Below are positions 1 through 64,000 of a stretch of 64,000 bases of DNA, one piece after another (position 1 is the first letter of the stretch; every line of letters begins with the position of its first letter). The stretch spans positions 3,553,741 through 3,617,740 of the forward strand of contig NZ_CP110848.1 in NCBI RefSeq assembly GCF_026240635.1. Direction: 5' to 3'. Origin of the DNA: Trichothermofontia sichuanensis B231 (GTDB taxonomy: Bacteria > Cyanobacteriota > Cyanobacteriia > B231). The position numbers and the translations under genes were made by a program. The notes under the pieces were generated by a model. The model did not search any database. It saw nothing but the letters and a program-made list of their open reading frames with translations, and was not told where the DNA came from.

Positions 1-154
1 GTCAACTGCACTCATAAACTTGAATTCGCTTGCGTTAGTCGCTGCTTGTGATGGATGACAGTTTCCATCCTACGGGCTAGGGGGGACGCCCACACCTCTG
101 GCAAAGCTGGAAAGTAGAACAACACCCAACGACACCCACTTAACATTCAAATCC

Positions 155-175
155 CACTCCTCACTCCTCACTCCT
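155..175. repeat. 7-bp tandem repeat ACTCCTC x3
   Basis: Three perfect head-to-tail copies of ACTCCTC lie in an otherwise featureless stretch (1-242) at the window edge. No gene is visible in 1-242. Confidence 0.7.
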
Positions 176-242
176 CACTTCTTACCCCATAAAAAAGGCA
201 GGCCCGATGCCCACCCACTAGCCTCACGGCGATCGCCAGAGT

Positions 243-836
243 CTACACAAGGCGTTTTTCCAGGTACTGGCCGATCATCACCTGTTCGCCCGATCGCGAA
301 ATCACGGTTTGCCGGGTGCGGTACTGCTGGCCGATCAGCTTAATTTCTTCCTCGAAGACGGACCCCTTGTACTCGGTGCGTAGGCAGAAGCTATTGGGGG
401 TAGGGAAGTAGAAACTGGCAGTTATAGGTTTCGTGGTCGCAAAGCCGCGATCGCGGTACAAGATATCACCCGCTACCCCAAAAACCGTTGAGCCTTTTGA
501 CTGGGGACGCCCCGACACCGCCAACGCACTCTCCCAGATGACTTCCGCGCCACAGGTCAAGCTGGTGGGATCCGAGAGATGATGCAATGCCGCGAGATGG
601 ATTAACTCCGGACTGCCCTGGGACAAAAAACGAACCTGGATCAAACTCACCAGTTCCTGGGTTTCCCCATCTGGCAGCGTGTAGTAGCGACGCTCCGATC
701 GCCACTGGCCTGCCGAGCGTTGGAAAAAACTCGCCACGAATTGTTCATCGGTTAGTTGAAGAGATGAGATAGATGGAGACACTACAGTTCCCTCATGAAA
801 ATGGGCAGGCGTGTGAGCAAACAAGCCACGGGACAT
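243..836 (-). CDS. CpcS/CpeS-family phycobiliprotein lyase
   Basis: Probable chromophore lyase that attaches a bilin to a cysteine of phycobiliprotein subunits during phycobilisome assembly in the cytoplasm. The 197-aa product carries the family N-terminal signature FFQRSAGQWRSERRYYTL and the expected lipocalin-like size. The ATG at 836 follows a GGGGGA run with almost no spacer. A GTG at 782 has a better placed GAGGG about 7 bases upstream and would give a 179-aa protein starting just before the conserved domain, so the true start is uncertain. No phycobiliprotein structural gene is in the window. Family call is firm; the target subunit (CpcS, CpcU or CpeS type) cannot be assigned. Confidence 0.85.
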   Translation of the reverse strand: MSRGLFAHTPAHFHEGTVVSPSISSLQLTDEQFVASFFQRSAGQWRSERRYYTLPDGETQELVSLIQVRFLSQGSPELIHLAALHHLSDPTSLTCGAEVIWESALAVSGRPQSKGSTVFGVAGDILYRDRGFATTKPITASFYFPTPNSFCLRTEYKGSVFEEEIKLIGQQYRTRQTVISRSGEQVMIGQYLEKRLV

Positions 837-1022
837 TCCCCCGCACGGTGAATCTTCACTAATTGTTACCTAAATTAACAAAAAGCAACAAATTGACCAT
901 GTATTAATGCTTAACACCTTAGCGGCTCCCTCCGGAAGAACTGTATTCAACTGCACACCATGACGATTTAAATTCGGGAGAAAAATTTAAATTCGGGGCG
1001 ATGACGAGCAGGGGAGGCCGCC

Positions 1023-2120
1023 CTAGCCCGTTACCGTTAGGGTGCGCTTCACCTCAATCAGCACCTTGCCTTGGCGGGTTAGACGGTACTCACCGCGCCA
1101 GGTTCCGGGTTGGAGGGGGGCTTCCGGGCGCACACGTTTACCCACAAAACCGAGGTAGAGCCGGTTGGCGCGATCGCGGGGTTGGCGCTGGTCCACCACG
1201 GCTTTGCCGTTGGGGTCGAACAGGCGCATCTCTTCCATATCCCCGGCTTCCAGCCCGTAGGACTGCACCCAAAAGATCAGGGCTGGGACGTTGGCTGCTA
1301 GCTGCGTGTCGGTAAATTCCCCCTCCCAGACAGCCTTGGTATCCGGGGGCCGGGTGGAAAAGCCCGCGCGGACAAGGCCCGTGGGCTGATAGGGTAGGGC
1401 CGGTTGCCACAGGGGCCGCCGCTTGACCTGACAGCCAGCGCCAGCATCCGGTCCGACAAAGGGATCGACCGCCTGGGCCTGATGGCGGACACTCAGGTGG
1501 ACGTGGGGGAAAGAGGCCATTCCCGACATCCCGACCAAACCCAGGGGGGTCCCCGCCTGCACTTGATCCCCCGGTTTGACCCGAACACTACCCTGGCGAA
1601 GGTGGCAGTATTGGGTTTCCCAGCCATCGGCGTGTTGGATGACCATGCCATTGCCGCATTCCGTGCCTGCGATCGCAGCCTTATCCGTATCACCCTCAAC
1701 CAGGCGATCAACCACACCATCCCGCACCCGCAGCACTTGCCCCGGAGCCGCTGCTACCACCGTTACCTGGGCATCCATACTGGGAATCGCAAAATCGGTG
1801 CCATCATGGCCATCGTAGGTGAGCTGGCCACAGCCCACGTCAGTTGCCGCTGGACTGGGGTCACGATCGGGATAAAGCAACACAAAACAGGAATCGCCGA
1901 TCTGGCAATCGATCGGCAGGCCCAGGCGGAAGCCCTCGTAAGGGCGGGCAGTTTCGGTTGCCGCCGCGATCTGGGTGGTGTCCTCGGTGGCAATCGCCGT
2001 CGCAGTTGGCATTGCCTCAAGACCCGCGATCGTCCCCTGGTTGGGGCGTTGACAACTGCTTAGCAGCGTAAACAGGCAAGCCAGAGCAGCTAACAGAAGA
2101 AACGGCTTTTTGATCGACAT
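1023..2120 (-). CDS. M23 (LytM-like) peptidase lipoprotein
   Basis: Likely envelope-anchored peptidoglycan endopeptidase or a LytM-type regulator of amidases. The 365-aa protein begins with a lipoprotein signal peptide ending in LLSSC (lipidated Cys23). A low-complexity Ala/Thr linker follows to about residue 60, then the M23 domain. Zinc and catalytic residues are recognisable: HxxxD at 105-109 (HDGTD), H173 in QYCHL, and HVH at 206-208. About 150 residues after the M23 domain look like a beta-rich extension with no family I recognise. The presence of all metal ligands argues for an active enzyme rather than a degenerate LytM. Monocistronic, with gaps on both sides. Confidence 0.88.
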   Translation of the reverse strand: MSIKKPFLLLAALACLFTLLSSCQRPNQGTIAGLEAMPTATAIATEDTTQIAAATETARPYEGFRLGLPIDCQIGDSCFVLLYPDRDPSPAATDVGCGQLTYDGHDGTDFAIPSMDAQVTVVAAAPGQVLRVRDGVVDRLVEGDTDKAAIAGTECGNGMVIQHADGWETQYCHLRQGSVRVKPGDQVQAGTPLGLVGMSGMASFPHVHLSVRHQAQAVDPFVGPDAGAGCQVKRRPLWQPALPYQPTGLVRAGFSTRPPDTKAVWEGEFTDTQLAANVPALIFWVQSYGLEAGDMEEMRLFDPNGKAVVDQRQPRDRANRLYLGFVGKRVRPEAPLQPGTWRGEYRLTRQGKVLIEVKRTLTVTG

Positions 2121-2702
2121 AATACTTTCCCCAGAAGCACCTCCCTAGGGTAGCGAATCCAGAGGAAGAGGCGAGCGTTCGCCCCCATCCCCACTGAGCC
2201 ATCCTTGATTGACTGACAAAACTTGAACTGCCCTCACCCCAACTCCGATTCCAGAACGGAGTTAGGCATGAAGATGGAGGCGTGAGCAGTGAGGGAAACT
2301 GAGCGACTATGTCCGTTCTTTTTCCTCGCTTCTCTCGCCTCGCTTCTCTCGCCTCACGTAAGGGGAAAAGATTGATCAGTCAACCAGCTAGCCATCCTAA
2401 AATATCGCTTCTCCTAGTGATCTATTCGGCCTTCGGGGATTTTGAGGTAAACAGTATCAGCAACTACAAATAAATGATCGGAAACTCACGAGAGCCATCC
2501 ATTCTTCTAATTCGAGTTTTAGGAAAAACAAGTGATAGCCTTTACCTAATTGACTCAGTACACAGTTAAGGTTTGGATCTCGATCCTACTGGCAGTCCTC
2601 ATCCCCCAACCTCTTCTCCCAAGTGGGGCGAAGGAAACTCTCACCCTAAATCCCTCTCCCAGAGCGGGAGAGGGACTTGAAAATCTGTAAGGCCTTGAAC
2701 CA
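2121..2702. repeat. Gene-free stretch packed with repeat fragments
   Basis: No credible gene. From about 2270 to 2385 it resembles 38817-38930 (same order of GTGAGGGAAACTGAGC, a pyrimidine-rich tract and AAGGGGAAAAGATTG). 2428-2495 is a hairpin-less copy of the GGCTCTTCTG...GAGAGCC element. 2536-2568 is one end of the TACAGCCTTTACC inverted-repeat family, followed to about 2690 by a degraded copy of the ~107-bp MITE core (CTCTCCCAGAGCGGGAGAGG). tRNA-Gly follows immediately. Confidence 0.7.
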
Positions 2703-2774
2703 AGCGGGCGATGGGACTCGAACCCACGACGTTCAGCTTGGGAAGCTGACATTCTACCACTGAATTACGCCCGC
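2703..2774 (-). tRNA. tRNA-Gly (anticodon CCC)
   Basis: A complete cloverleaf reads on the minus strand: acceptor GCGGGCG pairs with CGCCCGC, D stem ATTC/GAAT, anticodon stem TCAGC/GCTGA enclosing loop TTCCCAA (anticodon CCC, reads GGG), and T arm GTGGG-TTCGAGT-CCCAT. The 3' CCA is not encoded; TTGG follows the acceptor stem. It sits between a repeat-rich stretch and the promoter region of the citramalate synthase gene. Confidence 0.95.
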
Positions 2775-2911
2775 AATTTCAGACTATGAGTGTGGTGCGA
2801 TTTCTTATCATACCGCACTGGCAGGCATTGTAAAGCAGGTTGGTAGATTTTCCGTCTTTCCCGGTAAGCGTGCCTACAATAGGAGCGTGATTCTACCTCT
2901 GCGTGTCTCCG

Positions 2912-4594
2912 ATGACTGTCAATGCTGTCCCCCGGCTCTGGATCTACGACACAACGCTGCGTGATGGTGCCCAGCGGGAAGGCTTGTCCCTCTCCCTAGA
3001 AGATAAGCTCCATATTGCCCGTCTGCTCGATAAACTGGGGGTTCCCTTCATCGAGGGGGGGTGGCCAGGAGCCAATCCGAAGGATGTCCAGTTCTTCTGG
3101 CGGTTACGCGAGGAACCCCTTACCCAGGCCGAACCGGTTGCTTTCTGTTCCACCCGTCGGCCTCACACCACTGCTGCTGCCGATTCCCTGCTACAACCCT
3201 TACTGGCAGCGGGAACCCGCTGGGTCACGATTTTTGGCAAATCCTGGGATCTGCACGTGACCGAAGGGCTGAAGACAACCCTCGATGAAAACTTAGCGAT
3301 GATTGAGGATACCATTACCTATCTGCGTCGCCAGGATCGACGGGTGATCTATGACGCTGAACACTGGTTTGATGGCTACCGGGCCAATCCCAGTTATGCC
3401 CTGGAAACGTTGAAAACGGCGATCGCGGCTGGGGCGGAATGGTTGGTCTTTTGCGACACGAATGGTGGCAGTCTTCCCCGCGATATCATGCACATTGTCA
3501 CCGAAGTGATCACTGCCCTGCATCTTGATCCCCAGGCGGCTGAGGGGCATCAACCTCGCTTAGGCATCCACACCCATAATGATGGGGGAACAGCCGTGGC
3601 TAACGCGATCGCTGCCGTCGAAGCCGGGATCACAATGGTCCAAGGTACGATCAACGGGTATGGCGAACGCTGTGGCAACGCTAACCTGTGCACCCTGATC
3701 CCCAACCTACAACTAAAGTTGGGCTATGATTGCATTCCCCCAGCCCAAATGACCCAGCTCACCCCCATCAGTCGAGCGACGAGCGAAATTGTAAACCTGG
3801 CCCCGGACGATCATGCCCCCTTCGTCGGCCAGTCCGCCTTTGCCCATAAAGGTGGGATTCACGTGTCTGCCGTAGAGCGCAATCCGGTTACCTATGAACA
3901 CATTCCCCCGGAAGCCGTGGGTAACAGCCGCCGCATCGTCATTTCTGACCAATCTGGCATGAGTAATATCCTGATCAAAGCCCGCACCTTCGGGATTCAC
4001 TTGGAGCGGCACGATCCCACCAGTCACCAAATCCTGCAACGATTGAAGGAACTCGAAAATGAGGGCTACCAATTTGAAGCGGCAGAAGCCAGTTTTGAGC
4101 TGCTCATGCGGGAGGTGTTGGGGCAACGGCAACGGTTTTTTGACCTGCAATGGTTCCAGGTCCACTGCGGTTCCCAGGATAACGCCTTGGCCACGGTCAA
4201 GGTCAGGGTCGAAGGCCAGGATATCCTGGCCGCTGCTGAGGGTAATGGTCCGGTTTCCGCCCTGGATGCTGCCCTGCGCAAAGCCTTGCTGAATTTCTAC
4301 CCCACGATCGCCGACTGGCAACTCACCGACTATAAGGTCCGAATTATCAATGGGGCGGCTGGCACTGCTGCCAAAACCAGGGTCTTGATCGAGGCCAGCG
4401 ATCGCGTCCGACGCTGGACCACGGTTGGGGTTTCCACGAATATTATTGATGCCTCCTGCCGTGCCCTGATTGAGGGGTTCGAGTATGGTCTGCTGCTGCA
4501 AACGACCGCGCCTACGCCTCCAGTTCAGACAACGGTTGAAATGCCTGGTTCTGGGAATGTCCCTCCTAACTCGATCGAATTAGTGGCAGGCTAG
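2912..4594 (+). CDS. cimA: (R)-citramalate synthase (CimA/LeuA-like)
   Basis: Condenses pyruvate and acetyl-CoA to citramalate, feeding a threonine-independent route to 2-oxobutyrate and isoleucine. The protein has about 560 residues. The N-terminal HMGL-like TIM barrel opens with YDTTLRDGAQ and carries IHTHNDGG, which gives metal and substrate ligands. The C-terminal third is the LeuA-type allosteric dimer domain, ending near VSTNIIDASCRALIEGFEYGL. Length and the insert after DTTLRDGAQREGLSL match the CimA type rather than 2-isopropylmalate or homocitrate synthase. I chose the ATG at 2912; an in-frame GTG at 2903 gives three more residues. A TACAAT -10-like hexamer lies at 2875-2880 without a clear -35. 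leuC, whose enzyme also acts on citramalate-type substrates, lies 13 kb away. Confidence 0.93.
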   Translation: MTVNAVPRLWIYDTTLRDGAQREGLSLSLEDKLHIARLLDKLGVPFIEGGWPGANPKDVQFFWRLREEPLTQAEPVAFCSTRRPHTTAAADSLLQPLLAAGTRWVTIFGKSWDLHVTEGLKTTLDENLAMIEDTITYLRRQDRRVIYDAEHWFDGYRANPSYALETLKTAIAAGAEWLVFCDTNGGSLPRDIMHIVTEVITALHLDPQAAEGHQPRLGIHTHNDGGTAVANAIAAVEAGITMVQGTINGYGERCGNANLCTLIPNLQLKLGYDCIPPAQMTQLTPISRATSEIVNLAPDDHAPFVGQSAFAHKGGIHVSAVERNPVTYEHIPPEAVGNSRRIVISDQSGMSNILIKARTFGIHLERHDPTSHQILQRLKELENEGYQFEAAEASFELLMREVLGQRQRFFDLQWFQVHCGSQDNALATVKVRVEGQDILAAAEGNGPVSALDAALRKALLNFYPTIADWQLTDYKVRIINGAAGTAAKTRVLIEASDRVRRWTTVGVSTNIIDASCRALIEGFEYGLLLQTTAPTPPVQTTVEMPGSGNVPPNSIELVAG

Positions 4595-4642
4595 TCGCAG
4601 GGATTTAACCTTGCCTACCCTCACCTGAGGGGGGAGCCGTCC

Positions 4643-4682
4643 TTATTCAATTAACCCATGAATTATTCAATTAATCCATGAA
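4643..4682. repeat. 20-bp tandem duplication
   Basis: Two adjacent copies of TTATTCAATTAACCCATGAA, differing at one base, lie in the short gap between cimA and the PepSY-type gene. Confidence 0.75.
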
Positions 4683-4702
4683 TTCATCCCTGAGGGACGC
4701 CA

Positions 4703-5284
4703 ATGCTCCCGAATCTAAGACACCCTCGATTTCGGCAAGTCCACCGCAAGATAGCCCCTTTTGTCTCTATTCCCTTGTGCCTCACTGCCCTAACAGGGAT
4801 AGCCGCACGATTGGGTGAGAGTTGGTTTGGTTTGCCTGAGGACATCACTAACCAATTGATCGACATTCACCAGGGGAAATTTTTAGGGCAGCCCCTAGTC
4901 CCGTTCTACGTCCTTTTCAGCGGGTTAGGTTTGCTCGGCATGATTGGCACAGGGTTAACGCTGATCCGTTGGCGACGCCTGGCTAAAGTACCCACACCCC
5001 CGCGCCAATGGCCGTGGGTACATCGTCTTATGGCGGTGGTGGCCTGTATCCCCCTCACGATCAGTGCCCTAACGGGAATAGGCTATCGGGTGGGTCGTGC
5101 TTGGTTTAATCTTCCTGGTGATGCAGCGGGTCTATTACTGCGGCTCCATCAGGGGGCCTATTGGGGTGAAATGGGGCGATCCCTCTATGGACTGATCGTG
5201 GGTGTGAGTTTATTGGGGTTACTGATCACAGGGCTTGTGATGTCTGGCTTCTGGCGTCGTCGCCGTTTATCCTCACCCCCTTAA
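4703..5284 (+). CDS. PepSY-associated membrane protein, internally duplicated
   Basis: A 193-aa integral membrane protein with four predicted helices arranged as two homologous halves. Each half has the order R-x-HR, ALTGI, WFGLP or WFNLP, then an HQG motif (HQGKFLGQPL in the first half, HQGAYWGEMG in the second) and a GLLG/LLITG helix. This resembles the PepSY-associated transmembrane family, some of whose members act in siderophore or iron reduction. The histidines in repeated positions could bind haem, but that is inference. A short positively charged tail follows the last helix. It is monocistronic and followed by a palindromic repeat. Confidence 0.7.
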   Translation: MLPNLRHPRFRQVHRKIAPFVSIPLCLTALTGIAARLGESWFGLPEDITNQLIDIHQGKFLGQPLVPFYVLFSGLGLLGMIGTGLTLIRWRRLAKVPTPPRQWPWVHRLMAVVACIPLTISALTGIGYRVGRAWFNLPGDAAGLLLRLHQGAYWGEMGRSLYGLIVGVSLLGLLITGLVMSGFWRRRRLSSPP

Positions 5285-5370
5285 CCCTTGACCCACGTAT
5301 CGGCACCGAAGAATCGTGTCATACCCCAACCCCTTCGCCTACCTCAATCACACAAGTGGGGAGAAGCAAA

Positions 5371-5421
5371 CCCTCACCTTCAATCCCTCTCCGGCTCTGG
5401 GAAAGGGATTGAAGGTGAGGG
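5371..5421. repeat. Perfect 18-bp-arm palindrome after the PepSY-type gene
   Basis: Arms CCCTCACCTTCAATCCCT (5371-5388) and its exact complement (5404-5421) flank a loop containing CTCCGGCTCTGG. The core resembles the centre of the dispersed ~107-bp MITE, so this is probably a diverged member. Transcribed, it would form a very stable hairpin, but there is no U run. Confidence 0.75.
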
Positions 5422-5564
5422 CCGCACCAGCGAGCTGCACCCATCCTACCCCAGTAAAACTGTACTTTATGATTGAGGTAAAAGCTGTAGGTCTCGCACA
5501 CTCGACACCAACCTGCCGAGTTTAGATTGGCAAATAGCTCAACCGGCGATTGCACTCATCCCGC

Positions 5565-5843
5565 TTAATCAAGCCGGGACAATTGCCACAGAATTTGATT
5601 GCCCTCGCGACGCACGCGGGAAACTTCCCAATTGCGCCATGCCCACTGTTCGCCCCGGCTTGTGACCGCACTTGCATTCACATCCATCAAGTCAGCCAAT
5701 TCAGAACTGGTAATCAAATAGCCCTTATGGGCAATTTCATCGGCAGTATGCAGGGTCTCTACCAAGTTGCGAAGTTGAGCAACTCGGATTTCACGCGGGA
5801 GGCTTTCAGCAACTTCGTTGAGAGAATTTGTCGAATCGATCAT
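5565..5843 (-). CDS. Small conserved cyanobacterial protein, winged-helix-like
   Basis: A 92-aa soluble protein of a family I recognise only as conserved in cyanobacteria. The centre reads LITSSELADLMDVNASAVTSRG, which resembles a helix-turn-helix (ELADLMDVNASAV as recognition segment). It is followed by W-rich WAWRNWEVSRVRREGNQILWQL, consistent with a wing and a beta hairpin. It may be a small DNA-binding protein, but no target can be named. The N-terminal 30 residues form an amphipathic helix. The gene stands alone, convergent with the repeat on its 3' side and divergent from nadD. Confidence 0.65.
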   Translation of the reverse strand: MIDSTNSLNEVAESLPREIRVAQLRNLVETLHTADEIAHKGYLITSSELADLMDVNASAVTSRGEQWAWRNWEVSRVRREGNQILWQLSRLD

Positions 5844-6136
5844 AATTTAATACGCAAAAAGGTAGTCTGGCAGCAATGAAATTGTAGCGTTAGTGGCTCG
5901 ATTTCGTAAGATCTAAGCGCAGAATTAGGGAGATTTGGGTAAAACGACATCGGTTGCCCAATCTGTATGGAGGTCGCCTATCCCTTGCCGCTGTCGTTTT
6001 TGATCGGCGACTCGCCTCTGGGTGTAGGCCCAGCCGCCGACGATGCTCAATCCAGAGTAGAGTGGATCTATGGCTAGGGGAAGCGAAGACTACCCAGCCC
6101 CAAGCATTTGTCCTGCTGTGCCACTAATACTGTGTC

Positions 6137-6727
6137 ATGCTAACGATCGCTTTATTTGGCACCAGTGCTGATCCGCCCACCGAGGGGCACCGTTTGATTT
6201 TGACCTGGTTGGCCCATCACTTCGATCGTGTGGCGGTTTGGGTTGCGAATAATCCGTTTAAGACCCACCAGGCGCCCCTAGCCGATCGCGTGGCCATGTT
6301 GCGCCTCTTGATTGAATCCTCGGATGTATTGCGATCGCGGGTAGAGTTAGACCCCCAGCTCAGTCACCCTCGCACTTTGTTTACAGTGCAACGGGCACGG
6401 GAGCGCTGGCCAGAGGCCGAATTTTCCCTAGTGATTGGCGCGGATCTGGTTACCCAATTGCCCACTTGGTACCAGGCGGGCCAACTTCTGCGCCAGGTTA
6501 AAGTACTCATCATTCCGCGACCGGGGTATGCTATCCCCAAAGAGGGGATCGAGCGGTTACGCCAGATGGGAACTGAGGTGACGATCGCCGACTTACAGGG
6601 TCTACCCGTTTCCTCCAGTCGCTATCGGGAGGAACAGGATACGGCGGTGTTGCCCGCCTCGGTACGAGCCTATATTCACCAACAGCAGCTATACCGATGT
6701 CAGGGAGAAACGATTCAGACGCCGTAA
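6137..6727 (+). CDS. nadD: Nicotinate-nucleotide adenylyltransferase
   Basis: Transfers AMP from ATP to nicotinate mononucleotide, the penultimate step of NAD synthesis. The 196-aa protein has the nucleotidyltransferase motif GTSADPPTEGH (residues 8-18, catalytic His18) and the C-terminal ATP-binding motif VSSSRYRE (ISSTxxR type), with LVIGADLVTQLPTW in between. The length is typical of NadD. The last 31 bases overlap the start of the downstream nrtR-like gene in another frame, so the two are co-transcribed and probably translationally coupled. Confidence 0.92.
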   Translation: MLTIALFGTSADPPTEGHRLILTWLAHHFDRVAVWVANNPFKTHQAPLADRVAMLRLLIESSDVLRSRVELDPQLSHPRTLFTVQRARERWPEAEFSLVIGADLVTQLPTWYQAGQLLRQVKVLIIPRPGYAIPKEGIERLRQMGTEVTIADLQGLPVSSSRYREEQDTAVLPASVRAYIHQQQLYRCQGETIQTP

Positions 6728-7473
6728 AGCAACAACCCCTGGCAGATTTTAAGGTGGGAGTCGATAATGTCATCTTTTCGGTCGATACCACCCAAAACCG
6801 TCTGCTAGTCCTGCTGGTCATGCGCCATCAGGAGCCGTTTTTAGGGCAATGGTGCTTGCCAGGAACACTGGTGCGCCAGGGGGAGTCCCTGGAAGATGCC
6901 GCTTATCGGGTGCTGGCGGAAAAGATCCGGGTCAAAAATCTGTACCTGGAGCAACTCTACACCTTCGATGAACCCTATCGGGGTGATCCCTACCCAGCCG
7001 GGCGATTGTCTGCCGTGCGTACGCCATCGCCGCCAGACAACCGTATTGCCAGTCGTTATTTATCTGTAAGTTACTTCGCGATCGTACGGTTTGAGGAGGC
7101 TGAGCTGATTGCCGATGGTGTGAGTGGGATTGCCTGGTATCCCCAAGCTCAAGCCCCTACCCTCGCCTTTGATCAGCAACGGATTTTAAACTATGGCTAC
7201 CAGCGTTTACGCAATAAATTGGAATATAGCCCGATCGCATTTGAAGTGTTGCCAGAACTGTTCACTTTAAATGATCTGTATCAGTTTTACACCACCGTTT
7301 TAGGGGAGAATTTTGCCGATTACTCTAACTTCCGAACCCGACTTCTCAAGCTGGGGTTCCTTAGTGATACGGGTTTAAAGGTATCGCGTGGTGCTGGACG
7401 GCCTGCCAGTCTCTATCGTTTTGACGCCGTTGCCTTTGCCCCCTTTAAGGATAAGGCAATGGTTTTTATCTAA
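6697..7473 (+). CDS. nrtR: NrtR-type Nudix-related transcriptional regulator of NAD metabolism
   Basis: A 258-aa protein with an N-terminal Nudix-like ADP-ribose-binding domain (about 20-160) and a C-terminal winged helix (about 175-245, TLNDLYQFYTTVLGENFADYSNFRTR...). NrtR proteins repress NAD biosynthesis genes and release DNA on binding ADP-ribose. The Nudix box here is degenerate: GTLVRQGESLEDAAYRVLAEKI lacks the canonical REUxEE glutamates, as expected for a sensor rather than a hydrolase. Overlap with nadD makes a self-contained NAD control unit. I did not find an obvious palindromic operator upstream of nadD. Confidence 0.85.
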   Translation: MSGRNDSDAVKQQPLADFKVGVDNVIFSVDTTQNRLLVLLVMRHQEPFLGQWCLPGTLVRQGESLEDAAYRVLAEKIRVKNLYLEQLYTFDEPYRGDPYPAGRLSAVRTPSPPDNRIASRYLSVSYFAIVRFEEAELIADGVSGIAWYPQAQAPTLAFDQQRILNYGYQRLRNKLEYSPIAFEVLPELFTLNDLYQFYTTVLGENFADYSNFRTRLLKLGFLSDTGLKVSRGAGRPASLYRFDAVAFAPFKDKAMVFI

Positions 7474-7497
7474 GGTTTTTAGCTTAAGGATCCTGAT

Positions 7498-7717
7498 TAC
7501 AGCCTTTACCTCATTTACTCTGTACACAGTTATAGTCATTGCCATTTAGGCTGAAACAGCACCCTCACCCCCAACCCCTCTCCCGCTCTGGGAGAGGGAC
7601 TTGAAAAATCTGGCTTCCCTTCGCTCCGTTTGGGAGTAGGGATTGCCGGATGAGAGCTGCCGGTCGGATCAAGTCCAAACCTTAATGGTGTACTGAGTAA
7701 ATTGGGTAAAGGCTGTA
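7498..7717. repeat. Composite MITE-like element with 34-bp terminal inverted repeats
   Basis: The left end (7498-7531, TACAGCCTTTACCTCATTTA and onward to CACAGTTA) is matched by its inverted copy at about 7686-7717. Directly inside the left end begins the ~107-bp MITE core (TATAGTCATTGCCATTTAGG from 7531, palindromic CTCTCCCGCTCTGGGAGAGG in the middle). This is the only place in the window where both ends of the outer repeat are present. It fills most of the 313-bp gap between nrtR and ureD. Confidence 0.8.
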
Positions 7718-7786
7718 CTGGGGGCAAAAGCGAATCAAGCATCCATTGTAGGGGTGTCTTAGGAGTCTTCAACGAGGGAAAAGTCG

Positions 7787-8686
7787 ATGGTTAATGGTCC
7801 TCAATCTGCGGTACCGATGTCTGGGAGCACCCAGTCTCGCCTGCGGGAACTCGCACCGCCCGCGCCAGGCTGGCAGGGTGTACTTAAACTGCACTTCAGT
7901 CAGCGTCAGGGTGAAACGTATCTGCGCCAAGAACAGCTTCAGGCGCCGCTTAAAATCCAGCGGCCCTTTTTCCCAGAGGGACCCGGTGTCTGCCACTGTG
8001 TTGTTTTGCATACGGCAGGGGGCATGGTTGGGGGCGATCGCCTCACCCAATCCCTAACCCTGGATACCCAAACCCAGGTGCTCCTGACCACGGCAGCTGC
8101 TACAAAGGTTTATGCGAGTGAGGGTCACACGGCTACTCAGGGTATTCAGATCACGATCGGTCCCCACGCCTGTTTGGAATGGCTACCCCAGGAAACGATC
8201 GCCTTCAACGGTGCCTACTATCGCCAAACGGTGCAGGTGAGCTTGGCTGCAGGTGCTTGCTGGTTGGGTTGGGAGTTAACCCGCATGGGTCGTAGTGCGC
8301 GGGGCGAAACCTTTGTGACAGGCGATTGGCGATCGCATACAGAAGTTTGGCAGGGGGAGGTGCCCCTGTGGGTCGATCGTCAGTGGTTACCAGGGAGTGC
8401 CGTGGTTTGCCAGAGTCCGCACGGGTTAGCGGGCCAGCCTGTGGTAGGAACCCTGGTGTTTGTGGGGCAACCAGTCGATCAGGCCGTGTTGGATCAACTG
8501 CACCCCCTGGCAACAACCCTACAAATTGCCGGCGATACCGGGATTTCGCGACTGCCCCAAGGACTCTGTTGCCGCTACCGGGGACCGGCGATGACGGCAG
8601 CCAAAGCCTGGTTTGTGGCCATTTGGCAGGTGTTACGCCCCTGGTATTTGGGGCGAACGATCGTTATCCCACGGGTGTGGCCTTAA
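7787..8686 (+). CDS. ureD: Urease accessory protein UreD
   Basis: UreD (UreH) binds the urease apoenzyme and, with UreF and UreG, delivers nickel to its active site. The 299-aa product has the family landmarks LHTAGGMVGGDRL, LLTTAAATKVYAS, and WLPQETIAFNGA. Length is normal for UreD. None of ureABCEFG is in the window, so the urease genes are dispersed, as in several cyanobacteria. The preceding gap is a MITE, and another MITE copy starts 3 bases after the stop codon. Confidence 0.93.
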   Translation: MVNGPQSAVPMSGSTQSRLRELAPPAPGWQGVLKLHFSQRQGETYLRQEQLQAPLKIQRPFFPEGPGVCHCVVLHTAGGMVGGDRLTQSLTLDTQTQVLLTTAAATKVYASEGHTATQGIQITIGPHACLEWLPQETIAFNGAYYRQTVQVSLAAGACWLGWELTRMGRSARGETFVTGDWRSHTEVWQGEVPLWVDRQWLPGSAVVCQSPHGLAGQPVVGTLVFVGQPVDQAVLDQLHPLATTLQIAGDTGISRLPQGLCCRYRGPAMTAAKAWFVAIWQVLRPWYLGRTIVIPRVWP

Positions 8687-8688
8687 GG

Positions 8689-8795
8689 TATAGTCATTGC
8701 AATTTAGGCTGAAACAATCCCCTCACCCCCAGCCCCTCTCTCGCTCTGGGAGAGGGAAGTGAAGAACTGTATCGTTCTTATTTGGATTGACCATA
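8689..8795 (-). repeat. ~107-bp MITE copy
   Basis: Full-length copy starting TATAGTCATTGCAATTTAGG and ending TTATTTGGATTGACCATA, so inverted relative to the copy at 55161. The central palindrome is CTCTCGCTCTGGGAGAGG. It begins 3 bases beyond the ureD stop codon. Confidence 0.88.
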
Positions 8796-8831
8796 GGCGC
8801 GAGAAGAGTATTTCGCCAGCCATCCAGTTGC

Positions 8832-9500
8832 CTAGAGACTGCCAGACTTCGGTGGATGAAGCGTCTGGATTTTCAACTTACGTCGCTCTAACCAGAGAGG
8901 AATCAATAGCCAAGCGACGATCGTGACCAAGGTCAAGAGACCTGCGCGGCTGACCCAGGCGATCAACGTTGCCAAGGGCACCAGTTTACCGACGAAAAAT
9001 GATAAGCTGACCATCACGGTAGCCCAGGCTGCCGCCCCCGCAAAATTACACAGTAAAAACTGGGGATAGGGCATTTCGGCAATCCCGGCCAGAGGACCCG
9101 CAAAAATGCGTAAGAGGGCAATGAAACGGCCCAGGAAAACGGCACGAGCAGCATTCTGGCTAAATTGACGTTTAACTTCCCACAACTTTGACTCCGGTAG
9201 GTGGAACAAGCGACCAACTAAACGCAGGAATGACCACCCCTGCCACCGGCCTAGCCAATAGCCCAGGTTATCCCCTAGGACGGCCCCACTAATCGCGCTG
9301 CCCAGAACATACCAGTAGTCGAGTTCGCCGCTCCCGGCCAGGAAACCACCCACTAGGGTAATCGTTTCTCCGGGAAGGGGAATGCCCATGTTCTCCAGCA
9401 GAATGCCTGTGAAAACGGCCCCATAGCCATAGTCATGGGCCAGACTCTGAAGGGTTTCAAGGGAAATTAGCTCTAGGGACAAGTCAAAGGCCATGCGCAA
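8832..9500 (-). CDS. DedA-family membrane protein
   Basis: A 222-aa polytopic protein of the DedA/SNARE-associated (VTT) superfamily, whose members act as lipid scramblases or transporters, for example of undecaprenyl phosphate. Recognisable motifs are FTGILLENMGIPLPGE (the amphipathic re-entrant segment with the conserved glutamates), GDNLGYWLGR and FLGRFIALLRIFAGPLAGIAEM (the conserved arginines). Four to five membrane segments follow the usual DedA pattern. The ATG at 9500 is followed by a 12-residue alternative start region (MRMAF); either methionine is possible. It is monocistronic. Confidence 0.9.
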   Translation of the reverse strand: MRMAFDLSLELISLETLQSLAHDYGYGAVFTGILLENMGIPLPGETITLVGGFLAGSGELDYWYVLGSAISGAVLGDNLGYWLGRWQGWSFLRLVGRLFHLPESKLWEVKRQFSQNAARAVFLGRFIALLRIFAGPLAGIAEMPYPQFLLCNFAGAAAWATVMVSLSFFVGKLVPLATLIAWVSRAGLLTLVTIVAWLLIPLWLERRKLKIQTLHPPKSGSL

Positions 9501-9776
9501 CCGTGACCACGAAGGGAACAGGAAACATTATCTTTGAATTTCTTTACATTCTAGCCTGATCCGACTGAGCTTGCGATCGCTGCACGGAGCCGTCGGCGTT
9601 TGACTCAAGTTTGACGCCCCTAAGGCGGCTGCCTAAGAGCGAATTTCACCGGCGCTACTTTCAGTGTGTCTTTCAGCGTATACAGGATCTGGCGAGGGGG
9701 GCTATGCTACCCGTATCTATCCAGTCTCTTAATCTCGTGAACTTGCCGCGATCGTAGGCACGGAGTTCAGTCTTAC

Positions 9777-11153
9777 ATGGTAGCCTTATCCCCCCAAGTG
9801 TTAATGACCCTCCAAACTCTCCAAACGCAAGCGGCGGCGCTCTTACTCTACCAAGGGGTTTGGCACAGTCCGGGGGGGCAAGCCTTCCTTAGGGTATTGG
9901 CAACCATCTGTGCCACGAGCGCCGCGAGCGAACCCGATCGCGATTGCCTCGTTGCCTATGGGCAGTGGTTCCGGACCCTAGCAGCGACCGGAGAGTCTTG
10001 GCCAACTTATCTGATGCACCAGGTATTGCAAGACAATAATCCCTTCAGTCAACAGGCCCAACGCACCCCTCTGACCGACTTATCGCCTGCCCTTGTGGCT
10101 GCTGCCCGTCAGGATCTCGAACATTTACAGGCGATCGCGCAATTGGACTTGGCCGCCCTCAGTCAGTGGGTGCAAACCCGTGCGGATTTAGCGAGTCCCC
10201 CGATCGTCTGGTCAGGGGGTACCCATCCTGCCGTCGCGTCTGCCTCCGACAACCCCTCCATTCTAGAATTAGCCCTGCGTTTCGCCAGCACCACGATCTG
10301 GTCAGAGTTAGTCCCTGAATTAGCGGCGCACTACCGGCAACAAGGGGTTGGGGTATTCGCCCGATCGGCGGCCCTCCGCTGGCAAGGGGGGCAACTGGTG
10401 GAGGTTTCCCATCCCGATCCAGTGCAGGTGCAGGATCTGGTGGGATACGACTGGCAACAGCAGGCGTTGCTACAAAATACCGAGTTTCTCGTCCGCGGCT
10501 ATCGGGCGCTGAATGTCCTACTCTATGGCAGCCGTGGGTCGGGCAAATCCTCCCTGGTGAAATCGCTGCTCCAGGCGGTTGGGCCAGGGGCTTCGCAGCC
10601 GTTTCAACAGCGTGGGTTGCGTCTTATCGAGGTCGACAAATCGGATCTTCAGGATTTACGCGCGATCGTGGCCCAACTGGCAGACGTCCCCCAGAAATTC
10701 ATCCTTTTTGTCGATGACCTCTCCTTTGAGGAAGACGAATCGGCCTACAAATCACTCAAAGTGGTGTTGGAGGGAACGCTCACCGCCCGCCCGCCTAATG
10801 TCGTGGTCTATGCCACCTCTAATCGTCGTCACCTGATCCGGGAATTCCTGGGCGATCGCCCGCTGCCCCGTGAGGCCGATGAAGTCCACGCTTGGGACAC
10901 CGTCCAGGAAAAATTATCCTTTAGCGATCGCTTTGGCTTAACCCTAACCTTCCCCCCAGCGGATCAGGACACCTACCTCCACATCGTGCAGCACTTGGCG
11001 CAACAGGCTGGGATTGGCTTAGCCCCTGCTGAATTGACCGATCGCGCGCTGCAATGGGCCACCCGTCACAATGGGCGATCGGGGCGTACGGCCCGTCAGT
11101 TTATTGACTTCCTGCAGGCGGAATTGGCCCTAGCGCAGGACCACCCCTCCTAA
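9777..11153 (+). CDS. AAA ATPase, DUF815 family
   Basis: A 458-aa cytoplasmic protein. Residues 1-210 are a poorly conserved helical region. The C-terminal half is the DUF815 AAA domain: P-loop GSRGSGKSS (Lys257), Walker B FILFVDDLSF, sensor-1 region VVVYATSNRRHL, and sensor-2-like GRSGRTARQFIDF. DUF815 proteins occur in many bacteria. They are described as AAA+ superfamily members, but I know of no established biochemical role. GGAG at about 9761-9764 is the only ribosome-binding-like element, 12 bases before the ATG. The gene stands alone and converges on pgeF. Confidence 0.82.
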   Translation: MVALSPQVLMTLQTLQTQAAALLLYQGVWHSPGGQAFLRVLATICATSAASEPDRDCLVAYGQWFRTLAATGESWPTYLMHQVLQDNNPFSQQAQRTPLTDLSPALVAAARQDLEHLQAIAQLDLAALSQWVQTRADLASPPIVWSGGTHPAVASASDNPSILELALRFASTTIWSELVPELAAHYRQQGVGVFARSAALRWQGGQLVEVSHPDPVQVQDLVGYDWQQQALLQNTEFLVRGYRALNVLLYGSRGSGKSSLVKSLLQAVGPGASQPFQQRGLRLIEVDKSDLQDLRAIVAQLADVPQKFILFVDDLSFEEDESAYKSLKVVLEGTLTARPPNVVVYATSNRRHLIREFLGDRPLPREADEVHAWDTVQEKLSFSDRFGLTLTFPPADQDTYLHIVQHLAQQAGIGLAPAELTDRALQWATRHNGRSGRTARQFIDFLQAELALAQDHPS

Positions 11154-11270
11154 CGGCGGTACGGGGTAGGCGGGCTTATGCCCGCCAGGGTTGGTGCATT
11201 GGCTCTCGGTACCAACCATCCCAACCCTGTGCGATTGCGGGTCGCGGTGCGATGGGTAGGCATTGTGCTT

Positions 11271-12056
11271 TTAGAGACTCACAATGCCAGACCACTGCAC
11301 CTGCTTTTGACCCGTGCGCCGATAGGAAAAAAAATACTCGGGTTGTTGATAGGTACAATAGGGCGCGATCGCCACTTGTTCGGGTTGCAGACCCAGTTGT
11401 GCCAATTGCAGGGCATTGACCCGTCGCACATCCAACCGCACCCGCCCTGGTTCCGGATCCGGCAGGATCGGCGTATCGGGCAGTTGCCCCAAACTGGTGA
11501 GGAGATCTGTCCTGTCTTCCGCAGTCAATCGGGGCTGGAGGGTAGCCCCCACCTCAGCCGCCACTGCCGTCGCCACTTGGTAGACTGCCCCGGCAATCGC
11601 AGGTCCCAACGCCACCCGGAGATCCGCAATCGCACTACCCTCCCGCTGGAACTGGGCGATCGTCTGGGGCAAAATCTGGGCTGCCGTGCCTCGCCATCCA
11701 GCATGAACTGCCGCCACCTGCCCCGTCTGGCTATCCGCCACTAGGGCTGGCACACAGTCTGCCGTGCAGACCCAAACCGATTCCTGGGGAGCGGCTGTGA
11801 TCAAGCCATCCGCGGGCAAGAGGGACGGGGTAGCCGGGGGCGGGGGAACCGGGTCAATGTCACACGTCTTGAGAACCCGATCGCCGTGGACTTGGCGCAC
11901 CCGATAGGTTTTGGCATCGGGCTGCAAAATCGGAGTTAATTCCTGGGGAGATAGGGATTGAAAGTGCTGGGTAAAAAAACCGTGGGGCCAGCGATCGAGC
12001 AGGGAACACGTCAGGTAGGGGCGGCCATCCCAGGTTTGCCAGTGCCAAGTATGCAT
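11271..12056 (-). CDS. pgeF: Peptidoglycan editing factor PgeF (YfiH/laccase-domain family)
   Basis: Member of the multicopper polyphenol oxidase-like (DUF152) family. E. coli YfiH/PgeF removes mis-incorporated L-Ser from peptidoglycan precursors; other members act as purine nucleosidases. About 261 residues, with the motifs VWVCTADCVPALVAD and AAVHAGWRGTAAQ that supply the zinc and catalytic Cys/His ligands, then LRVALGPAIAGAVYQV. I chose the ATG at 12056; a GTG at 12074 would add six residues. It is divergently transcribed from nblS. Confidence 0.88.
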   Translation of the reverse strand: MHTWHWQTWDGRPYLTCSLLDRWPHGFFTQHFQSLSPQELTPILQPDAKTYRVRQVHGDRVLKTCDIDPVPPPPATPSLLPADGLITAAPQESVWVCTADCVPALVADSQTGQVAAVHAGWRGTAAQILPQTIAQFQREGSAIADLRVALGPAIAGAVYQVATAVAAEVGATLQPRLTAEDRTDLLTSLGQLPDTPILPDPEPGRVRLDVRRVNALQLAQLGLQPEQVAIAPYCTYQQPEYFFSYRRTGQKQVQWSGIVSL

Positions 12057-12205
12057 AGGTAATGGGCCGATCACGTTCGGCAGGGCAAAGAGTCAGTTAT
12101 ATTGAGAAATATAACGGTCATGCGATCCCGGTGCGATCGATATGTGGGCCGTTCCTTATGATTTAGACTCTAAAATGCCCTGTTCCTAGTTGATCCACTC
12201 CGTTA

Positions 12206-14389
12206 TTGGCAACCTTGCTGGCGTTCCTGACGACGATTCGCGACACAATCACCCGCTGGTGGTCGGAGTTTACCGTCCAGACCAAACTGATGGCGGGGGC
12301 AACCCTGTTTGTCTCCTTGCTCATGAGTGGGTTGACGTTTTGGGCGGTGAATACGATTCAGCAAGACGCCCGGCTCAGTGACACCCGTTTTGGCAGTGAT
12401 TTAGGACTGCTCCTCGCCGCGAATGTAGCGCCCTTGGTCTCGGAGGGCAAGCTGACGGAGTTAGCGCACTTCAGTCAGCGCTTCTACGACAGCACCTCCA
12501 GCGTTCGCTATATCCTCTACGCCGATGAGGAGGGGACGATTCGCCTCAGTATTCCCTTCTCGGCCCTTGGTGAAAAGTTTGATGCCCCCGAATCCGGGAC
12601 TAGTCCAAGCCCTGAGCTGCCTTCCCCTCAACCCGTGCGGGCGATTCAGCGGCGGATTCAGTTGCCAGAGAACTACACAACCCACGTCGAATCCCGTAAT
12701 TTCTCAGCCTTGCCCCTAGTGCGCCAGCATAAGACACCGGGCGGTGAGGTTACGGATGTTTTTGTACCCCTGGTTCAGGCGGATCAGTACTTAGGGGTTC
12801 TGGCGATTGGGATTAACCCCAATCCCACCGTGGTTGCCTCCTCCCACCTGACGCGGGATGTGACGATCGCGGTGTTCGTTTCCATCTGGGTTATGGTCAT
12901 CCTGGGGGCAGTATTTAATGCCCTAACGATTACCAAGCCGATTAAAGAATTACTGGTGGGGGTCAAAAACATTGCCGCTGGGAATTTTAAGCAGCGGGTC
13001 GATTTGCCCCTAGGGGGCGAATTGGGAGAACTCATCCTGAGCTTCAATGAGATGGCGGAGCGGCTAGAGCATTATGAAGAGCAAAACATTGAGGAATTAA
13101 CCGCAGAAAAAGCCAAGTTGGAAATCCTTGTTTCCACGATCGCGGATGGGGCGGTCCTGCTTAATAACGAATTACAAATTATCCTGGTTAATCCCACGGC
13201 CCGGCGGTTATTTGGCTGGGAAGGTAAGGATGTGGTGGGCGAAAAAGTCCTGTACCATTTGCCGGTCTCGGCTCAGGTGGAGTTAACGCGTCCGCTGTAT
13301 CAGATGGTGCAGGGAGAGTGTGAAACAGCAGAGTTTCGGATTACGCTGGATGAACCTGCCCGACGCACCATTCGCCTGTTGCTCACCAATGTCCTAGACC
13401 AGGCACGGGAAAATGTCAAAGGGATTGCGATGACGATCCAGGATATTACCCGTGAGGTGGAACTGAACGAGGCCCAAAGTCAATTTATCAGCAACGTTTC
13501 CCACGAGTTACGTACGCCCCTGTTTAATATCAAATCGTTTATTGAAACCCTGCACGAGTTTGGTGATAGTTTAGGCGAGGAAGAGCGCCGGGAATTTTTA
13601 GAAACCGCGAATCACGAAACCGATCGCCTCACCCGGTTAGTGAATGATGTTCTGGATCTTTCCCGGCTGGAGTCCTCACGCCAGTACCACTTCGAGGCGG
13701 TGGATCTGAACATGGCGATCGAGCAAACCTTGCGCAGCCACCAACTCAACGCCAAAGACAAGGGGATTGAACTGACCTATGAAGCTAGCCCTGATCTGCC
13801 GACTGTCCTGGGACACTACGACCTCCTGCTCCAGGTCTTTGCCAACTTGGTGGGTAATGCCTTGAAGTTCACCCCCCGGGGCGGCAAGGTGGTGATTCGG
13901 GCCTACCAACTGTCACCAGAGGAGTCGGGAATTGCGGTGCAGCAGTATCACGAGTTGACTCGCCACACCCCTCAGAGCGGGTCCCTGCCCCCTGAGGCTT
14001 CTGACTTGGCATCGCCCACATTTCCCCACACCTCACTGGCGGCCCCACCGGGATTTGTACGTATCGAAGTTGCCGATACAGGGATTGGCATTGATGCTAA
14101 GGATCTCCATACGATTTTCGATCGCTTTGTGCGGGTCGAGAATCGGGTACATACCCTGGAGGGAACCGGTTTAGGCTTGTCGATCGTGCGCAATATCGTT
14201 GAAAAGCACCACAGTACGGTTCAGGTGGTGAGTGAGGTGGGCGTAGGCACAACGTTTTGGTTTGATCTGGCCGTTTTTCAGGAGCAAACCCCTGCCAATT
14301 CGGGGGGACTGGAGGAGCCTCAGGGCCGGTTGACGGTCGCCACCGAGACGATCGAGGCTGTCCCTGTGGAAAACCATGTTGCGTCCTAG
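12206..14389 (+). CDS. nblS: Sensor histidine kinase NblS (Hik33/DspA type)
   Basis: Membrane sensor kinase that controls high-light, nutrient and low-temperature responses, including phycobilisome degradation, with the RpaB/NblR-type regulators. The 727-aa protein has two membrane segments (about 29-50 and 205-230) flanking a periplasmic domain, then HAMP, then a PAS domain (ILVSTIADGAVLLNNELQIILVNPTA). HisKA follows with phospho-acceptor His433 in NVSHELRTPL, then the HATPase with N box NLVGNALKF, DTGIGI and GTGLGLSIV. The start is an unusual TTG at 12206 (LATLLAFLTTI); homologues begin at the same place. TAAAAT at 12171-12176 may be a -10 element. The last 14 bases overlap the glycosyltransferase gene. 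Confidence 0.9.
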   Translation: MATLLAFLTTIRDTITRWWSEFTVQTKLMAGATLFVSLLMSGLTFWAVNTIQQDARLSDTRFGSDLGLLLAANVAPLVSEGKLTELAHFSQRFYDSTSSVRYILYADEEGTIRLSIPFSALGEKFDAPESGTSPSPELPSPQPVRAIQRRIQLPENYTTHVESRNFSALPLVRQHKTPGGEVTDVFVPLVQADQYLGVLAIGINPNPTVVASSHLTRDVTIAVFVSIWVMVILGAVFNALTITKPIKELLVGVKNIAAGNFKQRVDLPLGGELGELILSFNEMAERLEHYEEQNIEELTAEKAKLEILVSTIADGAVLLNNELQIILVNPTARRLFGWEGKDVVGEKVLYHLPVSAQVELTRPLYQMVQGECETAEFRITLDEPARRTIRLLLTNVLDQARENVKGIAMTIQDITREVELNEAQSQFISNVSHELRTPLFNIKSFIETLHEFGDSLGEEERREFLETANHETDRLTRLVNDVLDLSRLESSRQYHFEAVDLNMAIEQTLRSHQLNAKDKGIELTYEASPDLPTVLGHYDLLLQVFANLVGNALKFTPRGGKVVIRAYQLSPEESGIAVQQYHELTRHTPQSGSLPPEASDLASPTFPHTSLAAPPGFVRIEVADTGIGIDAKDLHTIFDRFVRVENRVHTLEGTGLGLSIVRNIVEKHHSTVQVVSEVGVGTTFWFDLAVFQEQTPANSGGLEEPQGRLTVATETIEAVPVENHVAS

Positions 14390-15527
14390 TCCTGCGGGTC
14401 TACTGATCAATCTGGCGTTTTTAAGTCGGCGGCCAACGGGGCACACGAATTATGCCTTGCAGGTGTTGCCTTATTTGGCAGCGTTGCAGCCGCAGGTACT
14501 GGTTCCTGCCGATCAGATCGAACAGTTAGCCCCCCTAGGCGCCCACCCAAGTGCCAAGACAATCGGGCCAGCAGCGGTGTCAATCCCCCCTTGGGAAAGC
14601 TATGCGATCGCGAGCAATATGACGCCGGATCAGAGGACGTGGGGACATCTGCGGCGGTTGGTCTGGACACAGGTTCGCCTGCCAGCAATTTACCGATCGA
14701 CCCATGCGAACCTCCTGTTTTCCCCGATTCCAGAGGCCCCACTGGATACCAACTGCCGGTTTGTTGTGACGGTCCATGATCTGATCCCCTTGCACTTTGG
14801 CGGACGCTGGTCGCGACTGGCAACCTATTTCCGTTACTATGTCCCCCGTGTGTTAGAGCAGGCGGTGCACATTCTCTGCAATTCCCAAGCAACGATGCAG
14901 GACGTGCAATCTACCTTTGGGATTCCAGCCGACAAGCTAACGGTTACCCCCTTAGGCTATGACGATCGCCATTTTCGTGATTTAGCCCTGCCCACGGGGA
15001 ATTATTTTCTATGCCTGGGGCGGCACGATCGCTATAAAAATATCCCCCGCTTGATCAATGCGTTTGCAGCATTGGCCGATCCAGATTGCGAGCTATGGCT
15101 CGCGGGTCCCAGCGATCGCCGCTATACACCGGCCTTGCACGCCCAAGTTGCCGCCCTCAACCTTCAGCAGCAGGTCAAGTTTCTGGACTACGTGCCCTAT
15201 GCAGACTTACCACGGCTACTGGGACAGGCGATCGCCCTGGTTTTCCCCAGTCTGTATGAAGGCTTTGGCCTACCCGTCCTGGAAGCGATGGCCTGCGGCA
15301 CCCCTGTGATCACCTCCGATTGCTCTGCCCTGCCAGAGGTCGCCGGGGACGCTGCCCTTTTGGTGAATCCCCACATTGAAGGGGAAATTACTGAGGCGAT
15401 GCGTGGGTTGTTAGCTGATGCCAATTTGCGATCGCGCCTGCGACAAGCCGGTTTAGCACGGGTCCAGGGGTTCAGTTGGGCTAAGACGGGGGCAATCACC
15501 AGGGAGGTGCTTCAGCGCTATTTGTAA
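14376..15527 (+). CDS. Glycosyltransferase family 4 (GT-B fold)
   Basis: A 383-aa cytoplasmic glycosyltransferase probably making a cell-surface polysaccharide or glycolipid. The N-terminal donor-independent domain begins LINLAFLSRRPTGHTNYALQ. The C-terminal domain has GRHDRYKNIPRLINAF and the nucleotide-sugar binding EX7E motif in SLYEGFGLPVLEAMACGTP followed by ALPEVAGDAA. The ATG lies inside the end of nblS (14-base overlap), so the gene is probably translated by coupling to it. Acceptor and sugar cannot be told from sequence. Whether its link with the light-stress kinase is functional or accidental is unknown. Confidence 0.88.
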   Translation: MLRPSPAGLLINLAFLSRRPTGHTNYALQVLPYLAALQPQVLVPADQIEQLAPLGAHPSAKTIGPAAVSIPPWESYAIASNMTPDQRTWGHLRRLVWTQVRLPAIYRSTHANLLFSPIPEAPLDTNCRFVVTVHDLIPLHFGGRWSRLATYFRYYVPRVLEQAVHILCNSQATMQDVQSTFGIPADKLTVTPLGYDDRHFRDLALPTGNYFLCLGRHDRYKNIPRLINAFAALADPDCELWLAGPSDRRYTPALHAQVAALNLQQQVKFLDYVPYADLPRLLGQAIALVFPSLYEGFGLPVLEAMACGTPVITSDCSALPEVAGDAALLVNPHIEGEITEAMRGLLADANLRSRLRQAGLARVQGFSWAKTGAITREVLQRYL

Positions 15528-15528
15528 T

Positions 15529-15690
15529 TATAGCCGTTGCAATTTAGCCTGAGACAGCGCCCTCACCCCCAGTCCCTCTCCCAGAGCGAGAGAGGGGAGT
15601 AAAAACTGTATCGTTCTTATTTGGATTGGCCAATCGTTCTTATTTAGATTGACCATAACTGTGTACTGCGTAAATTAGGTAAAGGCTGTA
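15529..15690 (-). repeat. MITE copy joined to one outer inverted-repeat end
   Basis: The ~107-bp core starts TATAGCCGTTGCAATTTAGC. Its far end is duplicated: ATCGTTCTTATTTGGATTGG is followed by ATCGTTCTTATTTAGATTGA, ending in CCATA at 15657. The outer repeat follows directly, from about 15656 to 15690 (ACTGTGTACTGCGTAAATTA to AAAGGCTGTA). Together with 7498-7717 it shows that core and outer repeat are contiguous parts of one element. The rest of the gap up to leuC (15691-15871) holds only a TACAAT -10-like hexamer at about 15813-15820. Confidence 0.82.
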
Positions 15691-15871
15691 ATTAGACCGC
15701 GCTCATGCAACTCCGGCCCGAGCCAACGAGGCCCATCCAACCGTCTACCCCTCACCTGTTGCACAGCAATCACACAGCCAATTCGCTAATCCGGCGGCAA
15801 TCAAAAGTTCCCAGTACAATAGAGGCGGCATTCAGTCATTGGCAACAATTGGCAATACACGATCGATCCCT

Positions 15872-17275
15872 ATGAGCAAAGGCACTCTCTTCGACAAAGT
15901 TTGGGAACTCCATACTGTGGGTATCCTGCCCTCCGGCCAAACCCAATTGTTTATTGGGCTACACCTGATCCACGAGGTCACCAGCCCCCAAGCCTTTGCC
16001 ATGCTGCGCGATCGCGGCCTGAAAGTGCTCTTTCCCCAACGCACGCTCGCCACGGTCGATCACATCGTCCCTACCGACAACCAGGCCCGTCCCTTCGCCG
16101 ACGACTTGGCCGAAGAAATGATGCAGGCCCTGGAACAGAACTGCCAGGCGCATGGGATTACGTTTTATAACATCGGTTCTGGCAACCAGGGGATTGTCCA
16201 TGTGATTGCACCTGAATTAGGCTTGACCCAACCGGGGATGACGATCGCCTGCGGGGATAGTCACACCTCCACCCACGGGGCCTTTGGCGCGATCGCCTTT
16301 GGCATTGGCACCAGCCAAGTTCGAGATGTCCTGGCTTCCCAAACCCTGGCCCTAAGTAAACTCAAGGTACGGCGCATCGAAGTTAACGGCACCCTGAAAC
16401 CAGGGGTCTACGCTAAAGATGTGATTTTGCACATCATCCGCAAGTTGGGGGTCAAGGGTGGCGTGGGCTACGCCTATGAGTTTGCCGGGATCACGTTTGA
16501 GCAGATGAGCATGGAAGAACGCATGACCGTCTGCAACATGGCGATCGAAGGCGGTGCCCGCTGCGGCTACGTGAACCCCGATCAGGTGACTTTTGAGTAT
16601 CTCAAGGATCGAGATTTTGCCCCCAAAGGAGCCGACTGGGACAAGGCCGTCGCCTGGTGGCAACAGATTGCCAGTGATGTGGATGCCGAATACGATGATA
16701 TTGTCGTCATCGACGCTGCCGCGATTCCTCCCACCGTCACCTGGGGCATTACCCCCGGCCAGGGGATTGGCGTGGATGAGTGTGTCCCTACCCCCGCAGA
16801 GTTGCCAGAATCCGAACGGGCGATCGCCGAAGAAGCCTATCAATACATGGACTTGACCCCTGGCAAGCCCATCCAGGGTACCCCCGTCGATGTTTGTTTT
16901 ATCGGCAGTTGCACCAACGGTCGCCTCAGTGATCTGCGGGAAGCTGCCCGATTCGCCAAAGGCCGCCAAGTGGCTCCAGGGGTGAAGGCATTCGTTGTCC
17001 CGGGGTCCGAGCGAGTCAAGCGGGAAGCCGAGGCCGAAGGCTTAGACCAAATTTTTCAGGCAGCAGGCTTTGAGTGGCGGGAACCGGGCTGCTCCATGTG
17101 CCTCGCCATGAACCCCGATAAACTCCAGGGACGGCAACTGAGTGCCTCCTCCTCCAACCGCAACTTTAAGGGCCGCCAGGGATCAGCCGCTGGTCGCACT
17201 TTGCTCATGAGTCCAGCCATGGTGGTGGCTGCTGCGGTAACGGGTAAGGTAACGGATGTACGCACACTCCTTTAA
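15872..17275 (+). CDS. leuC: 3-isopropylmalate dehydratase large subunit
   Basis: Large subunit of isopropylmalate isomerase, an aconitase-type 4Fe-4S enzyme of leucine synthesis; with the citramalate route it can also process citramalate. The 467-aa protein starts [14 protein letters not shown], which is why I prefer the ATG at 15872 over an upstream TTG. Cluster ligands are visible in [10 protein letters not shown] and [11 protein letters not shown], and the substrate loop is [23 protein letters not shown]. The small-subunit gene leuD, normally adjacent, is absent: only 176 bases separate the stop from an IS1-family element, and no leuD fragment is visible on either side. Confidence 0.96.
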
Positions 17276-17360
17276 TGCCATACATCCTGCCTTCAGAGAC
17301 TTGGGAAAGGCTATATTGCCGGACAGAATCAGGTTCCTGCTGTGCCGGCTCCATAAAAAA

Positions 17361-17395
17361 TAAAAAACGCTCTCTGCATCGCGTTAGCAGAGAGC
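17361..17395 (-). terminator. Possible intrinsic terminator reading leftward
   Basis: Arms GCTCTCTGC (17369-17377) and GCAGAGAGC (17387-17395) form a 9-bp hairpin. On the minus strand it is followed by GTTTTTTATTTTTTATGG. As oriented it would stop leftward transcription, for example from the DUF1830 side before the IS arrived, rather than end leuC. On the plus strand the A-rich tract precedes it. Confidence 0.5.
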
Positions 17396-17443
17396 AGTCA
17401 AGGGATAGAGAAATCGAGGTTAGGCTTTTCTATATCGACAGAG

Positions 17444-18264
17444 GAAAATCGGAGAGTTTCAAGTAAATAATGATATTCTATAATAGACTATAAAAGTCTA
17501 CCATCAAGCGTCAAGGATAGTCCAATGGCAGAGTGTTGCGTCAAGTGTGGTCACCCGCATGTGGTCAAGAATGGCTTCGTAGCTGGACGCCAACGCTTCA
17601 AGTGTAAGTCCTGTCACTACCAGTTCACAACTGAGAAGCTAGAGCGAGGTAAACCCCTATGGATGAAGTTAGAAGCGGTTCTACTCTATATTAGTGGTCT
17701 GTCCCTGAATGCCATTGCTGAGAACTTGGATGTATCGGCTCAGGCGGTGTTGAACTGGGTTCGCGACTTTGCTAGGGCCAATATTGAGAAGCCGGAACCG
17801 GGCAAAGTGGTTGTCGTGGAGTTAGATGAGTTCTGGCATTTCGTCGAGTCAAAAAAAACCGAATATGGATCTGGAAAGCGTATGACCGTGATCATGGGCA
17901 ACTTATTGACTGGGAATTGGGAAATCGTGATTGTGAGACTGTAGAGAGACTGCTGGAACGCTTAGCACAGTGGCAAGTTACGGTTTACTGCACCGATGGT
18001 TGGCAGGGCTTTGAATCCCTGCTGGACGAGCATCCGGATGCTTATCATGTCGCAACTAAGACTGAAACGAAGGCGATCGAACGGAACAACTCAGATCACC
18101 GTCATTGGTTTGCTCGCTTTAAGCGGAAAAGCAAGGTTGTCTCCAAAAGTCTGGAAATGGTCGATCTGACAATGGCACTATTTGCAAAGTTTCGCGTCAA
18201 TGGCAATATTGAGTTACTGCGAAATTGGAAGCTATCATTACTTGCTTGAAACTCTCGAAAATCG
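17444..18264 (+). mobile_element. Complete IS1-family insertion sequence with 8-bp target duplication
   Basis: The element spans 17452-18256 (805 bp). Its left end GAGAGTTTCAAGTAAATAATGATA and right end (inverted, GAGAGTTTCAAGCAAGTAATGATA) match at 22 of 24 positions. Both are flanked by GAAAATCG (17444-17451 and 18257-18264), an 8-bp target-site duplication of the size expected for IS1-family transposition. Size, inverted repeats, intact reading frames and duplication all point to a recent insertion. Confidence 0.93.
17525..18249 (+). CDS. IS1-family transposase, two frames joined by -1 frameshifting
   Basis: The first frame (17525-17944) encodes an InsA-like zinc-finger and helix-turn-helix region (CVKCGHPHVVKNG, CKSCHYQF, LSLNAIAENLDVSAQAV) and the first catalytic Asp in VVVELDEFWHFV. 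A run of eight A at 17851-17858 follows. Slipping back one base there reads on as KKNRIWIWKAYDRDHGQLID into the second frame, which supplies YCTDGW and ERNNSDHRH (second Asp and Glu) and ends at 18249. The fused product is about 241 aa. An A-run slippery site is the established IS1 mechanism, so this is a normal, probably active, transposase and not a broken gene. Confidence 0.9.
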
Positions 18265-18309
18265 GTATCTTCAGTATCTTATGAATCAGGGCCGTCAAAA
18301 GCAGTGGCA

Positions 18310-18684
18310 TCAACAGGCAAGGCTCAGTTGCTCAGACTGTTTCATCACGGTCGTTAATTCGGCCACTAATTCTTGACTGTCCCGATCGCGGCTGGCGGCG
18401 ATGTCAGCATCCACTTCCGCTTCCGCCTCATCCTGGATGGCTAAACTACTACAGGCAATCGTATCCGATAGAATCGCACTGGCCATCATACCCGTATGAA
18501 TCTCTAGTAAAGCAGTGGGTAAGGCTTCAAAAATAAGCCGTTGTCCCGGAAAGACAACCCGCTCAAAATACCAGTTCGGAATGTTCGTAATTCGAGCAAC
18601 CTGGATCTTACTGGTCGCGTTGACATAGCAGCAAACTACTGGATTCGTGCTATCGGGGGGGAGAGGATCAAGAATTTGAGCCAT
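18310..18684 (-). CDS. DUF1830 protein
   Basis: A 124-aa soluble protein with the cyanobacterial DUF1830 domain: VVCCYVNATSKIQVARITNI then NWYFERVVFPGQRLIFEALP and LEIHTG (residues about 16-65). The C-terminal half is acidic (EAEAEVDADIAASRDRDSQE) and probably flexible. Function unknown; the double cysteine at 18-19 is conserved in the family. The 3' end lies 46 bases from the IS1 target duplication, so the insertion just missed it. Confidence 0.78.
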   Translation of the reverse strand: MAQILDPLPPDSTNPVVCCYVNATSKIQVARITNIPNWYFERVVFPGQRLIFEALPTALLEIHTGMMASAILSDTIACSSLAIQDEAEAEVDADIAASRDRDSQELVAELTTVMKQSEQLSLAC

Positions 18685-19236
18685 AGCTTTTGTGGTTGAG
18701 TCTGGGGGTTAGTGTGAGTGTTCAGCAAACCGTATCTTGAGGGTTCATAGCCTTAAGCTAACATCCAGTTATGCTGAGTGGCTGTAAACGCGACTACCAT
18801 CCGGCAACAATCTGCCAAGATTCTTACAAAATCCTGGGTCAACGCCGATCACCAACCATCATGAACCTCATTCAGAAGGATGCAGAAACGGTAATGGTAT
18901 TCCCATATACCTTTTAGCTAAAGGCATTTTAGGCTGGGCATGGGAAATTAATTTTCCGGACTACACCGAGGGTGGTACCCAGATGTCCGAGTTTAATGAT
19001 ATCCTATTATGTAAAATTTTGTGAAGGAATCGTTGCGTAAGCTGAGTATGGCAAGCGGCTGGGCCAACCCTCTGCGGTGCTTCAGAGAGCGATCGCAGGC
19101 ACAGGTTAACGTCTCCTCATGCCATAATTAAGGCAATCTTAAAGATTCTTTTAGAATACATAACGCTTATCAAAAAACTACTGCTGATTGCCATCGACTA
19201 ATTTCTGGTCCTGAATTGATTGAGTAGAAGTCACCC
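18685..19236. other. Gene-free stretch of about 550 bp
   Basis: No reading frame with coding character on either strand. The region just before the radical SAM gene is AT-rich (TTAAAGATTCTTTTAGAATACATAAC) and probably holds its promoter and leader. No known riboswitch or small-RNA signature was recognised. Confidence 0.5.
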
Positions 19237-20835
19237 ATGCACGATCGTATTCTTTATGTCCGGCTTCCCTGTAACCCGATTTTCCCAATCGGGGTTGTTT
19301 ATCTGGCCGACCATATCCACAAACAATTCCCGGCAGTGAGCCAACGTATTTTTGATTTGGGAGCCGTGCCGCCCTTAGATTACGGCCCTGCCCTTGATCG
19401 CTGCATTGATGCATTCCAACCCTCGCTGCTGGTGTTTTCTTGGCGTGATATCCAGATCTATGCGCCTGTGGGCGGGCGGGGCGGCAATCCGCTGCAATAT
19501 GCCTTTGAGTTTTACTATGCCCGCCATCCTCTGGTAAGGCTACGGGGTGCCCTGGGTGGGTTGCGTTTAGCAGCATCCTACTACACGGAACTCTGGCGGA
19601 ATCTGGGGTTAATCCGGCGGGGACTGGCGCGATCGCGGCGGTATTGCCCCACTGCACGGGTGGTGGTGGGCGGCGGCGCCGTTAGTGTGTTCTATGAGCA
19701 GTTAGGGCGGGGTCTGCCCCAGGGGACGATCGTCTCGGTGGGGGAGGGTGAGATCTTGTTGGAGAAGGTGTTACGGCAAGAATCCCTGGCCCAGGAGCGG
19801 TGTTACATCGTGGGCGAAACTCGCCCCCGCGATCGCCTCATCCACGAAGCTCCGGCCCCCGTTGAAAAGGCTGCGTGCGACTACGACTATATTGAGACGA
19901 TCTGGCCAGAGTTTGAATACTATCTCCAGACCCAGGACTTTTATATTGGCGTGCAGACGAAGCGCGGTTGCCCCCACAACTGTTGCTATTGCGTCTACAC
20001 GGTCATTGAGGGTAAGCAGGTGCGGATTAACCCGGCAGATGAGGTGGTGGCGGAAATGCGCCAACTCTACGATCGCGGGGTCCGCAACTTCTGGTTCACC
20101 GATGCCCAGTTTATCCCCGCCCGCAAATATATCGACGATGCCGTGGAACTCCTGCAAAAGATTCTGGCATCGGGCATGACCGATATCCATTGGGCTGCCT
20201 ATATTCGGGCCGACAATCTCACGCCGGCCTTGTGTGACCTGATGGTGAAAACCGGCATGAACTATTTTGAGATCGGTATCACCAGTGGGTCCCAAGAATT
20301 AGTCCGGAAGATGCGTATGGGCTACAACCTGCGCACTGTTTTGGAAAACTGCCGTGACCTCAAAGCCGCTGGATTTAACGATCTGGTATCCGTGAACTAT
20401 TCCTTTAACGTCATCGACGAGCGTCCGGAAACCATTCGCCAGACGATCGCCTATCACCGGGAACTTGAACGGATCTTTGGGGCTGATAAGGTCGAACCAG
20501 CGATCTTCTTCATTGGCCTGCAACCCCACACCCATCTGGAGGACTACGCCTTCGAGCAGGGCATTCTCAAGCGGGGCTATGATCCCATGAGCCTGATGCC
20601 CTGGACGGCCAAAAAACTGCTTTGGAATCCGGAACCGTTAGGGTCCTTCTTTGGCGAAGTGTGCCTACAGGCTTGGGAACGCAATCCCCATGACTTTGGC
20701 CGTGAAGTGATGGCGATTCTAGAGGAACGCCTCGGTTGCGCCGACCTAGAGGAAGCCCTACGGGCACCGATCGCACCTTTAACCACCGCTCCCACCCCAC
20801 CTCTGGCTCCAATGCCTTCCCTATCCAATACTTGA
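19237..20835 (+). CDS. B12-binding-type radical SAM protein (PSII high-light acclimation type)
   Basis: A 532-aa protein with an N-terminal cobalamin-binding-like region (RLPCNPIFPIGVVYLADHI, then VVVGGGAVSVFYEQLG) and a radical SAM core. The 4Fe-4S ligands are Cys245, Cys249 and Cys252 in RGCPHNCCYCVY. ARKYIDDAVELLQ and IGITSGSQELVRKMRMGY follow the usual barrel pattern. The overall shape matches a cyanobacterial family annotated as photosystem II high-light acclimation radical SAM protein; I rely on memory for that name. The C-terminal 40 residues are Ala/Pro-rich and dispensable-looking. The substrate is unknown. A MITE copy follows 8 bases after the stop. Confidence 0.75.
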   Translation: MHDRILYVRLPCNPIFPIGVVYLADHIHKQFPAVSQRIFDLGAVPPLDYGPALDRCIDAFQPSLLVFSWRDIQIYAPVGGRGGNPLQYAFEFYYARHPLVRLRGALGGLRLAASYYTELWRNLGLIRRGLARSRRYCPTARVVVGGGAVSVFYEQLGRGLPQGTIVSVGEGEILLEKVLRQESLAQERCYIVGETRPRDRLIHEAPAPVEKAACDYDYIETIWPEFEYYLQTQDFYIGVQTKRGCPHNCCYCVYTVIEGKQVRINPADEVVAEMRQLYDRGVRNFWFTDAQFIPARKYIDDAVELLQKILASGMTDIHWAAYIRADNLTPALCDLMVKTGMNYFEIGITSGSQELVRKMRMGYNLRTVLENCRDLKAAGFNDLVSVNYSFNVIDERPETIRQTIAYHRELERIFGADKVEPAIFFIGLQPHTHLEDYAFEQGILKRGYDPMSLMPWTAKKLLWNPEPLGSFFGEVCLQAWERNPHDFGREVMAILEERLGCADLEEALRAPIAPLTTAPTPPLAPMPSLSNT

Positions 20836-20843
20836 TGACACAG

Positions 20844-20917
20844 ATAGTCATTGCCATTTAGGCTGAAACAGTTCCCTCACCCCCAACCCCTCTCCCAGAG
20901 CGGGAGAGGGAAGTGAC
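20844..20917 (-). repeat. Truncated MITE copy
   Basis: Begins ATAGTCATTGCCATTTAGGC and runs through the central palindrome CTCTCCCAGAGCGGGAGAGG, but lacks the ATCGTTCTTATTTGGATTGA end. It lies just after the radical SAM gene. Confidence 0.82.
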
Positions 20918-20950
20918 AAATTACCTGGGCATATTGCCTGGAGAAGGAGC

Positions 20951-22051
20951 CTACTTGGCGTCAGGACTTAGCTCAGGAACCGGTCTTCCTTCTGTAGAAC
21001 GTTCTATGGAAACGGCAAGTTCATAGTTCCCATCGTGGCAGTGAAGTATCGTGCGATTCCGACCCTGTTGCTTAGCTTGATAGAGTGACTGATCCGCTGC
21101 CTCGATCAAGACTGTGGGTGGCGTCGTAGAGGTGGGTATCCAACAGGCTCCTCCCACACTAATCGTGACGAGGGGACTGACGAGGGAGGCCGCATGGGCT
21201 AGACCTAAGGCCTGCACCTGCTGATGGATACGTTGGGCGACAGTCTGTACACCGGCATAAGGGGTATTCGGTAAAATAATGGCAAATTCTTCCCCGCCAT
21301 AGCGGGCCACTAAGTCGCTTGAGCGTTGTACACAGGTTTGTAAGGTGTGCGCAATCGTTTTCAGACACTCATCACCGGCTAGATGACCATAATGATCATT
21401 ATAGAGCTTAAAGTAATCCACATCGCATAGGAGTAAAGATAGCCATTGTTGCTCACGAATAGCGCGATGCCACTCTCTCTCTAGAATGTCGTCAAAGTGC
21501 CTGCGGTTAGCGATCTGCGTAAGTCCATCTAGACAAGCCAGTTTTTCTAACTCTCTAGTATTTTTTTCAAGTTGTTGATAAAGTTCTGTTAACAAGTTGG
21601 CCGTAAAATTACTCACAGCCAGTTGCGCTAATAACAGATCGTGGAAATCAATAATACGATATTCATTAGGCTCAATTTCAGCAATAATAGGGTCATATAA
21701 ACCAGATAGAGAGCGGTGAATGGCAGTTTCTGCAGCATCCGTAATTAAGGTTTTACTAGGAAAAATCAAAAGATCTATTTTGATATATTCATAAAGACAA
21801 TGGATCGGTCGATTTAAGAATAACTCCAAACTGTAAGGACGGCTCATCTTCTCCATGAAACGAATGCGAGAAATGAGACCGACTAATTGTCTTTTGTATA
21901 TCAAAAGGACGCCAGGTAATTTTTCTTCTTTTTTAAAACGTCTCATGATATACAAACCAGGATCTGTGGGGCTAGCAATTGCATCGTATAGCGTTAGATC
22001 TTCTAATCGAGAAGAACGGTCAAAGGGTAGCGATGGGAAATCCGATTCCAT
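20951..22051 (-). CDS. Diguanylate cyclase (GGDEF) with N-terminal sensory domain
   Basis: Makes cyclic di-GMP from GTP. The 366-aa protein has an N-terminal domain (about 1-165, including LPGVLLIYKRQLVGLISRIRFM and LELFLNRPI) that looks like a ligand- or CBS-type fold. A short coiled coil (LYQQLEKNTRELEKLA) links it to a GGDEF domain with the active-site sequence ARYGGEEFAII. An inhibitory RxxD site (RSSD) lies five residues before GGEEF, so product inhibition is likely. No membrane segments are seen. The partner phosphodiesterase is not in the window. Confidence 0.9.
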   Translation of the reverse strand: MESDFPSLPFDRSSRLEDLTLYDAIASPTDPGLYIMRRFKKEEKLPGVLLIYKRQLVGLISRIRFMEKMSRPYSLELFLNRPIHCLYEYIKIDLLIFPSKTLITDAAETAIHRSLSGLYDPIIAEIEPNEYRIIDFHDLLLAQLAVSNFTANLLTELYQQLEKNTRELEKLACLDGLTQIANRRHFDDILEREWHRAIREQQWLSLLLCDVDYFKLYNDHYGHLAGDECLKTIAHTLQTCVQRSSDLVARYGGEEFAIILPNTPYAGVQTVAQRIHQQVQALGLAHAASLVSPLVTISVGGACWIPTSTTPPTVLIEAADQSLYQAKQQGRNRTILHCHDGNYELAVSIERSTEGRPVPELSPDAK

Positions 22052-22398
22052 AATGAAAAGCCGAGAACTTGCCTAGGCCGAAAGTGACTGCTGACGAGTA
22101 TCTAGGACGCTTGTGTCTCAATTACCTGAAATTGTTGTCTGGTAAGCATCTCAGAGAACTATCCCCTGATCGACCAACCAACACTCGAAGCAGCTTCGCC
22201 CCATCCCCTCGCCCCGCGCGGGCGAGGTGCTCATGGAGCCAAGTTTTGCGGTTCGAGTCCCTTTACCCCTTGTGGGCGAAGGGATTTAGGGATAAGGGGA
22301 AGATTTGTCAGGTAAACAGGCGCTATTCCCCTCTGAGGGAATAGCGGCTAGTCAACGGTGGCTCCCCGCACCCTAGCTTTTAGCTTAAGGCCTGGAGG
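22052..22398. repeat. Gene-free stretch with hairpin and repeat fragments
   Basis: No gene. About 22235-22275 (TTTTGCGGTTCGAGTCCCTT) resembles 38674-38705 (TTTTGCGGTGCAAGTCCCTG), a short dispersed motif. About 22295-22320 carries AAGGGGAAGATTTGTCAGGT, like the sequences at 2355 and 38898. A 10-bp perfect hairpin, CGCTATTCCC (22321-22330) with GGGAATAGCG (22337-22346), follows. Confidence 0.6.
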
Positions 22399-22671
22399 TT
22401 AAGGCCCGGAAAAAATCGCTGCCTCAATATCTTGACGGCTGAGGGAATATTTAAAGGAGCGTTGAATGTCCTGCTGATCTTCCCCGGCTCCGTGGTAGCG
22501 CACCGTAATTTGTTCGATGTCGAGCCAGAGGGTAGCGGCCCAATCACGACCTTTAATTTCCCAACAGTGAGGTTCCTGGGGATCTTGTTCACACCCCTGG
22601 GCGATTAGCCAGCGTTCAATTTCTGGAAGGGGATGATTATAGAGGGGGGTATTGGGGGGGGGAAGGGACAT
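22399..22671 (-). CDS. DUF3143 protein
   Basis: A 90-aa protein of the DUF3143 family, small and confined mostly to cyanobacteria and plastid lineages. Visible features are LYNHPLPEIERWLIAQGCEQD, a central beta-rich WEIKGRDWAATLWLDIEQITVRY and a helical end, SRQDIEAAIFSGP. DUF3143 genes are typically next to a J-domain gene, as here (next upstream on the same strand, 103 bases away), so the two products may work together. The biochemical role is unknown. Confidence 0.82.
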   Translation of the reverse strand: MSLPPPNTPLYNHPLPEIERWLIAQGCEQDPQEPHCWEIKGRDWAATLWLDIEQITVRYHGAGEDQQDIQRSFKYSLSRQDIEAAIFSGP

Positions 22672-22774
22672 AAGCAGGGCTAAAGTAACTAGATCTGAAG
22701 GGGGGGTTGAGGGATCATCGTATACCCGGAACGCGAAAATTCTCCTTAACCGCTATCACTTGCATGAGAGACAG

Positions 22775-23287
22775 TCATCCTCGCATTATGGGCATCATCA
22801 GGGCAGCGAGGGTCGTTTCGCGGGTTAGGGCAATCACGATCGCTAGAGCTATACAGCCCCCAAAGGTGAGCAGCAAGATAAACAAGACAAAGACTTCGCC
22901 AGGGGATAGGGGACGATCGCTCGGATCAAGATAGGCTGAGGAGGGAACGGGGGGTGGGGAATGGGGGGGACGGTGGAACTCGCGGTGGGAGGAGGGACGC
23001 ACGATTGCTAGCCGTGCATACCCAATTTTCAGGTCATACTGGTAGCGACGTTCCGGTTGGCTTAGGGTAGCGTAGGCTTCATTGAGTTCTTTAAACTTCT
23101 CGGTGGCGATCGCGGCGGGCAATTCAGTTGTATCGGGATGGTACTGGCGACTCAGCCGTCGGTAGGCATTGCGGATTTGTTGGACCGATGCCGATGGATG
23201 AAGGCCCAGGCGATCGTAATAACTCCCCCGCAGCAGGACGGGGCGATGGGATGAGAAGGCACGCGGGCCTGCTTGTGGTTGGGTCAC
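22775..23287 (-). CDS. J-domain (DnaJ-like) protein with C-terminal membrane anchor
   Basis: A 170-aa co-chaperone-like protein. The J domain occupies about residues 22-87 (YYDRLGLHPSASVQQIRNAY, HPD in YHPDTTE, then FKELNEAYATLSQPERRYQYD). A Pro/Ser-rich linker follows, then one C-terminal transmembrane helix (VFVLFILLLTFGGCIALAIVI). It lacks the G/F and zinc-finger regions of DnaJ, so it probably recruits Hsp70 to a membrane, perhaps the thylakoid. It is paired with the DUF3143 gene downstream. Confidence 0.88.
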   Translation of the reverse strand: MTQPQAGPRAFSSHRPVLLRGSYYDRLGLHPSASVQQIRNAYRRLSRQYHPDTTELPAAIATEKFKELNEAYATLSQPERRYQYDLKIGYARLAIVRPSSHREFHRPPHSPPPVPSSAYLDPSDRPLSPGEVFVLFILLLTFGGCIALAIVIALTRETTLAALMMPIMRG

Positions 23288-23402
23288 GGCGAATCCCCCT
23301 CAGGCGTTTGATCGCATTGATGTTTATTGTATCGAAGTCTCTGCGGGGTGGAGGCTGTCTACCCCTTTTTTATAACCGACGAGTTGTCCCAGTGATCAGG
23401 TG

Positions 23403-25145
23403 CTATTTAGGAGTGTGATGGATTTCTTCGCGAATGATTCGCACGATCGCGGGGCCACTGGTGCAGGTCGTGGGTAACCGGATCACCTTGCCACGCAATT
23501 GGCCTTTGGTCTCCAGATCATCCACGATTTGGCTCATGGAATGGCTCATATACCCCCTCACGACCAGAATCAGATCGACCTTTTTAAGCTTTTCCTTGAA
23601 GGCTTTGGTTGAGAGATGCGTATCTTTACTCAGCGGACGAAAGTCTCTCAGGTGATTTTCCTGGGATAGGGTGGATTGAACATAGCTCATCATGGTTTGA
23701 TGTCCGCCCACAATCGCAACCCGTATGTCAGAGAGGTCAATATTTCTAAAAGATTGTTCGGCTTCATATTGAACTAGACGCTCTTCCAATTCTTCATTTT
23801 TTTGCAGAATCAGGCCATATTCGTACTCAAGTTGATAAAGTTGATTTTGAACATCGACTTTTTCTCGTTCAATCTGTCCTTTTTCTCGTTCAATCTGCTC
23901 AATTAACTCAAAAGCTTGCTCCTCTTCTGTTTTGGCTTTTTCTAAATCTGCCTTGAGTCGCTCTAGCTCTGGTGCAGGAACCAGCGATCGGGGTTGGCTT
24001 TCGAGTTGTTCCTGAAGGCTGAGGCTAAGTTCTTCGGCAGCTTTTTTTTCTTCAGCTAGTTGGGCGAGATGACGCTCTAAATCTTGAGCTTTCTGTTTGG
24101 CTTGTTCTGCCTCTAAACTAATTTCAATTCTGGTGTCATTAATACTTTTGAGTTCTGCTTCCTTATCGGCGATCGTTTGTTGAAGTTGTTCAATTTCACT
24201 CTGAATAGCCTGCTGGTCTCGCTGTGATTCCAGCAACTCGGTTTGCAGAGATTCCAGATTTTGCTGAAGCGATCGCAGTTCTTGCTCCTGAAGTTCACCC
24301 TCTTGTTGTAGTTGATGAATCTGGTCGTGTAAACTTTGCCCTTCTTCTTTGGCAGCTTTTAGTTGTGCCTCATATTGGCTTTTGAGCGTTTGGTTGAGCC
24401 GCAGTTGCTCCCGTAGTCGCGATCGCAGTCGAGTTGCTTCTTTGAGAAGGGATTGGTATTCTGCAAGCACCTGATCGCGTTGATGACGTTTCCGCTCTAA
24501 ACTTCTTTCGGTATAAACCCACATCGCTAGACCAGTCACACTAAATACCAACAGCGATAGGGTGTAACCACGACTGGTGAATCCTAAGGTATGCCAGTCC
24601 CCCCGCAACCAACTAATCTGATCTTGCCAAAATGTTGGTGGTTGATTGCGCACGAAATAAACTCGGCCTATAATCCTCCCCTCGTTTTCTAAACCTGATG
24701 CGGTTGGTTCGATCGCATGGGGCTGCACAAATTGCCACTCTGGGTAGCGGGGAATCGGGTCACGCAAGGTACTGAATAGAGCCGTTGTTAAATCTGCTGA
24801 AGTGAGGGCTTTTTGCCAGGGATAATAGGGGTGTGATTGGGCCAGAATTTTCTGATTCGGACAACTTTTATTCGCCGTTTGGCAGTCAGTAACGACAATA
24901 CTGAACAGTCCATAGTGACTATTAATAACGCGATCGATATCAGCAAAATCTTGTCGGATCAGCGCCTCAGACAGGCGATTCGGTAACGTGTGGGCCAGGA
25001 TGTTGAAATTTACCGTTTCCGCCCGCAGGACCGTCCCGTGCCAGTAACCGCGATAGTTGACCCAGTTCAGGACCGTTGCACAGGCCAGTGAGACCGAACC
25101 AGTGGCCAGTAACCGTAGTGTCGAGGTCAACCGCATCAAACCCAT
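23403..25145 (-). CDS. Membrane sensor with long coiled coil and C-terminal DUF2325-like domain
   Basis: A 580-aa protein I cannot assign to a named family. A first membrane helix (about 8-28) and a second (about 193-211) bracket a periplasmic domain containing two cysteines (TDCQTANKSC, Cys88 and Cys95) and RIIGRVYFV, suggestive of a sensory fold. Residues about 215-470 are an uninterrupted Glu/Gln/Leu-rich coiled coil with local duplications (QIEREKGQIEREK). The last 107 residues start IRVAIVGGHQ and contain KVDLILVVRGYMSHSMSQIV and VIRLPTTCTSG, resembling DUF2325, a Rossmann-like domain of unknown function. No kinase or cyclase module is present. It is probably monocistronic. Confidence 0.6.
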   Translation of the reverse strand: MGLMRLTSTLRLLATGSVSLACATVLNWVNYRGYWHGTVLRAETVNFNILAHTLPNRLSEALIRQDFADIDRVINSHYGLFSIVVTDCQTANKSCPNQKILAQSHPYYPWQKALTSADLTTALFSTLRDPIPRYPEWQFVQPHAIEPTASGLENEGRIIGRVYFVRNQPPTFWQDQISWLRGDWHTLGFTSRGYTLSLLVFSVTGLAMWVYTERSLERKRHQRDQVLAEYQSLLKEATRLRSRLREQLRLNQTLKSQYEAQLKAAKEEGQSLHDQIHQLQQEGELQEQELRSLQQNLESLQTELLESQRDQQAIQSEIEQLQQTIADKEAELKSINDTRIEISLEAEQAKQKAQDLERHLAQLAEEKKAAEELSLSLQEQLESQPRSLVPAPELERLKADLEKAKTEEEQAFELIEQIEREKGQIEREKVDVQNQLYQLEYEYGLILQKNEELEERLVQYEAEQSFRNIDLSDIRVAIVGGHQTMMSYVQSTLSQENHLRDFRPLSKDTHLSTKAFKEKLKKVDLILVVRGYMSHSMSQIVDDLETKGQLRGKVIRLPTTCTSGPAIVRIIREEIHHTPK

Positions 25146-25386
25146 CTCCGGCTGCGTAAGGATGGTGATACTTGGGAGGGCTAACTACCCCTGATCACAT
25201 TGAATCGCATTGAGCTGGGCTTAAACAATTCCGTGGCCTTCTGACCGGAAGGGTAGGGTCGGTTAATGAGGACTAACCCTAGGCGCGATCGTCGTTTGTC
25301 CGGCTTGTATCAGGATTAATTGGTCTACGCTGCCCTCGGTGTTGAGGCTAAAGCGAATCTGCAGGGCGGGGGCATGGGCAATAAAT

Positions 25387-26262
25387 TCAGACGCCCAAGT
25401 AATGGTGGTAGCTGGCGAGGGCCGCATCGGTGAGGGGCGATCGCCCGGTGAGCAGTTGGCCGATGTGTTGCAGATAGGTTTCGGCTTGGGTGATCTCGCC
25501 GCTGGCCAGGGAGAATCGAAGCAGGCTTTCCAGGACGAGGTGTTGATCGGTGGGGGATAAGTCGATGGCTAAGGTGAACAGATCGGCGAGGTCGGGGATG
25601 AGGTCACCCAGGTCTTGCAGGCGATCGGGGGTGTAGTGGCTGAGATCCTGGGGCAGGAGTTTGGCCCATTTGAGCAGTTTGGTCGGGCTAAAGTTCGGGA
25701 CTGGAGGGGTTGGCGTGGTCTGGGGCGATCGCGCTGTTGGGGCAGGTGAGTTGGACTTTTGAGGGTTAGGGGTGCCCCGTTGCTTGCCCTGCTCCCATTG
25801 ACCCTGGGGTTGAAACAGCCATTGCAGGTTTTGGCTGAGGGCGGCAGAATCGATGAGTGGATGGGCTAACTTGAGTAGGGAGTGGCGATATTCGGTATTG
25901 GCACCCGCTTCGCGCTGATCGCTGAGGATGCCGCAATGGTGTAGGCAGTGAAAGGCGACTTTGAGGGCTTGTTTCTGTTCAGATGCCGATTGCTGGTAGA
26001 ACTGGGCGATCGCGGATTGCTCTAGTGAGTATGGTTCCAGCCAGGGTTGGCGATGGGGGGCTGTGTCTTGGATCAGGGTGAGGAATTGGGCGATCGTGCC
26101 TTTGAGGCGAATCAGGCGGCCCTGGGTTTGTTTAAAGTTAACGAAGCTGAGTTTGGGGGAGTTGGCACGTGGCGGGGGGCTTTCTATCAGCAGGCGATCG
26201 AGCAGGGTGGCGATGAGGAGGAGGGCGATCGGTTTGCCTTGCTTGAAGTTGGGGCGTGCCAT
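25387..26262 (-). CDS. Uncharacterised cytoplasmic protein divergent from a C39-like gene
   Basis: I do not recognise this protein. From the ATG at 26262 it is 291 aa; the frame is open to 26472, but the extra 70 residues look non-coding and run into the upstream region of the neighbour. The N-terminal domain (about 1-165) is helical and contains ALLLIATLLDRLLIES, AFHCLHHCGILSD and HSLLKLAHPLID. A Pro/Thr/Ser-rich linker (about 180-205) leads to a C-terminal helical repeat-like domain (LLKWAKLLPQDLSHYTPDRL to YLQHIGQLL). It is divergently transcribed from the cysteine-protease-like gene at 26435, so the two may share a control region. Confidence 0.55.
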   Translation of the reverse strand: MARPNFKQGKPIALLLIATLLDRLLIESPPPRANSPKLSFVNFKQTQGRLIRLKGTIAQFLTLIQDTAPHRQPWLEPYSLEQSAIAQFYQQSASEQKQALKVAFHCLHHCGILSDQREAGANTEYRHSLLKLAHPLIDSAALSQNLQWLFQPQGQWEQGKQRGTPNPQKSNSPAPTARSPQTTPTPPVPNFSPTKLLKWAKLLPQDLSHYTPDRLQDLGDLIPDLADLFTLAIDLSPTDQHLVLESLLRFSLASGEITQAETYLQHIGQLLTGRSPLTDAALASYHHYLGV

Positions 26263-26434
26263 AACTGTCCCCAAATTTCCCCAGTCCGGTTGGGTGAATT
26301 TTCCCAGTATCACGATGGATGACGGGCCGGAAACCATTGTCTGGTCTGGCTTAGGACCGGGCTGATCGCCGTGTTTGCTGGGGAAGAAACCTATTTGCCA
26401 TGATAAGGCTAATCGCAATTGAGGGGGAACTTCG

Positions 26435-27796
26435 ATGCAGGACGATTGGCTGACTGATCTGTTGCCCAGCACGCTGACTGATCCGACGGCGGCACCTGAG
26501 GCGGTAACTCACACTAGCCCGGATCTCACGGCTGACCCGCTGGCAAGTTCCCACACTACCCTCACCCATCACAGCTTGGAGCCGGACTTAACGAGTCATC
26601 CGGCGTCAATGCCTCACCTGGATGCGCCTAGTTGGCACGATTACCCAAGGACGATGTATAGCCCCTCGCAGACGGCCAGTAGCACAACGAGTGGTGGCGG
26701 CGATAGTGTTGATCCAAGTGGGAATGCCTGGGACTGGACGATTGGGGGTCTATCTGCACCTCATGCCACGTTTGATCCGGCCCATCCGGGGGGCGTGGTG
26801 GTGGGTGATCCAGCCGCGGCGGCGGCCCATTGGCAACCCCAACACATGGCGGATTCCTGTGTGTCGGCGGTGCAAAGCAACATGATTGCGGAGCAAACGG
26901 GTCGATCGCTGCCGGAAATGGTGTTGTATGCAGAGGCGATCGCCAGTGGGCTGATTCAGGAGCAGGGGACACCTGCGATCTTGACGCCGGTGGAGTTGCA
27001 GCAGCATGGGGTACCGGCCCACGCCCATGTCTATGGGACGATCGCGGATCTGGAAACGGCGGTGGCCCACGGGGAAAGTGTGATGGTGGGGGTGAATGCC
27101 CAGGCGATCGCGCAGCCGGATGCGAGTTCGTTGTGGGGGGCGTTGGCGCAACCGGGTGGGTCAGGGTTGGCCGATCATGCGGTGGAGGTGACGGGATTTA
27201 TTCATTCGCCCCAGGATGGGCATCTGCAATCGGTGGTGGTGAATGAGCCAGGGATACCCCACGGGGCGGCAGCGGTGGTGCCCATTGAGCAGTTTCAGCA
27301 GGCTTGGGCGGCGAGTCAGAATTTCTATGTGGCGACGGAGGTGCATCAGCCGTTACAGGCTCCGGATGTCAGTTTGGGAGATCAGCCACAAGGGGGTTTG
27401 GGGGGGTTAGGTTTTGCCTTGGGAGGAAGTAATGATCAGCCCTATGTAGAATTTATCGGCGATCATATTTGGCAACATTACAAAAATGGGGATTGTAGTG
27501 AGGTTGGGTATGTAGAGAATCAGAAGTTTTATAGTCGGAGGGATGGTTACTGTGGCAAGTTGGGCAGTGATTGGAATATTTATGATGCGCATGGAGATCG
27601 GGTGGGGTATGTGGACAGTAATTTAGATGTGCGATCGCCGAATGGGCGCTTTTTGACTCATGCTGGTAGTGCTATAGGCGGGGCGGCTTGGTTATTGTTT
27701 GTGGGCATGGGTGGGTGTCGTAGGGCTGTGCCAGTTAGGGAAGTGTTCACCACCAAGACACAAAGAACACGAAGAAGCACCAAGATCTTTGTGTAA
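26435..27796 (+). CDS. C39-like cysteine-peptidase protein with disordered N terminus
   Basis: A 453-aa protein. Residues 1-125 are Ser/Thr/Pro/His-rich and probably disordered. Residues about 130-305 look like a papain/C39-type peptidase: Cys142 in MADSCVSAVQSNM, His248 in LADHAVEVTGF and Asn270 in VVVNEPG form a plausible triad. Residues about 335-425 hold a beta-rich repeat domain (VGYVENQKFYSRRDGYCGKL, then WNIYDAHGDRVGYVDSN). There is no ABC transporter or double-glycine leader, so it is not a typical bacteriocin exporter. The last ~16 residues (FTTKTQRTRRSTKIFV) are read from an inserted palindromic repeat, so the original C terminus was probably different. No secretion signal is seen. 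Confidence 0.62.
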   Translation: MQDDWLTDLLPSTLTDPTAAPEAVTHTSPDLTADPLASSHTTLTHHSLEPDLTSHPASMPHLDAPSWHDYPRTMYSPSQTASSTTSGGGDSVDPSGNAWDWTIGGLSAPHATFDPAHPGGVVVGDPAAAAAHWQPQHMADSCVSAVQSNMIAEQTGRSLPEMVLYAEAIASGLIQEQGTPAILTPVELQQHGVPAHAHVYGTIADLETAVAHGESVMVGVNAQAIAQPDASSLWGALAQPGGSGLADHAVEVTGFIHSPQDGHLQSVVVNEPGIPHGAAAVVPIEQFQQAWAASQNFYVATEVHQPLQAPDVSLGDQPQGGLGGLGFALGGSNDQPYVEFIGDHIWQHYKNGDCSEVGYVENQKFYSRRDGYCGKLGSDWNIYDAHGDRVGYVDSNLDVRSPNGRFLTHAGSAIGGAAWLLFVGMGGCRRAVPVREVFTTKTQRTRRSTKIFV

Positions 27797-27834
27797 CTTT
27801 GTGCCCTTAGTGCCTTGGTGGTAAAAACTCAAGA
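27746..27834. repeat. Palindromic CACCACCAAG...CTTGGTGGT repeat, copy 1
   Basis: The sequence begins TTCACCACCAAGACACAAAG and ends GTGCCTTGGTGGTAAAAACT, an imperfect inverted repeat of about 90 bp. It supplies the final codons and stop of the C39-like gene. A second copy lies at 28281-28368. Similar CACCA(C/A)CAAG-type repeats are common in bacterial genomes. Confidence 0.85.
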
Positions 27835-27845
27835 GGTAAACTTAA

Positions 27846-28307
27846 ATGACCCAATCACTCTATGAACAAGACATCCTCCTCTGGGCCGAAGACACGGTAG
27901 CCAAACTAAAAGCGAGGGATTTTGAACACCTAGATTTAGAGCATTTGATTGAGGAGGTAGAATCCTTGGGTATCTCCCAGCGGAAGGAGTTATTGACCCG
28001 CCTGACTCGGCTATTGGAACATTTACTGAAACGGCTCTATGTGCCTTCCCCAGAGGACTACCGAGGTTGGGAGAATACCATTCGGGAACAACGGCGGCAG
28101 CTACGTTTTTTGCTAGAGGCAGCACCGAGTCTTAAGCGTTTGTGGGCGGTTTCGTTCGATCGCGCTTGGCAGGCGGCCTATGAGGATATGAGCGATGCCT
28201 ATCCCCAGATTCCGTTTCCATCAATATGGCCCTATGAAGGTGAGATAGAGGTAGTGTTAACGGCGAATTTTTGGGAAAGGGAACCACCAAGCCACGAAGG
28301 ACACTAA
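27846..28307 (+). CDS. DUF29 protein
   Basis: A 153-aa member of the DUF29 family, abundant in cyanobacteria and often multicopy. Landmarks are YEQDILLWAEDTVAKLKARDF, LEHLIEEVESLGISQRKEL, LLEHLLKRLY and the helical region RQLRFLLEAAPSL. It is probably a small helical bundle; function unknown. AGAGGT lies 8 bases before the ATG. The last seven residues (PPSHEGH) are encoded by copy 2 of the palindromic repeat, as the C39-like gene ends in copy 1. A truncated duplicate of this gene follows at 28381. Confidence 0.85.
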   Translation: MTQSLYEQDILLWAEDTVAKLKARDFEHLDLEHLIEEVESLGISQRKELLTRLTRLLEHLLKRLYVPSPEDYRGWENTIREQRRQLRFLLEAAPSLKRLWAVSFDRAWQAAYEDMSDAYPQIPFPSIWPYEGEIEVVLTANFWEREPPSHEGH

Positions 28308-28368
28308 GGAACACCAAGCTCTTTGTATAACTTGGTGCCCTTAGTGCCTTGGTGGTAAAAAACTCAAG
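28281..28368. repeat. Palindromic CACCACCAAG...CTTGGTGGT repeat, copy 2
   Basis: Begins GGAACCACCAAGCCACGAAG and ends AGTGCCTTGGTGGTAAAAAA. It provides the stop codon of the upstream DUF29 gene and precedes the truncated DUF29 copy with the same spacing as copy 1 precedes the intact gene. Repeat plus gene were therefore duplicated as one ~535-bp unit. Confidence 0.85.
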
Positions 28369-28380
28369 CGGTATAAGCTG

Positions 28381-28557
28381 ATGACCCAATCACTCTACGA
28401 ACAAGACATCTTGCTTTGGGCCGAAGACACCGTAGCCAAACTGAAAGCACGGGATTTTGAACACCTAGATTTAGAACATTTGATTGAGGAGGTAAAAGCC
28501 TTGGGTATCTCCCAGCGGGAGTGTGCTGACACAAGCTCTAGTAATACCTCACGGTAA
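28381..28557 (+). pseudogene. Truncated duplicate of the DUF29 gene
   Basis: The first 46 codons are nearly identical to the intact DUF29 gene at 27846 (only a VES to VKA change before LGISQR). The frame then enters unrelated sequence and stops after 58 codons. Its last 9 bases overlap the 3' end of the convergent gene at 28549. The copy has lost two thirds of the domain and is very unlikely to be functional. Confidence 0.85.
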
Positions 28558-30096
28558 CCAGCGGGGGTTAAAGCCAACGATCGGTAAGGCTTCTGGTTTG
28601 AGCTGAGAAGCCGGATCCCGGGTGGCCAGAATGGCAGGATCAAGGGGCAAGAACCACAGGCGACTATCGGCAATCGGACGCCCATCCCGACCTCTGGGGG
28701 CTTCCGCCAGCTTGGCATCCGGGGTATCCACCGCTAGGGGTTGATCAAACAGCAGAGCCAACCCATCAGGGGCCAAGTTCATCTGGATACCCTGCTGCTC
28801 TGGCAGCAACACTAAGGGAACGAGTTCCTCGGTTTCCAAATCGATCGCCGCCAAAAAGGGCTGCTCTCGATATCCCTCGCCCTCCACAACCTCAGCCAAG
28901 AGGCAATATAGCCAGCGCTGGGTTGGGTCAAATTGGGCTGCCTGGATCGAACCTTGAAAACGCAATAATTCTTTTTGATCGCCCCGATTGTTGATCAGAT
29001 AGAGCGATCGTGTGAAGTCGGTATTGAACTTGACCATAGCAGCAGTCGTGCCATCCCGCGTAAAACTAAGGGCCTGACTGAACTTGGGTAAAAATTCCAG
29101 TAACTTGTCCTGACCGCCAGTTGCACTTGGTTGGGTCTCCGCATGGAGAGGCAGTAGGGCAATCCCCTGGCCCTGAGCAACCGCGATCGCCCGACTGTCT
29201 GGAGTAATCAGGAAATCACCCCCCGGTTCACTGTCCAGCCGTTGGGGAGCTTGTCCCGGTCGCACTACCCATAGGCCAAAGTCCGCTGGATTCTCCTTAT
29301 TCACCCGGCGCACAACGATCGCGCTGCCATCCCTGGCTAGATCAAACTGGAGATTTTGAAACCCCTGGCTATCCAGGACTGGCTCAATCACACCGGGGGC
29401 AGGCGGGTTGGTTGGCGTAGCGTTCCCCAAGGGAAATCGCCAGCGATGGCTGGCTTCTGGAGCAATGCCCGTAGTGACAGTATACAGTCGTTGCTCCAGA
29501 CTTCCCTGGCGCAGAGCAGCCCGCTCAATGGCGCTAAATAGCAAGCGATCGCCCTGGGGGTAGGGTTGGAAGTCGAGCACAACCCACTCAGCAGGAGTCA
29601 GAATTTTAGACTGCTGTTGGGTAAGGTTATTGAGGACCAGGCGTCCGGCTGCTTCCCCCGTCACCCCAATATAGGCAAAGGCGCGATCGCGGGTCCTGAA
29701 CTGTCCGACAAACGGTTGCATCGGGGGCGCATCAGCAGCGACAGTAGTCCCGATCTGCTCCTTGGCATTGGCCAACTTAACCTGGAACGCCGTACCATAG
29801 GGAGCTGGCAAGGTCAGAGTATAGGCAAAGCGCCGTCCGGCCCAACTAGTCTTCCCAGGCAGTAGTGGCTCGATCACCAAGTTGTCCTCCACACTTTTCA
29901 TGTCCATTGGACGGCTAAAGGTAAGGATAAAAGCCGTATCGTCCACCCCAATTTGCCGATCCTGCCAAGAAAACTCCCGCACCCTGGGGGCTACCTGTTC
30001 TCCCTGCCACAGCAATAGGGCAATCAGGCAACTCAGGACCAGCATCAGGCTGATGGCCACGCGATCGAGGGGTTGCCAGGTAAATTTCTCAGACAT
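28549..30096 (-). CDS. Membrane-anchored Ig-like/beta-propeller protein
   Basis: A 515-aa protein anchored by one N-terminal helix (about 12-34, VAISLMLVLSCLIALLLW). Next comes a bacterial Ig-like (SbsA/Big-type) domain with the diagnostic IGVDDTAFILTFSRPMD. The remainder has WD40/TolB-like propeller repeats (LFSAIERAALRQG, FDLARDGSAIVVRRV, LLITPDS-like and FDPTQRWLYCLL segments). It is most likely periplasmic. Similar proteins are widespread in cyanobacteria without assigned function. I chose ATG 30096; TTG at 30102 would add two residues. It lies 34 bases downstream of the FKBP gene on the same strand, so both could be one operon of extracytoplasmic folding or assembly factors. Confidence 0.7.
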   Translation of the reverse strand: MSEKFTWQPLDRVAISLMLVLSCLIALLLWQGEQVAPRVREFSWQDRQIGVDDTAFILTFSRPMDMKSVEDNLVIEPLLPGKTSWAGRRFAYTLTLPAPYGTAFQVKLANAKEQIGTTVAADAPPMQPFVGQFRTRDRAFAYIGVTGEAAGRLVLNNLTQQQSKILTPAEWVVLDFQPYPQGDRLLFSAIERAALRQGSLEQRLYTVTTGIAPEASHRWRFPLGNATPTNPPAPGVIEPVLDSQGFQNLQFDLARDGSAIVVRRVNKENPADFGLWVVRPGQAPQRLDSEPGGDFLITPDSRAIAVAQGQGIALLPLHAETQPSATGGQDKLLEFLPKFSQALSFTRDGTTAAMVKFNTDFTRSLYLINNRGDQKELLRFQGSIQAAQFDPTQRWLYCLLAEVVEGEGYREQPFLAAIDLETEELVPLVLLPEQQGIQMNLAPDGLALLFDQPLAVDTPDAKLAEAPRGRDGRPIADSRLWFLPLDPAILATRDPASQLKPEALPIVGFNPRWLP

Positions 30097-30129
30097 GTTC
30101 AAACCAAGGCAAACAGCAGGACCGCCGAC

Positions 30130-30750
30130 CTAGTTTACAGCCAGCAGTTCAATATCAAAAACGAGCGTAGCATCCGGCGGAATCACCCCCCCAGCCCCAC
30201 GGGAACCATAGCCCAACTCAGAGGGGATAATCAACTTACGGCGACCCCCCACTTTCATACTGGCGACGCCTTCATCCCAACCCTTAATCACCTGACCGAC
30301 GCCAATCGTGAATTGAAAGGGACGCCCCCGATCGCGGGAACTATCAAATTGCTTGCCATTGGTAAGGGTACCCGTATAGTGCACGGTGACCCGATCGCCC
30401 GGTTGCGGGCTGGGGCCATCGCCTACTCGTAGATCTTCATACTGGAGGCCAGAGGGCAGAGTTACGATCGCATTCGCCTCCGGATTCGCCGCAGTCACCG
30501 GTTCATCTCCAGAAGGGCTGACAGTTTCAGAGGGATTGACAGCCGTGGCCTCTTTGGAGGCTTGTGCGATCGTCAACGCCGCATCTGCCGACCCATCTGA
30601 AGTCACTGGGGTACTGATCGTGGCCGTTGGCAAAGGGGAGTTGGGAGCCGGATCAGCCATCGCAGATTTGCGATCGCCCACCAGTTGAGCGGTAATCAGC
30701 ACCACACAACAGATCACCATCACGCCAATACTGATCAAAATTTCGCGCAC
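30130..30750 (-). CDS. FKBP-type peptidyl-prolyl isomerase, membrane-anchored
   Basis: A 206-aa protein with an N-terminal hydrophobic anchor (ILISIGVMVICCVVLITAQLV), an Ala/Thr/Pro-rich linker to about residue 95, and one complete FKBP domain: GDRVTVHYTGTLTNGKQFDS, GVGQVIKGWDEGVASM, and AGGVIPPDATLVFDIELL. It probably catalyses proline isomerisation in the periplasm or thylakoid lumen. The start is a GTG at 30750 with AAGGAG nine bases upstream, a strong ribosome-binding site that decides the start. Confidence 0.93.
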   Translation of the reverse strand: MREILISIGVMVICCVVLITAQLVGDRKSAMADPAPNSPLPTATISTPVTSDGSADAALTIAQASKEATAVNPSETVSPSGDEPVTAANPEANAIVTLPSGLQYEDLRVGDGPSPQPGDRVTVHYTGTLTNGKQFDSSRDRGRPFQFTIGVGQVIKGWDEGVASMKVGGRRKLIIPSELGYGSRGAGGVIPPDATLVFDIELLAVN

Positions 30751-30950
30751 AATCGCTTCTCCTTTATCTGTTATCTCTTATTTAAAGACACCGCGATTCA
30801 TAGCGATCAAAGCAGCTAAACTGCTGGAATCGATGCTATGACATGATCGACAACGACCAAAACAGGATCAGGAGTTTCGTCGTCCCCCTAAGCAGGGAAC
30901 CCCATAGGGTAATAGCTCCCAAACACACTCTCACCGTCAGCCGGAGAGCA

Positions 30951-31274
30951 CTACTTCCACAAACGATTTTCCAGATCCCGGACCTGACGTTCTAAGCGAT
31001 CGATCCGTCCCCGCAACTCATTGACTTCTGACTGATTAGCCACCCCAATATCCTGGAGTGTATTTTTTAATAACCGTTGCATTTGGCTTTCCAGATTCCC
31101 CTGCTCCGACTTAAATTGGTTCATAAAGTCATCCACAAACGTCCTGGCTTGCTCTGGGTCAAGCCGTCCCGTTTTGACCCACTCCTCACTCACCTCCCGA
31201 ATTTTTTCCGCCACCAGTGAAGTCGTGCCAATCCCAATCATCAGCAATTGTTTGAGTAGGTTGTTGCTATCCAT
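30951..31274 (-). CDS. Phasin-like small protein
   Basis: A 107-aa helical protein resembling polyhydroxyalkanoate granule-associated phasins (PhaI/PhaF-like, COG3937). It has a hydrophobic segment LLKQLLMIGIGTTSLVAEKI, then EEWVKTGRLDPEQARTFVDDFMNQF, and a C-terminal leucine-zipper-like coiled coil (ELRGRIDRLERQVRDLENRL). It probably coats storage granules or the membrane, but no pha genes are nearby. ATG 31274 is preferred over TTG 31280 because TAGGA precedes it at good distance. It is monocistronic. Confidence 0.72.
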   Translation of the reverse strand: MDSNNLLKQLLMIGIGTTSLVAEKIREVSEEWVKTGRLDPEQARTFVDDFMNQFKSEQGNLESQMQRLLKNTLQDIGVANQSEVNELRGRIDRLERQVRDLENRLWK

Positions 31275-31280
31275 ACACAA

Positions 31281-31650
31281 TTCCTAGGAGCCAATGGGCA
31301 AAGCCAGTCAACGATTGTCTCGTCACCCGCCCCTATTCCTGGGGTAAAGGTCCTGTTCCATTGTGGGCGATCTTGGAGACGTTGTGGCAGTCGATCAGCG
31401 TCGGATTACCGTATCCCTCGCCAACATCAGGCTGGTTCGCCAAAACCAGTCGGCACCTTGGCACCAAAACGGTCAACTGTCACCTAGATGAATTCGGCAC
31501 ATAACCAGGGGGTTGCTGTTATGATTGCCGTAATTGCCTCAATGCTACATATCAATGCTGCATACCGCCCAACACGATCGCCGCCACGACTAGTTTCTCG
31601 TAAATGGACGATCGTTGAGCGACAGCGGTAACTTCTGCATATTGGTATTT
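31281..31650. other. Gene-free stretch before tRNA-Arg
   Basis: About 370 bp with no coding frame, no palindrome of note and no repeat-family member that I can see. It presumably contains promoters for the phasin-like gene (leftward) and tRNA-Arg (rightward). Confidence 0.5.
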
Positions 31651-31724
31651 GGGGCTGTAGCTCAGCCGGACAGAGCAAGCGCCTCCTAAGCGCTAGGCCG
31701 TGGGTTCAAATCCCACCAGTCCCG
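31651..31724 (+). tRNA. tRNA-Arg (anticodon CCT)
   Basis: Cloverleaf: acceptor GGGGCTG with CAGTCCC (one G-T pair), D arm GCTC-AGCCGGACA-GAGC, anticodon stem AGCGC/GCGCT with loop CTCCTAA (anticodon CCT, reads AGG), and T arm GTGGG-TTCAAAT-CCCAC, discriminator G. CCA is not encoded. The sequence downstream is a decayed integrated element, consistent with use of this tRNA 3' end as an attachment site. Confidence 0.95.
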
Positions 31725-31730
31725 TAAGCT

Positions 31731-31758
31731 AAAACCCTTTTTAGGTAAGGGTTTTGCG
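31731..31758 (+). terminator. Probable terminator of tRNA-Arg
   Basis: AAAACCCTT (31731-31739) and AAGGGTTTT (31747-31755) form a 9-bp hairpin seven bases beyond the tRNA. The T-rich right arm serves as a weak U tract. Confidence 0.6.
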
Positions 31759-31789
31759 TTATGTAGTTCATTGGCAGGGTAGATAAAAC

Positions 31790-31839
31790 TTGGTACTTGG
31801 TACCGCTATTTGGTACCCAATTGGTACCAGTACCAATTG
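31790..31839. promoter_or_regulatory. Cluster of five TTGGTAC(C) boxes with palindrome
   Basis: TTGGTAC(C) occurs at 31790-31796, 31797-31804, 31810-31817 and 31821-31828, and inverted (GTACCAA) at 31830-31836. The last two form a 22-base near-perfect palindrome CAATTGGTAC-CA-GTACCAATTG (31818-31839). Position just beyond the tRNA, and 0.65 kb from an integrase remnant, suggests arm-type integrase or excisionase binding sites, but they could equally be an operator. Confidence 0.6.
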
Positions 31840-32027
31840 CCCCTCCTAGGTCTGGGGGGAGTTTGTCAATGGCCAATAAACGGCATAGCCAATGATAAGA
31901 CAATGATTACCAATAGATTTTACTTATGATTGACATAAGTAATACAAATGTTGATGTCAGCCCTTGGTTGACTGGCCAATATACTGTAGTAACCATTGAA
32001 TAACGGGATGTTAATCGATGTTAATCA

Positions 32028-32105
32028 ATGACTGCTAAGGGTGGTAAACGTGTAGGTGCTGGCAGACCAATGGCGTGGAGTCAGAAAGCCGATAGCAGGG
32101 TATAG
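32028..32105 (+). pseudogene. Short remnant ORF with GGKRVGAGRP motif
   Basis: ATG at 32028 opens 25 codons, MTAKGGKRVGAGRPMAWSQK followed by five more and a stop. KGGKRxGAGRP is a common N terminus of small plasmid- or phage-borne DNA-binding proteins. It is short and AT-rich surroundings suggest a decayed mobile-element gene. Identity is tentative. Confidence 0.4.
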
Positions 32106-32228
32106 ATACCCCATGACCTTTTGCCCCTACTGCATCAGAAATAATCAAAATAGTAGATATATACGTAGAATATACGATTCTAAGGAAATGTCATCAGAAG
32201 CTAAGTTCCAGGGTGTTATAACTGAAAA

Positions 32229-32290
32229 TTCCACCGTACCCTAGAATAAACTTTTCCACCATACAATAGAATTCTCTACCAGACAATGGG
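32229..32290. repeat. Direct repeats TTCCACC(G/A)TAC..TAGAAT
   Basis: TTCCACCGTACCCTAGAAT (32229-32247) and TTCCACCATACAATAGAAT (32254-32272) are spaced 25 bases apart. A weaker third unit begins at 32275 (TCTACCAGACAATGGGA). Iteron-like, within the decayed island beyond tRNA-Arg. Confidence 0.6.
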
Positions 32291-32351
32291 AAAGTCCCGT
32301 CGAGCCAACTGACGCGCTTACTAGGGGATACAAGGAAATATTAGGTACTGT

Positions 32352-32463
32352 GGCTCTTCTGAGTTTATGGTGGGGGCGCGTAGCGCCCCCACCATAAACT
32401 CAGCATTTGCGATCGTTTATTTGTAGCTGCTGATACTGCTTACCCCAAAATCCCAGAAGAACC
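32352..32463 (-). repeat. GGCTCTTCTG element with 19-bp-arm hairpin, copy in integrase remnant
   Basis: Starts GGCTCTTCTGAG and ends TCCCAGAAGAACC. It contains a perfect 41-base hairpin at 32361-32401 (arm GAGTTTATGGTGGGGGCGC, loop GTA). The remainder is the inverse of TAAACAGTATCAGCAACTAC and following bases seen at 39001. It sits where the integrase reading frame breaks off. Confidence 0.85.
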
Positions 32464-32847
32464 TAGTTTTCAGTTTGCGGGTTACGTTACCAAAAGTGCT
32501 AGCAAGCGTGCTAGGAGATACCGTAGGCGTCTTGAAGGCAAGATATTGAGACCAGACGTCTGCCAGCGTGATGACGCTAGCTGGTGTATTGACTACAGCT
32601 AGGTGCCTAGCTGGCTTATATCGCTCCAGAGTAGGGTCAAACTGACCCAGTTCGATGTCTGCCAGCATGGCATTCAATCGCCTAGTAGCGATCGCTCGAT
32701 TATCTGGTGTGTCATTAACCTCAGTGACAGAATAGAACGCTTGCCACCGCACGAAGACGCGGGTACCCAGATACGCAATTTGCCGTTATTCACCTCAAGC
32801 TTGGGGATGCCATGCTTGTATTTCTGTTCCGAGAAGCTAGCAACCAT
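32464..32847 (-). pseudogene. Truncated, frameshifted tyrosine integrase (N-terminal part)
   Basis: Two overlapping frames together give the N terminus of a cyanobacterial phage-type integrase (DUF3596-like arm-binding domain): HGIPKLEVNNGKLRIWVP in one frame. After a one-base shift near 32745 comes FYSVTEVNDTPDNRAIATRR, then LADIELGQFDPTLERYKP and LADVWSQYLAFKTPTVSPSTL (start of the core-binding domain). The catalytic domain with the Arg-His-Arg-Tyr residues is missing; the frame ends at a repeat element (32352-32463). The upstream end abuts the stop of the DUF928 gene. The location near tRNA-Arg fits a defunct integrated element. Confidence 0.82.
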
Positions 32848-32861
32848 ATGTCCTGGGCACT

Positions 32862-33593
32862 TCAAGGACTACATTGGACGACAGGAGAAGCGGCAATTTC
32901 AGGCAGATCAGCCTGATTTAATAGGGCTGTCCAGCCAGATAGGATCGATGGGTCGCGTGGCTCTGGACAACTGGCGGTGAGCAAGGTCTCAAAGGCGTCT
33001 ACCCAGCGTCCTGCCTGGGCTGCCTGCTGCACCTGGCTCATCAGCGGAGCAGGTGCCAGTGGAGGTGTGTCAGCCACCCGTTGGATTTGGCCACTGATGG
33101 TGAGGCGACGTTCCATATCCTGGGGATCACACTGAAACGTCAGTTGCCATTGATAGGTTTGACCGATCGCGAGGGGCGGCAGGCGGAGGTCCTCAGTGGG
33201 CAGGCGAAAATGCTGGATACCCCTCTGGCGGTTCGGCGTGAATTCAACTTGATAGGGACTGGTGGATAGGCGTTTACCCTGAGCATCGATCGTCACAACT
33301 CGTAGGTTGGCCTTAGGGGCTGCGGTAGCCGAGTGGTACCAGAAAAGAGTTGGTTGGGCGGCTGTGGTCAGGCTGCGATTACTCGCTGGCAGCAAGGGGA
33401 CAAAATAGCGAGGCATGTCTGGGAAGCACAGTTGTTCAGTCTCTCCCCGTGTGCCCCCGGGTACCCGCCGTCCGGGTACCCCCCTCTGAGCTTGGCTGGC
33501 CAGGGGGGTATTTACGAGGACTAGTAGGCTCGTCAGCAGTGATAGCGTCAGCATCCGTGGGGACAATCCCCCAGAGTAAGATACAGGGTTCAT
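32862..33593 (-). CDS. DUF928 protein, copy 1
   Basis: A 243-aa secreted or periplasmic protein. ATG 33593 is chosen because AAGGA lies nine bases upstream and a signal peptide follows directly (MLTLSLLTSLLVLVNTPLASQAQ). The mature part starts PGRRVPGGTRGE, the DUF928 hallmark, then LVPLLPASNRSLTT-like and LFWYHSATA, with LPPLAIGQTYQWQLTFQCDP in the middle. DUF928 is cyanobacteria-specific in my experience, often linked to CHAT or adenylate-cyclase signalling genes; function unknown. It is followed upstream by a paralogue at 33713 in the same orientation. Confidence 0.82.
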   Translation of the reverse strand: MNPVSYSGGLSPRMLTLSLLTSLLVLVNTPLASQAQRGVPGRRVPGGTRGETEQLCFPDMPRYFVPLLPASNRSLTTAAQPTLFWYHSATAAPKANLRVVTIDAQGKRLSTSPYQVEFTPNRQRGIQHFRLPTEDLRLPPLAIGQTYQWQLTFQCDPQDMERRLTISGQIQRVADTPPLAPAPLMSQVQQAAQAGRWVDAFETLLTASCPEPRDPSILSGWTALLNQADLPEIAASPVVQCSP

Positions 33594-33712
33594 AGCCAGA
33601 TGTCCTTCCATCCGAGTTCTCATTGCCACTAAAGGATTATGCGGTCAGGGCAGGGCCGGGGCCATCCCAGGCATCTGCCCACAGGTGAGATGACTTGCGG
33701 TTCATGATATGG

Positions 33713-34462
33713 CTACTCACAGAGCAAATTGAGATTCGCGATCGCCTGTTGCTTGAATCGGGGTAGATCAATTTGCGTTTGCTCCAGATCTAACTGATCA
33801 AGGTGATGCCACCAGCTATCGGTCACCGCCGATTGGCGGCTGGGCAGTGCCTCACAGGTGGCTTGCTTCAACAAACTAAAGGCGTCTAACCAGCGATCGG
33901 CCTGCGCCGCTGCCAGGGCTTGCTGTTCAAGCGTGCCAGATTCAGCGGTTCCAGGGGCAGCGATCGGCTCTACCCAACCCATCACCCGCCACACCAGGTT
34001 CCGTTCAGCCTCGTTGTAACACTGGGGCGTCACCGACCACCGATAAAGCTGGCCCACCTGCAAAGGCGGAACGCTACCATCATTCGGTAGTTGGAGACTA
34101 TGAATGCCGACCCGATTGCCAATCATGACTGGCTTTTCATAGAGAAGCCTTTGCGTATTCAGGTTGTGATCAACTGCGTGTAATTGAAAGACAACCGTTT
34201 GGCCCAACAGTTGAGGATTAAACCAGAAAAACTCAGGGTAGGGTCGCGTCGTTAAACTGAGATGACTTGCTGGTACCAACGTCAACAAGGGTAGGGAAGC
34301 CTGCTGCCCTGCTTGAGCGATCAAACACTCGCCCCGTGTCCCTGCAACTACCCGCCGTCCGGGCAACTTACGGGCGTATGCCGGTAGGCCGATAGCTATT
34401 GTCAGCAAAGCTGCGCCTAGTCCAGCCAGAACTAATTGTCGATAGGTGTGTTGAGTACACAT
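33713..34462 (-). CDS. DUF928 protein, copy 2
   Basis: A 249-aa paralogue of the neighbour at 32862. A signal peptide runs from ATG 34462 (MCTQHTYRQLVLAGLGAALL...LPAYA). It is followed by LPGRRVVAGTRGEC, LVPASHLSLTTRPYPEFFWF, and LPPLQVGQLYRWSVTPQC, the same blocks in the same order as copy 1 though only moderately alike. An in-frame start at 34528 would add 22 residues ahead of the signal peptide and is less likely. The two genes are separated by about 120 bases and look like an old tandem duplication. Confidence 0.82.
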   Translation of the reverse strand: MCTQHTYRQLVLAGLGAALLTIAIGLPAYARKLPGRRVVAGTRGECLIAQAGQQASLPLLTLVPASHLSLTTRPYPEFFWFNPQLLGQTVVFQLHAVDHNLNTQRLLYEKPVMIGNRVGIHSLQLPNDGSVPPLQVGQLYRWSVTPQCYNEAERNLVWRVMGWVEPIAAPGTAESGTLEQQALAAAQADRWLDAFSLLKQATCEALPSRQSAVTDSWWHHLDQLDLEQTQIDLPRFKQQAIANLNLLCE

Positions 34463-34679
34463 GGGCCAGCCCTCATAACCCTGTCCAGTACAAATCAGGT
34501 GCCAATCAGGTACCAACCAAAGTACCAACCAGTAGATCCACGCTGATCGTAACCAGTTCTTTAAACGCGCCTACCTATTTGTACGTACCCCCTAGCTGAC
34601 GTCGATACCAAGACAAGAGTTCCTGTCCGCGATCGCCCCCTGAGGAGCCTGCTGGCCACCAGGAAACCCCTAGGGCTGA

Positions 34680-35330
34680 TTAGCTCTCTGCGGTCCCTTC
34701 AGGCTGCATTCTAGGGATAGAGGAACGGGACCGCTCAGGCTGCTGAGGACCCACAGTAAAGCCATACAGCATCCCCGCTGCCGATCGCGCACTGCTTTCT
34801 TCGGGCGGCAAGGGAGCACTCGCCAAGTCGCAATACGGTGCCAAAACTGGATTGAGGGCTGGGGATGACAGTAACGCTGGCAAGTCCGCAGTAGATTGGG
34901 TTGGAGGAGCTTGTTCAGCAGCCGCTTCCAGGCGCTGGCAAATGTTTTGCAGACACTCACGGGTTGAAATCGGTAGGCGCGGTAGGGGTAAATCCAGGTT
35001 AGGCCACCCCCGCAAATCATTACAGGGGCAGGGGACACTGTTCACCCCGCGACTGTAAATCGGTACCGGTAAAGTGCAACGGGCACAGGGGAGCAACTCC
35101 CATTCCGCTGCCAGCAGTTGCTGAATCGTTTGTTGGGTGCCCTCTAAATAACAGTCGCCAGCCTCCGGTGCCGTTATCCGCCGCCAACATTCCTCAAACG
35201 CATCGCTGTAGTGATCGCCCTGAATCACAGGGTCAGGCAAAAGAGCTTCCTGGCCGTTGCGGAGGAAGATACGCTTACCCAATTGAAACCAATGGGCAAG
35301 GTATTGTCGAACTTCAGTGGGAGTTGCCAT
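34680..35330 (-). CDS. Conserved cyanobacterial protein with cysteine cluster
   Basis: A 216-aa soluble protein I do not recognise by name. The N-terminal 80 residues are helical (VRQYLAHWFQLGKRIFL). A CARC motif (LLPCARCTLPVPIYSRG) and a CPC motif (SVPCPCNDLRGWPNL) about 20 residues later could bind a metal. The C-terminal 60 residues are Ala/Pro/Ser-rich and low in complexity. No partner gene is obvious; it is monocistronic, upstream of the DUF928 pair on the same strand. Confidence 0.55.
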   Translation of the reverse strand: MATPTEVRQYLAHWFQLGKRIFLRNGQEALLPDPVIQGDHYSDAFEECWRRITAPEAGDCYLEGTQQTIQQLLAAEWELLPCARCTLPVPIYSRGVNSVPCPCNDLRGWPNLDLPLPRLPISTRECLQNICQRLEAAAEQAPPTQSTADLPALLSSPALNPVLAPYCDLASAPLPPEESSARSAAGMLYGFTVGPQQPERSRSSIPRMQPEGTAES

Positions 35331-35419
35331 AGCTCTAGTACACCGCTTACCAGCGAGGATTGGGGGAACTTATCAGCGGGTACGCCAAAAATGAGACTTT
35401 TCGTAGGGAAACTTAATTC

Positions 35420-36013
35420 TTATTTTACCGAATCGAATGGCTTCCCTGGTGGGGCCAAAGGGTGTGGGATGGCTACCCCTAGTTGGGACAAATTCAGGGC
35501 ATAGCCGCCCGTCACCAGGTAAACACAGCCCGCGATCGCACCTACTTGACGCACCAGATGCCCCAGCCGATCGCGAAATTGCCGTCCCTGGGGATAGGCC
35601 GGTATCACCCCCCAACCCACCTCTTCCGCCACTAAAATGACGTGAGCGTGTGCCGCCTCTAGACTCGATAATAGCTGGGATTCTGAGTCTTCCCAACTTT
35701 CTCCACCTTGAGTTAATAAATTGGCTAACCAAGTTCCAAGGGAATCCACCAGTAAACAGGTATTAGCCGGTGCTTGGGCGATCGCCTGGGCCAGCTCAAT
35801 AGGGACCTCCTGGATGCGCCAATCAGGCGGGCGACGGCGCCGGTGTTGCTGGATCCGGGCTTGCCAGTCTGGATCATCGGCAGTGACGATCGCTGTCGCG
35901 ATATAGGTGACAGGCTGGCCCGATCGTTGGGCGAGGGCCTCCGCCCATTCACTTTTCCCAGAACGAGCAGGTCCCAGCACCAGCGTCAGGTGAACGTTTC
36001 GCTGTAAAGCCAT
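35420..36013 (-). CDS. cobU: Adenosylcobinamide kinase / guanylyltransferase
   Basis: CobU (CobP) phosphorylates adenosylcobinamide and transfers GMP to it in the assembly of the B12 nucleotide loop. The 197-aa protein begins VHLTLVLGPARSGKSEWAE (P-loop), with YIATA, RRRPPDW (the phosphorylated/nucleotide-binding His region is weakly conserved), LLVDSLGTWLANLL and LVAEEVGWGVIPAYPQGRQFRD, the standard CobU block order. ATG 36013 places the P-loop at the usual distance; the frame is open 41 codons further upstream without family similarity. No cobalamin riboswitch was recognised in front of it. The B12-binding-type radical SAM gene in this window suggests the cell uses B12. Confidence 0.92.
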   Translation of the reverse strand: MALQRNVHLTLVLGPARSGKSEWAEALAQRSGQPVTYIATAIVTADDPDWQARIQQHRRRRPPDWRIQEVPIELAQAIAQAPANTCLLVDSLGTWLANLLTQGGESWEDSESQLLSSLEAAHAHVILVAEEVGWGVIPAYPQGRQFRDRLGHLVRQVGAIAGCVYLVTGGYALNLSQLGVAIPHPLAPPGKPFDSVK

Positions 36014-36231
36014 GTTGAACGGATGATCGAAAACGGATGATCGAAGTTGCACGCACGTCTTCAGCATCCCATAAACCCAGGGCTTGGCAGGGTGTCTGAC
36101 CCAGCCAACCAAACTAAGCCACTCAAAATTCCCCACCCCTAACCGTCAGCCCCACGGAGCTAACGCCCCTTTACAGTTCGTAAAGTTCACGGTATCGATC
36201 GAGAAGCCGTCTTTGATACAGGAGCCTGAGA

Positions 36232-36669
36232 ATGCGATTACTCCACACCATGTTGCGGGTAGGCAATCTGGAAAAATCCCTTCAGTTTTACTGCGACGTC
36301 CTCGGCATGAAACTGCTCCGCCGCCAAGACTATCCAGGGGGCGAATTTACCCTAGCCTTTGTAGGCTACGGCGATGAAGCCAACCACACCGTTCTGGAAC
36401 TGACCTATAACTGGGGCGTCGATCACTATGATCTAGGGAATGCCTATGGCCACATTGCGATCGGCGTTGAAGACATCTACGCCACCTGTGACGAGATTCG
36501 GGCCAAAGGGGGGCAGGTCGTCCGTGAACCCGGCCCAATGAAGCACGGCTCCACTGTGATTGCCTTTGTCACCGATCCCGATGGCTACAAAGTGGAGCTG
36601 ATCCAAATGGCCACCCCCAATACCCGTTCAGAATCTGCCGCCTCCATACCCGCCCTCAGTGCCAGCTAG
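36232..36669 (+). CDS. gloA: Glyoxalase I (lactoylglutathione lyase)
   Basis: Converts the methylglyoxal-glutathione hemithioacetal to S-lactoylglutathione. The 145-aa protein has the four metal ligands at exactly the E. coli positions: His5 (MRLLHTML), Glu56 (VLELTYNW), His74 (AYGHIAIGV) and Glu122 (KVELIQ). The conserved [13 protein letters not shown] and [12 protein letters not shown] motifs are present. The C-terminal 18 residues are a flexible tail. It is divergent from cobU and monocistronic. Confidence 0.95.
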
Positions 36670-36874
36670 GCCCACACCCAGGGCTTTGTGTCGTTCATCA
36701 GCCCCCAAAGCCCCAAAGCCAACCTTCGCCCATCTCCTCACCCCGGAGATGGACCATAAAGCAGTTGACTATGATAATCTAAGAACAGGGTTTGTCCAGC
36801 CCTGTGAGTAGATTGGGAATTAATACTCATGACCAATGCTCTCAGCCTCTCCGGAGGCAGAGAGAGGGGACAAT

Positions 36875-37810
36875 TTAGCCCGCAAGTCCAAGACGAACTT
36901 GTTCGGGGTTGGGAAGTTGCCGTCGGAGCTTGTTGAGAGCACTGCGTTCGAGTTGGCGTACTCGCTCACGCGACAGGTGGAGATGTCCACCAATGTCAGC
37001 CAAAGAGCGGCGTTTACCATCGTGCAGACCGAAGCGAGCAATGACGACTTCGCGTTCTCGCTCTGTGAGGGTTTCCAGCAGGACAGAGACCTGCTCCTGC
37101 ATTAACCTGAAATCCATTACTTCAGCGGGTGACGCTTGGTCGGATTCAAGCAAATCGCCCAATTCCGTATCCTGATCAGCCCCTACCCGCAGATCCAGCG
37201 AGATGGGGATAGATCGACGCTGGTGGGTCATCAGACCTTCCAGGTCTTTCTGGCTAACTTCTAAGGCGGCGGCCAATTCGGGGAGGGTTGGTTTGCGCCC
37301 CAGTTCCTGTGTCAGGGTTTGGGTAGCACTTTTTACTTTGTTGAGTTTTTCGGTGATATGGACAGGGAGACGAATGGTGCGTGAATCCTGAGCGATTGCC
37401 CGGGTCATCGCCTGACGAATCCACCAGTAGGCGTAGGTTGAAAACCGATAGCCCTTCATCGGATCAAATTTCTCGACAGCACGGCTGAGGCCCAAGTTGC
37501 CCTCTTGAATGAGATCTAGCAACTCTAGGCCGCGCCGTTGGTACTTCTTGGCCACCGCTACGACCAAGCGCAGATTCGCTTGGACCATTTTGTCTTTAGC
37601 TCGCTGGCCACGATCGATGATGCGTTTTTCTTCCGGTGTCGGACTACTTTTGTCCAGTAGGGACATCATTGCCTGGACTTGCTTGCCCAGAATGACTTCT
37701 TGTTCTGGGCTAAGGAGGGGCACACGGCCAATCTCGCGCAGATAGGTTCTAATATCGTCGACTTCAGACATGGGAGTAGATTGGGATTGGGATTGGGAAT
37801 TTTTGGGCAT
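36875..37810 (-). CDS. Group 2 sigma-70-family RNA polymerase sigma factor
   Basis: A non-essential primary-like sigma factor of the SigB-SigE type that redirects RNA polymerase under stress or in the dark. Of about 311 residues, region 1.2 is [20 protein letters not shown]; region 2 is [30 protein letters not shown] and [19 protein letters not shown]. Region 3 is [14 protein letters not shown]; region 4 is [15 protein letters not shown] and the DNA-binding [21 protein letters not shown]. The absence of a long region 1.1 separates it from the principal SigA. Which of SigB to SigE it is cannot be settled here. The start is uncertain: ATG 37810 or ATG 37771 (MSEVDD). Confidence 0.92.
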
Positions 37811-38116
37811 CACTCTACCACTTCTGCGGCAAATCAGACAGGGGCCTCGCCAATTGATACAAATTGCAACAATTTGCAATACTTTGCTGCGACGTATACT
37901 GCGACTTACCGTGCCCTTGGTTGGATTGCCCTTCCCGGACCGTTGTCAGGTTGAGCTGTTGTCCCGCAGGCGTTTAGCCCTGGCTAGGGACAGTCCCCAA
38001 TAACGCTAGGATGGAATCCCAGCGTGGCGATCTAGGAGCCAACGCTCACCAAACCGTAGCTCCTTGATCCTTGGCAAATATCCTTGGCAAACCTTGGCAA
38101 AGCCCGACTATTGCGT

Positions 38117-38623
38117 ATGAATTACCTTGTTGCTGTCCTGCGCGATCGCATCCAGGCAGAGGAAGCCTACTCCGCCCTCGAAGCCGCTGACCTCCCGATG
38201 CAACAAATCAGTATTATTGGTCGTGGCTATAAAAGCGCCGATGAGTTTGGTTTGCTAGACCCAGCCGAACAGGCGCAAAAACAGGCAAAGCTCATGGCGG
38301 TTTGGCTCATCCCCTTTGGCTTTGCCGCGGGAGTAACCTTCAGCCTGATTACCCATTTGGATACTTTTGCCTGGGCTGGTGACCTCGGTAACCATCTGGT
38401 GGGGGGACTGCTGGGGGCACTGGCTGGGGCAATGGGCAGTGTATTTGTTGGGGGTGGGGCGGGTCTAGCGTTGGGCAGTGGGGATGCGCTCCCCTATCGT
38501 AATCGCCTCAAGGCGGGTCGGTATTTAATTGTGGTCAAAGGTACGCCAACTTTAACCGAAAAGGCCACGCGAATTCTGCGGCAATTCGAGCCAGAAAACT
38601 TACAGGGCTATGTGGAACGCTGA
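38117..38623 (+). CDS. Conserved cyanobacterial membrane protein (general-stress-17M-like)
   Basis: A 168-aa protein. The N-terminal 45 residues (YLVAVLRDRIQAEEAYSALEAADLPMQQISIIG) look like the small alpha/beta heat-induced domain of B. subtilis GSP17M-like proteins. Two membrane segments follow (AVWLIPFGFAAGVTFSLI; LVGGLLGALAGAMGSVFVGGG), then a C-terminal beta-alpha segment (RYLIVVKGTPTLTEKATRIL). The ATG at 38117 matches where homologues start; an in-frame start at 38084 adds 11 poor residues. Function unknown. Confidence 0.65.
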   Translation: MNYLVAVLRDRIQAEEAYSALEAADLPMQQISIIGRGYKSADEFGLLDPAEQAQKQAKLMAVWLIPFGFAAGVTFSLITHLDTFAWAGDLGNHLVGGLLGALAGAMGSVFVGGGAGLALGSGDALPYRNRLKAGRYLIVVKGTPTLTEKATRILRQFEPENLQGYVER

Positions 38624-38708
38624 CGCCTGCATTTTCTCGGTTAACCTCAGGACCTGGCAACATCAGGGCAGGTTTTGCGGTGCAAGTCCCTGCGCCCTTG
38701 GTGGGAGA

Positions 38709-38815
38709 TATGGTCAAGCCAAATAAGAACGATACAGTTTTTCACGCCCCCCTGCTGCTCTGGGAGAGGGGCTGGGGGTGAGGGTGTTGTTTCAGCCTAA
38801 ATCGCAATGATTATA
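38709..38815 (+). repeat. ~107-bp MITE copy
   Basis: Starts TATGGTCAAGCCAAATAAGA and ends CAGCCTAAATCGCAATGATTATA. The central palindrome has decayed (CTGCTGCTCTGGGAGAGGGG). It is followed within a few bases by sequence related to 2270-2385 and then by the 38981 element. Confidence 0.87.
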
Positions 38816-38980
38816 GGAGTGAGGATAGAGAAGTGAGAAGTGAGGGAAACTGAGCAGCTATCTCTGTTCTCTTTTCTCTCTCCTCTCTCCTTGTGAAAGG
38901 GGAAAAGATTGGTCAGGTAACCAGGATTTCCCCTCAATTGCAGGCAATATCAGCAAACATTTTCATCAGGAAACATTTTC

Positions 38981-39092
38981 GGCTCTTCTGGGATTTTGGG
39001 GTAAACAGTATCAGCAACTACAAATAAACGATCGGAAACGTTGAGTTTATGGTGGGGGCGCGTAGCGCCCCCACCATAAACTCAGGAGAGCC
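38981..39092 (+). repeat. GGCTCTTCTG element with 19-bp-arm hairpin
   Basis: The 112-bp element begins GGCTCTTCTGGGATTTTGGG and ends CAGGAGAGCC. It contains a perfect 41-base hairpin at 39043-39083 (arm GAGTTTATGGTGGGGGCGC), identical to that at 32361-32401 in the inverted element. A copy without the hairpin is at 2428-2495. Confidence 0.87.
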
Positions 39093-39189
39093 ACATTTTC
39101 AAACATTTTAGAGAGTGGGGAAAAGAGTGGGGAAAAGTAGATTAGACTAGGAGGTAAGTCTGACCCGCCTGCCTGTAAGTCTGCTACCC

Positions 39190-39777
39190 ATGTCTAGAAA
39201 ACTACCGGGTTTCCTCTTTTGGTTACAGTGGACGATAGCAACCGTGCTGGGGCGCCTCTTGGGCCGTGCTGCGGTTGAGTTATTGACCTGGGTAGCGGGG
39301 AATGGCCCCCATATCCTACCCGTGCGGATGCTGCTGCTCGGTGCGGCGATCGGGATCTGCCAATGGTGGGTCCTCAAGCCCTATCTGCCTCGTGCCCACC
39401 GGTGGCTAGTAGCCACCATGTTAGGGGGAGGGGTGACGGGTAGAGCAGCCGTTTTAACCGGTTTAACCCAGTGGTTAGTCCTGCGGTGCTGTGTTCCTAG
39501 GGCGGGTATTTGGATTGGCACGAACCTCATAGCCGGGATGATGAGTTGGTTCCTGTTCCAGTGGGTCTCTGGCCCTTTGCTGGTTAGCCTGGGGGTACAT
39601 CCTTGGTCAGTTGCCTTGGCCCGGCTGCTTGGGGATTTGGTAGAAGGGGGTGTAACTGCTTCTGTAATGCTGGGCCTCCTGAAGCAATCCCGAGTTAACC
39701 TGACTCAGTTGGGCCGCACGCCTGACAGTCTGCCCTACCGCAAACTGGACTTGCGCACGGTTTTACTGCCGCGTTAG
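39190..39777 (+). CDS. Uncharacterised multi-span membrane protein
   Basis: A 195-aa protein with four to five hydrophobic segments and tryptophan-rich turns (LFWLQWTIATVLGRLLGRA, LLLGAAIGICQWWVLKPYL, GGGVTGRAAVLTGLTQWLVL, AGIWIGTNLIAGMMSWFLF). The QW-containing segments recur, suggesting an internal duplication like that of a cyanobacterial family of unknown function. No transport or enzyme motif is visible. It lies 165 bases upstream of the CAAD gene on the same strand. Confidence 0.55.
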   Translation: MSRKLPGFLFWLQWTIATVLGRLLGRAAVELLTWVAGNGPHILPVRMLLLGAAIGICQWWVLKPYLPRAHRWLVATMLGGGVTGRAAVLTGLTQWLVLRCCVPRAGIWIGTNLIAGMMSWFLFQWVSGPLLVSLGVHPWSVALARLLGDLVEGGVTASVMLGLLKQSRVNLTQLGRTPDSLPYRKLDLRTVLLPR

Positions 39778-39941
39778 TGAGTGGTTGTTCACCAGGATCT
39801 TGTCATTTCAGAAGTTCTGCCGTAGTTTTCAGTGAGGGTATATCTTGAAGCATGAGACGCGTTATGCTGGTGTTTCATGACGTAGTTGGACTGGTGGTGA
39901 CACCAGTCGTCCCTCTCTGAGTCGTCATTCGGAAGTGAGCT

Positions 39942-40406
39942 ATGAATCCTGAGATGACCGAAGGTGTCGGCACTGACACCGCCAAAAAGCAAGTAGACGT
40001 GAGTGTTGAGGAGCCAGGAACATTGGCTAAACCATCCGCTCCTGGGAGCAAAGGCCTGTGGCAGCAATTTCTGGATCAGGGGAAGGCGATCGGGGCTCAG
40101 TTTAATGCGATCCTGTCGGAGCTGCCTAAGTACGTGGGTGAATTCTTTGGGGAGTATCGGCGACCGATCGCCACGATCGCCCTGATTCTGACGGCGATTA
40201 TTGCGGTGAAGGTCACGCTAGCCGTCCTGGATGCACTGAACGATCTGCCCTTACTGGCCCCGACGTTTGAGCTAATCGGGATTGGCTATACGGCCTGGTT
40301 TACCTGGCGCTACTTGGTCCGGGCCAGCGACCGGGAGGAGCTACAGCGGGAAATCAATAACCTGAAGGACCAGATCCTTGGGATTGGTAATAACCTTTCT
40401 CAGTAA
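39942..40406 (+). CDS. CAAD-domain thylakoid protein, CurT-like
   Basis: A 154-aa membrane protein with the CAAD domain (about 50-150), found appended to some cyanobacterial aminoacyl-tRNA synthetases and in the CURT1/CurT family that bends thylakoid membranes. The core reads YVGEFFGEYRRPIATIALIL, VTLAVLDALNDLPLLAPTFE and LIGIGYTAWFTWRYL, that is two membrane helices around a conserved NDLPLLAPTFE loop, followed by a basic amphipathic helix. As a stand-alone protein with an N-terminal amphipathic segment it resembles Synechocystis CurT (Slr0483). GGAAGTGAGCT precedes the ATG. A clear terminator lies 180 bases downstream. Confidence 0.8.
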   Translation: MNPEMTEGVGTDTAKKQVDVSVEEPGTLAKPSAPGSKGLWQQFLDQGKAIGAQFNAILSELPKYVGEFFGEYRRPIATIALILTAIIAVKVTLAVLDALNDLPLLAPTFELIGIGYTAWFTWRYLVRASDREELQREINNLKDQILGIGNNLSQ

Positions 40407-40582
40407 CCTGGGAGTGGCCCAAGATTGGAGATTTGAACCTTCCTGTCCAGTTGGTGGGAGGGAGTATTCGTGTGGCCAGTCTGTTGACACGAATTAGACC
40501 CTTTCTACATCTCAGGGACGCACATCTGACCAAAACTAGACTCTAAAAAACTAGACTCTGAAACTAGCTGAATGTCATCTAG

Positions 40583-40619
40583 GGCAGCACTGGATAAACT
40601 CCTCTAGTGCTGCCTTTTT
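40583..40619 (+). terminator. Intrinsic terminator
   Basis: Perfect 9-bp stem GGCAGCACT (40583-40591) with AGTGCTGCC (40606-40614) followed by TTTTTA. It closes the transcript of the CAAD gene. Between stop codon and terminator, AAACTAGACTCT-type direct repeats occur at about 40533-40570. Confidence 0.85.
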
Positions 40620-40636
40620 ACGTGGCAAGAGAGATC

Positions 40637-40760
40637 GTCATTGCAATTTATTGCAATTTATAGTTATTTCAGATTAGAAAGAGATGTCTAAGCCCCTCTT
40701 CCCCTGTGGGAGGGGGGTTGGGGGTGAGGGTGTTGTTTCAGCCTAAATGGCAATGACTAT
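40637..40760 (+). repeat. Diverged MITE copy with extended inverted ends
   Basis: The right half (GTGAGGGTGTTGTTTCAGCC, TAAATGGCAATGACTAT) is typical. The left half is replaced, and begins GTCATTGCAATTTATTGCAA, the inverse of the right end, so this copy has matching ends. It lies between the CAAD terminator and the gene at 40828. Confidence 0.75.
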
Positions 40761-40827
40761 CGTCTTAAGGCTCTTAGTCTTAAGGCTCTCGTCCACCCGT
40801 CAGCACCCGTGAGCGCCAGTGGCGTGC

Positions 40828-41277
40828 TCACAAGGATGAAGAAACCGGGGTTCTGGCCCGTTCCTCCAGAAACAGCACGAGTTCTTGCATCGTTTTAAGG
40901 TGCTGGATCGCAAGGCAGGCATCCTGGTCAGCATTAAACTGCTGACAAAAGTGTTCACACAGTTGCAGGTGCCAGTCAAACCAGCACACTAGGGTGAGGT
41001 GCAAATCTTGCTCCAAGTGATCCGTGGGCCAAGTGCGGGCAATTTCTAGCCCAGAGTGATCCGTGAGGTGGTGATAAACAAACGTTGACACCGCCCTAGA
41101 GACCCCGTGAGTCTGCCAGAAGCGGCGGTGCCATTCACTCGGATTAAGCGCCGATCGCTGGGAGAGCCACTGGTTTACCTGCTGTCGAAGATGCAAATCC
41201 GGCCCCAAGTCTGGGTAGGTCTGGAGACTATATAAAAAATTTTCGAGTCTGCGCCACATACTTGGGAGACTCCCCAT
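40828..41277 (-). CDS. Hypothetical cytoplasmic protein
   Basis: A 149-aa protein without recognisable family. It is rich in Trp, His and Gln (EWHRRFWQTHGVSRAVSTFVYHHLTD is the most structured-looking segment). The pattern of short helices and a conserved-looking DLHLTLVCWFDWHLQLCEHFC block resembles small cyanobacterial acyl-carrier or HTH-like proteins, but I cannot support an assignment. The ATG at 41277 is close to the permease end at 41372 on the same strand, so it may be the last gene of that operon. Confidence 0.5.
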   Translation of the reverse strand: MGSLPSMWRRLENFLYSLQTYPDLGPDLHLRQQVNQWLSQRSALNPSEWHRRFWQTHGVSRAVSTFVYHHLTDHSGLEIARTWPTDHLEQDLHLTLVCWFDWHLQLCEHFCQQFNADQDACLAIQHLKTMQELVLFLEERARTPVSSSL

Positions 41278-41371
41278 TAGGATTGATCAGTACACCTCCA
41301 GTGTTCCCCGTTGCCCTGGGTTTGATTCTCCTTAGAATTGCGGATTTCCGGGTCCTGAGTGGCTGAATTTC

Positions 41372-42226
41372 TTAACCTTTTAAACCCGATCCCGCATCCG
41401 TGGGCAGAATATAGCGCTGCATCACCAAAAATAGGAGCAGAATGGGCGCGATCGCGATCACCGAGCCTGCCGCAATTAACCGCCAGTCCAGGGAAAAGGC
41501 ACTGGCAAGGGTCGCAACCCCCAGCGGCAAGGTATAGAGTTCCGGGCGATCGAGCACAATCAAAGGCCACAGAAAATCACTCCAGGCGCCAATGAACACG
41601 AAAATGGCCAGGGTGACCAGGGCCGGTCGAATGGCGGGTAGCATCACGTGCCACCAAAGACCCAGTTCCGTACAACCATCCATACGCCCTGCTTCCTCCA
41701 GTTCCTTGGGCACCCCCTGGAATGCCTGCCGCAGGAGAAAAATGCCAAAGGCGGACGCGATCGCTGGGAAAATCAACCCCAGATAGGTATTGCGCAACCC
41801 TAGCCGTACTGCCAACACGTAGAGGGGGATCATCACAATCTGGAAGGGAATTAAAATTGTGGCAACGATGATCGTAAAAATGACATCCCGGCCCCGAAAC
41901 TGCAACCGCGCTAGTGGATAAGCCGCCAGGGAACAAAACAGCAGATTCAAACCTACGGTGAGCACGGCCACCAGGGTACTGTTAAACAAGTACCGGCCAA
42001 AGGGATGGCTCTGCCAAACCGTTTGAAAATTTTGCCAAGTCGGGCGTTCCGGTAGGAATCGGGGCGGAAATTGAAAAATATCTTCCGTCGGCGACTTGAG
42101 CGACGTACTGATCAACCACAACAGCGGCAGTAACATGACGAAGGCGATCGCCACCAGCAGCACATAAGTCCCAATCGTCTGAGCCTTGGTCCGTAACTTG
42201 GTCCGTAACGAAGTGCGATCGCTCAC
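41372..42226 (-). CDS. Carbohydrate ABC transporter permease (MalG type)
   Basis: A 284-aa inner-membrane permease with six helices and the EAA coupling motif EEAGRMDGCTELGLWWHVMLP near residue 185, diagnostic of the MalG/UgpE class (CUT1). It opens with a GTG that overlaps the DUF948 stop by GTGA, so translation is coupled. No partner permease (MalF type), binding protein or ATPase is adjacent; the multi-sugar ATPase is often encoded elsewhere, but the missing MalF-type partner is unusual. The substrate is unknown. Confidence 0.9.
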   Translation of the reverse strand: MSDRTSLRTKLRTKAQTIGTYVLLVAIAFVMLLPLLWLISTSLKSPTEDIFQFPPRFLPERPTWQNFQTVWQSHPFGRYLFNSTLVAVLTVGLNLLFCSLAAYPLARLQFRGRDVIFTIIVATILIPFQIVMIPLYVLAVRLGLRNTYLGLIFPAIASAFGIFLLRQAFQGVPKELEEAGRMDGCTELGLWWHVMLPAIRPALVTLAIFVFIGAWSDFLWPLIVLDRPELYTLPLGVATLASAFSLDWRLIAAGSVIAIAPILLLFLVMQRYILPTDAGSGLKG

Positions 42227-42753
42227 GCTGGCGACTCCTCATCCAAAGTGGGGGCATGGGATTCACTGGCCAGATCTGCCCTGGACTCTGGGGGTAAAAA
42301 TTCCCTAGTACCAGCGGCTGGGGGCAGGCGATTCTCTGGTGAAGACGGGGCGTGAGTGCTGCCGTAACGGTGGGGGGGACTTGGGGACGCAGGCCGGGTA
42401 AAAGTTTGCCAGGCCGCTTTGATACCGACCACAGCGCTGCGGGTCGAGAGCTGGGCTTTGCGAACTTGGCGACGGGTATTGGTGAGGCTTTGATCGATCT
42501 GCTTGGCGACCTGCCCCGCATTTTTAACCCCATCAGTAATATCATCCGTCAGTTCACTAATTTCTAAACCCGTTAGCCGAATGGCTTCTAAGGTAGGTGG
42601 AAATTCCCGCCCCAGGGTGTCGAACAATTTCTCCGCACTCCGGGCTGCCCGTGCTACCTCCTGCAGGGCTGGAATCGCAGCCACCAGCACCGCCGTTAAG
42701 CTCACGGCCACCAAGAGCAAAGAACAGCCAAGCCAGAAAAGAGGATCGGTCAC
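42223..42753 (-). CDS. DUF948-like membrane protein
   Basis: A 176-aa protein with one N-terminal helix (FWLGCSLLLVAVSLTAVLVAA) followed by a helical region with the DUF948 pattern (ALQEVARAARSAEKLFDTLGREFPPTLEAIRLTG, then heptads ITDGVKNAGQVAKQIDQSL). The C terminus is Pro/Ser-rich. The start is a GTG at 42753. Gram-positive DUF948 proteins are linked to stress responses and often travel with YtxH genes. A YtxH gene is the next one upstream here (42994), although a MITE now separates them. Confidence 0.78.
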   Translation of the reverse strand: MTDPLFWLGCSLLLVAVSLTAVLVAAIPALQEVARAARSAEKLFDTLGREFPPTLEAIRLTGLEISELTDDITDGVKNAGQVAKQIDQSLTNTRRQVRKAQLSTRSAVVGIKAAWQTFTRPASPSPPHRYGSTHAPSSPENRLPPAAGTREFLPPESRADLASESHAPTLDEESPA

Positions 42754-42834
42754 AGCGGAAGCCTCTGGTCACTTGATCGGAATCGGAGCACTTGATTCGG
42801 ATATTCGGATATCTTGCAGATATCTAAGGCAATG

Positions 42835-42941
42835 TATGGTCAATCCAAATAAGAACGATACAGTTTTTTACTCCCCTCTCCCAGAGCGGGAGAAGGGCTG
42901 GGGGTGAGGGGGCTGTTTCAGCCTCAATTGCAATGACTATA
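42835..42941 (+). repeat. ~107-bp MITE copy
   Basis: Starts TATGGTCAATCCAAATAAGA and ends CAATTGCAATGACTATA. The central CTCTCCCAGAGCGGGAGAAG is nearly perfect. It separates the YtxH and DUF948 genes. Confidence 0.9.
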
Positions 42942-42993
42942 CTACTCAATGATCTGCGGGAGCGATAGCAATCAGGATACGGCCAAGCCAGGG

Positions 42994-43332
42994 TTAACGC
43001 GCTTGTGAAGCCGCCGATTCCCGCTCAGCTTCAAGTTGGGCGATGGCCTCCTGCTCCTGACGACTGGCCTCAATCCCTGCCGCGATCGCCTCCCGTAGGC
43101 GGTTAAGGGTACTATCCCAGTTCCGCATGGCCCTTTCCGAGAGCCGGTCAGCATGGAGTTGGACGCTACTGGAGAGATCTTCTGCCAGTTCGGGCAGGGC
43201 ATCGGCTGATTTTTTTAGAAACTGCCGGGTTTCTCGGCCTGGGCGGGGAGCCAGCAGCAACCCCGTTATCGTCCCGATCGCTGCCCCCAGGAGCAAGCCC
43301 CCTAGGAAGGGGCCAGCACTCTTGTTGGACAT
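42994..43332 (-). CDS. YtxH-domain protein
   Basis: A 112-aa protein with the YtxH/gas-vesicle-like N terminus FLGGLLLGAAIGTITGLLLAPRPGRETR (one glycine-zipper membrane helix), then a long amphipathic helix to the C terminus. YtxH proteins are stress-induced, membrane-associated and of unknown mechanism. It probably forms a functional pair with the DUF948 gene downstream on the same strand. Confidence 0.85.
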   Translation of the reverse strand: MSNKSAGPFLGGLLLGAAIGTITGLLLAPRPGRETRQFLKKSADALPELAEDLSSSVQLHADRLSERAMRNWDSTLNRLREAIAAGIEASRQEQEAIAQLEAERESAASQAR

Positions 43333-43436
43333 GGTTCAGCCTTCCTCAATCCTTTAGCTCAATTATTCCAGCAATAGGCCCGATTGTACGGGACTGGCCC
43401 TTCGCTGACCAGGGGAATACTGGCCAGGCTTGACCC

Positions 43437-44363
43437 CTAGGCTAAACTCCGCCGCAGGACAGGTTGAATCACGGTGACAGCGATCGTGCTAACGGCAACC
43501 AACACTAGTAGAGCAGCCCCCAGGGTAATGTCGGCAAAAGGAGCGTGCATGACCACACTGCCTAAGCGCCAATCGGGATGGAGATAGACATAGCGAATGG
43601 GTTCGATCGCATAGCTCAGGGGATTCAACGTCGCCACCCACTGCAACCAGGACGGCATAAAAGACAGGGGTACCAGGGCCGTGCTGGCAAACAGGAGCGG
43701 CAAATTGGTCACGAAAATCACCGCCAGCAATTCAATATGACCCGGTAGGGAAAAAGCCAACCCCAAACTCAGCGCTGTGACTGCCAAGACCAAGAGCGTC
43801 ACAACCAGCGCCACTAACCCCAGCCCCAAGGGACCGGGTAAGCTCGTCCCTAGGAGGACGCCTGTAGCGATAATCGCCGCCGTTTGAATCAAACTGAGGG
43901 TGGTAATAAAGATGGCGGAAGCCAAGACGATCGAAAATCGCGAAGCCAAGGGGGCAACCAGCAGCCGATTGAGGAATCCAAATTCGCGATCGAACATGAC
44001 GGGTAGCCCTGCATTCAGGGCACCGCCAAAGGCCGTAAACACGATAATACCTGCCCCTAGAAACTGGCCATAGTTCTGGCTTTCACCAAACAAGCCGGCG
44101 GGGACATTCTGAAATAACGCCCCGAACAGGATCAACCACATGAGCGGTTGAATCACCCCCGCAATCAGGGTAGCGGGTCGCCGCCGCAATTGGATAAACA
44201 ACCGCCGCGTCAGGGCTGTCGTTTCCTGCAAGAACGCGCCAGAAAAAACACCTGGCAGGTGTTGCGGCATCGATGGCATGGCCGTCTGGGTTGCCGATGC
44301 CGTGGATACCGGAGCAGCTGATGCCGGAGAAGAAGGTACACTGGAACTCATAGAGTTTGCCAC
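43437..44363 (-). CDS. ABC-2-type transporter permease (DrrB-like)
   Basis: A 308-aa membrane protein with six helices of the ABC-2 permease family: LTRRLFIQLRRRPATLIAGVIQPLMWLILFG at the start, FLGAGIIVFTAFGGALNAGL, and the conserved FASTALVPLSFMPSWLQWVATLNPLSYAIEPIRYVY near the end. It is preceded on the same strand by the matching ATPase gene (44609), and both make a DrrAB-type efflux or lipid/polysaccharide exporter. The substrate cannot be predicted. The N-terminal 30 residues are Ser/Ala-rich and poorly conserved. Confidence 0.9.
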   Translation of the reverse strand: MANSMSSSVPSSPASAAPVSTASATQTAMPSMPQHLPGVFSGAFLQETTALTRRLFIQLRRRPATLIAGVIQPLMWLILFGALFQNVPAGLFGESQNYGQFLGAGIIVFTAFGGALNAGLPVMFDREFGFLNRLLVAPLASRFSIVLASAIFITTLSLIQTAAIIATGVLLGTSLPGPLGLGLVALVVTLLVLAVTALSLGLAFSLPGHIELLAVIFVTNLPLLFASTALVPLSFMPSWLQWVATLNPLSYAIEPIRYVYLHPDWRLGSVVMHAPFADITLGAALLVLVAVSTIAVTVIQPVLRRSLA

Positions 44364-44378
44364 GCTAGAGGAACATGA

Positions 44379-44427
44379 GACATTACACGTTAGACATTAC
44401 ACGTTAGACATTACATAGTAGACATTG
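44379..44427. repeat. 14-bp tandem repeat (GACATTACACGTTA)
   Basis: Two perfect units (44379-44392, 44393-44406), a third changed unit GACATTACATAGTA (44407-44420) and a partial fourth. They lie between the exporter ATPase gene and the permease gene, just upstream of the permease start. Confidence 0.85.
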
Positions 44428-44608
44428 CCCAGTTAACCGTGCTTGGGTAGGGTGGGCTGTACGCATCCTATTAAGGGGAGAGGGCTGCCCAGCCAGGGGG
44501 CAGATTTATTGAGATCATCACATCCCCGCAGATGCTTGGGTACAACCTACCCCTACCGGCCTCAACATTGCACTCGTTCTAGCTGTCTAACTTTCAGGTT
44601 AAAACCCC

Positions 44609-45631
44609 CTACTGCGTCTTGACCTTGCCTTTGCCCCCACCCTGGCTATCTAGGGCAGCCAGCTCCGCATCCAGCAGCGTCCGCCCCGTCGCCGCCAGGT
44701 ATACATCATCCAGGCTGGGACGGGACTGGGCAATCCCAAATACCGGCAGTTGGGCCGCTTGTAGGGCCGCCTGGACCAGACTCAGGGCATCGTCCTGCGG
44801 GGTTACAACCAAATTCAGGGAATTCCCTTGGGCACGGTTGATAATGACATCCTGGACAAAGGGTAAGGCTTGCAGTACCGTCTTTGCAGCAGTGGCCTCG
44901 TCAGGATCGGTAAACTCGCGCAAGCGCAGAGTAATACGATCGCCCCCCACCTGGTTCTTTAACTCACCGGGTGTCCCACAGGCAATGACTGTCCCCTGAT
45001 CGATAATGGCTACCCGATCAGCGAGGGCATCAACTTCCTCCAGGTAATGGCTGGTTAGGAGAATGGTGATCCCCTGCGATCGCAGTTGGCGCAGAAACTC
45101 CCAAATTGCCACCCGACTTTCAATATCCAGACCCACTGTGGGTTCGTCGAGCACCAGCACCTGGGGCTGATGGAGGAGTCCTGCGGCTAGATCCAGACGT
45201 TTGCGAATACCGCCGGAGTAGGTCCCGGTTTTACGATCGGCCCAATCCGTGATGCCCAGTAAGTCAAGGACCTGGTTAATGCGATCAGGAATAACGGCAG
45301 GGGGGAGGTGGTACAGAGCAGCTTGTAACTCCAGCAACTCTCGCCCCGTCAGCATTTTATCGAGGGCAACCTCCTGCGCCACATAACCTAACTGTTGCCG
45401 CACGGCTTTAGGCGAGTCCGTGACGGAAATGCCTGCCACTTCTAAGTGACCCGCATTAGGTTGGGTGAGGGTACATAAACAGCGCAGGGTCGTGGTTTTA
45501 CCAGCCCCATTGGGACCTAGTAAGCCAAAGATCTGTCCCGGCTCAATTTGGAGGGACACATCTTTCACAGCTACCACGTCCCCGTACCGCTTTTGCAGTT
45601 TTTCAATGAGCACAGCAGCGGTCATAGGCAT
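44609..45631 (-). CDS. ABC transporter ATP-binding protein (DrrA-like)
   Basis: A 340-aa ATPase. Walker A GLLGPNGAGKTTTLRCL, Q-loop YVAQE, signature YSGGIRKRLDLAAGL, Walker B LVLDEPTVGLD and the switch histidine in LLTSHYLEEVDALADR are intact. The C-terminal 90 residues form the DrrA-type accessory domain (ITLRLREFTDPDEATAAKTVL, ending in DDVYLAATGR). It drives the permease at 43437; the two are about 245 bases apart with a tandem repeat in between. ATG 45631 gives the family start. Confidence 0.93.
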   Translation of the reverse strand: MPMTAAVLIEKLQKRYGDVVAVKDVSLQIEPGQIFGLLGPNGAGKTTTLRCLCTLTQPNAGHLEVAGISVTDSPKAVRQQLGYVAQEVALDKMLTGRELLELQAALYHLPPAVIPDRINQVLDLLGITDWADRKTGTYSGGIRKRLDLAAGLLHQPQVLVLDEPTVGLDIESRVAIWEFLRQLRSQGITILLTSHYLEEVDALADRVAIIDQGTVIACGTPGELKNQVGGDRITLRLREFTDPDEATAAKTVLQALPFVQDVIINRAQGNSLNLVVTPQDDALSLVQAALQAAQLPVFGIAQSRPSLDDVYLAATGRTLLDAELAALDSQGGGKGKVKTQ

Positions 45632-45755
45632 TCATTACCGTCAGATTCGGACATCATGCTTAACATCATCAGCATAGTAGTTATTCTGCCATACTGCTTT
45701 CTTGATCCCTAGCCGCCAGCGCTGGTCTGTTAATCCCAGGGTCATCAGCCCGATT

Positions 45756-46547
45756 TCAGAGACGATTGGGCCGGATAAAATGGCAAATTCCCCGTTTGGA
45801 TGCCCGCACAAATTGACACAGTTCAGTGACAAGGGGGGAGTCGAAGTCTTGCTCCAGACGATCGAGGGCCTGTGACACATTCAAATTGCTCTGATACAGG
45901 ACTCGAAAAGCCCGTTTCAGGGTTTGGCGCTCTTCCTGGCTCAAACCGGCCCGCCGTAACCCCACCACGTTCAGCCCCATTACTGTATTCGTGCTCAGGC
46001 TGGTGGTCATACAAAAGGGGGGGACATCCTGTTGTACGGCTGCCCCTCCCGATAACATGGCCAAGCGGCCAATGCGTACAAACTGGTGAACCAAACAATT
46101 GCCGCTGATAAAGGCCCGATCGCCAACCTGCACATACCCCGCCAGCAGCGCATTGTTGGCGATGATCACCTGTTCCCCCAGTTGGACATTGTGGGCTAGG
46201 TGGCTATTGGCCATGAGCAGGCAGCGATCGCCGATTTGGGTCACGCTTTCCGGTTGGGTGCCCCGATGGATGGTCACGCCTTCTCGGATAACACAGTGGG
46301 CACCGATGTGCACATAACTGGGCTGTTGCTGGAAGGCAAGATCTTGAGGCAGACCGCCCAGAACGGCTCCAGCATGGATCTGGCAGTCTGTATCGATGGT
46401 GGTATAGGCCAAAATCGTCACCTGGGGACCAATAACGGTGCGATCGCCAATCACAACTTGGCGATCGATATAACTAAAGGGACCGATCGTCACGCCTTCC
46501 CCTAACTGGGCACCTGTCTCAATCACTGCGGTGGCATGAATTGCCAT
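45756..46547 (-). CDS. lpxA: UDP-N-acetylglucosamine acyltransferase LpxA
   Basis: First enzyme of lipid A synthesis: acylates UDP-GlcNAc at O-3. The 263-aa protein has left-handed beta-helix hexapeptide repeats from residue 1 (IHATAVIETGAQLGEGVTIG), the catalytic histidine in LLMANSHLAHNVQLG, GNCLVHQFVRIGRLAMLSGG, and the C-terminal helical domain (GLNVVGLRRAGLSQEERQTLK). ATG 46547 is preferred; the frame is open 30 codons upstream without similarity. It stands alone here, not in the usual lpxC-fabZ-lpxA-lpxB order. Confidence 0.94.
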   Translation of the reverse strand: MAIHATAVIETGAQLGEGVTIGPFSYIDRQVVIGDRTVIGPQVTILAYTTIDTDCQIHAGAVLGGLPQDLAFQQQPSYVHIGAHCVIREGVTIHRGTQPESVTQIGDRCLLMANSHLAHNVQLGEQVIIANNALLAGYVQVGDRAFISGNCLVHQFVRIGRLAMLSGGAAVQQDVPPFCMTTSLSTNTVMGLNVVGLRRAGLSQEERQTLKRAFRVLYQSNLNVSQALDRLEQDFDSPLVTELCQFVRASKRGICHFIRPNRL

Positions 46548-46798
46548 AGACCGTAGCCCTGCATCTGTCCTATTGCAGTATTGTCCTATGCATCTTACGG
46601 CATTCCCGATGGGTTGGGGACGATTCTGCCTGGGCACGCTTCTGCCTGGGCGGGTTGATTCCCATCAACGATTTCTGGGAAAGCTGTCGGTGCAACCCGC
46701 CCCTACTGCTATTTTAGATTTGGGTTAACTTTGGTTGCGATTGCTTGTACTTGCTCCCTGCCCCTGCTAGGGAATTGTGGCCAACCCCAGTCGCCCGT

Positions 46799-46852
46799 TC
46801 GCGTAGCCCCTCTGCACGAGAATCGTTCGCGCAGTGTGTCCGCAGGCGAACA
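46799..46852. repeat. GTTCGCGCAG-GT-TCCGCAGG repeat upstream of pyrH
   Basis: Two imperfect units, GTTCGCGTAGCCCCTCTGCA and GTTCGCGCAGTGTGTCCGCA plus GGCGAA, related to the pair at 53651-53703 and to the first codons of tgt (49700-49735, inverted). It lies 30 bases before the pyrH start. Confidence 0.7.
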
Positions 46853-46882
46853 TACATGCTTATGAAGGAGCACAAAGATCGC

Positions 46883-47608
46883 ATGGCAGCCTATCAGCGC
46901 ATTTTACTTAAACTCAGTGGTGAGGCCCTAATGGGGGACCTTGCCTATGGTATTGATCCGGATATTGTCCAGGCGATCGCGCAGGAAATTGCCGAGGTCG
47001 TACAAAGCGGCATCCAGGTGGCGATCGTGGTAGGGGGGGGTAACATTTTCCGTGGCGTGAAGGGTTCCGCAGCCGGGATGGAGCGGGCCACGGCAGACTA
47101 TGTGGGAATGCTGGCCACCGTGATGAATGCGATTACCCTGCAAGATGCCCTGGAACGGGCCGGCGTACCCACACGGGTGCTGACGGCGATCGAAATGAAG
47201 GAGGTGGCGGAACCCTATATCCGGCGGCGGGCGATTCGCCATTTGGAAAAATCGCGGGTCGTGATCTTTGGAGCGGGTTCGGGTAACCCGTTTTTTACGA
47301 CCGATACGACGGCAGCGCTGCGGGCAGCAGAAATTAACGCGCAAGTGCTGTTTAAGGCAACCAAGGTGGATGGGGTGTATGATTCCGATCCTCGGACGAA
47401 TCCCCAGGCCAAGCGGTACCAAACCCTCACCTATGGTCATGTGTTAACCCAAGACTTACGGGTCATGGATGGGACCGCGATCGCTTTGTGCAAAGATAAC
47501 AACATCCCCATTGTGGTATTTGACCTAGCCGTGCGCGGCAACATTCGTCGAGCGGCAATGGGTGAACCGATTGGAACGACTGTGGGAGGTTTCTGTGAAG
47601 TTAGCTGA
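46883..47608 (+). CDS. pyrH: UMP kinase
   Basis: Phosphorylates UMP to UDP, a hexameric amino-acid-kinase-family enzyme. The 241-aa protein starts [19 protein letters not shown], with [50 protein letters not shown], and VDGVYDSDP. The chosen ATG has GAAGGAG 12 bases upstream; an ATG at 46862 would add seven residues and overlap that site. It overlaps frr by 14 bases, the conserved pyrH-frr arrangement. Confidence 0.95.
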
Positions 47609-48143
47609 TGCTGAAAGTCACATGCAAAAGGCGGTGGAGGCAACCCAGCGCGACTTTAACACGATCCGGACGGGCCGGGCGAATGCAGCCATTCTGGATC
47701 GGGTGATGGTGGAGTACTATGGCTCCCCAACCCCCCTCAAGTCTCTCGCCAGTATTGCCACGCCCGATTCGAGCACCATCATGATTCAACCCTTCGATCG
47801 CAATAGCCTCAATTTGATTGAGAAAGCGATCCAGATGTCCGACATTGGCCTAACGCCCAATAATGACGGGACGGCCATTCGCCTGAATATTCCTCCCCTG
47901 ACCAGCGAACGCCGCAAGGAACTGGCCAAAATGGCCGCTAAGATGGCGGAGGAAGGCAAGGTCTCGATTCGTAATATCCGCCGGGATGCGATCGATTCTG
48001 TCCGCAAGTTGGAAAAAAACGGGGAAATCTCGGAAGACGAAGCCCGCGACTTGCAGGATGAGATCCAAAAGTTAACGGACAAGTACGTGGTCAAAATTGA
48101 AGCCATCCTGGCGGAAAAGGAAAAAGACATCATGACGGTTTAG
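47595..48143 (+). CDS. frr: Ribosome recycling factor
   Basis: Splits post-termination ribosomes together with EF-G. The 182-aa product begins (GTG) [28 protein letters not shown], then [30 protein letters not shown] and the C-terminal helix ending in [10 protein letters not shown], matching the family in length and order. GGAGGT lies four bases before the GTG at 47595 and fixes this start, inside the end of pyrH. An in-frame ATG at 47562 is not supported. Confidence 0.95.
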
Positions 48144-48565
48144 ATCCCATTGGGTCACTCTAGGTGCGGCTATTGGGGAAACCTGCCGCCAGTGGTGGCA
48201 GACAGGCAGGCCGAGATGGCGTTTAAGAAAATGCTTGTGGCACTCGATTCTCCTGCGCAGAGGCGGCGCGGACGCTCGGCCCAGGCAGATAGCATTTTTG
48301 CCTACGGGATTTCGGGCAAAGTTAGCAGGCTAAGCTGATCGCCCTGAGGTGGCGCGGACGATCGCGGATAACCACAGCCCTCCTGGGTAGTCATCAGTAA
48401 CCACGCGCTCCATTATGCTCCGTGTTCAGTGTGAATGGTTTAGGGGATTCCCCCCTTAAAATAAGCACAGGGTATATTGTGAGTGATCGATTGTGATCGA
48501 TGAAGAATCGACGTGTTTGTGTCTAAACTATCGCTTAACCCTCACTCAACCACACCATCACTACC
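48144..48565. other. Gene-poor stretch between frr and the TPR gene
   Basis: Apart from a possible UspA fragment (48216-48257) there is no coding signal. About 48247-48280 (TCCTGCGCAGAGGCGGCGCG) may be a degenerate member of the TCTCCGCAGGAGA repeat group. AT-rich sequence near 48455-48480 (AAAATAAGCACAGGGTATATTGTG) probably contains the TPR gene promoter. Confidence 0.5.
48216..48338 (+). pseudogene. Possible universal stress protein (UspA) fragment
   Basis: The frame from ATG 48216 reads MAFKKMLVALDSP, which closely matches the first strand of UspA proteins (MFKKILVALDGS type). It then runs into sequence unlike any UspA and stops at 48338. Only about 14 residues match, so this could be chance; if real, it is the stump of a gene broken by repeat insertion. 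Confidence 0.35.
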
Positions 48566-49693
48566 ATGCTGGAGGAAAAAGCCATTTTGCGGAATAGTTT
48601 GCGCGGATTAATTTGCCTCGGACTCTTAGGCAGTGTTGGTTTGACAGCCATTGCGCCAGTAACGGCCCAAGCGACTCCCCACTTGGCCGAGGCCAGCACC
48701 CCGGATAACCGACGGGCCTTGAATGAACTGCTCCGCCAGGCTCGTCAGGCGATCAACGCCAATAACTTCTCCCAGGCGATCGCCCTATATCAACAAGCCC
48801 TGCCCCTTGATCCGCGTAACGCCAAACTCTACTCCGGGATTGGGTTCCTCCAGGCCCGTCTGGGTAACTATCGGGAGGCGGTAGCAGCCTATCAGCAGGC
48901 TACGGCTCTTGACCCCAATAATGCTGAATTTTTCTATGCTTTGGGCTATAGCCTTGCTAGCCTGGGGGACTATCCCGGTGCTACGAGTGCCTATCAGCGC
49001 ACGCTCCAACTGAATCGCAACCACGTTAAGGCCCAACTGGGGATTGGGACGGTCCTTTTCCGTCAGGGAGATTACAATGGCGCGATCGCGGCCTATCGGC
49101 AAGTGCTGAGCCTGGAACCTAACAACTGGCAAGCCTATGAAGCCTTGGCAACAACGCTGATGCGTCAGCAGAAGTTTGCTGAAGCCTTGCAACTGCTCAA
49201 TCAAGCGGTTCGGGTGGCCCCCAACCAACCCCAGATCCAAGTTGCCCTTGGCGTCGCCCAGTTGGGGATGGGGAATGCGGCGGCGGGTATCGAGGCCCTA
49301 ACGACTGCCTCACGATTAGCCCCCCGTGATGCCAATGTTCACCTCAAGATTGGCAAGGTGCTCCAGACCCAGGGCAACTTGGAAGGGGCTATGTCTGCTT
49401 ATCGGCAGGCGGCAGCGCTCGATCGCAATAATCCGGAAACCCGCCTGCTGATCGGGGATGTGTTGATGGAGCAGGGTAACTATCTGCGGGCGATCGTGCT
49501 TTACCGTCAGGTATTGGATGAAACCCCCAACAATGCCCTGGCTTATTACAAACTGGGGTTAGCCTTGCAGGGACGGCAACGGGGCCAGGAAGCGAAGGAA
49601 GCTCTGGAACGGGCACGGGATCTCTACCGGCGCCAGGGGGATGCGGCGGGAGTGCAAGCCGTGGAAGCCGCACTGCGGGGGTTGCGATCGTAG
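48566..49693 (+). CDS. Secreted TPR-repeat protein
   Basis: A 375-aa protein with a signal peptide (residues about 10-35, [25 protein letters not shown]) followed by about eight tetratricopeptide repeats from residue 48. Repeats have the regular pattern A-x-Y-x-Q-A-L-x-L-D-P-x-N-A ([69 protein letters not shown]). It probably scaffolds a protein complex in the periplasm or thylakoid lumen. The stop lies two bases before the tgt ATG, so they are co-transcribed. Confidence 0.85.
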
Positions 49694-49695
49694 AC

Positions 49696-50871
49696 ATGGG
49701 CGATTCCCCTGCGGAGACGCTGCCCGAATGCGTTGCCCCCCCACTCGCCGATCGGGGTCCCTTTCACTTTGAGTGTCAGGCGCAATGTAGCGTAACCCAG
49801 GCGCGGGCGGGCTGTTTCCATACCCCCCACGGTCCTGTGGAAACGCCCCGGTTTATGCCGGTGGGTACCCAGGCCACGGTGAAGTCCCTCACCCCCGCCC
49901 AAATCCAGGCGACGGGGGCACAGATGATCCTGGCCAATACCTACCACCTGCACTTGCAACCAGGCGAAGATCTGATCGCGAGAGCAGGTGGACTACATCA
50001 ATTTATGGCCTGGGAGGGACCGATCCTGACGGATTCCGGTGGGTTTCAGGTGTTTAGCCTAGGCCGGGGACAGGCTGACAATCGCCCTCTGCAACAGATT
50101 ACGGAAACAGGCGTTATCTTTCGATCGCCCCGCGATGGCCGCTTCATCGAGCTAACGCCAGAGCGAGCGATCGCCATCCAAAACCAACTCGGGGCAGATG
50201 TGATCATGGCCTTTGATCAATGTCCGCCCTATCCTGCCAGTCGGGAGGCGATACTAGAAGCGACGGAACGCTCCTACCGCTGGCTAGAACGGGCGATCGC
50301 GGCTCATCAGCGTCCCGATCAGGCATTATTTGGCATTGTCCAGGGGGGCACCTATCCCGATCTGCGTCAGGAAGCGGCGATCGCTTTGGGTAAATTAGAT
50401 CTGCCGGGTTATGCGATCGGGGGGGTGAGCGTGGGGGAACCTGCTTCCCTGATTCGAGAAATTGTCCAGATTACCGCGCCGTTGCTACCGGCGGACAAAC
50501 CCCGCTACCTGATGGGGGTAGGTACCTATCGGGAAATGGTGCAGGCGATCGCGGCGGGGGTAGATTTGTTCGACTGTGTGATTCCCACACGGCTAGCCCG
50601 TCATGGTAGTGTGTTGGTGCAGGGGGAGCGGTGGAATATCAAAAATGCCCAATTCCGGGAAGATTTTGCTCCCCTGGATGAAACCTGTCCTTGCTATACC
50701 TGCCAAACCTTCAGCCGTGCCTATCTCAACCACCTCTGGCGAATGCGGGAATTGTTGGTGTATACGCTGTTGACGCTGCATAACGTGACGGAATTGGTGC
50801 GCTTTACCCAACGGATTCGGCAAGCGATTCTTCAGGGCGAGTTTAGCCAGCAGTTTGGCCCGTGGTTGTAG
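49696..50871 (+). CDS. tgt: tRNA-guanine transglycosylase
   Basis: Exchanges guanine-34 for preQ1 in tRNAs with GUN anticodons. The 391-aa protein has [11 protein letters not shown] (base binding), [19 protein letters not shown], the nucleophile Asp in [13 protein letters not shown], and zinc ligands in [17 protein letters not shown]. The family domain starts near residue 27 ([19 protein letters not shown]). The first ~20 residues ([20 protein letters not shown]) lie in a copy of the GCGTCTCCGCAGGAGA-type repeat, so this N-terminal extension may be repeat-derived. A GTG or TTG start closer to residue 25 cannot be excluded. Confidence 0.94.
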
Positions 50872-50970
50872 GGACTGCCACGATCGCCAGGTTGTCAACG
50901 TTGACGCAAATTTCAGGTAACCAGTCATTCAGACGCACTCTTGCTGCCCAGGACCGTCGTAAGTATTACC

Positions 50971-51132
50971 TTAATGGTGGGGTTGTCGAAGTGGTTTTGA
51001 AATGATTTTCCGACCACTGGCTACTTGCCGTTTCCGTAACTCATCACAAATAGCTTTCAAGTCGTAATTAAATACTTTTGCATGTTCCTCCCGAATTCTA
51101 TAAATTTCCTCTAAAATCTGATCTTTCAACAT
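50971..51132 (-). CDS. Small antitoxin-like partner of the PIN gene (53 aa)
   Basis: ATG 51132 starts two bases after the PIN gene stop and gives 53 residues: MLKDQILEEIYRIREEHAKV, FNYDLKAICDELRKRQVASG, and a short basic tail ending in a proline-rich segment. The pattern E-E-x-x-R-I-R-E-E-H-A-K-x-F-N-Y-D-L is one I recognise from small cyanobacterial genes paired with PIN toxins. It is the likely antitoxin by position and size, although it follows the toxin gene rather than preceding it. Confidence 0.75.
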   Translation of the reverse strand: MLKDQILEEIYRIREEHAKVFNYDLKAICDELRKRQVASGRKIISKPLRQPHH

Positions 51133-51134
51133 TT

Positions 51135-51620
51135 CTAGTCTCCCATAAGTTCATAGGGTGTGCAAATTGTGGGCAACTCATACCCAGCCTCAAAACTAAT
51201 CCGAGCTAACTTTTTCTGGATTTGATTCTGGATTTGAGCATTGGCGATATGCCTACAATTCCAGGTTAGCAAATAATCCAAGCCGTAAACTGTCGCAACC
51301 GCAATATGAAGGGCATCGTCAGCAGCTTTGGGTGGAAGGTTGCTTTTGGCAAGGAACTGCATCGCTAGCCCTTCAACAGCCTCATTAACGTCGAGCAGAG
51401 GAAAGTCACTGAGCATCTCAAGTCGTCTGCTGGCTATTTCTGTATCTCCTCGTGCTACCTCATCTAAAACTGTTTGTGAGATGTATAGGTCAAACTGAAT
51501 TCGGCGAGTGTCCCACCATTCTCGTGTAGTCTCTACCTTGGCCATCAGAATGAGATTGGTACTTGTTCTGGCTGTTAAGTAGCCAATGACACTGGTTTCT
51601 ATGTAAACGGTCTCCCTCAT
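51135..51620 (-). CDS. PIN-domain toxin (VapC-like ribonuclease)
   Basis: A 161-aa PIN-domain protein, presumably an RNA endonuclease of a type II toxin-antitoxin module. The first metal-binding position is in VYIETSVIGYLTAR (Glu-Thr-Ser where VapC usually has Asp). Later acidic residues are in VLDEVARGD, and KAADDALHIAVATVYGLDYLLTWN supplies the conserved Asp pair and TWNCRHI. Together they form the four-acid site. The 53-aa downstream gene is its probable antitoxin. Such a reversed order, toxin first, is uncommon but known. Confidence 0.85.
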   Translation of the reverse strand: MRETVYIETSVIGYLTARTSTNLILMAKVETTREWWDTRRIQFDLYISQTVLDEVARGDTEIASRRLEMLSDFPLLDVNEAVEGLAMQFLAKSNLPPKAADDALHIAVATVYGLDYLLTWNCRHIANAQIQNQIQKKLARISFEAGYELPTICTPYELMGD

Positions 51621-52085
51621 CAGCAGGTTAGGGAGTTGACTTCCTGGTGCTACAGCGAGCGCTTACTTAAGCCAAAGTAGAGTGCTGCCAAAGTACTCAT
51701 CCTCGCCCGTGAAAAGCTCGTAGGGGGTTTCAGAGTTGGCATTGAGGTCGATCGCTTTCATGGCTTGATCCTATCGTGAGGTTGAATAACTACAGCCTGT
51801 GTTGCCTCAGTGAGGGTCAGGCAATTGGCTCAAGCCCCTTGTTCATCAGGTACTTCTGTCCTTCAGAGACTTGGGAAACGTTGTAGCAGTTGGTGCATGG
51901 TTGTAGTCCCCCCAGGACGACTGCTAGCTTAAGAAGAACGAGATCACCTTGCCCTAGACCTCATCCCGTGATCCATGCCAACACAATTGGGATCTGTTAA
52001 GCTGTTGCAGCCGTAGCCCATCCGGACGCAAGCGGGTCGGTCGGCTGCCGGCGAGTCGCAAGCAAGCGAGAGGAGAGAGCACCCG
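51621..52085. other. Gene-poor stretch with one tiny ORF
   Basis: On the minus strand 51761-51663 encodes a possible 32-aa peptide, MKAIDLNANSETPYELFTGE plus DEYFGSTLLWLK, preceded by no strong ribosome-binding site. It may be a fragment of a toxin-antitoxin partner or nothing. CCTTCAGAGACTTGGGAAA at about 51861 is shared with about 17289. The rest appears non-coding and leads to the RTX gene, with GAGAGGAGAGAG just before its ATG. Confidence 0.45.
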
Positions 52086-52802
52086 ATGGCACTAACCGCA
52101 GATCCCGTCAACGATCGCCTTTTAGGTAGGCTAGGCCCGGATAACGAAACCCTAACCTTTGGGCAGTTACGGGGATTTTCCAATGGCGTTTGGCTCCTCA
52201 CCGGTGACGATACGGTGCTGGGGTCTAGTGATAATGAGTTAATTTTGGGCAATCGCGGCAATGATAGCCTCAATGGCGGTTCTGGCTCCGATCGCCTTCT
52301 AGGGGGCAAGGGCTTGGATCGGCTTTTTGGCGGTAACGGCAACGATACGCTGCGGGGGGATATCGGCAGCGATGAACTGTTGGGTCAGGATGGGGATGAC
52401 GTCCTGCGGGGCGGCAAGGATAACGATTTCCTTTTCGGAGGCGATGGTAACGATACCCTAGTGGGGGATTTGGGACGCGATACCCTCGATGGCGGGCTGG
52501 GACGCGATACCCTGGTGTTGCGGACCGAGGAAGCCGATGCCAACATCAACCTGGTCGATGTCTTGATTTATGAAGATGATTTTGACTTCATTGGCCTGAC
52601 CAATGGTTTAAACTTCTCCGACTTACGGTTTGAGAATGCTGGGGATATTGTGGCGGGGGCAGGCGATGATGCGATCATTCGGTTAGGGAATGGTCGGATT
52701 CTGGGCATTGTGGCCAACACTCCCACCAGTGACTTGGATGCCGGCGACTTCATCAGCATCACCAATAACCAGTTAAATAATCTGTGGACTATCACGCTTT
52801 AA
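52086..52802 (+). CDS. RTX (haemolysin-type calcium-binding) repeat protein
   Basis: A 238-aa protein with about eight glycine/aspartate nonapeptides of the GGxGxDxLx type ([63 protein letters not shown]) spanning about residues 55-150. They bind calcium and fold outside the cell. There is no N-terminal signal peptide; RTX proteins are usually exported by type I secretion with a C-terminal signal, and the aliphatic-acidic C terminus here would fit. No TolC/HlyBD genes are nearby. GAGAGGAGAGAG precedes the ATG. Confidence 0.85.
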
Positions 52803-52809
52803 TCCATCC

Positions 52810-53484
52810 ATGACGACTCAACCCTTAATTTTTCTGGCGGGAGCCAGTCGCGGTGTTGGCCGGGAAATTGCCCTGCGCCTTGTTGCTAACCCGTCCTACA
52901 GGGTCAAGGCGCTCCTCCGCAGTGAAGCCGCCCGCCCTGACCTCGAAGCCATCGGCCTTACCGTCGTGATGGGGGATGCCCTTGATCCCGTTGCCATCGC
53001 CCAGGCCATGCAGGGAGACTCAATTGCGGCAGTGATCAGCACCATTGGCGGTCTGCCCCAGGAGGGACAGCGATCGGATTATCTCGGTAATCGCAACTTG
53101 ATTGATGCCGCTGTGGCCGCTGGGGTGGGGCAATTTATCCTGGTGTCGTCGATCGGGAGTGGCAACAGTGCCGTTGCCTTGGCACCCCATATTCTTGAAG
53201 CCCTGAGACCTGTACTCATTGAAAAGGACAAGGCCGAGCAACACCTGATCGCCAGTGGTTTGACCTATACGATTATTCGCCCTGGTGGCCTGAAGTCGGA
53301 ACCAGCCACAGGGAATGGCGTGTTGATTCAAGACCCGACGATCGCGGGTAGTATCCATCGGGCTGATGTGGCGGATCTGGTGTGTCGGTGCCTTCAGGCT
53401 CCCCCGGCGTTTAACCAGGTGTTTTCAGCGGTTGATCGCCAGATGCTCTACGGGACACCGGATCTGCAACCCGTTGTCTGGTAA
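52810..53484 (+). CDS. NAD(P)-binding (atypical SDR/NmrA-like) protein
   Basis: A 224-aa Rossmann-fold protein of the atypical SDR class (NmrA/SDR_a5-like). The cofactor motif is FLAGASRGVGREIA, followed by VISTIGG, DAAVAAGVGQFILVSSIGSGN and GLTYTIIRPGGLKSEP. The usual Tyr-x-x-x-Lys catalytic pair is not in its canonical position, although IEKDKAEQHL provides a lysine. It starts seven bases after the RTX gene stop and is probably co-transcribed. Substrate unknown. Confidence 0.82.
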   Translation: MTTQPLIFLAGASRGVGREIALRLVANPSYRVKALLRSEAARPDLEAIGLTVVMGDALDPVAIAQAMQGDSIAAVISTIGGLPQEGQRSDYLGNRNLIDAAVAAGVGQFILVSSIGSGNSAVALAPHILEALRPVLIEKDKAEQHLIASGLTYTIIRPGGLKSEPATGNGVLIQDPTIAGSIHRADVADLVCRCLQAPPAFNQVFSAVDRQMLYGTPDLQPVVW

Positions 53485-53650
53485 GGTGTCTCTGGCAAAC
53501 ATTCAGGAAAGCCAGGGGACTACACCCAGAGAATGTCGGCCAAGAGAGACCTGAAAATGATTCAGCAACCCTGGCTCTGCTCCCTAACCGGGTCCCAGAA
53601 TGCTACGCTCTAGAATCAGTAAGCTAGCCTAAGCCAGCCGACCCTAACCC

Positions 53651-53703
53651 GTTCGCGCAGCGTCTCCGCAGGAGAATTGCGTCGTGTCTCCGCAGGAGAT
53701 CGC
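53651..53703. repeat. Two tandem TCTCCGCAGGAGA units
   Basis: GCGCAGCGTCTCCGCAGGAG followed by AATTGC and GTCGTGTCTCCGCAGGAGAT. This repeat group also occurs upstream of pyrH (46799) and, inverted, in the first codons of tgt (49700). It is similar to short repeats known from several filamentous cyanobacteria. Confidence 0.75.
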
Positions 53704-53756
53704 GCTGTTTAGGCCAACTTTGGTGTTTAGGGTAGTGTTTAGGAAAGTCACAGGCT

Positions 53757-55112
53757 ATGGAACTTGCGCAAACCTGGCAAAGCATTGGGGCCGTCGTCAT
53801 TTTTGCAGGTGTGATCTTCGTGCTCATGGCCGAATGGGTACATTTGACGATCGCCGCCTTCTTGGGGGCCATGTTACTTATCTTCTTAAATATCCTGACC
53901 CTCACAGAAGCGATCGACTACATCGGCCAAAGCTACTCTACCCTCGCCCTCTTCTTTGGCGTGATGGTCCTCGTCCGCGCCTTTGAACCGACAAAAATCT
54001 TTGAATATCTAGCCACTAAAATCGTTATTTGGGCTGGCGGCCAGGGACGACGACTTCTGTTAGGAATTGTCGGATTAACCACCCTCTGTACCGCTTTTCT
54101 GCCCAATGCGACCACGGTCATGCTGTTAGCGCCCCTCATCCCGCCGATCGCCCAAGAGATTGGCGTTGATTTTGTGCCCCTATTGTTGCTGATTACCTTT
54201 GTTGCTAACAGTGGCAGCCTGCTAACCCTTGTGGGGGATCCCGTCACCTTCCTGGTCGGGGATGCCATCAACCTCAGCTTTACCGATTATCTCATCCGCT
54301 TGGGGGGAAGTGGCATTGTGGCGATCGTGACCCTCATTGCCTTGCTTCCCTGGCTCTTCCGCCGCACCTGGCACAAACAACTTGACAACCTCGACAAACT
54401 TCCCCACCCCCAGATCAACCATCCCCGCACCCTCAGCATGGGTATCGTGATTGTCACCTTTGTTCTGGTCTTCTTTGTGATTGGCGAATATTTACCTGTC
54501 CCGATCGCGCCTGCCTCTGTTGCCCTGATGGGTGCGGCCCTTGCCCTGTTACTGTCTCACCATAGCAACATCGAATCTGTCAATCAGATCCTGAGTGATG
54601 TTGATTGGAGTACACTCATCTTCTTTATGAGCTTTTTTGTGCTGATTGGCGGGCTGGAAAAGACCGGTGTCATTGCCCAACTTTCAAAACTCCTGGCTTT
54701 TGGCCTTGATCAAAACATTATCCTGGGTTCGCTTGCCCTATTATTTCTCATCGGTTTCCTATCCAGCGTTGTCCCCAACATTCCCCTTGTGGTTGCCATG
54801 ATTCCCCTGCTCAAGCAATCGATTGTGAACTTGGGGTTAGCAGGGCCAGAAATTCTCTCGCCTGCCTTTTCTGGCAATTTACCCAGTACCGTTCTTCCCC
54901 TGTTCTACGCCATGATGATCGGAGCCACGTTGGGTGGTAATGGTACCCTGGCGGGGGCCTCCGCCAACATTGTGGCAGCCGGTATTTCGGAGCAACACGA
55001 TCGACGCATTACCTTTAGGCGTTTTCTCCGCTATGGCATCCCCGTGATGGTCATCCAGTTAATTACCGGATCTATCTATTTATTCATCCTGATCCTCATT
55101 AAACAGGGCTAA
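53757..55112 (+). CDS. SLC13/ArsB-type (ion transporter superfamily) permease
   Basis: A 451-aa membrane protein with about eleven helices. It has two inverted halves with the re-entrant family motifs AFLPNATTVMLLAPLIPPIA and LSSVVPNIPLVVAMIPLLKQ, plus VANSGSLLTLVGDPVTFLVGDA and MMIGATLGGNGTLAGASANIVAAG. These patterns match the ArsB/NhaD/SLC13 group, carriers of arsenite, sodium or dicarboxylates. The conserved NAT and GxNxTLxG motifs of arsenite/citrate carriers are present, but the substrate is not certain. AGGAAAG lies 10-16 bases upstream of the ATG. Confidence 0.87.
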   Translation: MELAQTWQSIGAVVIFAGVIFVLMAEWVHLTIAAFLGAMLLIFLNILTLTEAIDYIGQSYSTLALFFGVMVLVRAFEPTKIFEYLATKIVIWAGGQGRRLLLGIVGLTTLCTAFLPNATTVMLLAPLIPPIAQEIGVDFVPLLLLITFVANSGSLLTLVGDPVTFLVGDAINLSFTDYLIRLGGSGIVAIVTLIALLPWLFRRTWHKQLDNLDKLPHPQINHPRTLSMGIVIVTFVLVFFVIGEYLPVPIAPASVALMGAALALLLSHHSNIESVNQILSDVDWSTLIFFMSFFVLIGGLEKTGVIAQLSKLLAFGLDQNIILGSLALLFLIGFLSSVVPNIPLVVAMIPLLKQSIVNLGLAGPEILSPAFSGNLPSTVLPLFYAMMIGATLGGNGTLAGASANIVAAGISEQHDRRITFRRFLRYGIPVMVIQLITGSIYLFILILIKQG

Positions 55113-55160
55113 ACACCCTTTACCGTTTCCCTCTAACCTTAGCCCTTCACAACTGGCACT

Positions 55161-55267
55161 TATGGTCAATCCAAATAAGAACGATACAGTTTTTCACTCC
55201 CCTCTCCCGCTCTGGGAGAGGGGCTGAAGATGAAGGTGCTGTTTCAGCCTAAATTGCAATGACTATA
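55161..55267 (+). repeat. ~107-bp MITE copy (reference orientation)
   Basis: TATGGTCAATCCAAATAAGA at one end and TAAATTGCAATGACTATA at the other form imperfect ~19-bp terminal inverted repeats. In the centre is the palindrome CTCTCCCGCTCTGGGAGAGG. The cleanest copy in the window. It lies 49 bases beyond the SLC13 gene stop. Confidence 0.9.
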
Positions 55268-55402
55268 ACTGGTGATTAAGGGGTAATTAATTGAGTCTTA
55301 ATTGAGTCGACAGGATGCCTACGCCACCCCCCTCAACCTTACAAAGTGTTCCTCTTCCTTCTTCCTTCTTTTCTCCGGATTCCTTTTCCCTAAACAACAA
55401 CC

Positions 55403-57052
55403 ATGCATAGGCAACGGTTAAACGGCGATCACCGGCATTCGACTCATTATGGGTCCTCTCATCCCCCCGACTGGGGTTGGTGGTTGCTCTTGGGGAGTGC
55501 AGCGCTGCTCCTCTTTACCCTGAGACTGGGGGATGTGCCCCTGCGGGATTGGGATGAAGGGACGGTCGCCCAAGTTGCGCGGGAGATCTGGCAAGCGGGT
55601 CCCGGTTCCCTAACCTGGCTCCATCCCACCCTCTGGGGGGAACCCTATCTCAATAAGCCCCCCCTCATCCATTGGTTGATTGCGCTCAGCTACCAGGGGG
55701 CAGGGGTGAGTGAATGGAGCGCTCGGTTACCGGGAGCCTTGCTAACGGCCCTATCTGTTCCCCTCCTCTATTGCTTGGGGCGAGAACTCTGGGGACGCCA
55801 AACCCCGGCAATTTTTGCTGCGATCGTGTACCTTACCTTCCTCCCAGTAGTGCGGCATGGGCGGCTAGCGATGCTGGATGGCGCCATCCTCTGCTTTTTT
55901 ATCCTGATGGTGTGGTTTTTGCTCTGGTCTCGGCGGGATCTGCGGGCCTGCCTGGGGGTGGGCCTCAGTCTGGGGTTGATTTTGCTCACTAAAGGGGCAT
56001 TAGGGATCTTACTAGCGGCGATCGCCTTGGGCTTTCTTGCCTGGGATACGCCGCGCCTACTGACTTCCCTCTGGTTCTGGCTAGGGTTAGGAGTGGGCTG
56101 TCTACCCGCTGGCCTCTGGTTCGCGGCCCAGTGGCATCACTACGGCCAAACCTTCGTCGATACCAGCCTGTTAAACCAATCCCTCGATCGCGTCTGGACC
56201 ACTGTCGGCAACAATAGCGGTCCCCCCTGGTACTACCTCTTGGAGATTCTGAAATATGCTTGGCCTTGGCTGCTCTTCCTGCCGGCGGGTCTTGTCCTGG
56301 TGTGGGAACAACGGGCACTGGGTTGGGCCAAGTTACTGCTGGTGTGGAGTGGGGGGTATCTGCTGGCGATTTCGCTGATGAGTACCAAGCTGCCCTGGTA
56401 TGTCATGCCCCTCTACCCGGCCCTTGCCCTGATCATTGGTGTAAAGTTAGCTGACCTTTGGCAACACCCTAACCCCTGGCAAAGTCAGCCCTATACCCCG
56501 ATCGCCTATCCCCATGCCTGGACGGCAGGCTTAGCCCTGCTAGCTCTCGGTGGTTGGGGAATTACGGGTTACTATGGCTGTTTGGTTACGCCGCCCCAAT
56601 GGGAACTGTTGCCGACGACGATCGCCGTCGGTTTGACGATGACGATGGCCCTGTGGCTCCTCAAGCACCGGGATGCTCAGTTTTCACTCGTGCTGGCCTG
56701 GGGGATGTATGTGGCGATCGGGCTATTGATTGTGTCGGGCCATTGGCTTTGGGAATTGGGGGAAGATTATCCCGTGCGCCCCGTGGCCGCGATCGTTGCC
56801 CAGCAGGTGCCCCCCGGTACACCCGTATATACCTCTAACCCCATCCGCCGCCCTTCCCTGGAGTTCTACGCAGGGCATCCCATCATTCCCCAGGCCGATG
56901 AGGAATTACAGCGCCGTTGGCAACAAACACCGCCCCCCTACTTCCTGTTAGACGCCGCCACCCCTAAACGGCTGGATTTGCCAGAGCTTCAATCCCTGGC
57001 CCAAGCGGAAGGCTGGAGCTTGGTCACGCGAAGCATCCCCCCTGGTTCATAA
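55403..57052 (+). CDS. ArnT/PMT-family (GT39/GT83) membrane glycosyltransferase
   Basis: A 549-aa polytopic enzyme transferring a sugar from a polyprenyl-phosphate donor. The first extracytoplasmic loop holds LRLGDVPLRDWDEGTVAQVAREI, in which Asp and Glu act in catalysis in the GT-C fold, followed by LNKPPLIHWLIAL. About eleven hydrophobic segments follow. A soluble-looking C-terminal domain of about 100 residues (VPPGTPVYTSNPIRRPSLEFYAG) is typical of ArnT-like members. Acceptor unknown; lipid A or cell-wall polysaccharide modification is plausible. The region 55268-55402 contains a pyrimidine tract (CTCTTCCTTCTTCCTTC) just before the start. Confidence 0.85.
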   Translation: MHRQRLNGDHRHSTHYGSSHPPDWGWWLLLGSAALLLFTLRLGDVPLRDWDEGTVAQVAREIWQAGPGSLTWLHPTLWGEPYLNKPPLIHWLIALSYQGAGVSEWSARLPGALLTALSVPLLYCLGRELWGRQTPAIFAAIVYLTFLPVVRHGRLAMLDGAILCFFILMVWFLLWSRRDLRACLGVGLSLGLILLTKGALGILLAAIALGFLAWDTPRLLTSLWFWLGLGVGCLPAGLWFAAQWHHYGQTFVDTSLLNQSLDRVWTTVGNNSGPPWYYLLEILKYAWPWLLFLPAGLVLVWEQRALGWAKLLLVWSGGYLLAISLMSTKLPWYVMPLYPALALIIGVKLADLWQHPNPWQSQPYTPIAYPHAWTAGLALLALGGWGITGYYGCLVTPPQWELLPTTIAVGLTMTMALWLLKHRDAQFSLVLAWGMYVAIGLLIVSGHWLWELGEDYPVRPVAAIVAQQVPPGTPVYTSNPIRRPSLEFYAGHPIIPQADEELQRRWQQTPPPYFLLDAATPKRLDLPELQSLAQAEGWSLVTRSIPPGS

Positions 57053-57069
57053 GTTCCTATACCGACCAG

Positions 57070-57179
57070 TATGGTTAATTCAAATAAGAACGATACAGCT
57101 TTTTCACTCCCCTCTCTCCCTCTCTGGGAGAGGGGTTAGGGGTGAGGGGGCTGTTTCAGCCTAAATTGCAATGCCTATA
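57070..57179 (+). repeat. ~110-bp MITE copy
   Basis: Starts TATGGTTAATTCAAATAAGA and ends AAATTGCAATGCCTATA. The central palindrome is expanded (CTCTCTCCCTCTCTGGGAGA). It begins 18 bases after the glycosyltransferase stop. Confidence 0.87.
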
Positions 57180-57274
57180 GCCGTGGCCCCAAGCAGCTTA
57201 GTCCCTGGCATCCGATATTTTCAGCATAATCGGCTGTGTAACAATACTGATGTTGTGTGAGGTGTACGTCCGAC

Positions 57275-59002
57275 ATGGCCTTGCCTCGTCTTGCCCTCAA
57301 CAAAGCCCCTGCGGCTGCCGTGGCTACAGGAGCAACCGTCCTGCTAGCCACGGGCTTACTGGCCCAGGCTAATCAGCAGCGCTTCCAGGCAGCAGTGCGG
57401 GCCAACGTGCTCAATCAGGCCAGTACAATACGGGCGCAGCTTGAGGGGTATATTAACTCGCAATTGCTATTGGCTGAAGCGCTGGCGGCCTATACCGCCA
57501 CCAATCCCCAGGTCACCCAAGCCGAATTCGCAGCGATCGCCCGCCTCCTGCGCCAAAAAAATCCCGGCATCCGCAGCATGAACTTGGCAAAGGATACGAT
57601 CATCAGCCATATCTATCCCCTGGAAGGAAATGAAGCAGCCCTAGGGCTGAATCTTGCTGCTACGCCCCAGCAGAAAGCAGCCGTCGAGCGCGCCATCCGG
57701 GAAAAACGCGCCGTGGTCGCGGGGCCTGTCAACCTGGTCCAGGGTGGTGTTGCCTTTATCAACCGCACCCCTATTTTTATCCCCACGCCAACGGGCGAGA
57801 TCTATTGGGGACAGGCGAGCGTGTTGGTCAATGCGGCAGCCGTCTATGCTGTGGGTGGGCTGGATAATCCTGATTCACCCCTAGCCGTGGCTCTCCGGGG
57901 TAAGGATGGTTTGGGAGCGGCGGGCGAGGGGTTTTGGGGAGATGCCAGCATTTTTGCACAGAATCCGGTCCTGCTTGCGGTGACGCTGCCCAACGGTTCC
58001 TGGCAAATGGCGGTGATTCCCAGACACGGGTGGACGAAGACAGCCCCAACCACGGTCTGGATCTGGTTGGGGGGGAGCGCGATCGCCCTCCTGGCTGGGG
58101 GGGGAATGTTCCTGCTGGCAAGTGAACCGGAACGCCTGCGGCTAGCGATCGCCCAGGCTACCGCGCATCTGGAAGCCACCCTGGCCAAACTTCAGCAGGA
58201 GATGGCCGATCGTGAGCAGGCTGAGGCGGCTCTGCGCGACAGTCAGGTTCGTCTCGCCCGTACCCAGGCGGAACTGGACGTTACCCGCCGCCTCCAACAA
58301 TTGTTGCTTCCCCAACCCGCAGAATTGGCTGCAATCAAAGCCCTGGATATTGCCGGTTTTATGGAACCAGCGGCAGCGGTGGGGGGCGATTACTACGACG
58401 TGCTGCAACAGGACGATCACGTCAAAATCGGCATTGGCGACATTACCGGACATGGCCTCGAAAGCGGGATGCTCATGGTCATGGTCCAGATGGCGGTGCG
58501 TACCCTCCTAGCCAGTCGTGAACCGGATCTGACCCGCTTCTTAAGCGTCATCAATCAGGCAATTTACGACAACGTCCAGCGCATGCAGGTCTACAAAAAC
58601 CTCACCCTCACCCTCCTGGACTACCACAACGGCCAAATTCGGCTCACGGGGCAGCATGAGGAGGTGATCCTGGTTCGCGCTGATGGTCGCTTAGAACGCA
58701 TTAATACCATTGATCTCGGTTTTCCCCTCGGCCTAGAGGCGGATATCTCACCTTTCCTAGCCGAAGTCCATCTCCAGCTTAATCGCGATGATGTGTTGAT
58801 TCTTTACACCGATGGCATCCCGGAGGCAGAAAACGATCAGCACCAGTTCTATGGTCTTGATCGCCTCTGTCAGGTGGCGGTGGCCCAACGATCGCGCGCC
58901 GCCGCTGACATCTGTGCGGCGATCGTGGCTGATGTCCATCAACATATTGGGGAACACCGGGTGTATGACGACTTAACCCTACTGGTGCTGAAGCAACGTT
59001 AG
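57275..59002 (+). CDS. CHASE-domain SpoIIE-type serine phosphatase
   Basis: A 575-aa membrane phosphatase. After a first helix (AVATGATVLLATGLLAQA) comes an extracytoplasmic CHASE-like sensor domain (QASTIRAQLEGYINSQLLLAEAL to about residue 250). A second helix (TVWIWLGGSAIALLAGGGMFLLA) and a coiled coil lead to the PP2C/SpoIIE domain: AAAVGGDYYDVLQQDD, IGDITGHGLESGMLMVMVQM, and ILYTDGIPEAEND supply the metal-binding aspartates. SpoIIE-type phosphatases usually act on anti-sigma-factor antagonists, and CHASE input couples them to an outside signal. ATG 57275 has GAGG about 13 bases upstream; GTG 57257 would add six residues. Confidence 0.87.
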   Translation: MALPRLALNKAPAAAVATGATVLLATGLLAQANQQRFQAAVRANVLNQASTIRAQLEGYINSQLLLAEALAAYTATNPQVTQAEFAAIARLLRQKNPGIRSMNLAKDTIISHIYPLEGNEAALGLNLAATPQQKAAVERAIREKRAVVAGPVNLVQGGVAFINRTPIFIPTPTGEIYWGQASVLVNAAAVYAVGGLDNPDSPLAVALRGKDGLGAAGEGFWGDASIFAQNPVLLAVTLPNGSWQMAVIPRHGWTKTAPTTVWIWLGGSAIALLAGGGMFLLASEPERLRLAIAQATAHLEATLAKLQQEMADREQAEAALRDSQVRLARTQAELDVTRRLQQLLLPQPAELAAIKALDIAGFMEPAAAVGGDYYDVLQQDDHVKIGIGDITGHGLESGMLMVMVQMAVRTLLASREPDLTRFLSVINQAIYDNVQRMQVYKNLTLTLLDYHNGQIRLTGQHEEVILVRADGRLERINTIDLGFPLGLEADISPFLAEVHLQLNRDDVLILYTDGIPEAENDQHQFYGLDRLCQVAVAQRSRAAADICAAIVADVHQHIGEHRVYDDLTLLVLKQR

Positions 59003-59156
59003 CGATCGGTCATGGTCCGAGATCAGCGATGATTGGTTGCCCCAAAATGTTTACATTGCGTTGCAACTCTTAACGTACCGGCTCTCAATTGCGGGATACG
59101 CCTTGGTAGACTGAGAAACATGCGCAGCGTTCTTTACCTTTGGGCAAAGGAAACAG

Positions 59157-60344
59157 ATGGTAGATTCCCTCAAAAAACCCGGTTTAACAGAAACCGCTTC
59201 GGCTCAAGCAGCCTTCCAGGAACTCCGGCCAGGGATTAAGGTCCCTGCTAAGGAGACGATCCTGACGCCCCGCTTCTACACCACTGACTTTGAAGCGATG
59301 GCCGAGATGGATATTTCCGTCAATGAACCGGAACTGCGGGCGATTCTCGAAGAATTCCGCGCCGACTATAACCGGCATCACTTTGTCCGCGACGAAGAAT
59401 TTAACCAATCCTGGGATCACCTCGATGGCGAGACCCGGCGGTTGTTTATCGAGTTTCTGGAGCGCTCCTGCACGGCTGAATTCTCTGGCTTCCTGCTCTA
59501 CAAGGAACTAAGCCGTAAGCTCAAGGATAAGAACCCGGTCCTGGCCGAATGCTTTAATCTGATGTCCCGTGATGAGGCCCGCCATGCCGGTTTCCTCAAC
59601 AAGGCGATGTCGGACTTTAACCTGTCGCTGGATCTCGGCTTCCTCACCCAGAACCACAAATACACCTTCTTTGAGCCGGAATTTATTTTCTACGCCACCT
59701 ACCTGTCGGAGAAAATTGGCTACTGGCGTTATATCACCATCTATCGCCACCTGGAGACCCACCCCGAAAACCGGATCTATCCCATCTTCCGCTTCTTTGA
59801 GAACTGGTGTCAGGATGAGAACCGCCACGGTGATTTCTTTGATGCCGTTATGCGATCGCAGCCGCAGATGCTGAACCAGCAACGCACCCTCTGGCAAAAG
59901 CTGAAGGCAATTCCGAAGAGCCTGTCGCCTAAGGCTTGGAGTCGCTACTTTATGGTTATTCTGGTGCCGCCGAAGCTTTGGTGCCGCTTCTTCCTGCTGT
60001 CGGTGTTTGCCACGATGTACCTGAATGATGTGCAACGGGCTGACTTCTACCGGGCGATCGGCCTCGATGCCCGCGAGTACGACAAGTACGTGATCGAGAA
60101 GACCAATGAAACCGCAGCCCGCGTCTTCCCGGTGATTCTGGATGTGAACAATCCTGAATTTTATGAACGCCTGGAAGCCTGCTGCGCAAACAACGAGAGG
60201 CTGCGGGCAATCGACAACTCCGATGCCCCGGCTCCGGTCAAGGCGCTGAAGAAACTCCCCCTGTACCTGTCCAACCTGAATCAATTCTTCCGGCTATTCC
60301 TGATGAAACCGATCGCTGCCCCCGCGATCGGCAGCGTTCAATAA
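59157..60344 (+). CDS. acsF: Mg-protoporphyrin IX monomethyl ester cyclase (aerobic), AcsF/ChlA
   Basis: The oxygen-dependent di-iron cyclase that makes the fifth ring of chlorophyll (divinyl protochlorophyllide). The 395-aa protein has a ferritin-like four-helix core with metal ligands in [28 protein letters not shown], and [31 protein letters not shown] is the conserved N terminus. It is somewhat longer than the usual ~358 residues because of a longer N terminus ([13 protein letters not shown]...) and tail. AAAGGA lies six bases before the ATG. Cyanobacteria commonly have two paralogues (ChlAI and ChlAII); this one's oxygen preference is not visible. Confidence 0.95.
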
Positions 60345-60374
60345 TCAACCCCTTAAAGACTGTCATTCCTCCGT

Positions 60375-60408
60375 GGGGCAGGCAGCTTGCGCCTGCCCCT
60401 TCTTATTT
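60375..60408 (+). terminator. Intrinsic terminator of acsF
   Basis: GGGGCAGGC (60375-60383) and GCCTGCCCC (60391-60399) form a perfect 9-bp GC-rich stem, followed by TTCTTATTTG. It lies 31 bases after the acsF stop. Confidence 0.85.
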
Positions 60409-60442
60409 GTTGGCCCATTGAGTTGCCCCAGTCAGATTACCT

Positions 60443-60557
60443 CAGGGTTATAGTTACAGGGTTATAGTTACAGCCTTGGTGCTGTTTCAGCCTATAGTCA
60501 TTGCAATTTAGGCTGAAACAGCCCTCTCACCCCCCACCCCTCTCCCGCTCTGGAAGA
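60443..60557. repeat. Rearranged MITE copy ending at an ISAs1 end
   Basis: Two tandem CAGGGTTATAGTTA units (60443-60470) precede an inverted GCTGTTTCAGCC. Then the normal MITE end follows: TATAGTCATTGCAATTTAGG through CTCTCCCGCTCTGG at 60553. The copy then breaks off just before the IS end CAGGGTGGTTGCATTTAGAG at 60558, suggesting the IS inserted in it. Confidence 0.75.
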
Positions 60558-61330
60558 CAGGGTGGTTGCATTTAGAGGGAGAAAAACCTTGCGTCAGGAG
60601 CGCATAGACTGGCTGAAGTTGGTTGCTCAGCGCCCGCACCCCTGGCGGAAGTCCGAAATGCTCGCTGACGCGCGATCGTAATCACAAAACAATTCCAAAT
60701 CGCCCAAATGCTCAGCGCCTTGCCCCCCGCACGCGCGGTATCTCCCGCAAAGTCAACATCGCGCACCCAGTGTCAGCGGTTCTCAATGCCCCAATGCTCC
60801 TGAATGTGTGCCCAAAATGGCTCGGCACTGCCTTCGCGGTTGGTGATGTAACCCATACTCTCGCTAAACGCTTGACCCCCGCGCTGGCCCCAACGCTCAA
60901 CCCGCATCCGATGCTTGAGTCCTGGCCAGTGACGGCGCCAGGCCGCCGGGGCCGCATACACCGTTACCTGGCGATGGACCTGCCGCTGATGTGAGGTATC
61001 CACCGGCTCGGCCTGACTGAGGCCATCACCCTGCTCAGGCATCTGCTGCAAGCTCCGATAGAGCGTCGGTTGCTTGGGCTTGAGGGCAAGCAGGTAATGT
61101 TGCTGCTGCTCAACCATTTGGGCAACCGTTTTTTTTGACAATGGAGGGCATCGCGGGTGAAGCTGAGCGGTTGCCCCGCCAACGCCGCCACCAACTGGCG
61201 CACGACCTCAATTTCGCTGGTCTGCTGGTTATCCATCACTTGTCAGTGCAGCACCACGCCTGTTTGCTGGCTGAAGGCCGATACGGTCATCACCCAGTTT
61301 TGATCAGCAGCACTGTAATCGGTCAGCTTA
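60558..61330 (-). pseudogene. Decayed ISAs1-family transposase
   Basis: On the minus strand, fragments of an ISAs1 transposase appear in order across shifting frames: DQNWVMTVSAFSQQTGVVLH followed by an in-frame stop, MDNQQTSEIEVVRQLVAALA, ALHCQKKTVAQMVEQQQHYL, LLALKPKQPTLYRSLQQM, GQAFSESMGYITNREGSAEP, then the HWGIEN region. The N-terminal part is missing. At the 3' side CAGGGTGGTTGCATTTAGAG (60558) looks like the ISAs1 terminal repeat; the other end is not found. At least one stop and two frameshifts make it non-functional. Confidence 0.82.
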
Positions 61331-61376
61331 GACGACGTTATTTCTCAAAGGCCATTACTTTAGAGGTATCCGGAAC

Positions 61377-62168
61377 CTAGCAATCCGGTAAGTGGTCGGG
61401 ATCGATGCCCAGCGATCGCAGGTATTGTGCTAACTGTTCGGCCCGTTGTCGTTCGGACTCGGCGCGTTGTCGTTCGGACTCGGCGCGTTGTCGTTCGGCG
61501 TCGAGTTCTTGCTGCCGCTGCCGCAGTTGAAGCTGAACCTCATCTGGGGTTGGGTAGGGGTTCCCCTGGGCGTCGTACCACACTAAAATTTCCTGTTCAA
61601 TCCCCCCCAGCCTTTGCTGGCGGAACCCTAGCCCTAGGCCCACCTCTGGGAACCAATAGGGGTGGTCGGCCTCGGCAGTGCTGAACACCTGTTGGTACTG
61701 GCCGTCAACTAACCGGTACACCTCAAACGGTTGATGGCGATCGCGTTGCCAGAATTCCGGGTTGTAAATCACGTAGTAGAGAACCCCTAGCTGGCGGTAA
61801 ATCTCCTGCTTCGCGCCATATTCTCCTCCCGGTTTATGGGAAACCATCTCCAGGACCAGTGTGGGGACAACCCCATTTTCTTCCCAGGTGGCATAACTGC
61901 GCCGCGATCGCCCGCCCTTGCGGCGCTCCACCCCCAAACTCAAAAAGGCATCTGGGACTACGGGGATGCGGGGATCTTCACCCGTGGTGTGGTAGATTGC
62001 CATATCAACTCCGAAATACCAATCCATACGCTCGGCCCAGAGGCTGGCCAACATGAACAGCAACAGATTGGGCAAGGAGTTCTGATCTTCGTTATCCACA
62101 GGTGTATCGTCGGAGCAGGGTAACTCTTCGGTTGAGGGCAGACCAGACAGAAGTTCGGGGGCAATCAT
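61377..62168 (-). CDS. Uma2-family (DUF820) putative endonuclease, copy 1
   Basis: A 263-aa protein of the Uma2 family, PD-(D/E)xK nuclease-like and hugely expanded in cyanobacteria. Catalytic-type residues are the Asp in VVPDAFLSL, the Glu in TLVLEMVSH, and the Lys in YGAKQEIYRQLG. The C-terminal region is a charged coiled coil with a 7-aa repeat (ERQRAES) encoded by a 21-bp tandem repeat: two full units plus a partial here. It is almost identical to copy 2 at 62243 except for repeat number and the last residues (GIDPDHLPDC). Function of Uma2 proteins in cyanobacteria is unclear; many are thought to come from mobile elements. Confidence 0.85.
   Translation of the reverse strand: MIAPELLSGLPSTEELPCSDDTPVDNEDQNSLPNLLLFMLASLWAERMDWYFGVDMAIYHTTGEDPRIPVVPDAFLSLGVERRKGGRSRRSYATWEENGVVPTLVLEMVSHKPGGEYGAKQEIYRQLGVLYYVIYNPEFWQRDRHQPFEVYRLVDGQYQQVFSTAEADHPYWFPEVGLGLGFRQQRLGGIEQEILVWYDAQGNPYPTPDEVQLQLRQRQQELDAERQRAESERQRAESERQRAEQLAQYLRSLGIDPDHLPDC
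61444..61503. repeat. 21-bp coding minisatellite, two units
   Basis: CGTTGTCGTTCGGACTCGGCG repeated at 61444-61464 and 61465-61485, with a partial third unit. Each unit encodes seven residues (ERQRAES on the minus strand). Confidence 0.9.
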
Positions 62169-62242
62169 GGCTGCGGTCTCCTGGCGGTGGAATGGTCGTG
62201 AATAGATTATGACCGATGGACAAATCCCAAACAGGGCGCGTT

Positions 62243-63076
62243 TTATTGCTCTGGCAACTGATCCGGATCAAAACCGAGCGATCGCAGGTATTGTGCTAAC
62301 TGTTCGGCCCGTTGTCGTTCGGACTCGGCGCGTTGTCGTTCGGACTCGGCGCGTTGTCGTTCGGACTCGGCGCGTTGTCGTTCGGACTCGGCGCGTTGTC
62401 GTTCGGCGTCGAGTTCTTGCTGCCGCTGCCGCAGTTGAAGCTGAACCTCATCTGGGGTTGGGTAGGGGTTCCCCTGGGCGTCGTACCACACTAAAATTTC
62501 CTGTTCAATCCCCCCCAGCCTTTGCTGGCGGAACCCTAGCCCTAGGCCCACCTCTGGGAACCAATAGGGGTGGTCGGCCTCGGCAGTGCTGAACACCTGT
62601 TGGTACTGGCCGTCAACTAACCGGTACACCTCAAACGGTTGATGGCGATCGCGTTGCCAGAATTCCGGGTTGTAAATCACGTAGTAGAGAACCCCTAGCT
62701 GGCGGTAAATCTCCTGCTTCGCGCCATATTCTCCTCCCGGTTTATGGGAAACCATCTCCAGGACCAGTGTGGGGACAACCCCATTTTCTTCCCAGGTGGC
62801 ATAACTGCGCCGCGATCGCCCGCCCTTGCGGCGCTCCACCCCCAAACTCAAAAAGGCATCTGGGACTACGGGGATGCGGGGATCTTCACCCGTGGTGTGG
62901 TAGATTGCCATATCAACTCCGAAATACCAATCCATACGCTCGGCCCAGAGGCTGGCCAACATGAACAGCAACAGATTGGGCAAGGAGTTCTGATCTTCGT
63001 TATCCACAGGTGTATCGTCGGAGCAGGGTAACTCTTCGGTTGAGGGCAGACCAGACAGAAGTTCGGGGGCAATCAT
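62243..63076 (-). CDS. Uma2-family (DUF820) putative endonuclease, copy 2
   Basis: A 277-aa near-duplicate of the gene at 61377. I see no difference in the protein from residue 1 to the coiled coil. It then has four ERQRAES units instead of two (14 residues more) and a different tail (GFDPDQLPEQ). Nucleotide identity extends from about 62277 to 63090 (copy 1: 61411 to 62182), beyond the ATG into the upstream region, then stops sharply. Both copies keep all catalytic residues. The pair looks like a very recent tandem duplication or gene conversion. Confidence 0.87.
   Translation of the reverse strand: MIAPELLSGLPSTEELPCSDDTPVDNEDQNSLPNLLLFMLASLWAERMDWYFGVDMAIYHTTGEDPRIPVVPDAFLSLGVERRKGGRSRRSYATWEENGVVPTLVLEMVSHKPGGEYGAKQEIYRQLGVLYYVIYNPEFWQRDRHQPFEVYRLVDGQYQQVFSTAEADHPYWFPEVGLGLGFRQQRLGGIEQEILVWYDAQGNPYPTPDEVQLQLRQRQQELDAERQRAESERQRAESERQRAESERQRAESERQRAEQLAQYLRSLGFDPDQLPEQ
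62310..62411. repeat. 21-bp coding minisatellite, four units
   Basis: Four perfect units of CGTTGTCGTTCGGACTCGGCG (62310-62393) plus a partial fifth ending in GTTCGGCGTCG. Two units more than in the sister gene. Confidence 0.9.
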
Positions 63077-63235
63077 GGCTGCGGTCTCCTAGGGGGCTAG
63101 CTAGCCTCAATTATAAAAAGCTTGTTTGGAGCCACCCTCTGCTCCTGAGATGAGCCATAGCACCACCACCAAAGGTGAAGGTTTATTACACTAAAGGGGT
63201 TTATTGCTTGTCCCACCGGTCTGTCTGCAACCCCT

Positions 63236-64000
63236 ATGCCTCGTCAAGATACGATTTTTGAACGCTTTCTGGCCCCATTTTTCCGGACCTTTTTGATCGA
63301 TGAACCGGCGCTGCGTCGGCTCAAGGCTGAGATCAATTGGCCGCAGGAGACACAACGGTTCGAACGAGTGGATCTCACCTATCCGGACTATTACCGCACG
63401 GCTGCCTTTCATGGCATTGCAGGGGGGTATCTTACCGCTGATGCGGCTGTGACTTATGACCCGATTACCCAGCACGTCCTACCACCAGGGGAAGCGATCG
63501 TCCGACAAGCTTTGATCGATGCCATTCGGGTGAAATCCCCACAACGGATTTTAGATCTCGGTTGTGGCACGGGTTCGATGACCCTATTGCTCAAACAAAC
63601 CTTCCCGGATGCGGAAGTGGTTGGGGTGGATCTATCGCCCTATATGTTGGTGATGGCCGATCGCAAGGCCCAACAAGCTCAGCAGACGATTACCTGGCTT
63701 CATGCCGATGCGGCGCACACGGGTCTGAACCCACAAAGTTTTGATCTGGTCACGGCGGCCCTGTTGTTCCACGAAACCCCGCCCGCGATTACCCAGGCGA
63801 TTCTGCGCGAAGGCTATCGGTTGCTAAAAGTGGGGGGTGAATTCCTGATACTGGATGGCAATCAGCAAACCCTGCGGTTGACTCCCTGGTTGATGGATAT
63901 CTTCGAGGAACCGTATATCCGGGACTATGCCGACGGCAGTCTGGATGCAGACATGGGACGGTTTGGCTTTGGGGCTGTGCAAACAACCCCTTTTTGGTGG
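63236..64000 (+). CDS. Class I SAM-dependent methyltransferase (3' end outside window)
   Basis: An open frame from ATG 63236 runs off the window end after 255 codons with no stop. It reads MPRQDTIFERFLAPFFRTFL, then TYPDYYRTAAFHGIAGGYLT, then motif I ILDLGCGTGSMTLLLKQ, GVDLSPYMLVMADRK (motif II region), and FDLVTAALLFHETPPAI, LKVGGEFLILDGNQ (motif III), typical of the class I Rossmann fold. The N-terminal 90 residues are a family-specific extension common to a cyanobacterial methyltransferase group. The substrate is unknown; quinones or lipids are plausible. Confidence 0.85.
   Translation, partial: MPRQDTIFERFLAPFFRTFLIDEPALRRLKAEINWPQETQRFERVDLTYPDYYRTAAFHGIAGGYLTADAAVTYDPITQHVLPPGEAIVRQALIDAIRVKSPQRILDLGCGTGSMTLLLKQTFPDAEVVGVDLSPYMLVMADRKAQQAQQTITWLHADAAHTGLNPQSFDLVTAALLFHETPPAITQAILREGYRLLKVGGEFLILDGNQQTLRLTPWLMDIFEEPYIRDYADGSLDADMGRFGFGAVQTTPFWW

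What the first reader, a model, noticed from the sequence alone, without database searches (positions are those of the whole stretch)
25387..27796. Divergent pair: unknown helical protein and C39-like cysteine-protease protein
The protease-like protein has a disordered His/Ser/Thr-rich N terminus, a Cys142/His248/Asn270 triad and a C-terminal beta-repeat domain, but no exporter or leader. The divergent partner has helical N and C domains joined by a Pro/Thr linker and matches no family I know. A shared control region, absence of metabolic neighbours, and an effector-like enzyme make this my best candidate for an undescribed two-gene system (for example a conflict, proteolytic maturation or regulated-lysis module). 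The evidence is thin.
Basis: inference. Interest (0 to 1): 0.55.

Follow-up and report, generated by a model that had tools for sequence, protein, structure and literature searches.

The report
Stray cysteine protease beside adaptor gene
A real, fast-evolving papain-fold protease in a cyanobacterium, whose relatives often sit among membrane-remodelling dynamin genes, lies next to an adaptor protein of a known conflict-system type; the two were not found together in the other genomes examined, so they are probably not a two-gene system.

Summary
The protease is real: residues 109-304 model as a papain-like, C39-type domain (VIA-align Z 18.0 to Alr0975, 17.3 to 3erv), and Gln136, Cys142, His248 and Asn270 are invariant in 14 of 14 aligned members. 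The divergent gene is real but starts at ATG 26262, not GTG 26472, and encodes a divergent effector-associated domain 4 (EAD4) plus a helical C-terminal domain. A profile of two other EAD4 domains hits it at E 2.5e-5 (per genome); the 10 other genomes hit among 378 are all EAD4-positive.

The proposed divergent system is not supported: no EAD4-like gene was seen beside the protease elsewhere, and the host shows no second EAD4. Other linkage exists. The next same-strand gene, DUF29, is also the next gene in G007 and 63% identical. In 15 of 21 genomes family members sit beside dynamin-like GTPases, three with Hsp70-like genes; the host has no relative of the operon's 804-aa dynamin.

Best reading: a solitary derivative of a dynamin-linked protease family, next to an unrelated EAD4 gene.

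The parts
26435..27796 (+). C39-like papain-fold cysteine peptidase, 453 aa; conserved Gln136/Cys142/His248/Asn270; disordered N terminus 1-108; beta-rich C-terminal part about 337-409
   Evidence: 14 of 14 invariant; model; fold; relatives
27749..27827 (.). copy of a dispersed inverted-repeat element; supplies about the last 16 codons and the stop of the peptidase gene
27846..28307 (+). DUF29 protein (153 aa), next gene after the peptidase here and in G007
   Evidence: Pfam PF01724 E 4e-37; same order in G007; 63% identity to the G007 copy
28358..28521 (+). partial tandem duplicate of the 5' part of DUF29, preceded by a second copy of the repeat element (28283-28361)
   Evidence: DUF29 fragment also
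25387..26262 (-). divergent gene, 291 aa from ATG 26262: divergent EAD4 domain (about residues 1-162), Pro/Thr linker, helical C-terminal domain (about 190-291)
26263..26434 (.). 172-nt gap between the two start codons; no promoter-like site found

Best explanation
Two functionally unrelated genes lie head to head. The + strand gene makes an intracellular papain-fold (C39-like) cysteine peptidase, a solitary, fast-evolving offshoot of a bacterial family whose other known members are mostly encoded beside two or three dynamin-like GTPases, sometimes with an Hsp70. I propose that it is a target-specific processing protease: the disordered N-terminal segment and the C-terminal beta part restrain or place it, and once triggered Cys142 attacks a short segment of one or a few target proteins. 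In the operon relatives the target or trigger is most likely the dynamin machine; this genome lacks that machine and the peptidase travels with DUF29, which may be its target, regulator or inhibitor. The - strand gene encodes an EAD4-type adaptor with no detectable homotypic partner in this genome. Shown by computation: fold, conserved active-site residues, family contexts, DUF29 linkage in two genomes, EAD4 identity, no other detectable EAD4 and no relative of the 804-aa operon dynamin in this genome. Inferred: catalytic activity, intracellular location, the processing role, any role of DUF29, and the absence of a link between the two divergent genes.
For: Fold and active site. PF13529 matches 7 of 14 aligned members at E 0.01 or better and is above its curated cut-off in L028 and L029. 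Dynamin context in 15 of 21 distinct genomes: Dynamin_N confirmed by Pfam in 12 neighbouring proteins of L026, L027, L031, L042, L043 and L046 (2, 10), by homology in G117, G140 and G228, elsewhere by a P-loop pattern or by eye. The 804-aa dynamin query matches 6 of 6 operon genomes and 0 of 4 solitary ones, host included (weak, GTPase part only, in G140 and G228). Three solitary proteins (Gloeocapsopsis, Phormidium tenue, Pleurocapsales; clade support 100/100) nest within a cyanobacterial dynamin-linked group (85/83). DUF29 linkage; a second G007 DUF29 has a remnant of the peptidase 3' end before it. Partner as EAD4.
Against: The window protein itself matches no peptidase family in Pfam, NCBIfam, PADLOC or PHROGs; its placement rests on relatives, and its branch is very long (4.31 changes per column), so its origin within the family is uncertain and 'offshoot of a dynamin operon' is not shown for it. 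Two of the 15 dynamin-linked copies (G117, G330) are only remnants. The DUF29 link is seen in two genomes only and DUF29 is multicopy (8 matches in the host). The host has other proteins with PF00350 matches above cut-off, not classified here. Close relatives are few, so absence of the divergent pair elsewhere is weak evidence. No activity, expression or localisation data exist.
Confidence: 0.6

Rival explanations
1. The divergent pair is a real two-gene conflict module: the EAD4 protein senses or scaffolds and recruits or activates the peptidase, which then cleaves host targets.
For: EAD4 is listed among the EADs that recruit effectors in Kaur et al. 2020 (PMC7159879, section 30 read); a protease is a plausible effector; the genes are 172 nt apart head to head and the partner's codon usage is normal for the window, so it is not an obvious relic.
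Against: No other EAD4 is detectable in the host, whereas that paper expects a second copy fused to a core component. No EAD4 was found in the peptidase. No EAD4-like gene was seen near the other solitary peptidases. Of nine sampled peptidase genomes besides the host, 2 (G007, G206) have EAD4 anywhere, on other contigs, against 61 of 388 overall: no clear enrichment.
Confidence: 0.15
2. The functional unit is peptidase plus DUF29 on the same strand: DUF29 is the inhibitor, chaperone or substrate of the peptidase. (Compatible with the best explanation.)
For: Same order and strand, 49 and 52 nt apart, in two genomes of different families; the two DUF29 proteins are 63% identical, against 37-44% to the four longer host paralogues compared. 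A peptidase remnant precedes a second DUF29 in G007.
Against: Two genomes only. A truncated host DUF29 (L116) is 77% identical over 77 aa, and its neighbours were not examined for a peptidase. No DUF29 was recognised by eye beside the dynamin-linked relatives, but these were not scanned for it.
Confidence: 0.3
3. The protein is a papain-fold enzyme that is not a protease, such as a glutathione hydrolase like Nostoc Alr0975.
For: Alr0975 is the top structural match by VIA-align (Z 18.0, rmsd 3.0, 175 residues) and second by Foldseek.
Against: 3erv (C39-like) is tied within 1 Z unit (17.3); identity is 10% to Alr0975 and 18% to 3erv; relatives match Peptidase_C39_2.
Confidence: 0.1
4. Both genes are decaying relics: the peptidase lost its operon and its tail to a repeat insertion, and the partner is the stump of an EAD4 protein once fused to an NTPase.
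For: Very long branch, repeat-derived C terminus, degenerate copies in G117, G330 and G007; many EAD4 domains lie in long open frames of about 700-1,400 aa.
Against: Intact frames of 453 and 291 codons; catalytic residues kept; normal coding signal in the partner (0.30 bits/codon), though a low one in the peptidase (0.13, near the bottom of the training range).
Confidence: 0.15

Closest known systems
Peptidase_C39_2 (PF13529) / C39-like peptidases, e.g. PDB 3erv
   Same: Papain-like fold and conserved Gln, Cys, His, Asn; 7 of 14 aligned members match the Pfam model; Foldseek rank 1
   Different: The window protein itself is not matched by the model; no fused ABC exporter; long disordered N terminus; beta-rich C-terminal part
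ComA / PCAT1 peptidase domains (C39 proper)
   Same: Fold (3k8u: Z 15.2, rmsd 2.4, 136 residues)
   Different: Not fused to a transporter; no double-glycine leader substrate seen
Alr0975, primitive phytochelatin synthase of Nostoc
   Same: Fold (Z 18.0)
   Different: 10% identity; third catalytic residue is Asp in Alr0975 (recalled), Asn here
Effector-associated domain 4 (PF19959; Kaur et al. 2020, PMC7159879, passages, section 30 read)
   Same: Partner's N-terminal 160 aa, including a MARPNF start and a GILxDxRE...NLxWLF...W core
   Different: Below the Pfam cut-off (16.7 against 27 bits); not fused to an NTPase; no second EAD4 found in the genome
GTPase-HSP70-tubulin conflict systems of the same paper (passages only)
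   Same: GTPases grouped with HSP70, reminiscent of the setting of the peptidase's relatives
   Different: The main text has 0 occurrences of 'dynamin' and of 'C39'; the window locus has neither GTPase nor HSP70 beside the peptidase
Cyanobacterial dynamin 'tandem' and 'chaperone' clades (PMC5827413, 2018; section 7 read)
   Same: Genomic setting of the peptidase's relatives: dynamin-like pairs, dynamin next to DnaK
   Different: The main text has 0 occurrences of peptidase or protease (its supplement was not seen); the window locus has no dynamin beside it

Membership tests
C39-like papain-fold peptidases | papain-like fold of the catalytic domain | tested here: met
   predicted model and fold matches
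C39-like papain-fold peptidases | conserved Gln, Cys, His, Asn/Asp | tested here: met
   Q136, C142, H248, N270 in 14 of 14 rows
C39-like papain-fold peptidases | match to PF13529 above cut-off | tested here: inconclusive
   Not matched by the window protein; 7 of 14 rows at E 0.01; above cut-off in L028 and L029
C39-like papain-fold peptidases | proteolytic activity | not testable with these tools
   none
C39 bacteriocin-processing exporters | peptidase fused to an ABC exporter | tested here: not met
   no transporter domain in the 453-aa protein
C39 bacteriocin-processing exporters | exporter or leader-peptide substrate nearby | tested here: inconclusive
   none recognised by eye among ORFs at 20000-33000; only four of these ORFs were scanned against Pfam
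EAD4 | sequence match to an EAD4 profile | tested here: met
   E 2.5e-5 per genome with a profile that excludes it; Pfam PF19959 E 0.011 but below cut-off; a profile of 29 typical EAD4 domains gives only E 0.31
EAD4 | second copy of the same EAD fused to a core component in the same genome | tested here: not met
   besides the partner only a chance-level match (E 0.5, an ABC transporter ATPase) in the host; none. A copy as divergent as the partner could escape
dynamin-linked C39 peptidase operon | adjacent dynamin-like GTPase genes | tested here: not met
   the three flanking proteins are not GTPases by Pfam; no relative of the 804-aa operon dynamin in the genome at E 1e-5
anti-phage defence systems of PADLOC | match to a PADLOC model | tested here: not met
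   0 families for both proteins at E 1

The most novel reading that the evidence does not exclude
The locus is a stand-alone conflict module that broke away from a dynamin-Hsp70-peptidase system: the C39-like peptidase is the executioner, DUF29 its antidote, and the divergent EAD4 protein its sensor or adaptor. If so, the dynamin-linked peptidase operons found here in Cyanobacteriota, Actinomycetota, Acidobacteriota and Bacillota, partly on plasmids, are an undescribed class of protease-coupled membrane-remodelling defence.
Probability: 0.1. Interest if true: 0.75.

Novelty: new variant of a known kind. Interest (0 to 1): 0.4.

Why it matters
The window pair itself is modest: a divergent C39-like peptidase and a divergent EAD4 adaptor. 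What matters is the family behind it. A papain-fold peptidase recurs beside dynamin-like genes in four phyla (the Acidobacteriota and Bacillota cases are one metagenome-assembled contig each) and on plasmids, with Hsp70 in some. No paper describing this was found in the open-licence library. Bacterial dynamins have few known in vivo roles (own knowledge), so a linked protease gives a testable handle: does it cut the dynamins, and when?

Tried and rejected
Rejected: GTG 26472 as the partner's start (no coding signal; EAD4 start motif). Rejected: IniB-type N terminus for the peptidase family (a recalled resemblance; 0 of 14 members match any NCBIfam model at E 1). Mobile origin: no phage record matches the peptidase at E 0.01, no viral-contig relative or plasmid match of the partner was found; the peptidase itself has 7 plasmid records with 28-31% identity over its catalytic part, so plasmid relatives exist. 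Rejected: PDB hits of the family profile to designed WRAP-T proteins (23 residues only).

Results that are weak or against: a profile of 29 typical EAD4 domains (30 loci L051-L080; L054 gave no frame in the script) ranks the partner first among 592 sequences but only at E 0.31, little above shuffles at 1.7. In one search the rows under E 0.1 against 1365 ORFs are all EAD4 proteins, but only two genes (G251, G003) are under E 0.01, the printed list was cut, and the set was rich in EAD4 loci by construction. The single-sequence model of the partner is poor in its EAD4 part (pLDDT below 50 over 21-172); its C-terminal matches are helical and middling (best Z 9.0; Foldseek best E 0.77), so 'TPR-like' would be a guess. 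DUF29 papers: in the two opened, the hits were other DUF numbers that begin with 29. The G319 hit (E 9.8e-4) was dropped from counts: its frame shows none of the motifs. L044 (Chroococcus) is counted as 'no dynamin seen', but its frame is broken and the contig ends there. PF00350 matches of the host were looked at in six fetched stretches and not classified.

Dead ends in method: a genome-contig scan with the window peptidase found nothing; an alignment of eight members was too diverse for the scan, so four closer members were used, which favours close relatives.

Full report
Observation. The + strand ORF 26435-27796 (453 aa) and the - strand ORF 25387-26472 (361 aa from GTG) are present. The window lies in a 4.44 Mb, single-contig genome; all other sampled relatives are 'same class' only. 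Three of those same-class genomes share contigs with named records of Anabaena, Phormidium tenue and Gloeocapsopsis (contig lengths), so the host is a cyanobacterium. The partner's likely start is ATG 26262: the upstream 210 nt score -0.17 bits/codon while the remaining 291 codons score 0.30, against 0.12-0.37 for 19 training ORFs. The overlap of the two ORFs then disappears and 172 nt separate the starts. A simple scan found no promoter-like site there, and Rfam found only a tRNA in 22000-32000.

Protease identity. The window protein alone matches only a weak Bflower_2 at its C terminus. Relatives were found in G007 (37% identity, E 7e-19) and G036 (E 3e-8), 3 of 96 genomes with the host. A profile of these three matched 11 of 388 class genomes, host included (G319 dropped as marginal). 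A closer four-member profile found 14 named loci, among them Actinomycetota and single metagenome-assembled contigs of Acidobacteriota and Paenibacillaceae. In a 14-row alignment Gln136, Ser141, Cys142, His248 and Asn270 are invariant. AlphaFold2 with that alignment models about 111-300 well apart from a loop. Foldseek ranks a C39-like peptidase (3erv) first, then Alr0975 and ComA; VIA-align gives Z 18.0 for Alr0975, 17.3 for 3erv and about 15 for ComA and PCAT1, the first two tied. Seven of 14 rows match PF13529 at E 0.01. I conclude a papain fold with an intact active site; activity is inferred, and the triad distances were not measured.

Context of the family. I listed genes around the relatives. 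Counting each genome once, 21 hold a member or remnant: the host, G007, G036, G117, G140, G206, G228, G304, G330, G365, and 11 named genomes not already among these. In 15 of 21 the neighbours include dynamin-like GTPases, two of these (G117, G330) with only a peptidase remnant. In G228 an Hsp70 lies nearby (Pfam), and Hsp70-like genes were recognised by eye in G140 and G330. Six have no dynamin seen: host, G007, Gloeocapsopsis (G036), Phormidium tenue (G206), Chroococcus FPU101 (contig end, broken frame) and Pleurocapsales LEGE 10410. Pfam confirms Dynamin_N in 12 neighbouring proteins of L026, L027, L031, L042, L043 and L046; homology to the 804-aa query supports G117, G140 and G228; in the Nostoc, Sphaerospermopsis, Oscillatoria, Streptomyces and E. 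scabrispora loci the assignment rests on a P-loop pattern or reading by eye. A common order is dynamin - peptidase - 800-aa dynamin - dynamin. Of 27 plasmid records that match a dynamin-linked member I opened three, and all three show dynamin, Hsp70 and a C39 peptidase within about 12 kb. The 804-aa dynamin query matched 6 of 6 operon genomes and 0 of 4 solitary genomes tested, host included; in G140 and G228 the matches are weak and cover the GTPase part. An 18-row tree (broken copies left out) places three solitary cyanobacterial proteins inside a dynamin-linked group (85/83), so solitary status is derived at least there; the window and G007 branches are too long to place.

DUF29. The gene after the peptidase, 27846-28307, is DUF29 (E 4e-37). 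In G007 the peptidase is also followed by DUF29 on the same strand. The two DUF29 proteins are 63% identical; four longer host paralogues are 37-44% identical to the window copy and a truncated one 77% over 77 aa. A second G007 locus has a peptidase 3' remnant followed by DUF29. This is small but real synteny, unlike the divergent partner.

Partner identity. Pfam gives a weak EAD4 match (E 0.018 for the long ORF, 0.011 from ATG 26262). In 388 class genomes its best other hit was a NACHT protein of G251 (E 9.5e-5 per genome), whose N terminus is EAD4 at E 6.7e-16. A profile of that domain and the EAD4 of G003, without the partner, matches 11 of 378 genomes at E 0.01: ten at places that the EAD4 family scan also found, and the partner (E 2.5e-5 per genome). 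Nineteen of 29 extracted EAD4 domains start MARP[NS]YG; the partner starts MARPNF. Against it: a profile of those 29 gives only E 0.31. The host shows no other EAD4, whereas EADs are held to act by homotypic pairing with a copy on a core component (PMC7159879, section 30 read).

Why not a divergent module. No EAD4-like gene was seen beside the other solitary peptidases; of nine sampled peptidase genomes besides the host, two have EAD4, on other contigs, against 61 of 388; no EAD4 was found in the peptidase. What remains is adjacency in one genome. I give the divergent module 0.15.

Literature. Ten searches were made; seven bear on a C39-like peptidase with dynamin or Hsp70 and showed no paper describing it. 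The library lacks most subscription journals, and a LeoABC dynamin paper (PMC4159319) was seen only in the listing. PMC5827413 (section 7 read; term search) describes dynamin tandem and DnaK-linked clades in cyanobacteria without mention of a peptidase in the main text. PMC7159879 was seen in passages and section 30; PMC8195603 in passages; PMC3710099 and PMC12038448 in passages, off the subject.

Verdict. Real protease, real adaptor-type neighbour, no evidence that they form one system; the more interesting object is the dynamin-linked peptidase family.

Noticed in passing
L117, L118, L119; L026, L036, L042, L043, L046: A C39-like peptidase recurs beside dynamin-like GTPase genes in Cyanobacteriota, Actinomycetota, Acidobacteriota and Bacillota, and with Hsp70 on one Anabaena and two Rhodococcus plasmids opened; not found described in the searches made.
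   Followed up: partly
27749-27827 and 28283-28361: Two copies of an inverted-repeat element; the first supplies the end of the peptidase frame; an end pattern has 27 hits in the genome against 0 in the control.
   Followed up: partly
28358-28521: Partial tandem duplication (88% over 164 nt) of the start of the DUF29 gene together with the repeat element.
   Followed up: no
L023:10807-15000: A CRISPR-like array (56 copies found in the stretch searched, about 75-nt spacing) lies about 1.5 kb from the G007 peptidase.
   Followed up: no
L028:7930-9036, L042:8518-9627, L043:2363-3433: These dynamin-linked peptidases carry DxDGDG calcium-loop-like stretches near the N terminus, and several family members share a short acidic N-terminal stretch with a Trp, as in the window protein (MQDDWLTDLL); both seen by eye.
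   Followed up: no
L031:7757-8461 and L030:8480-8671: Peptidase copies in G330 and G117 are truncated or broken although dynamin genes beside them remain.
   Followed up: no
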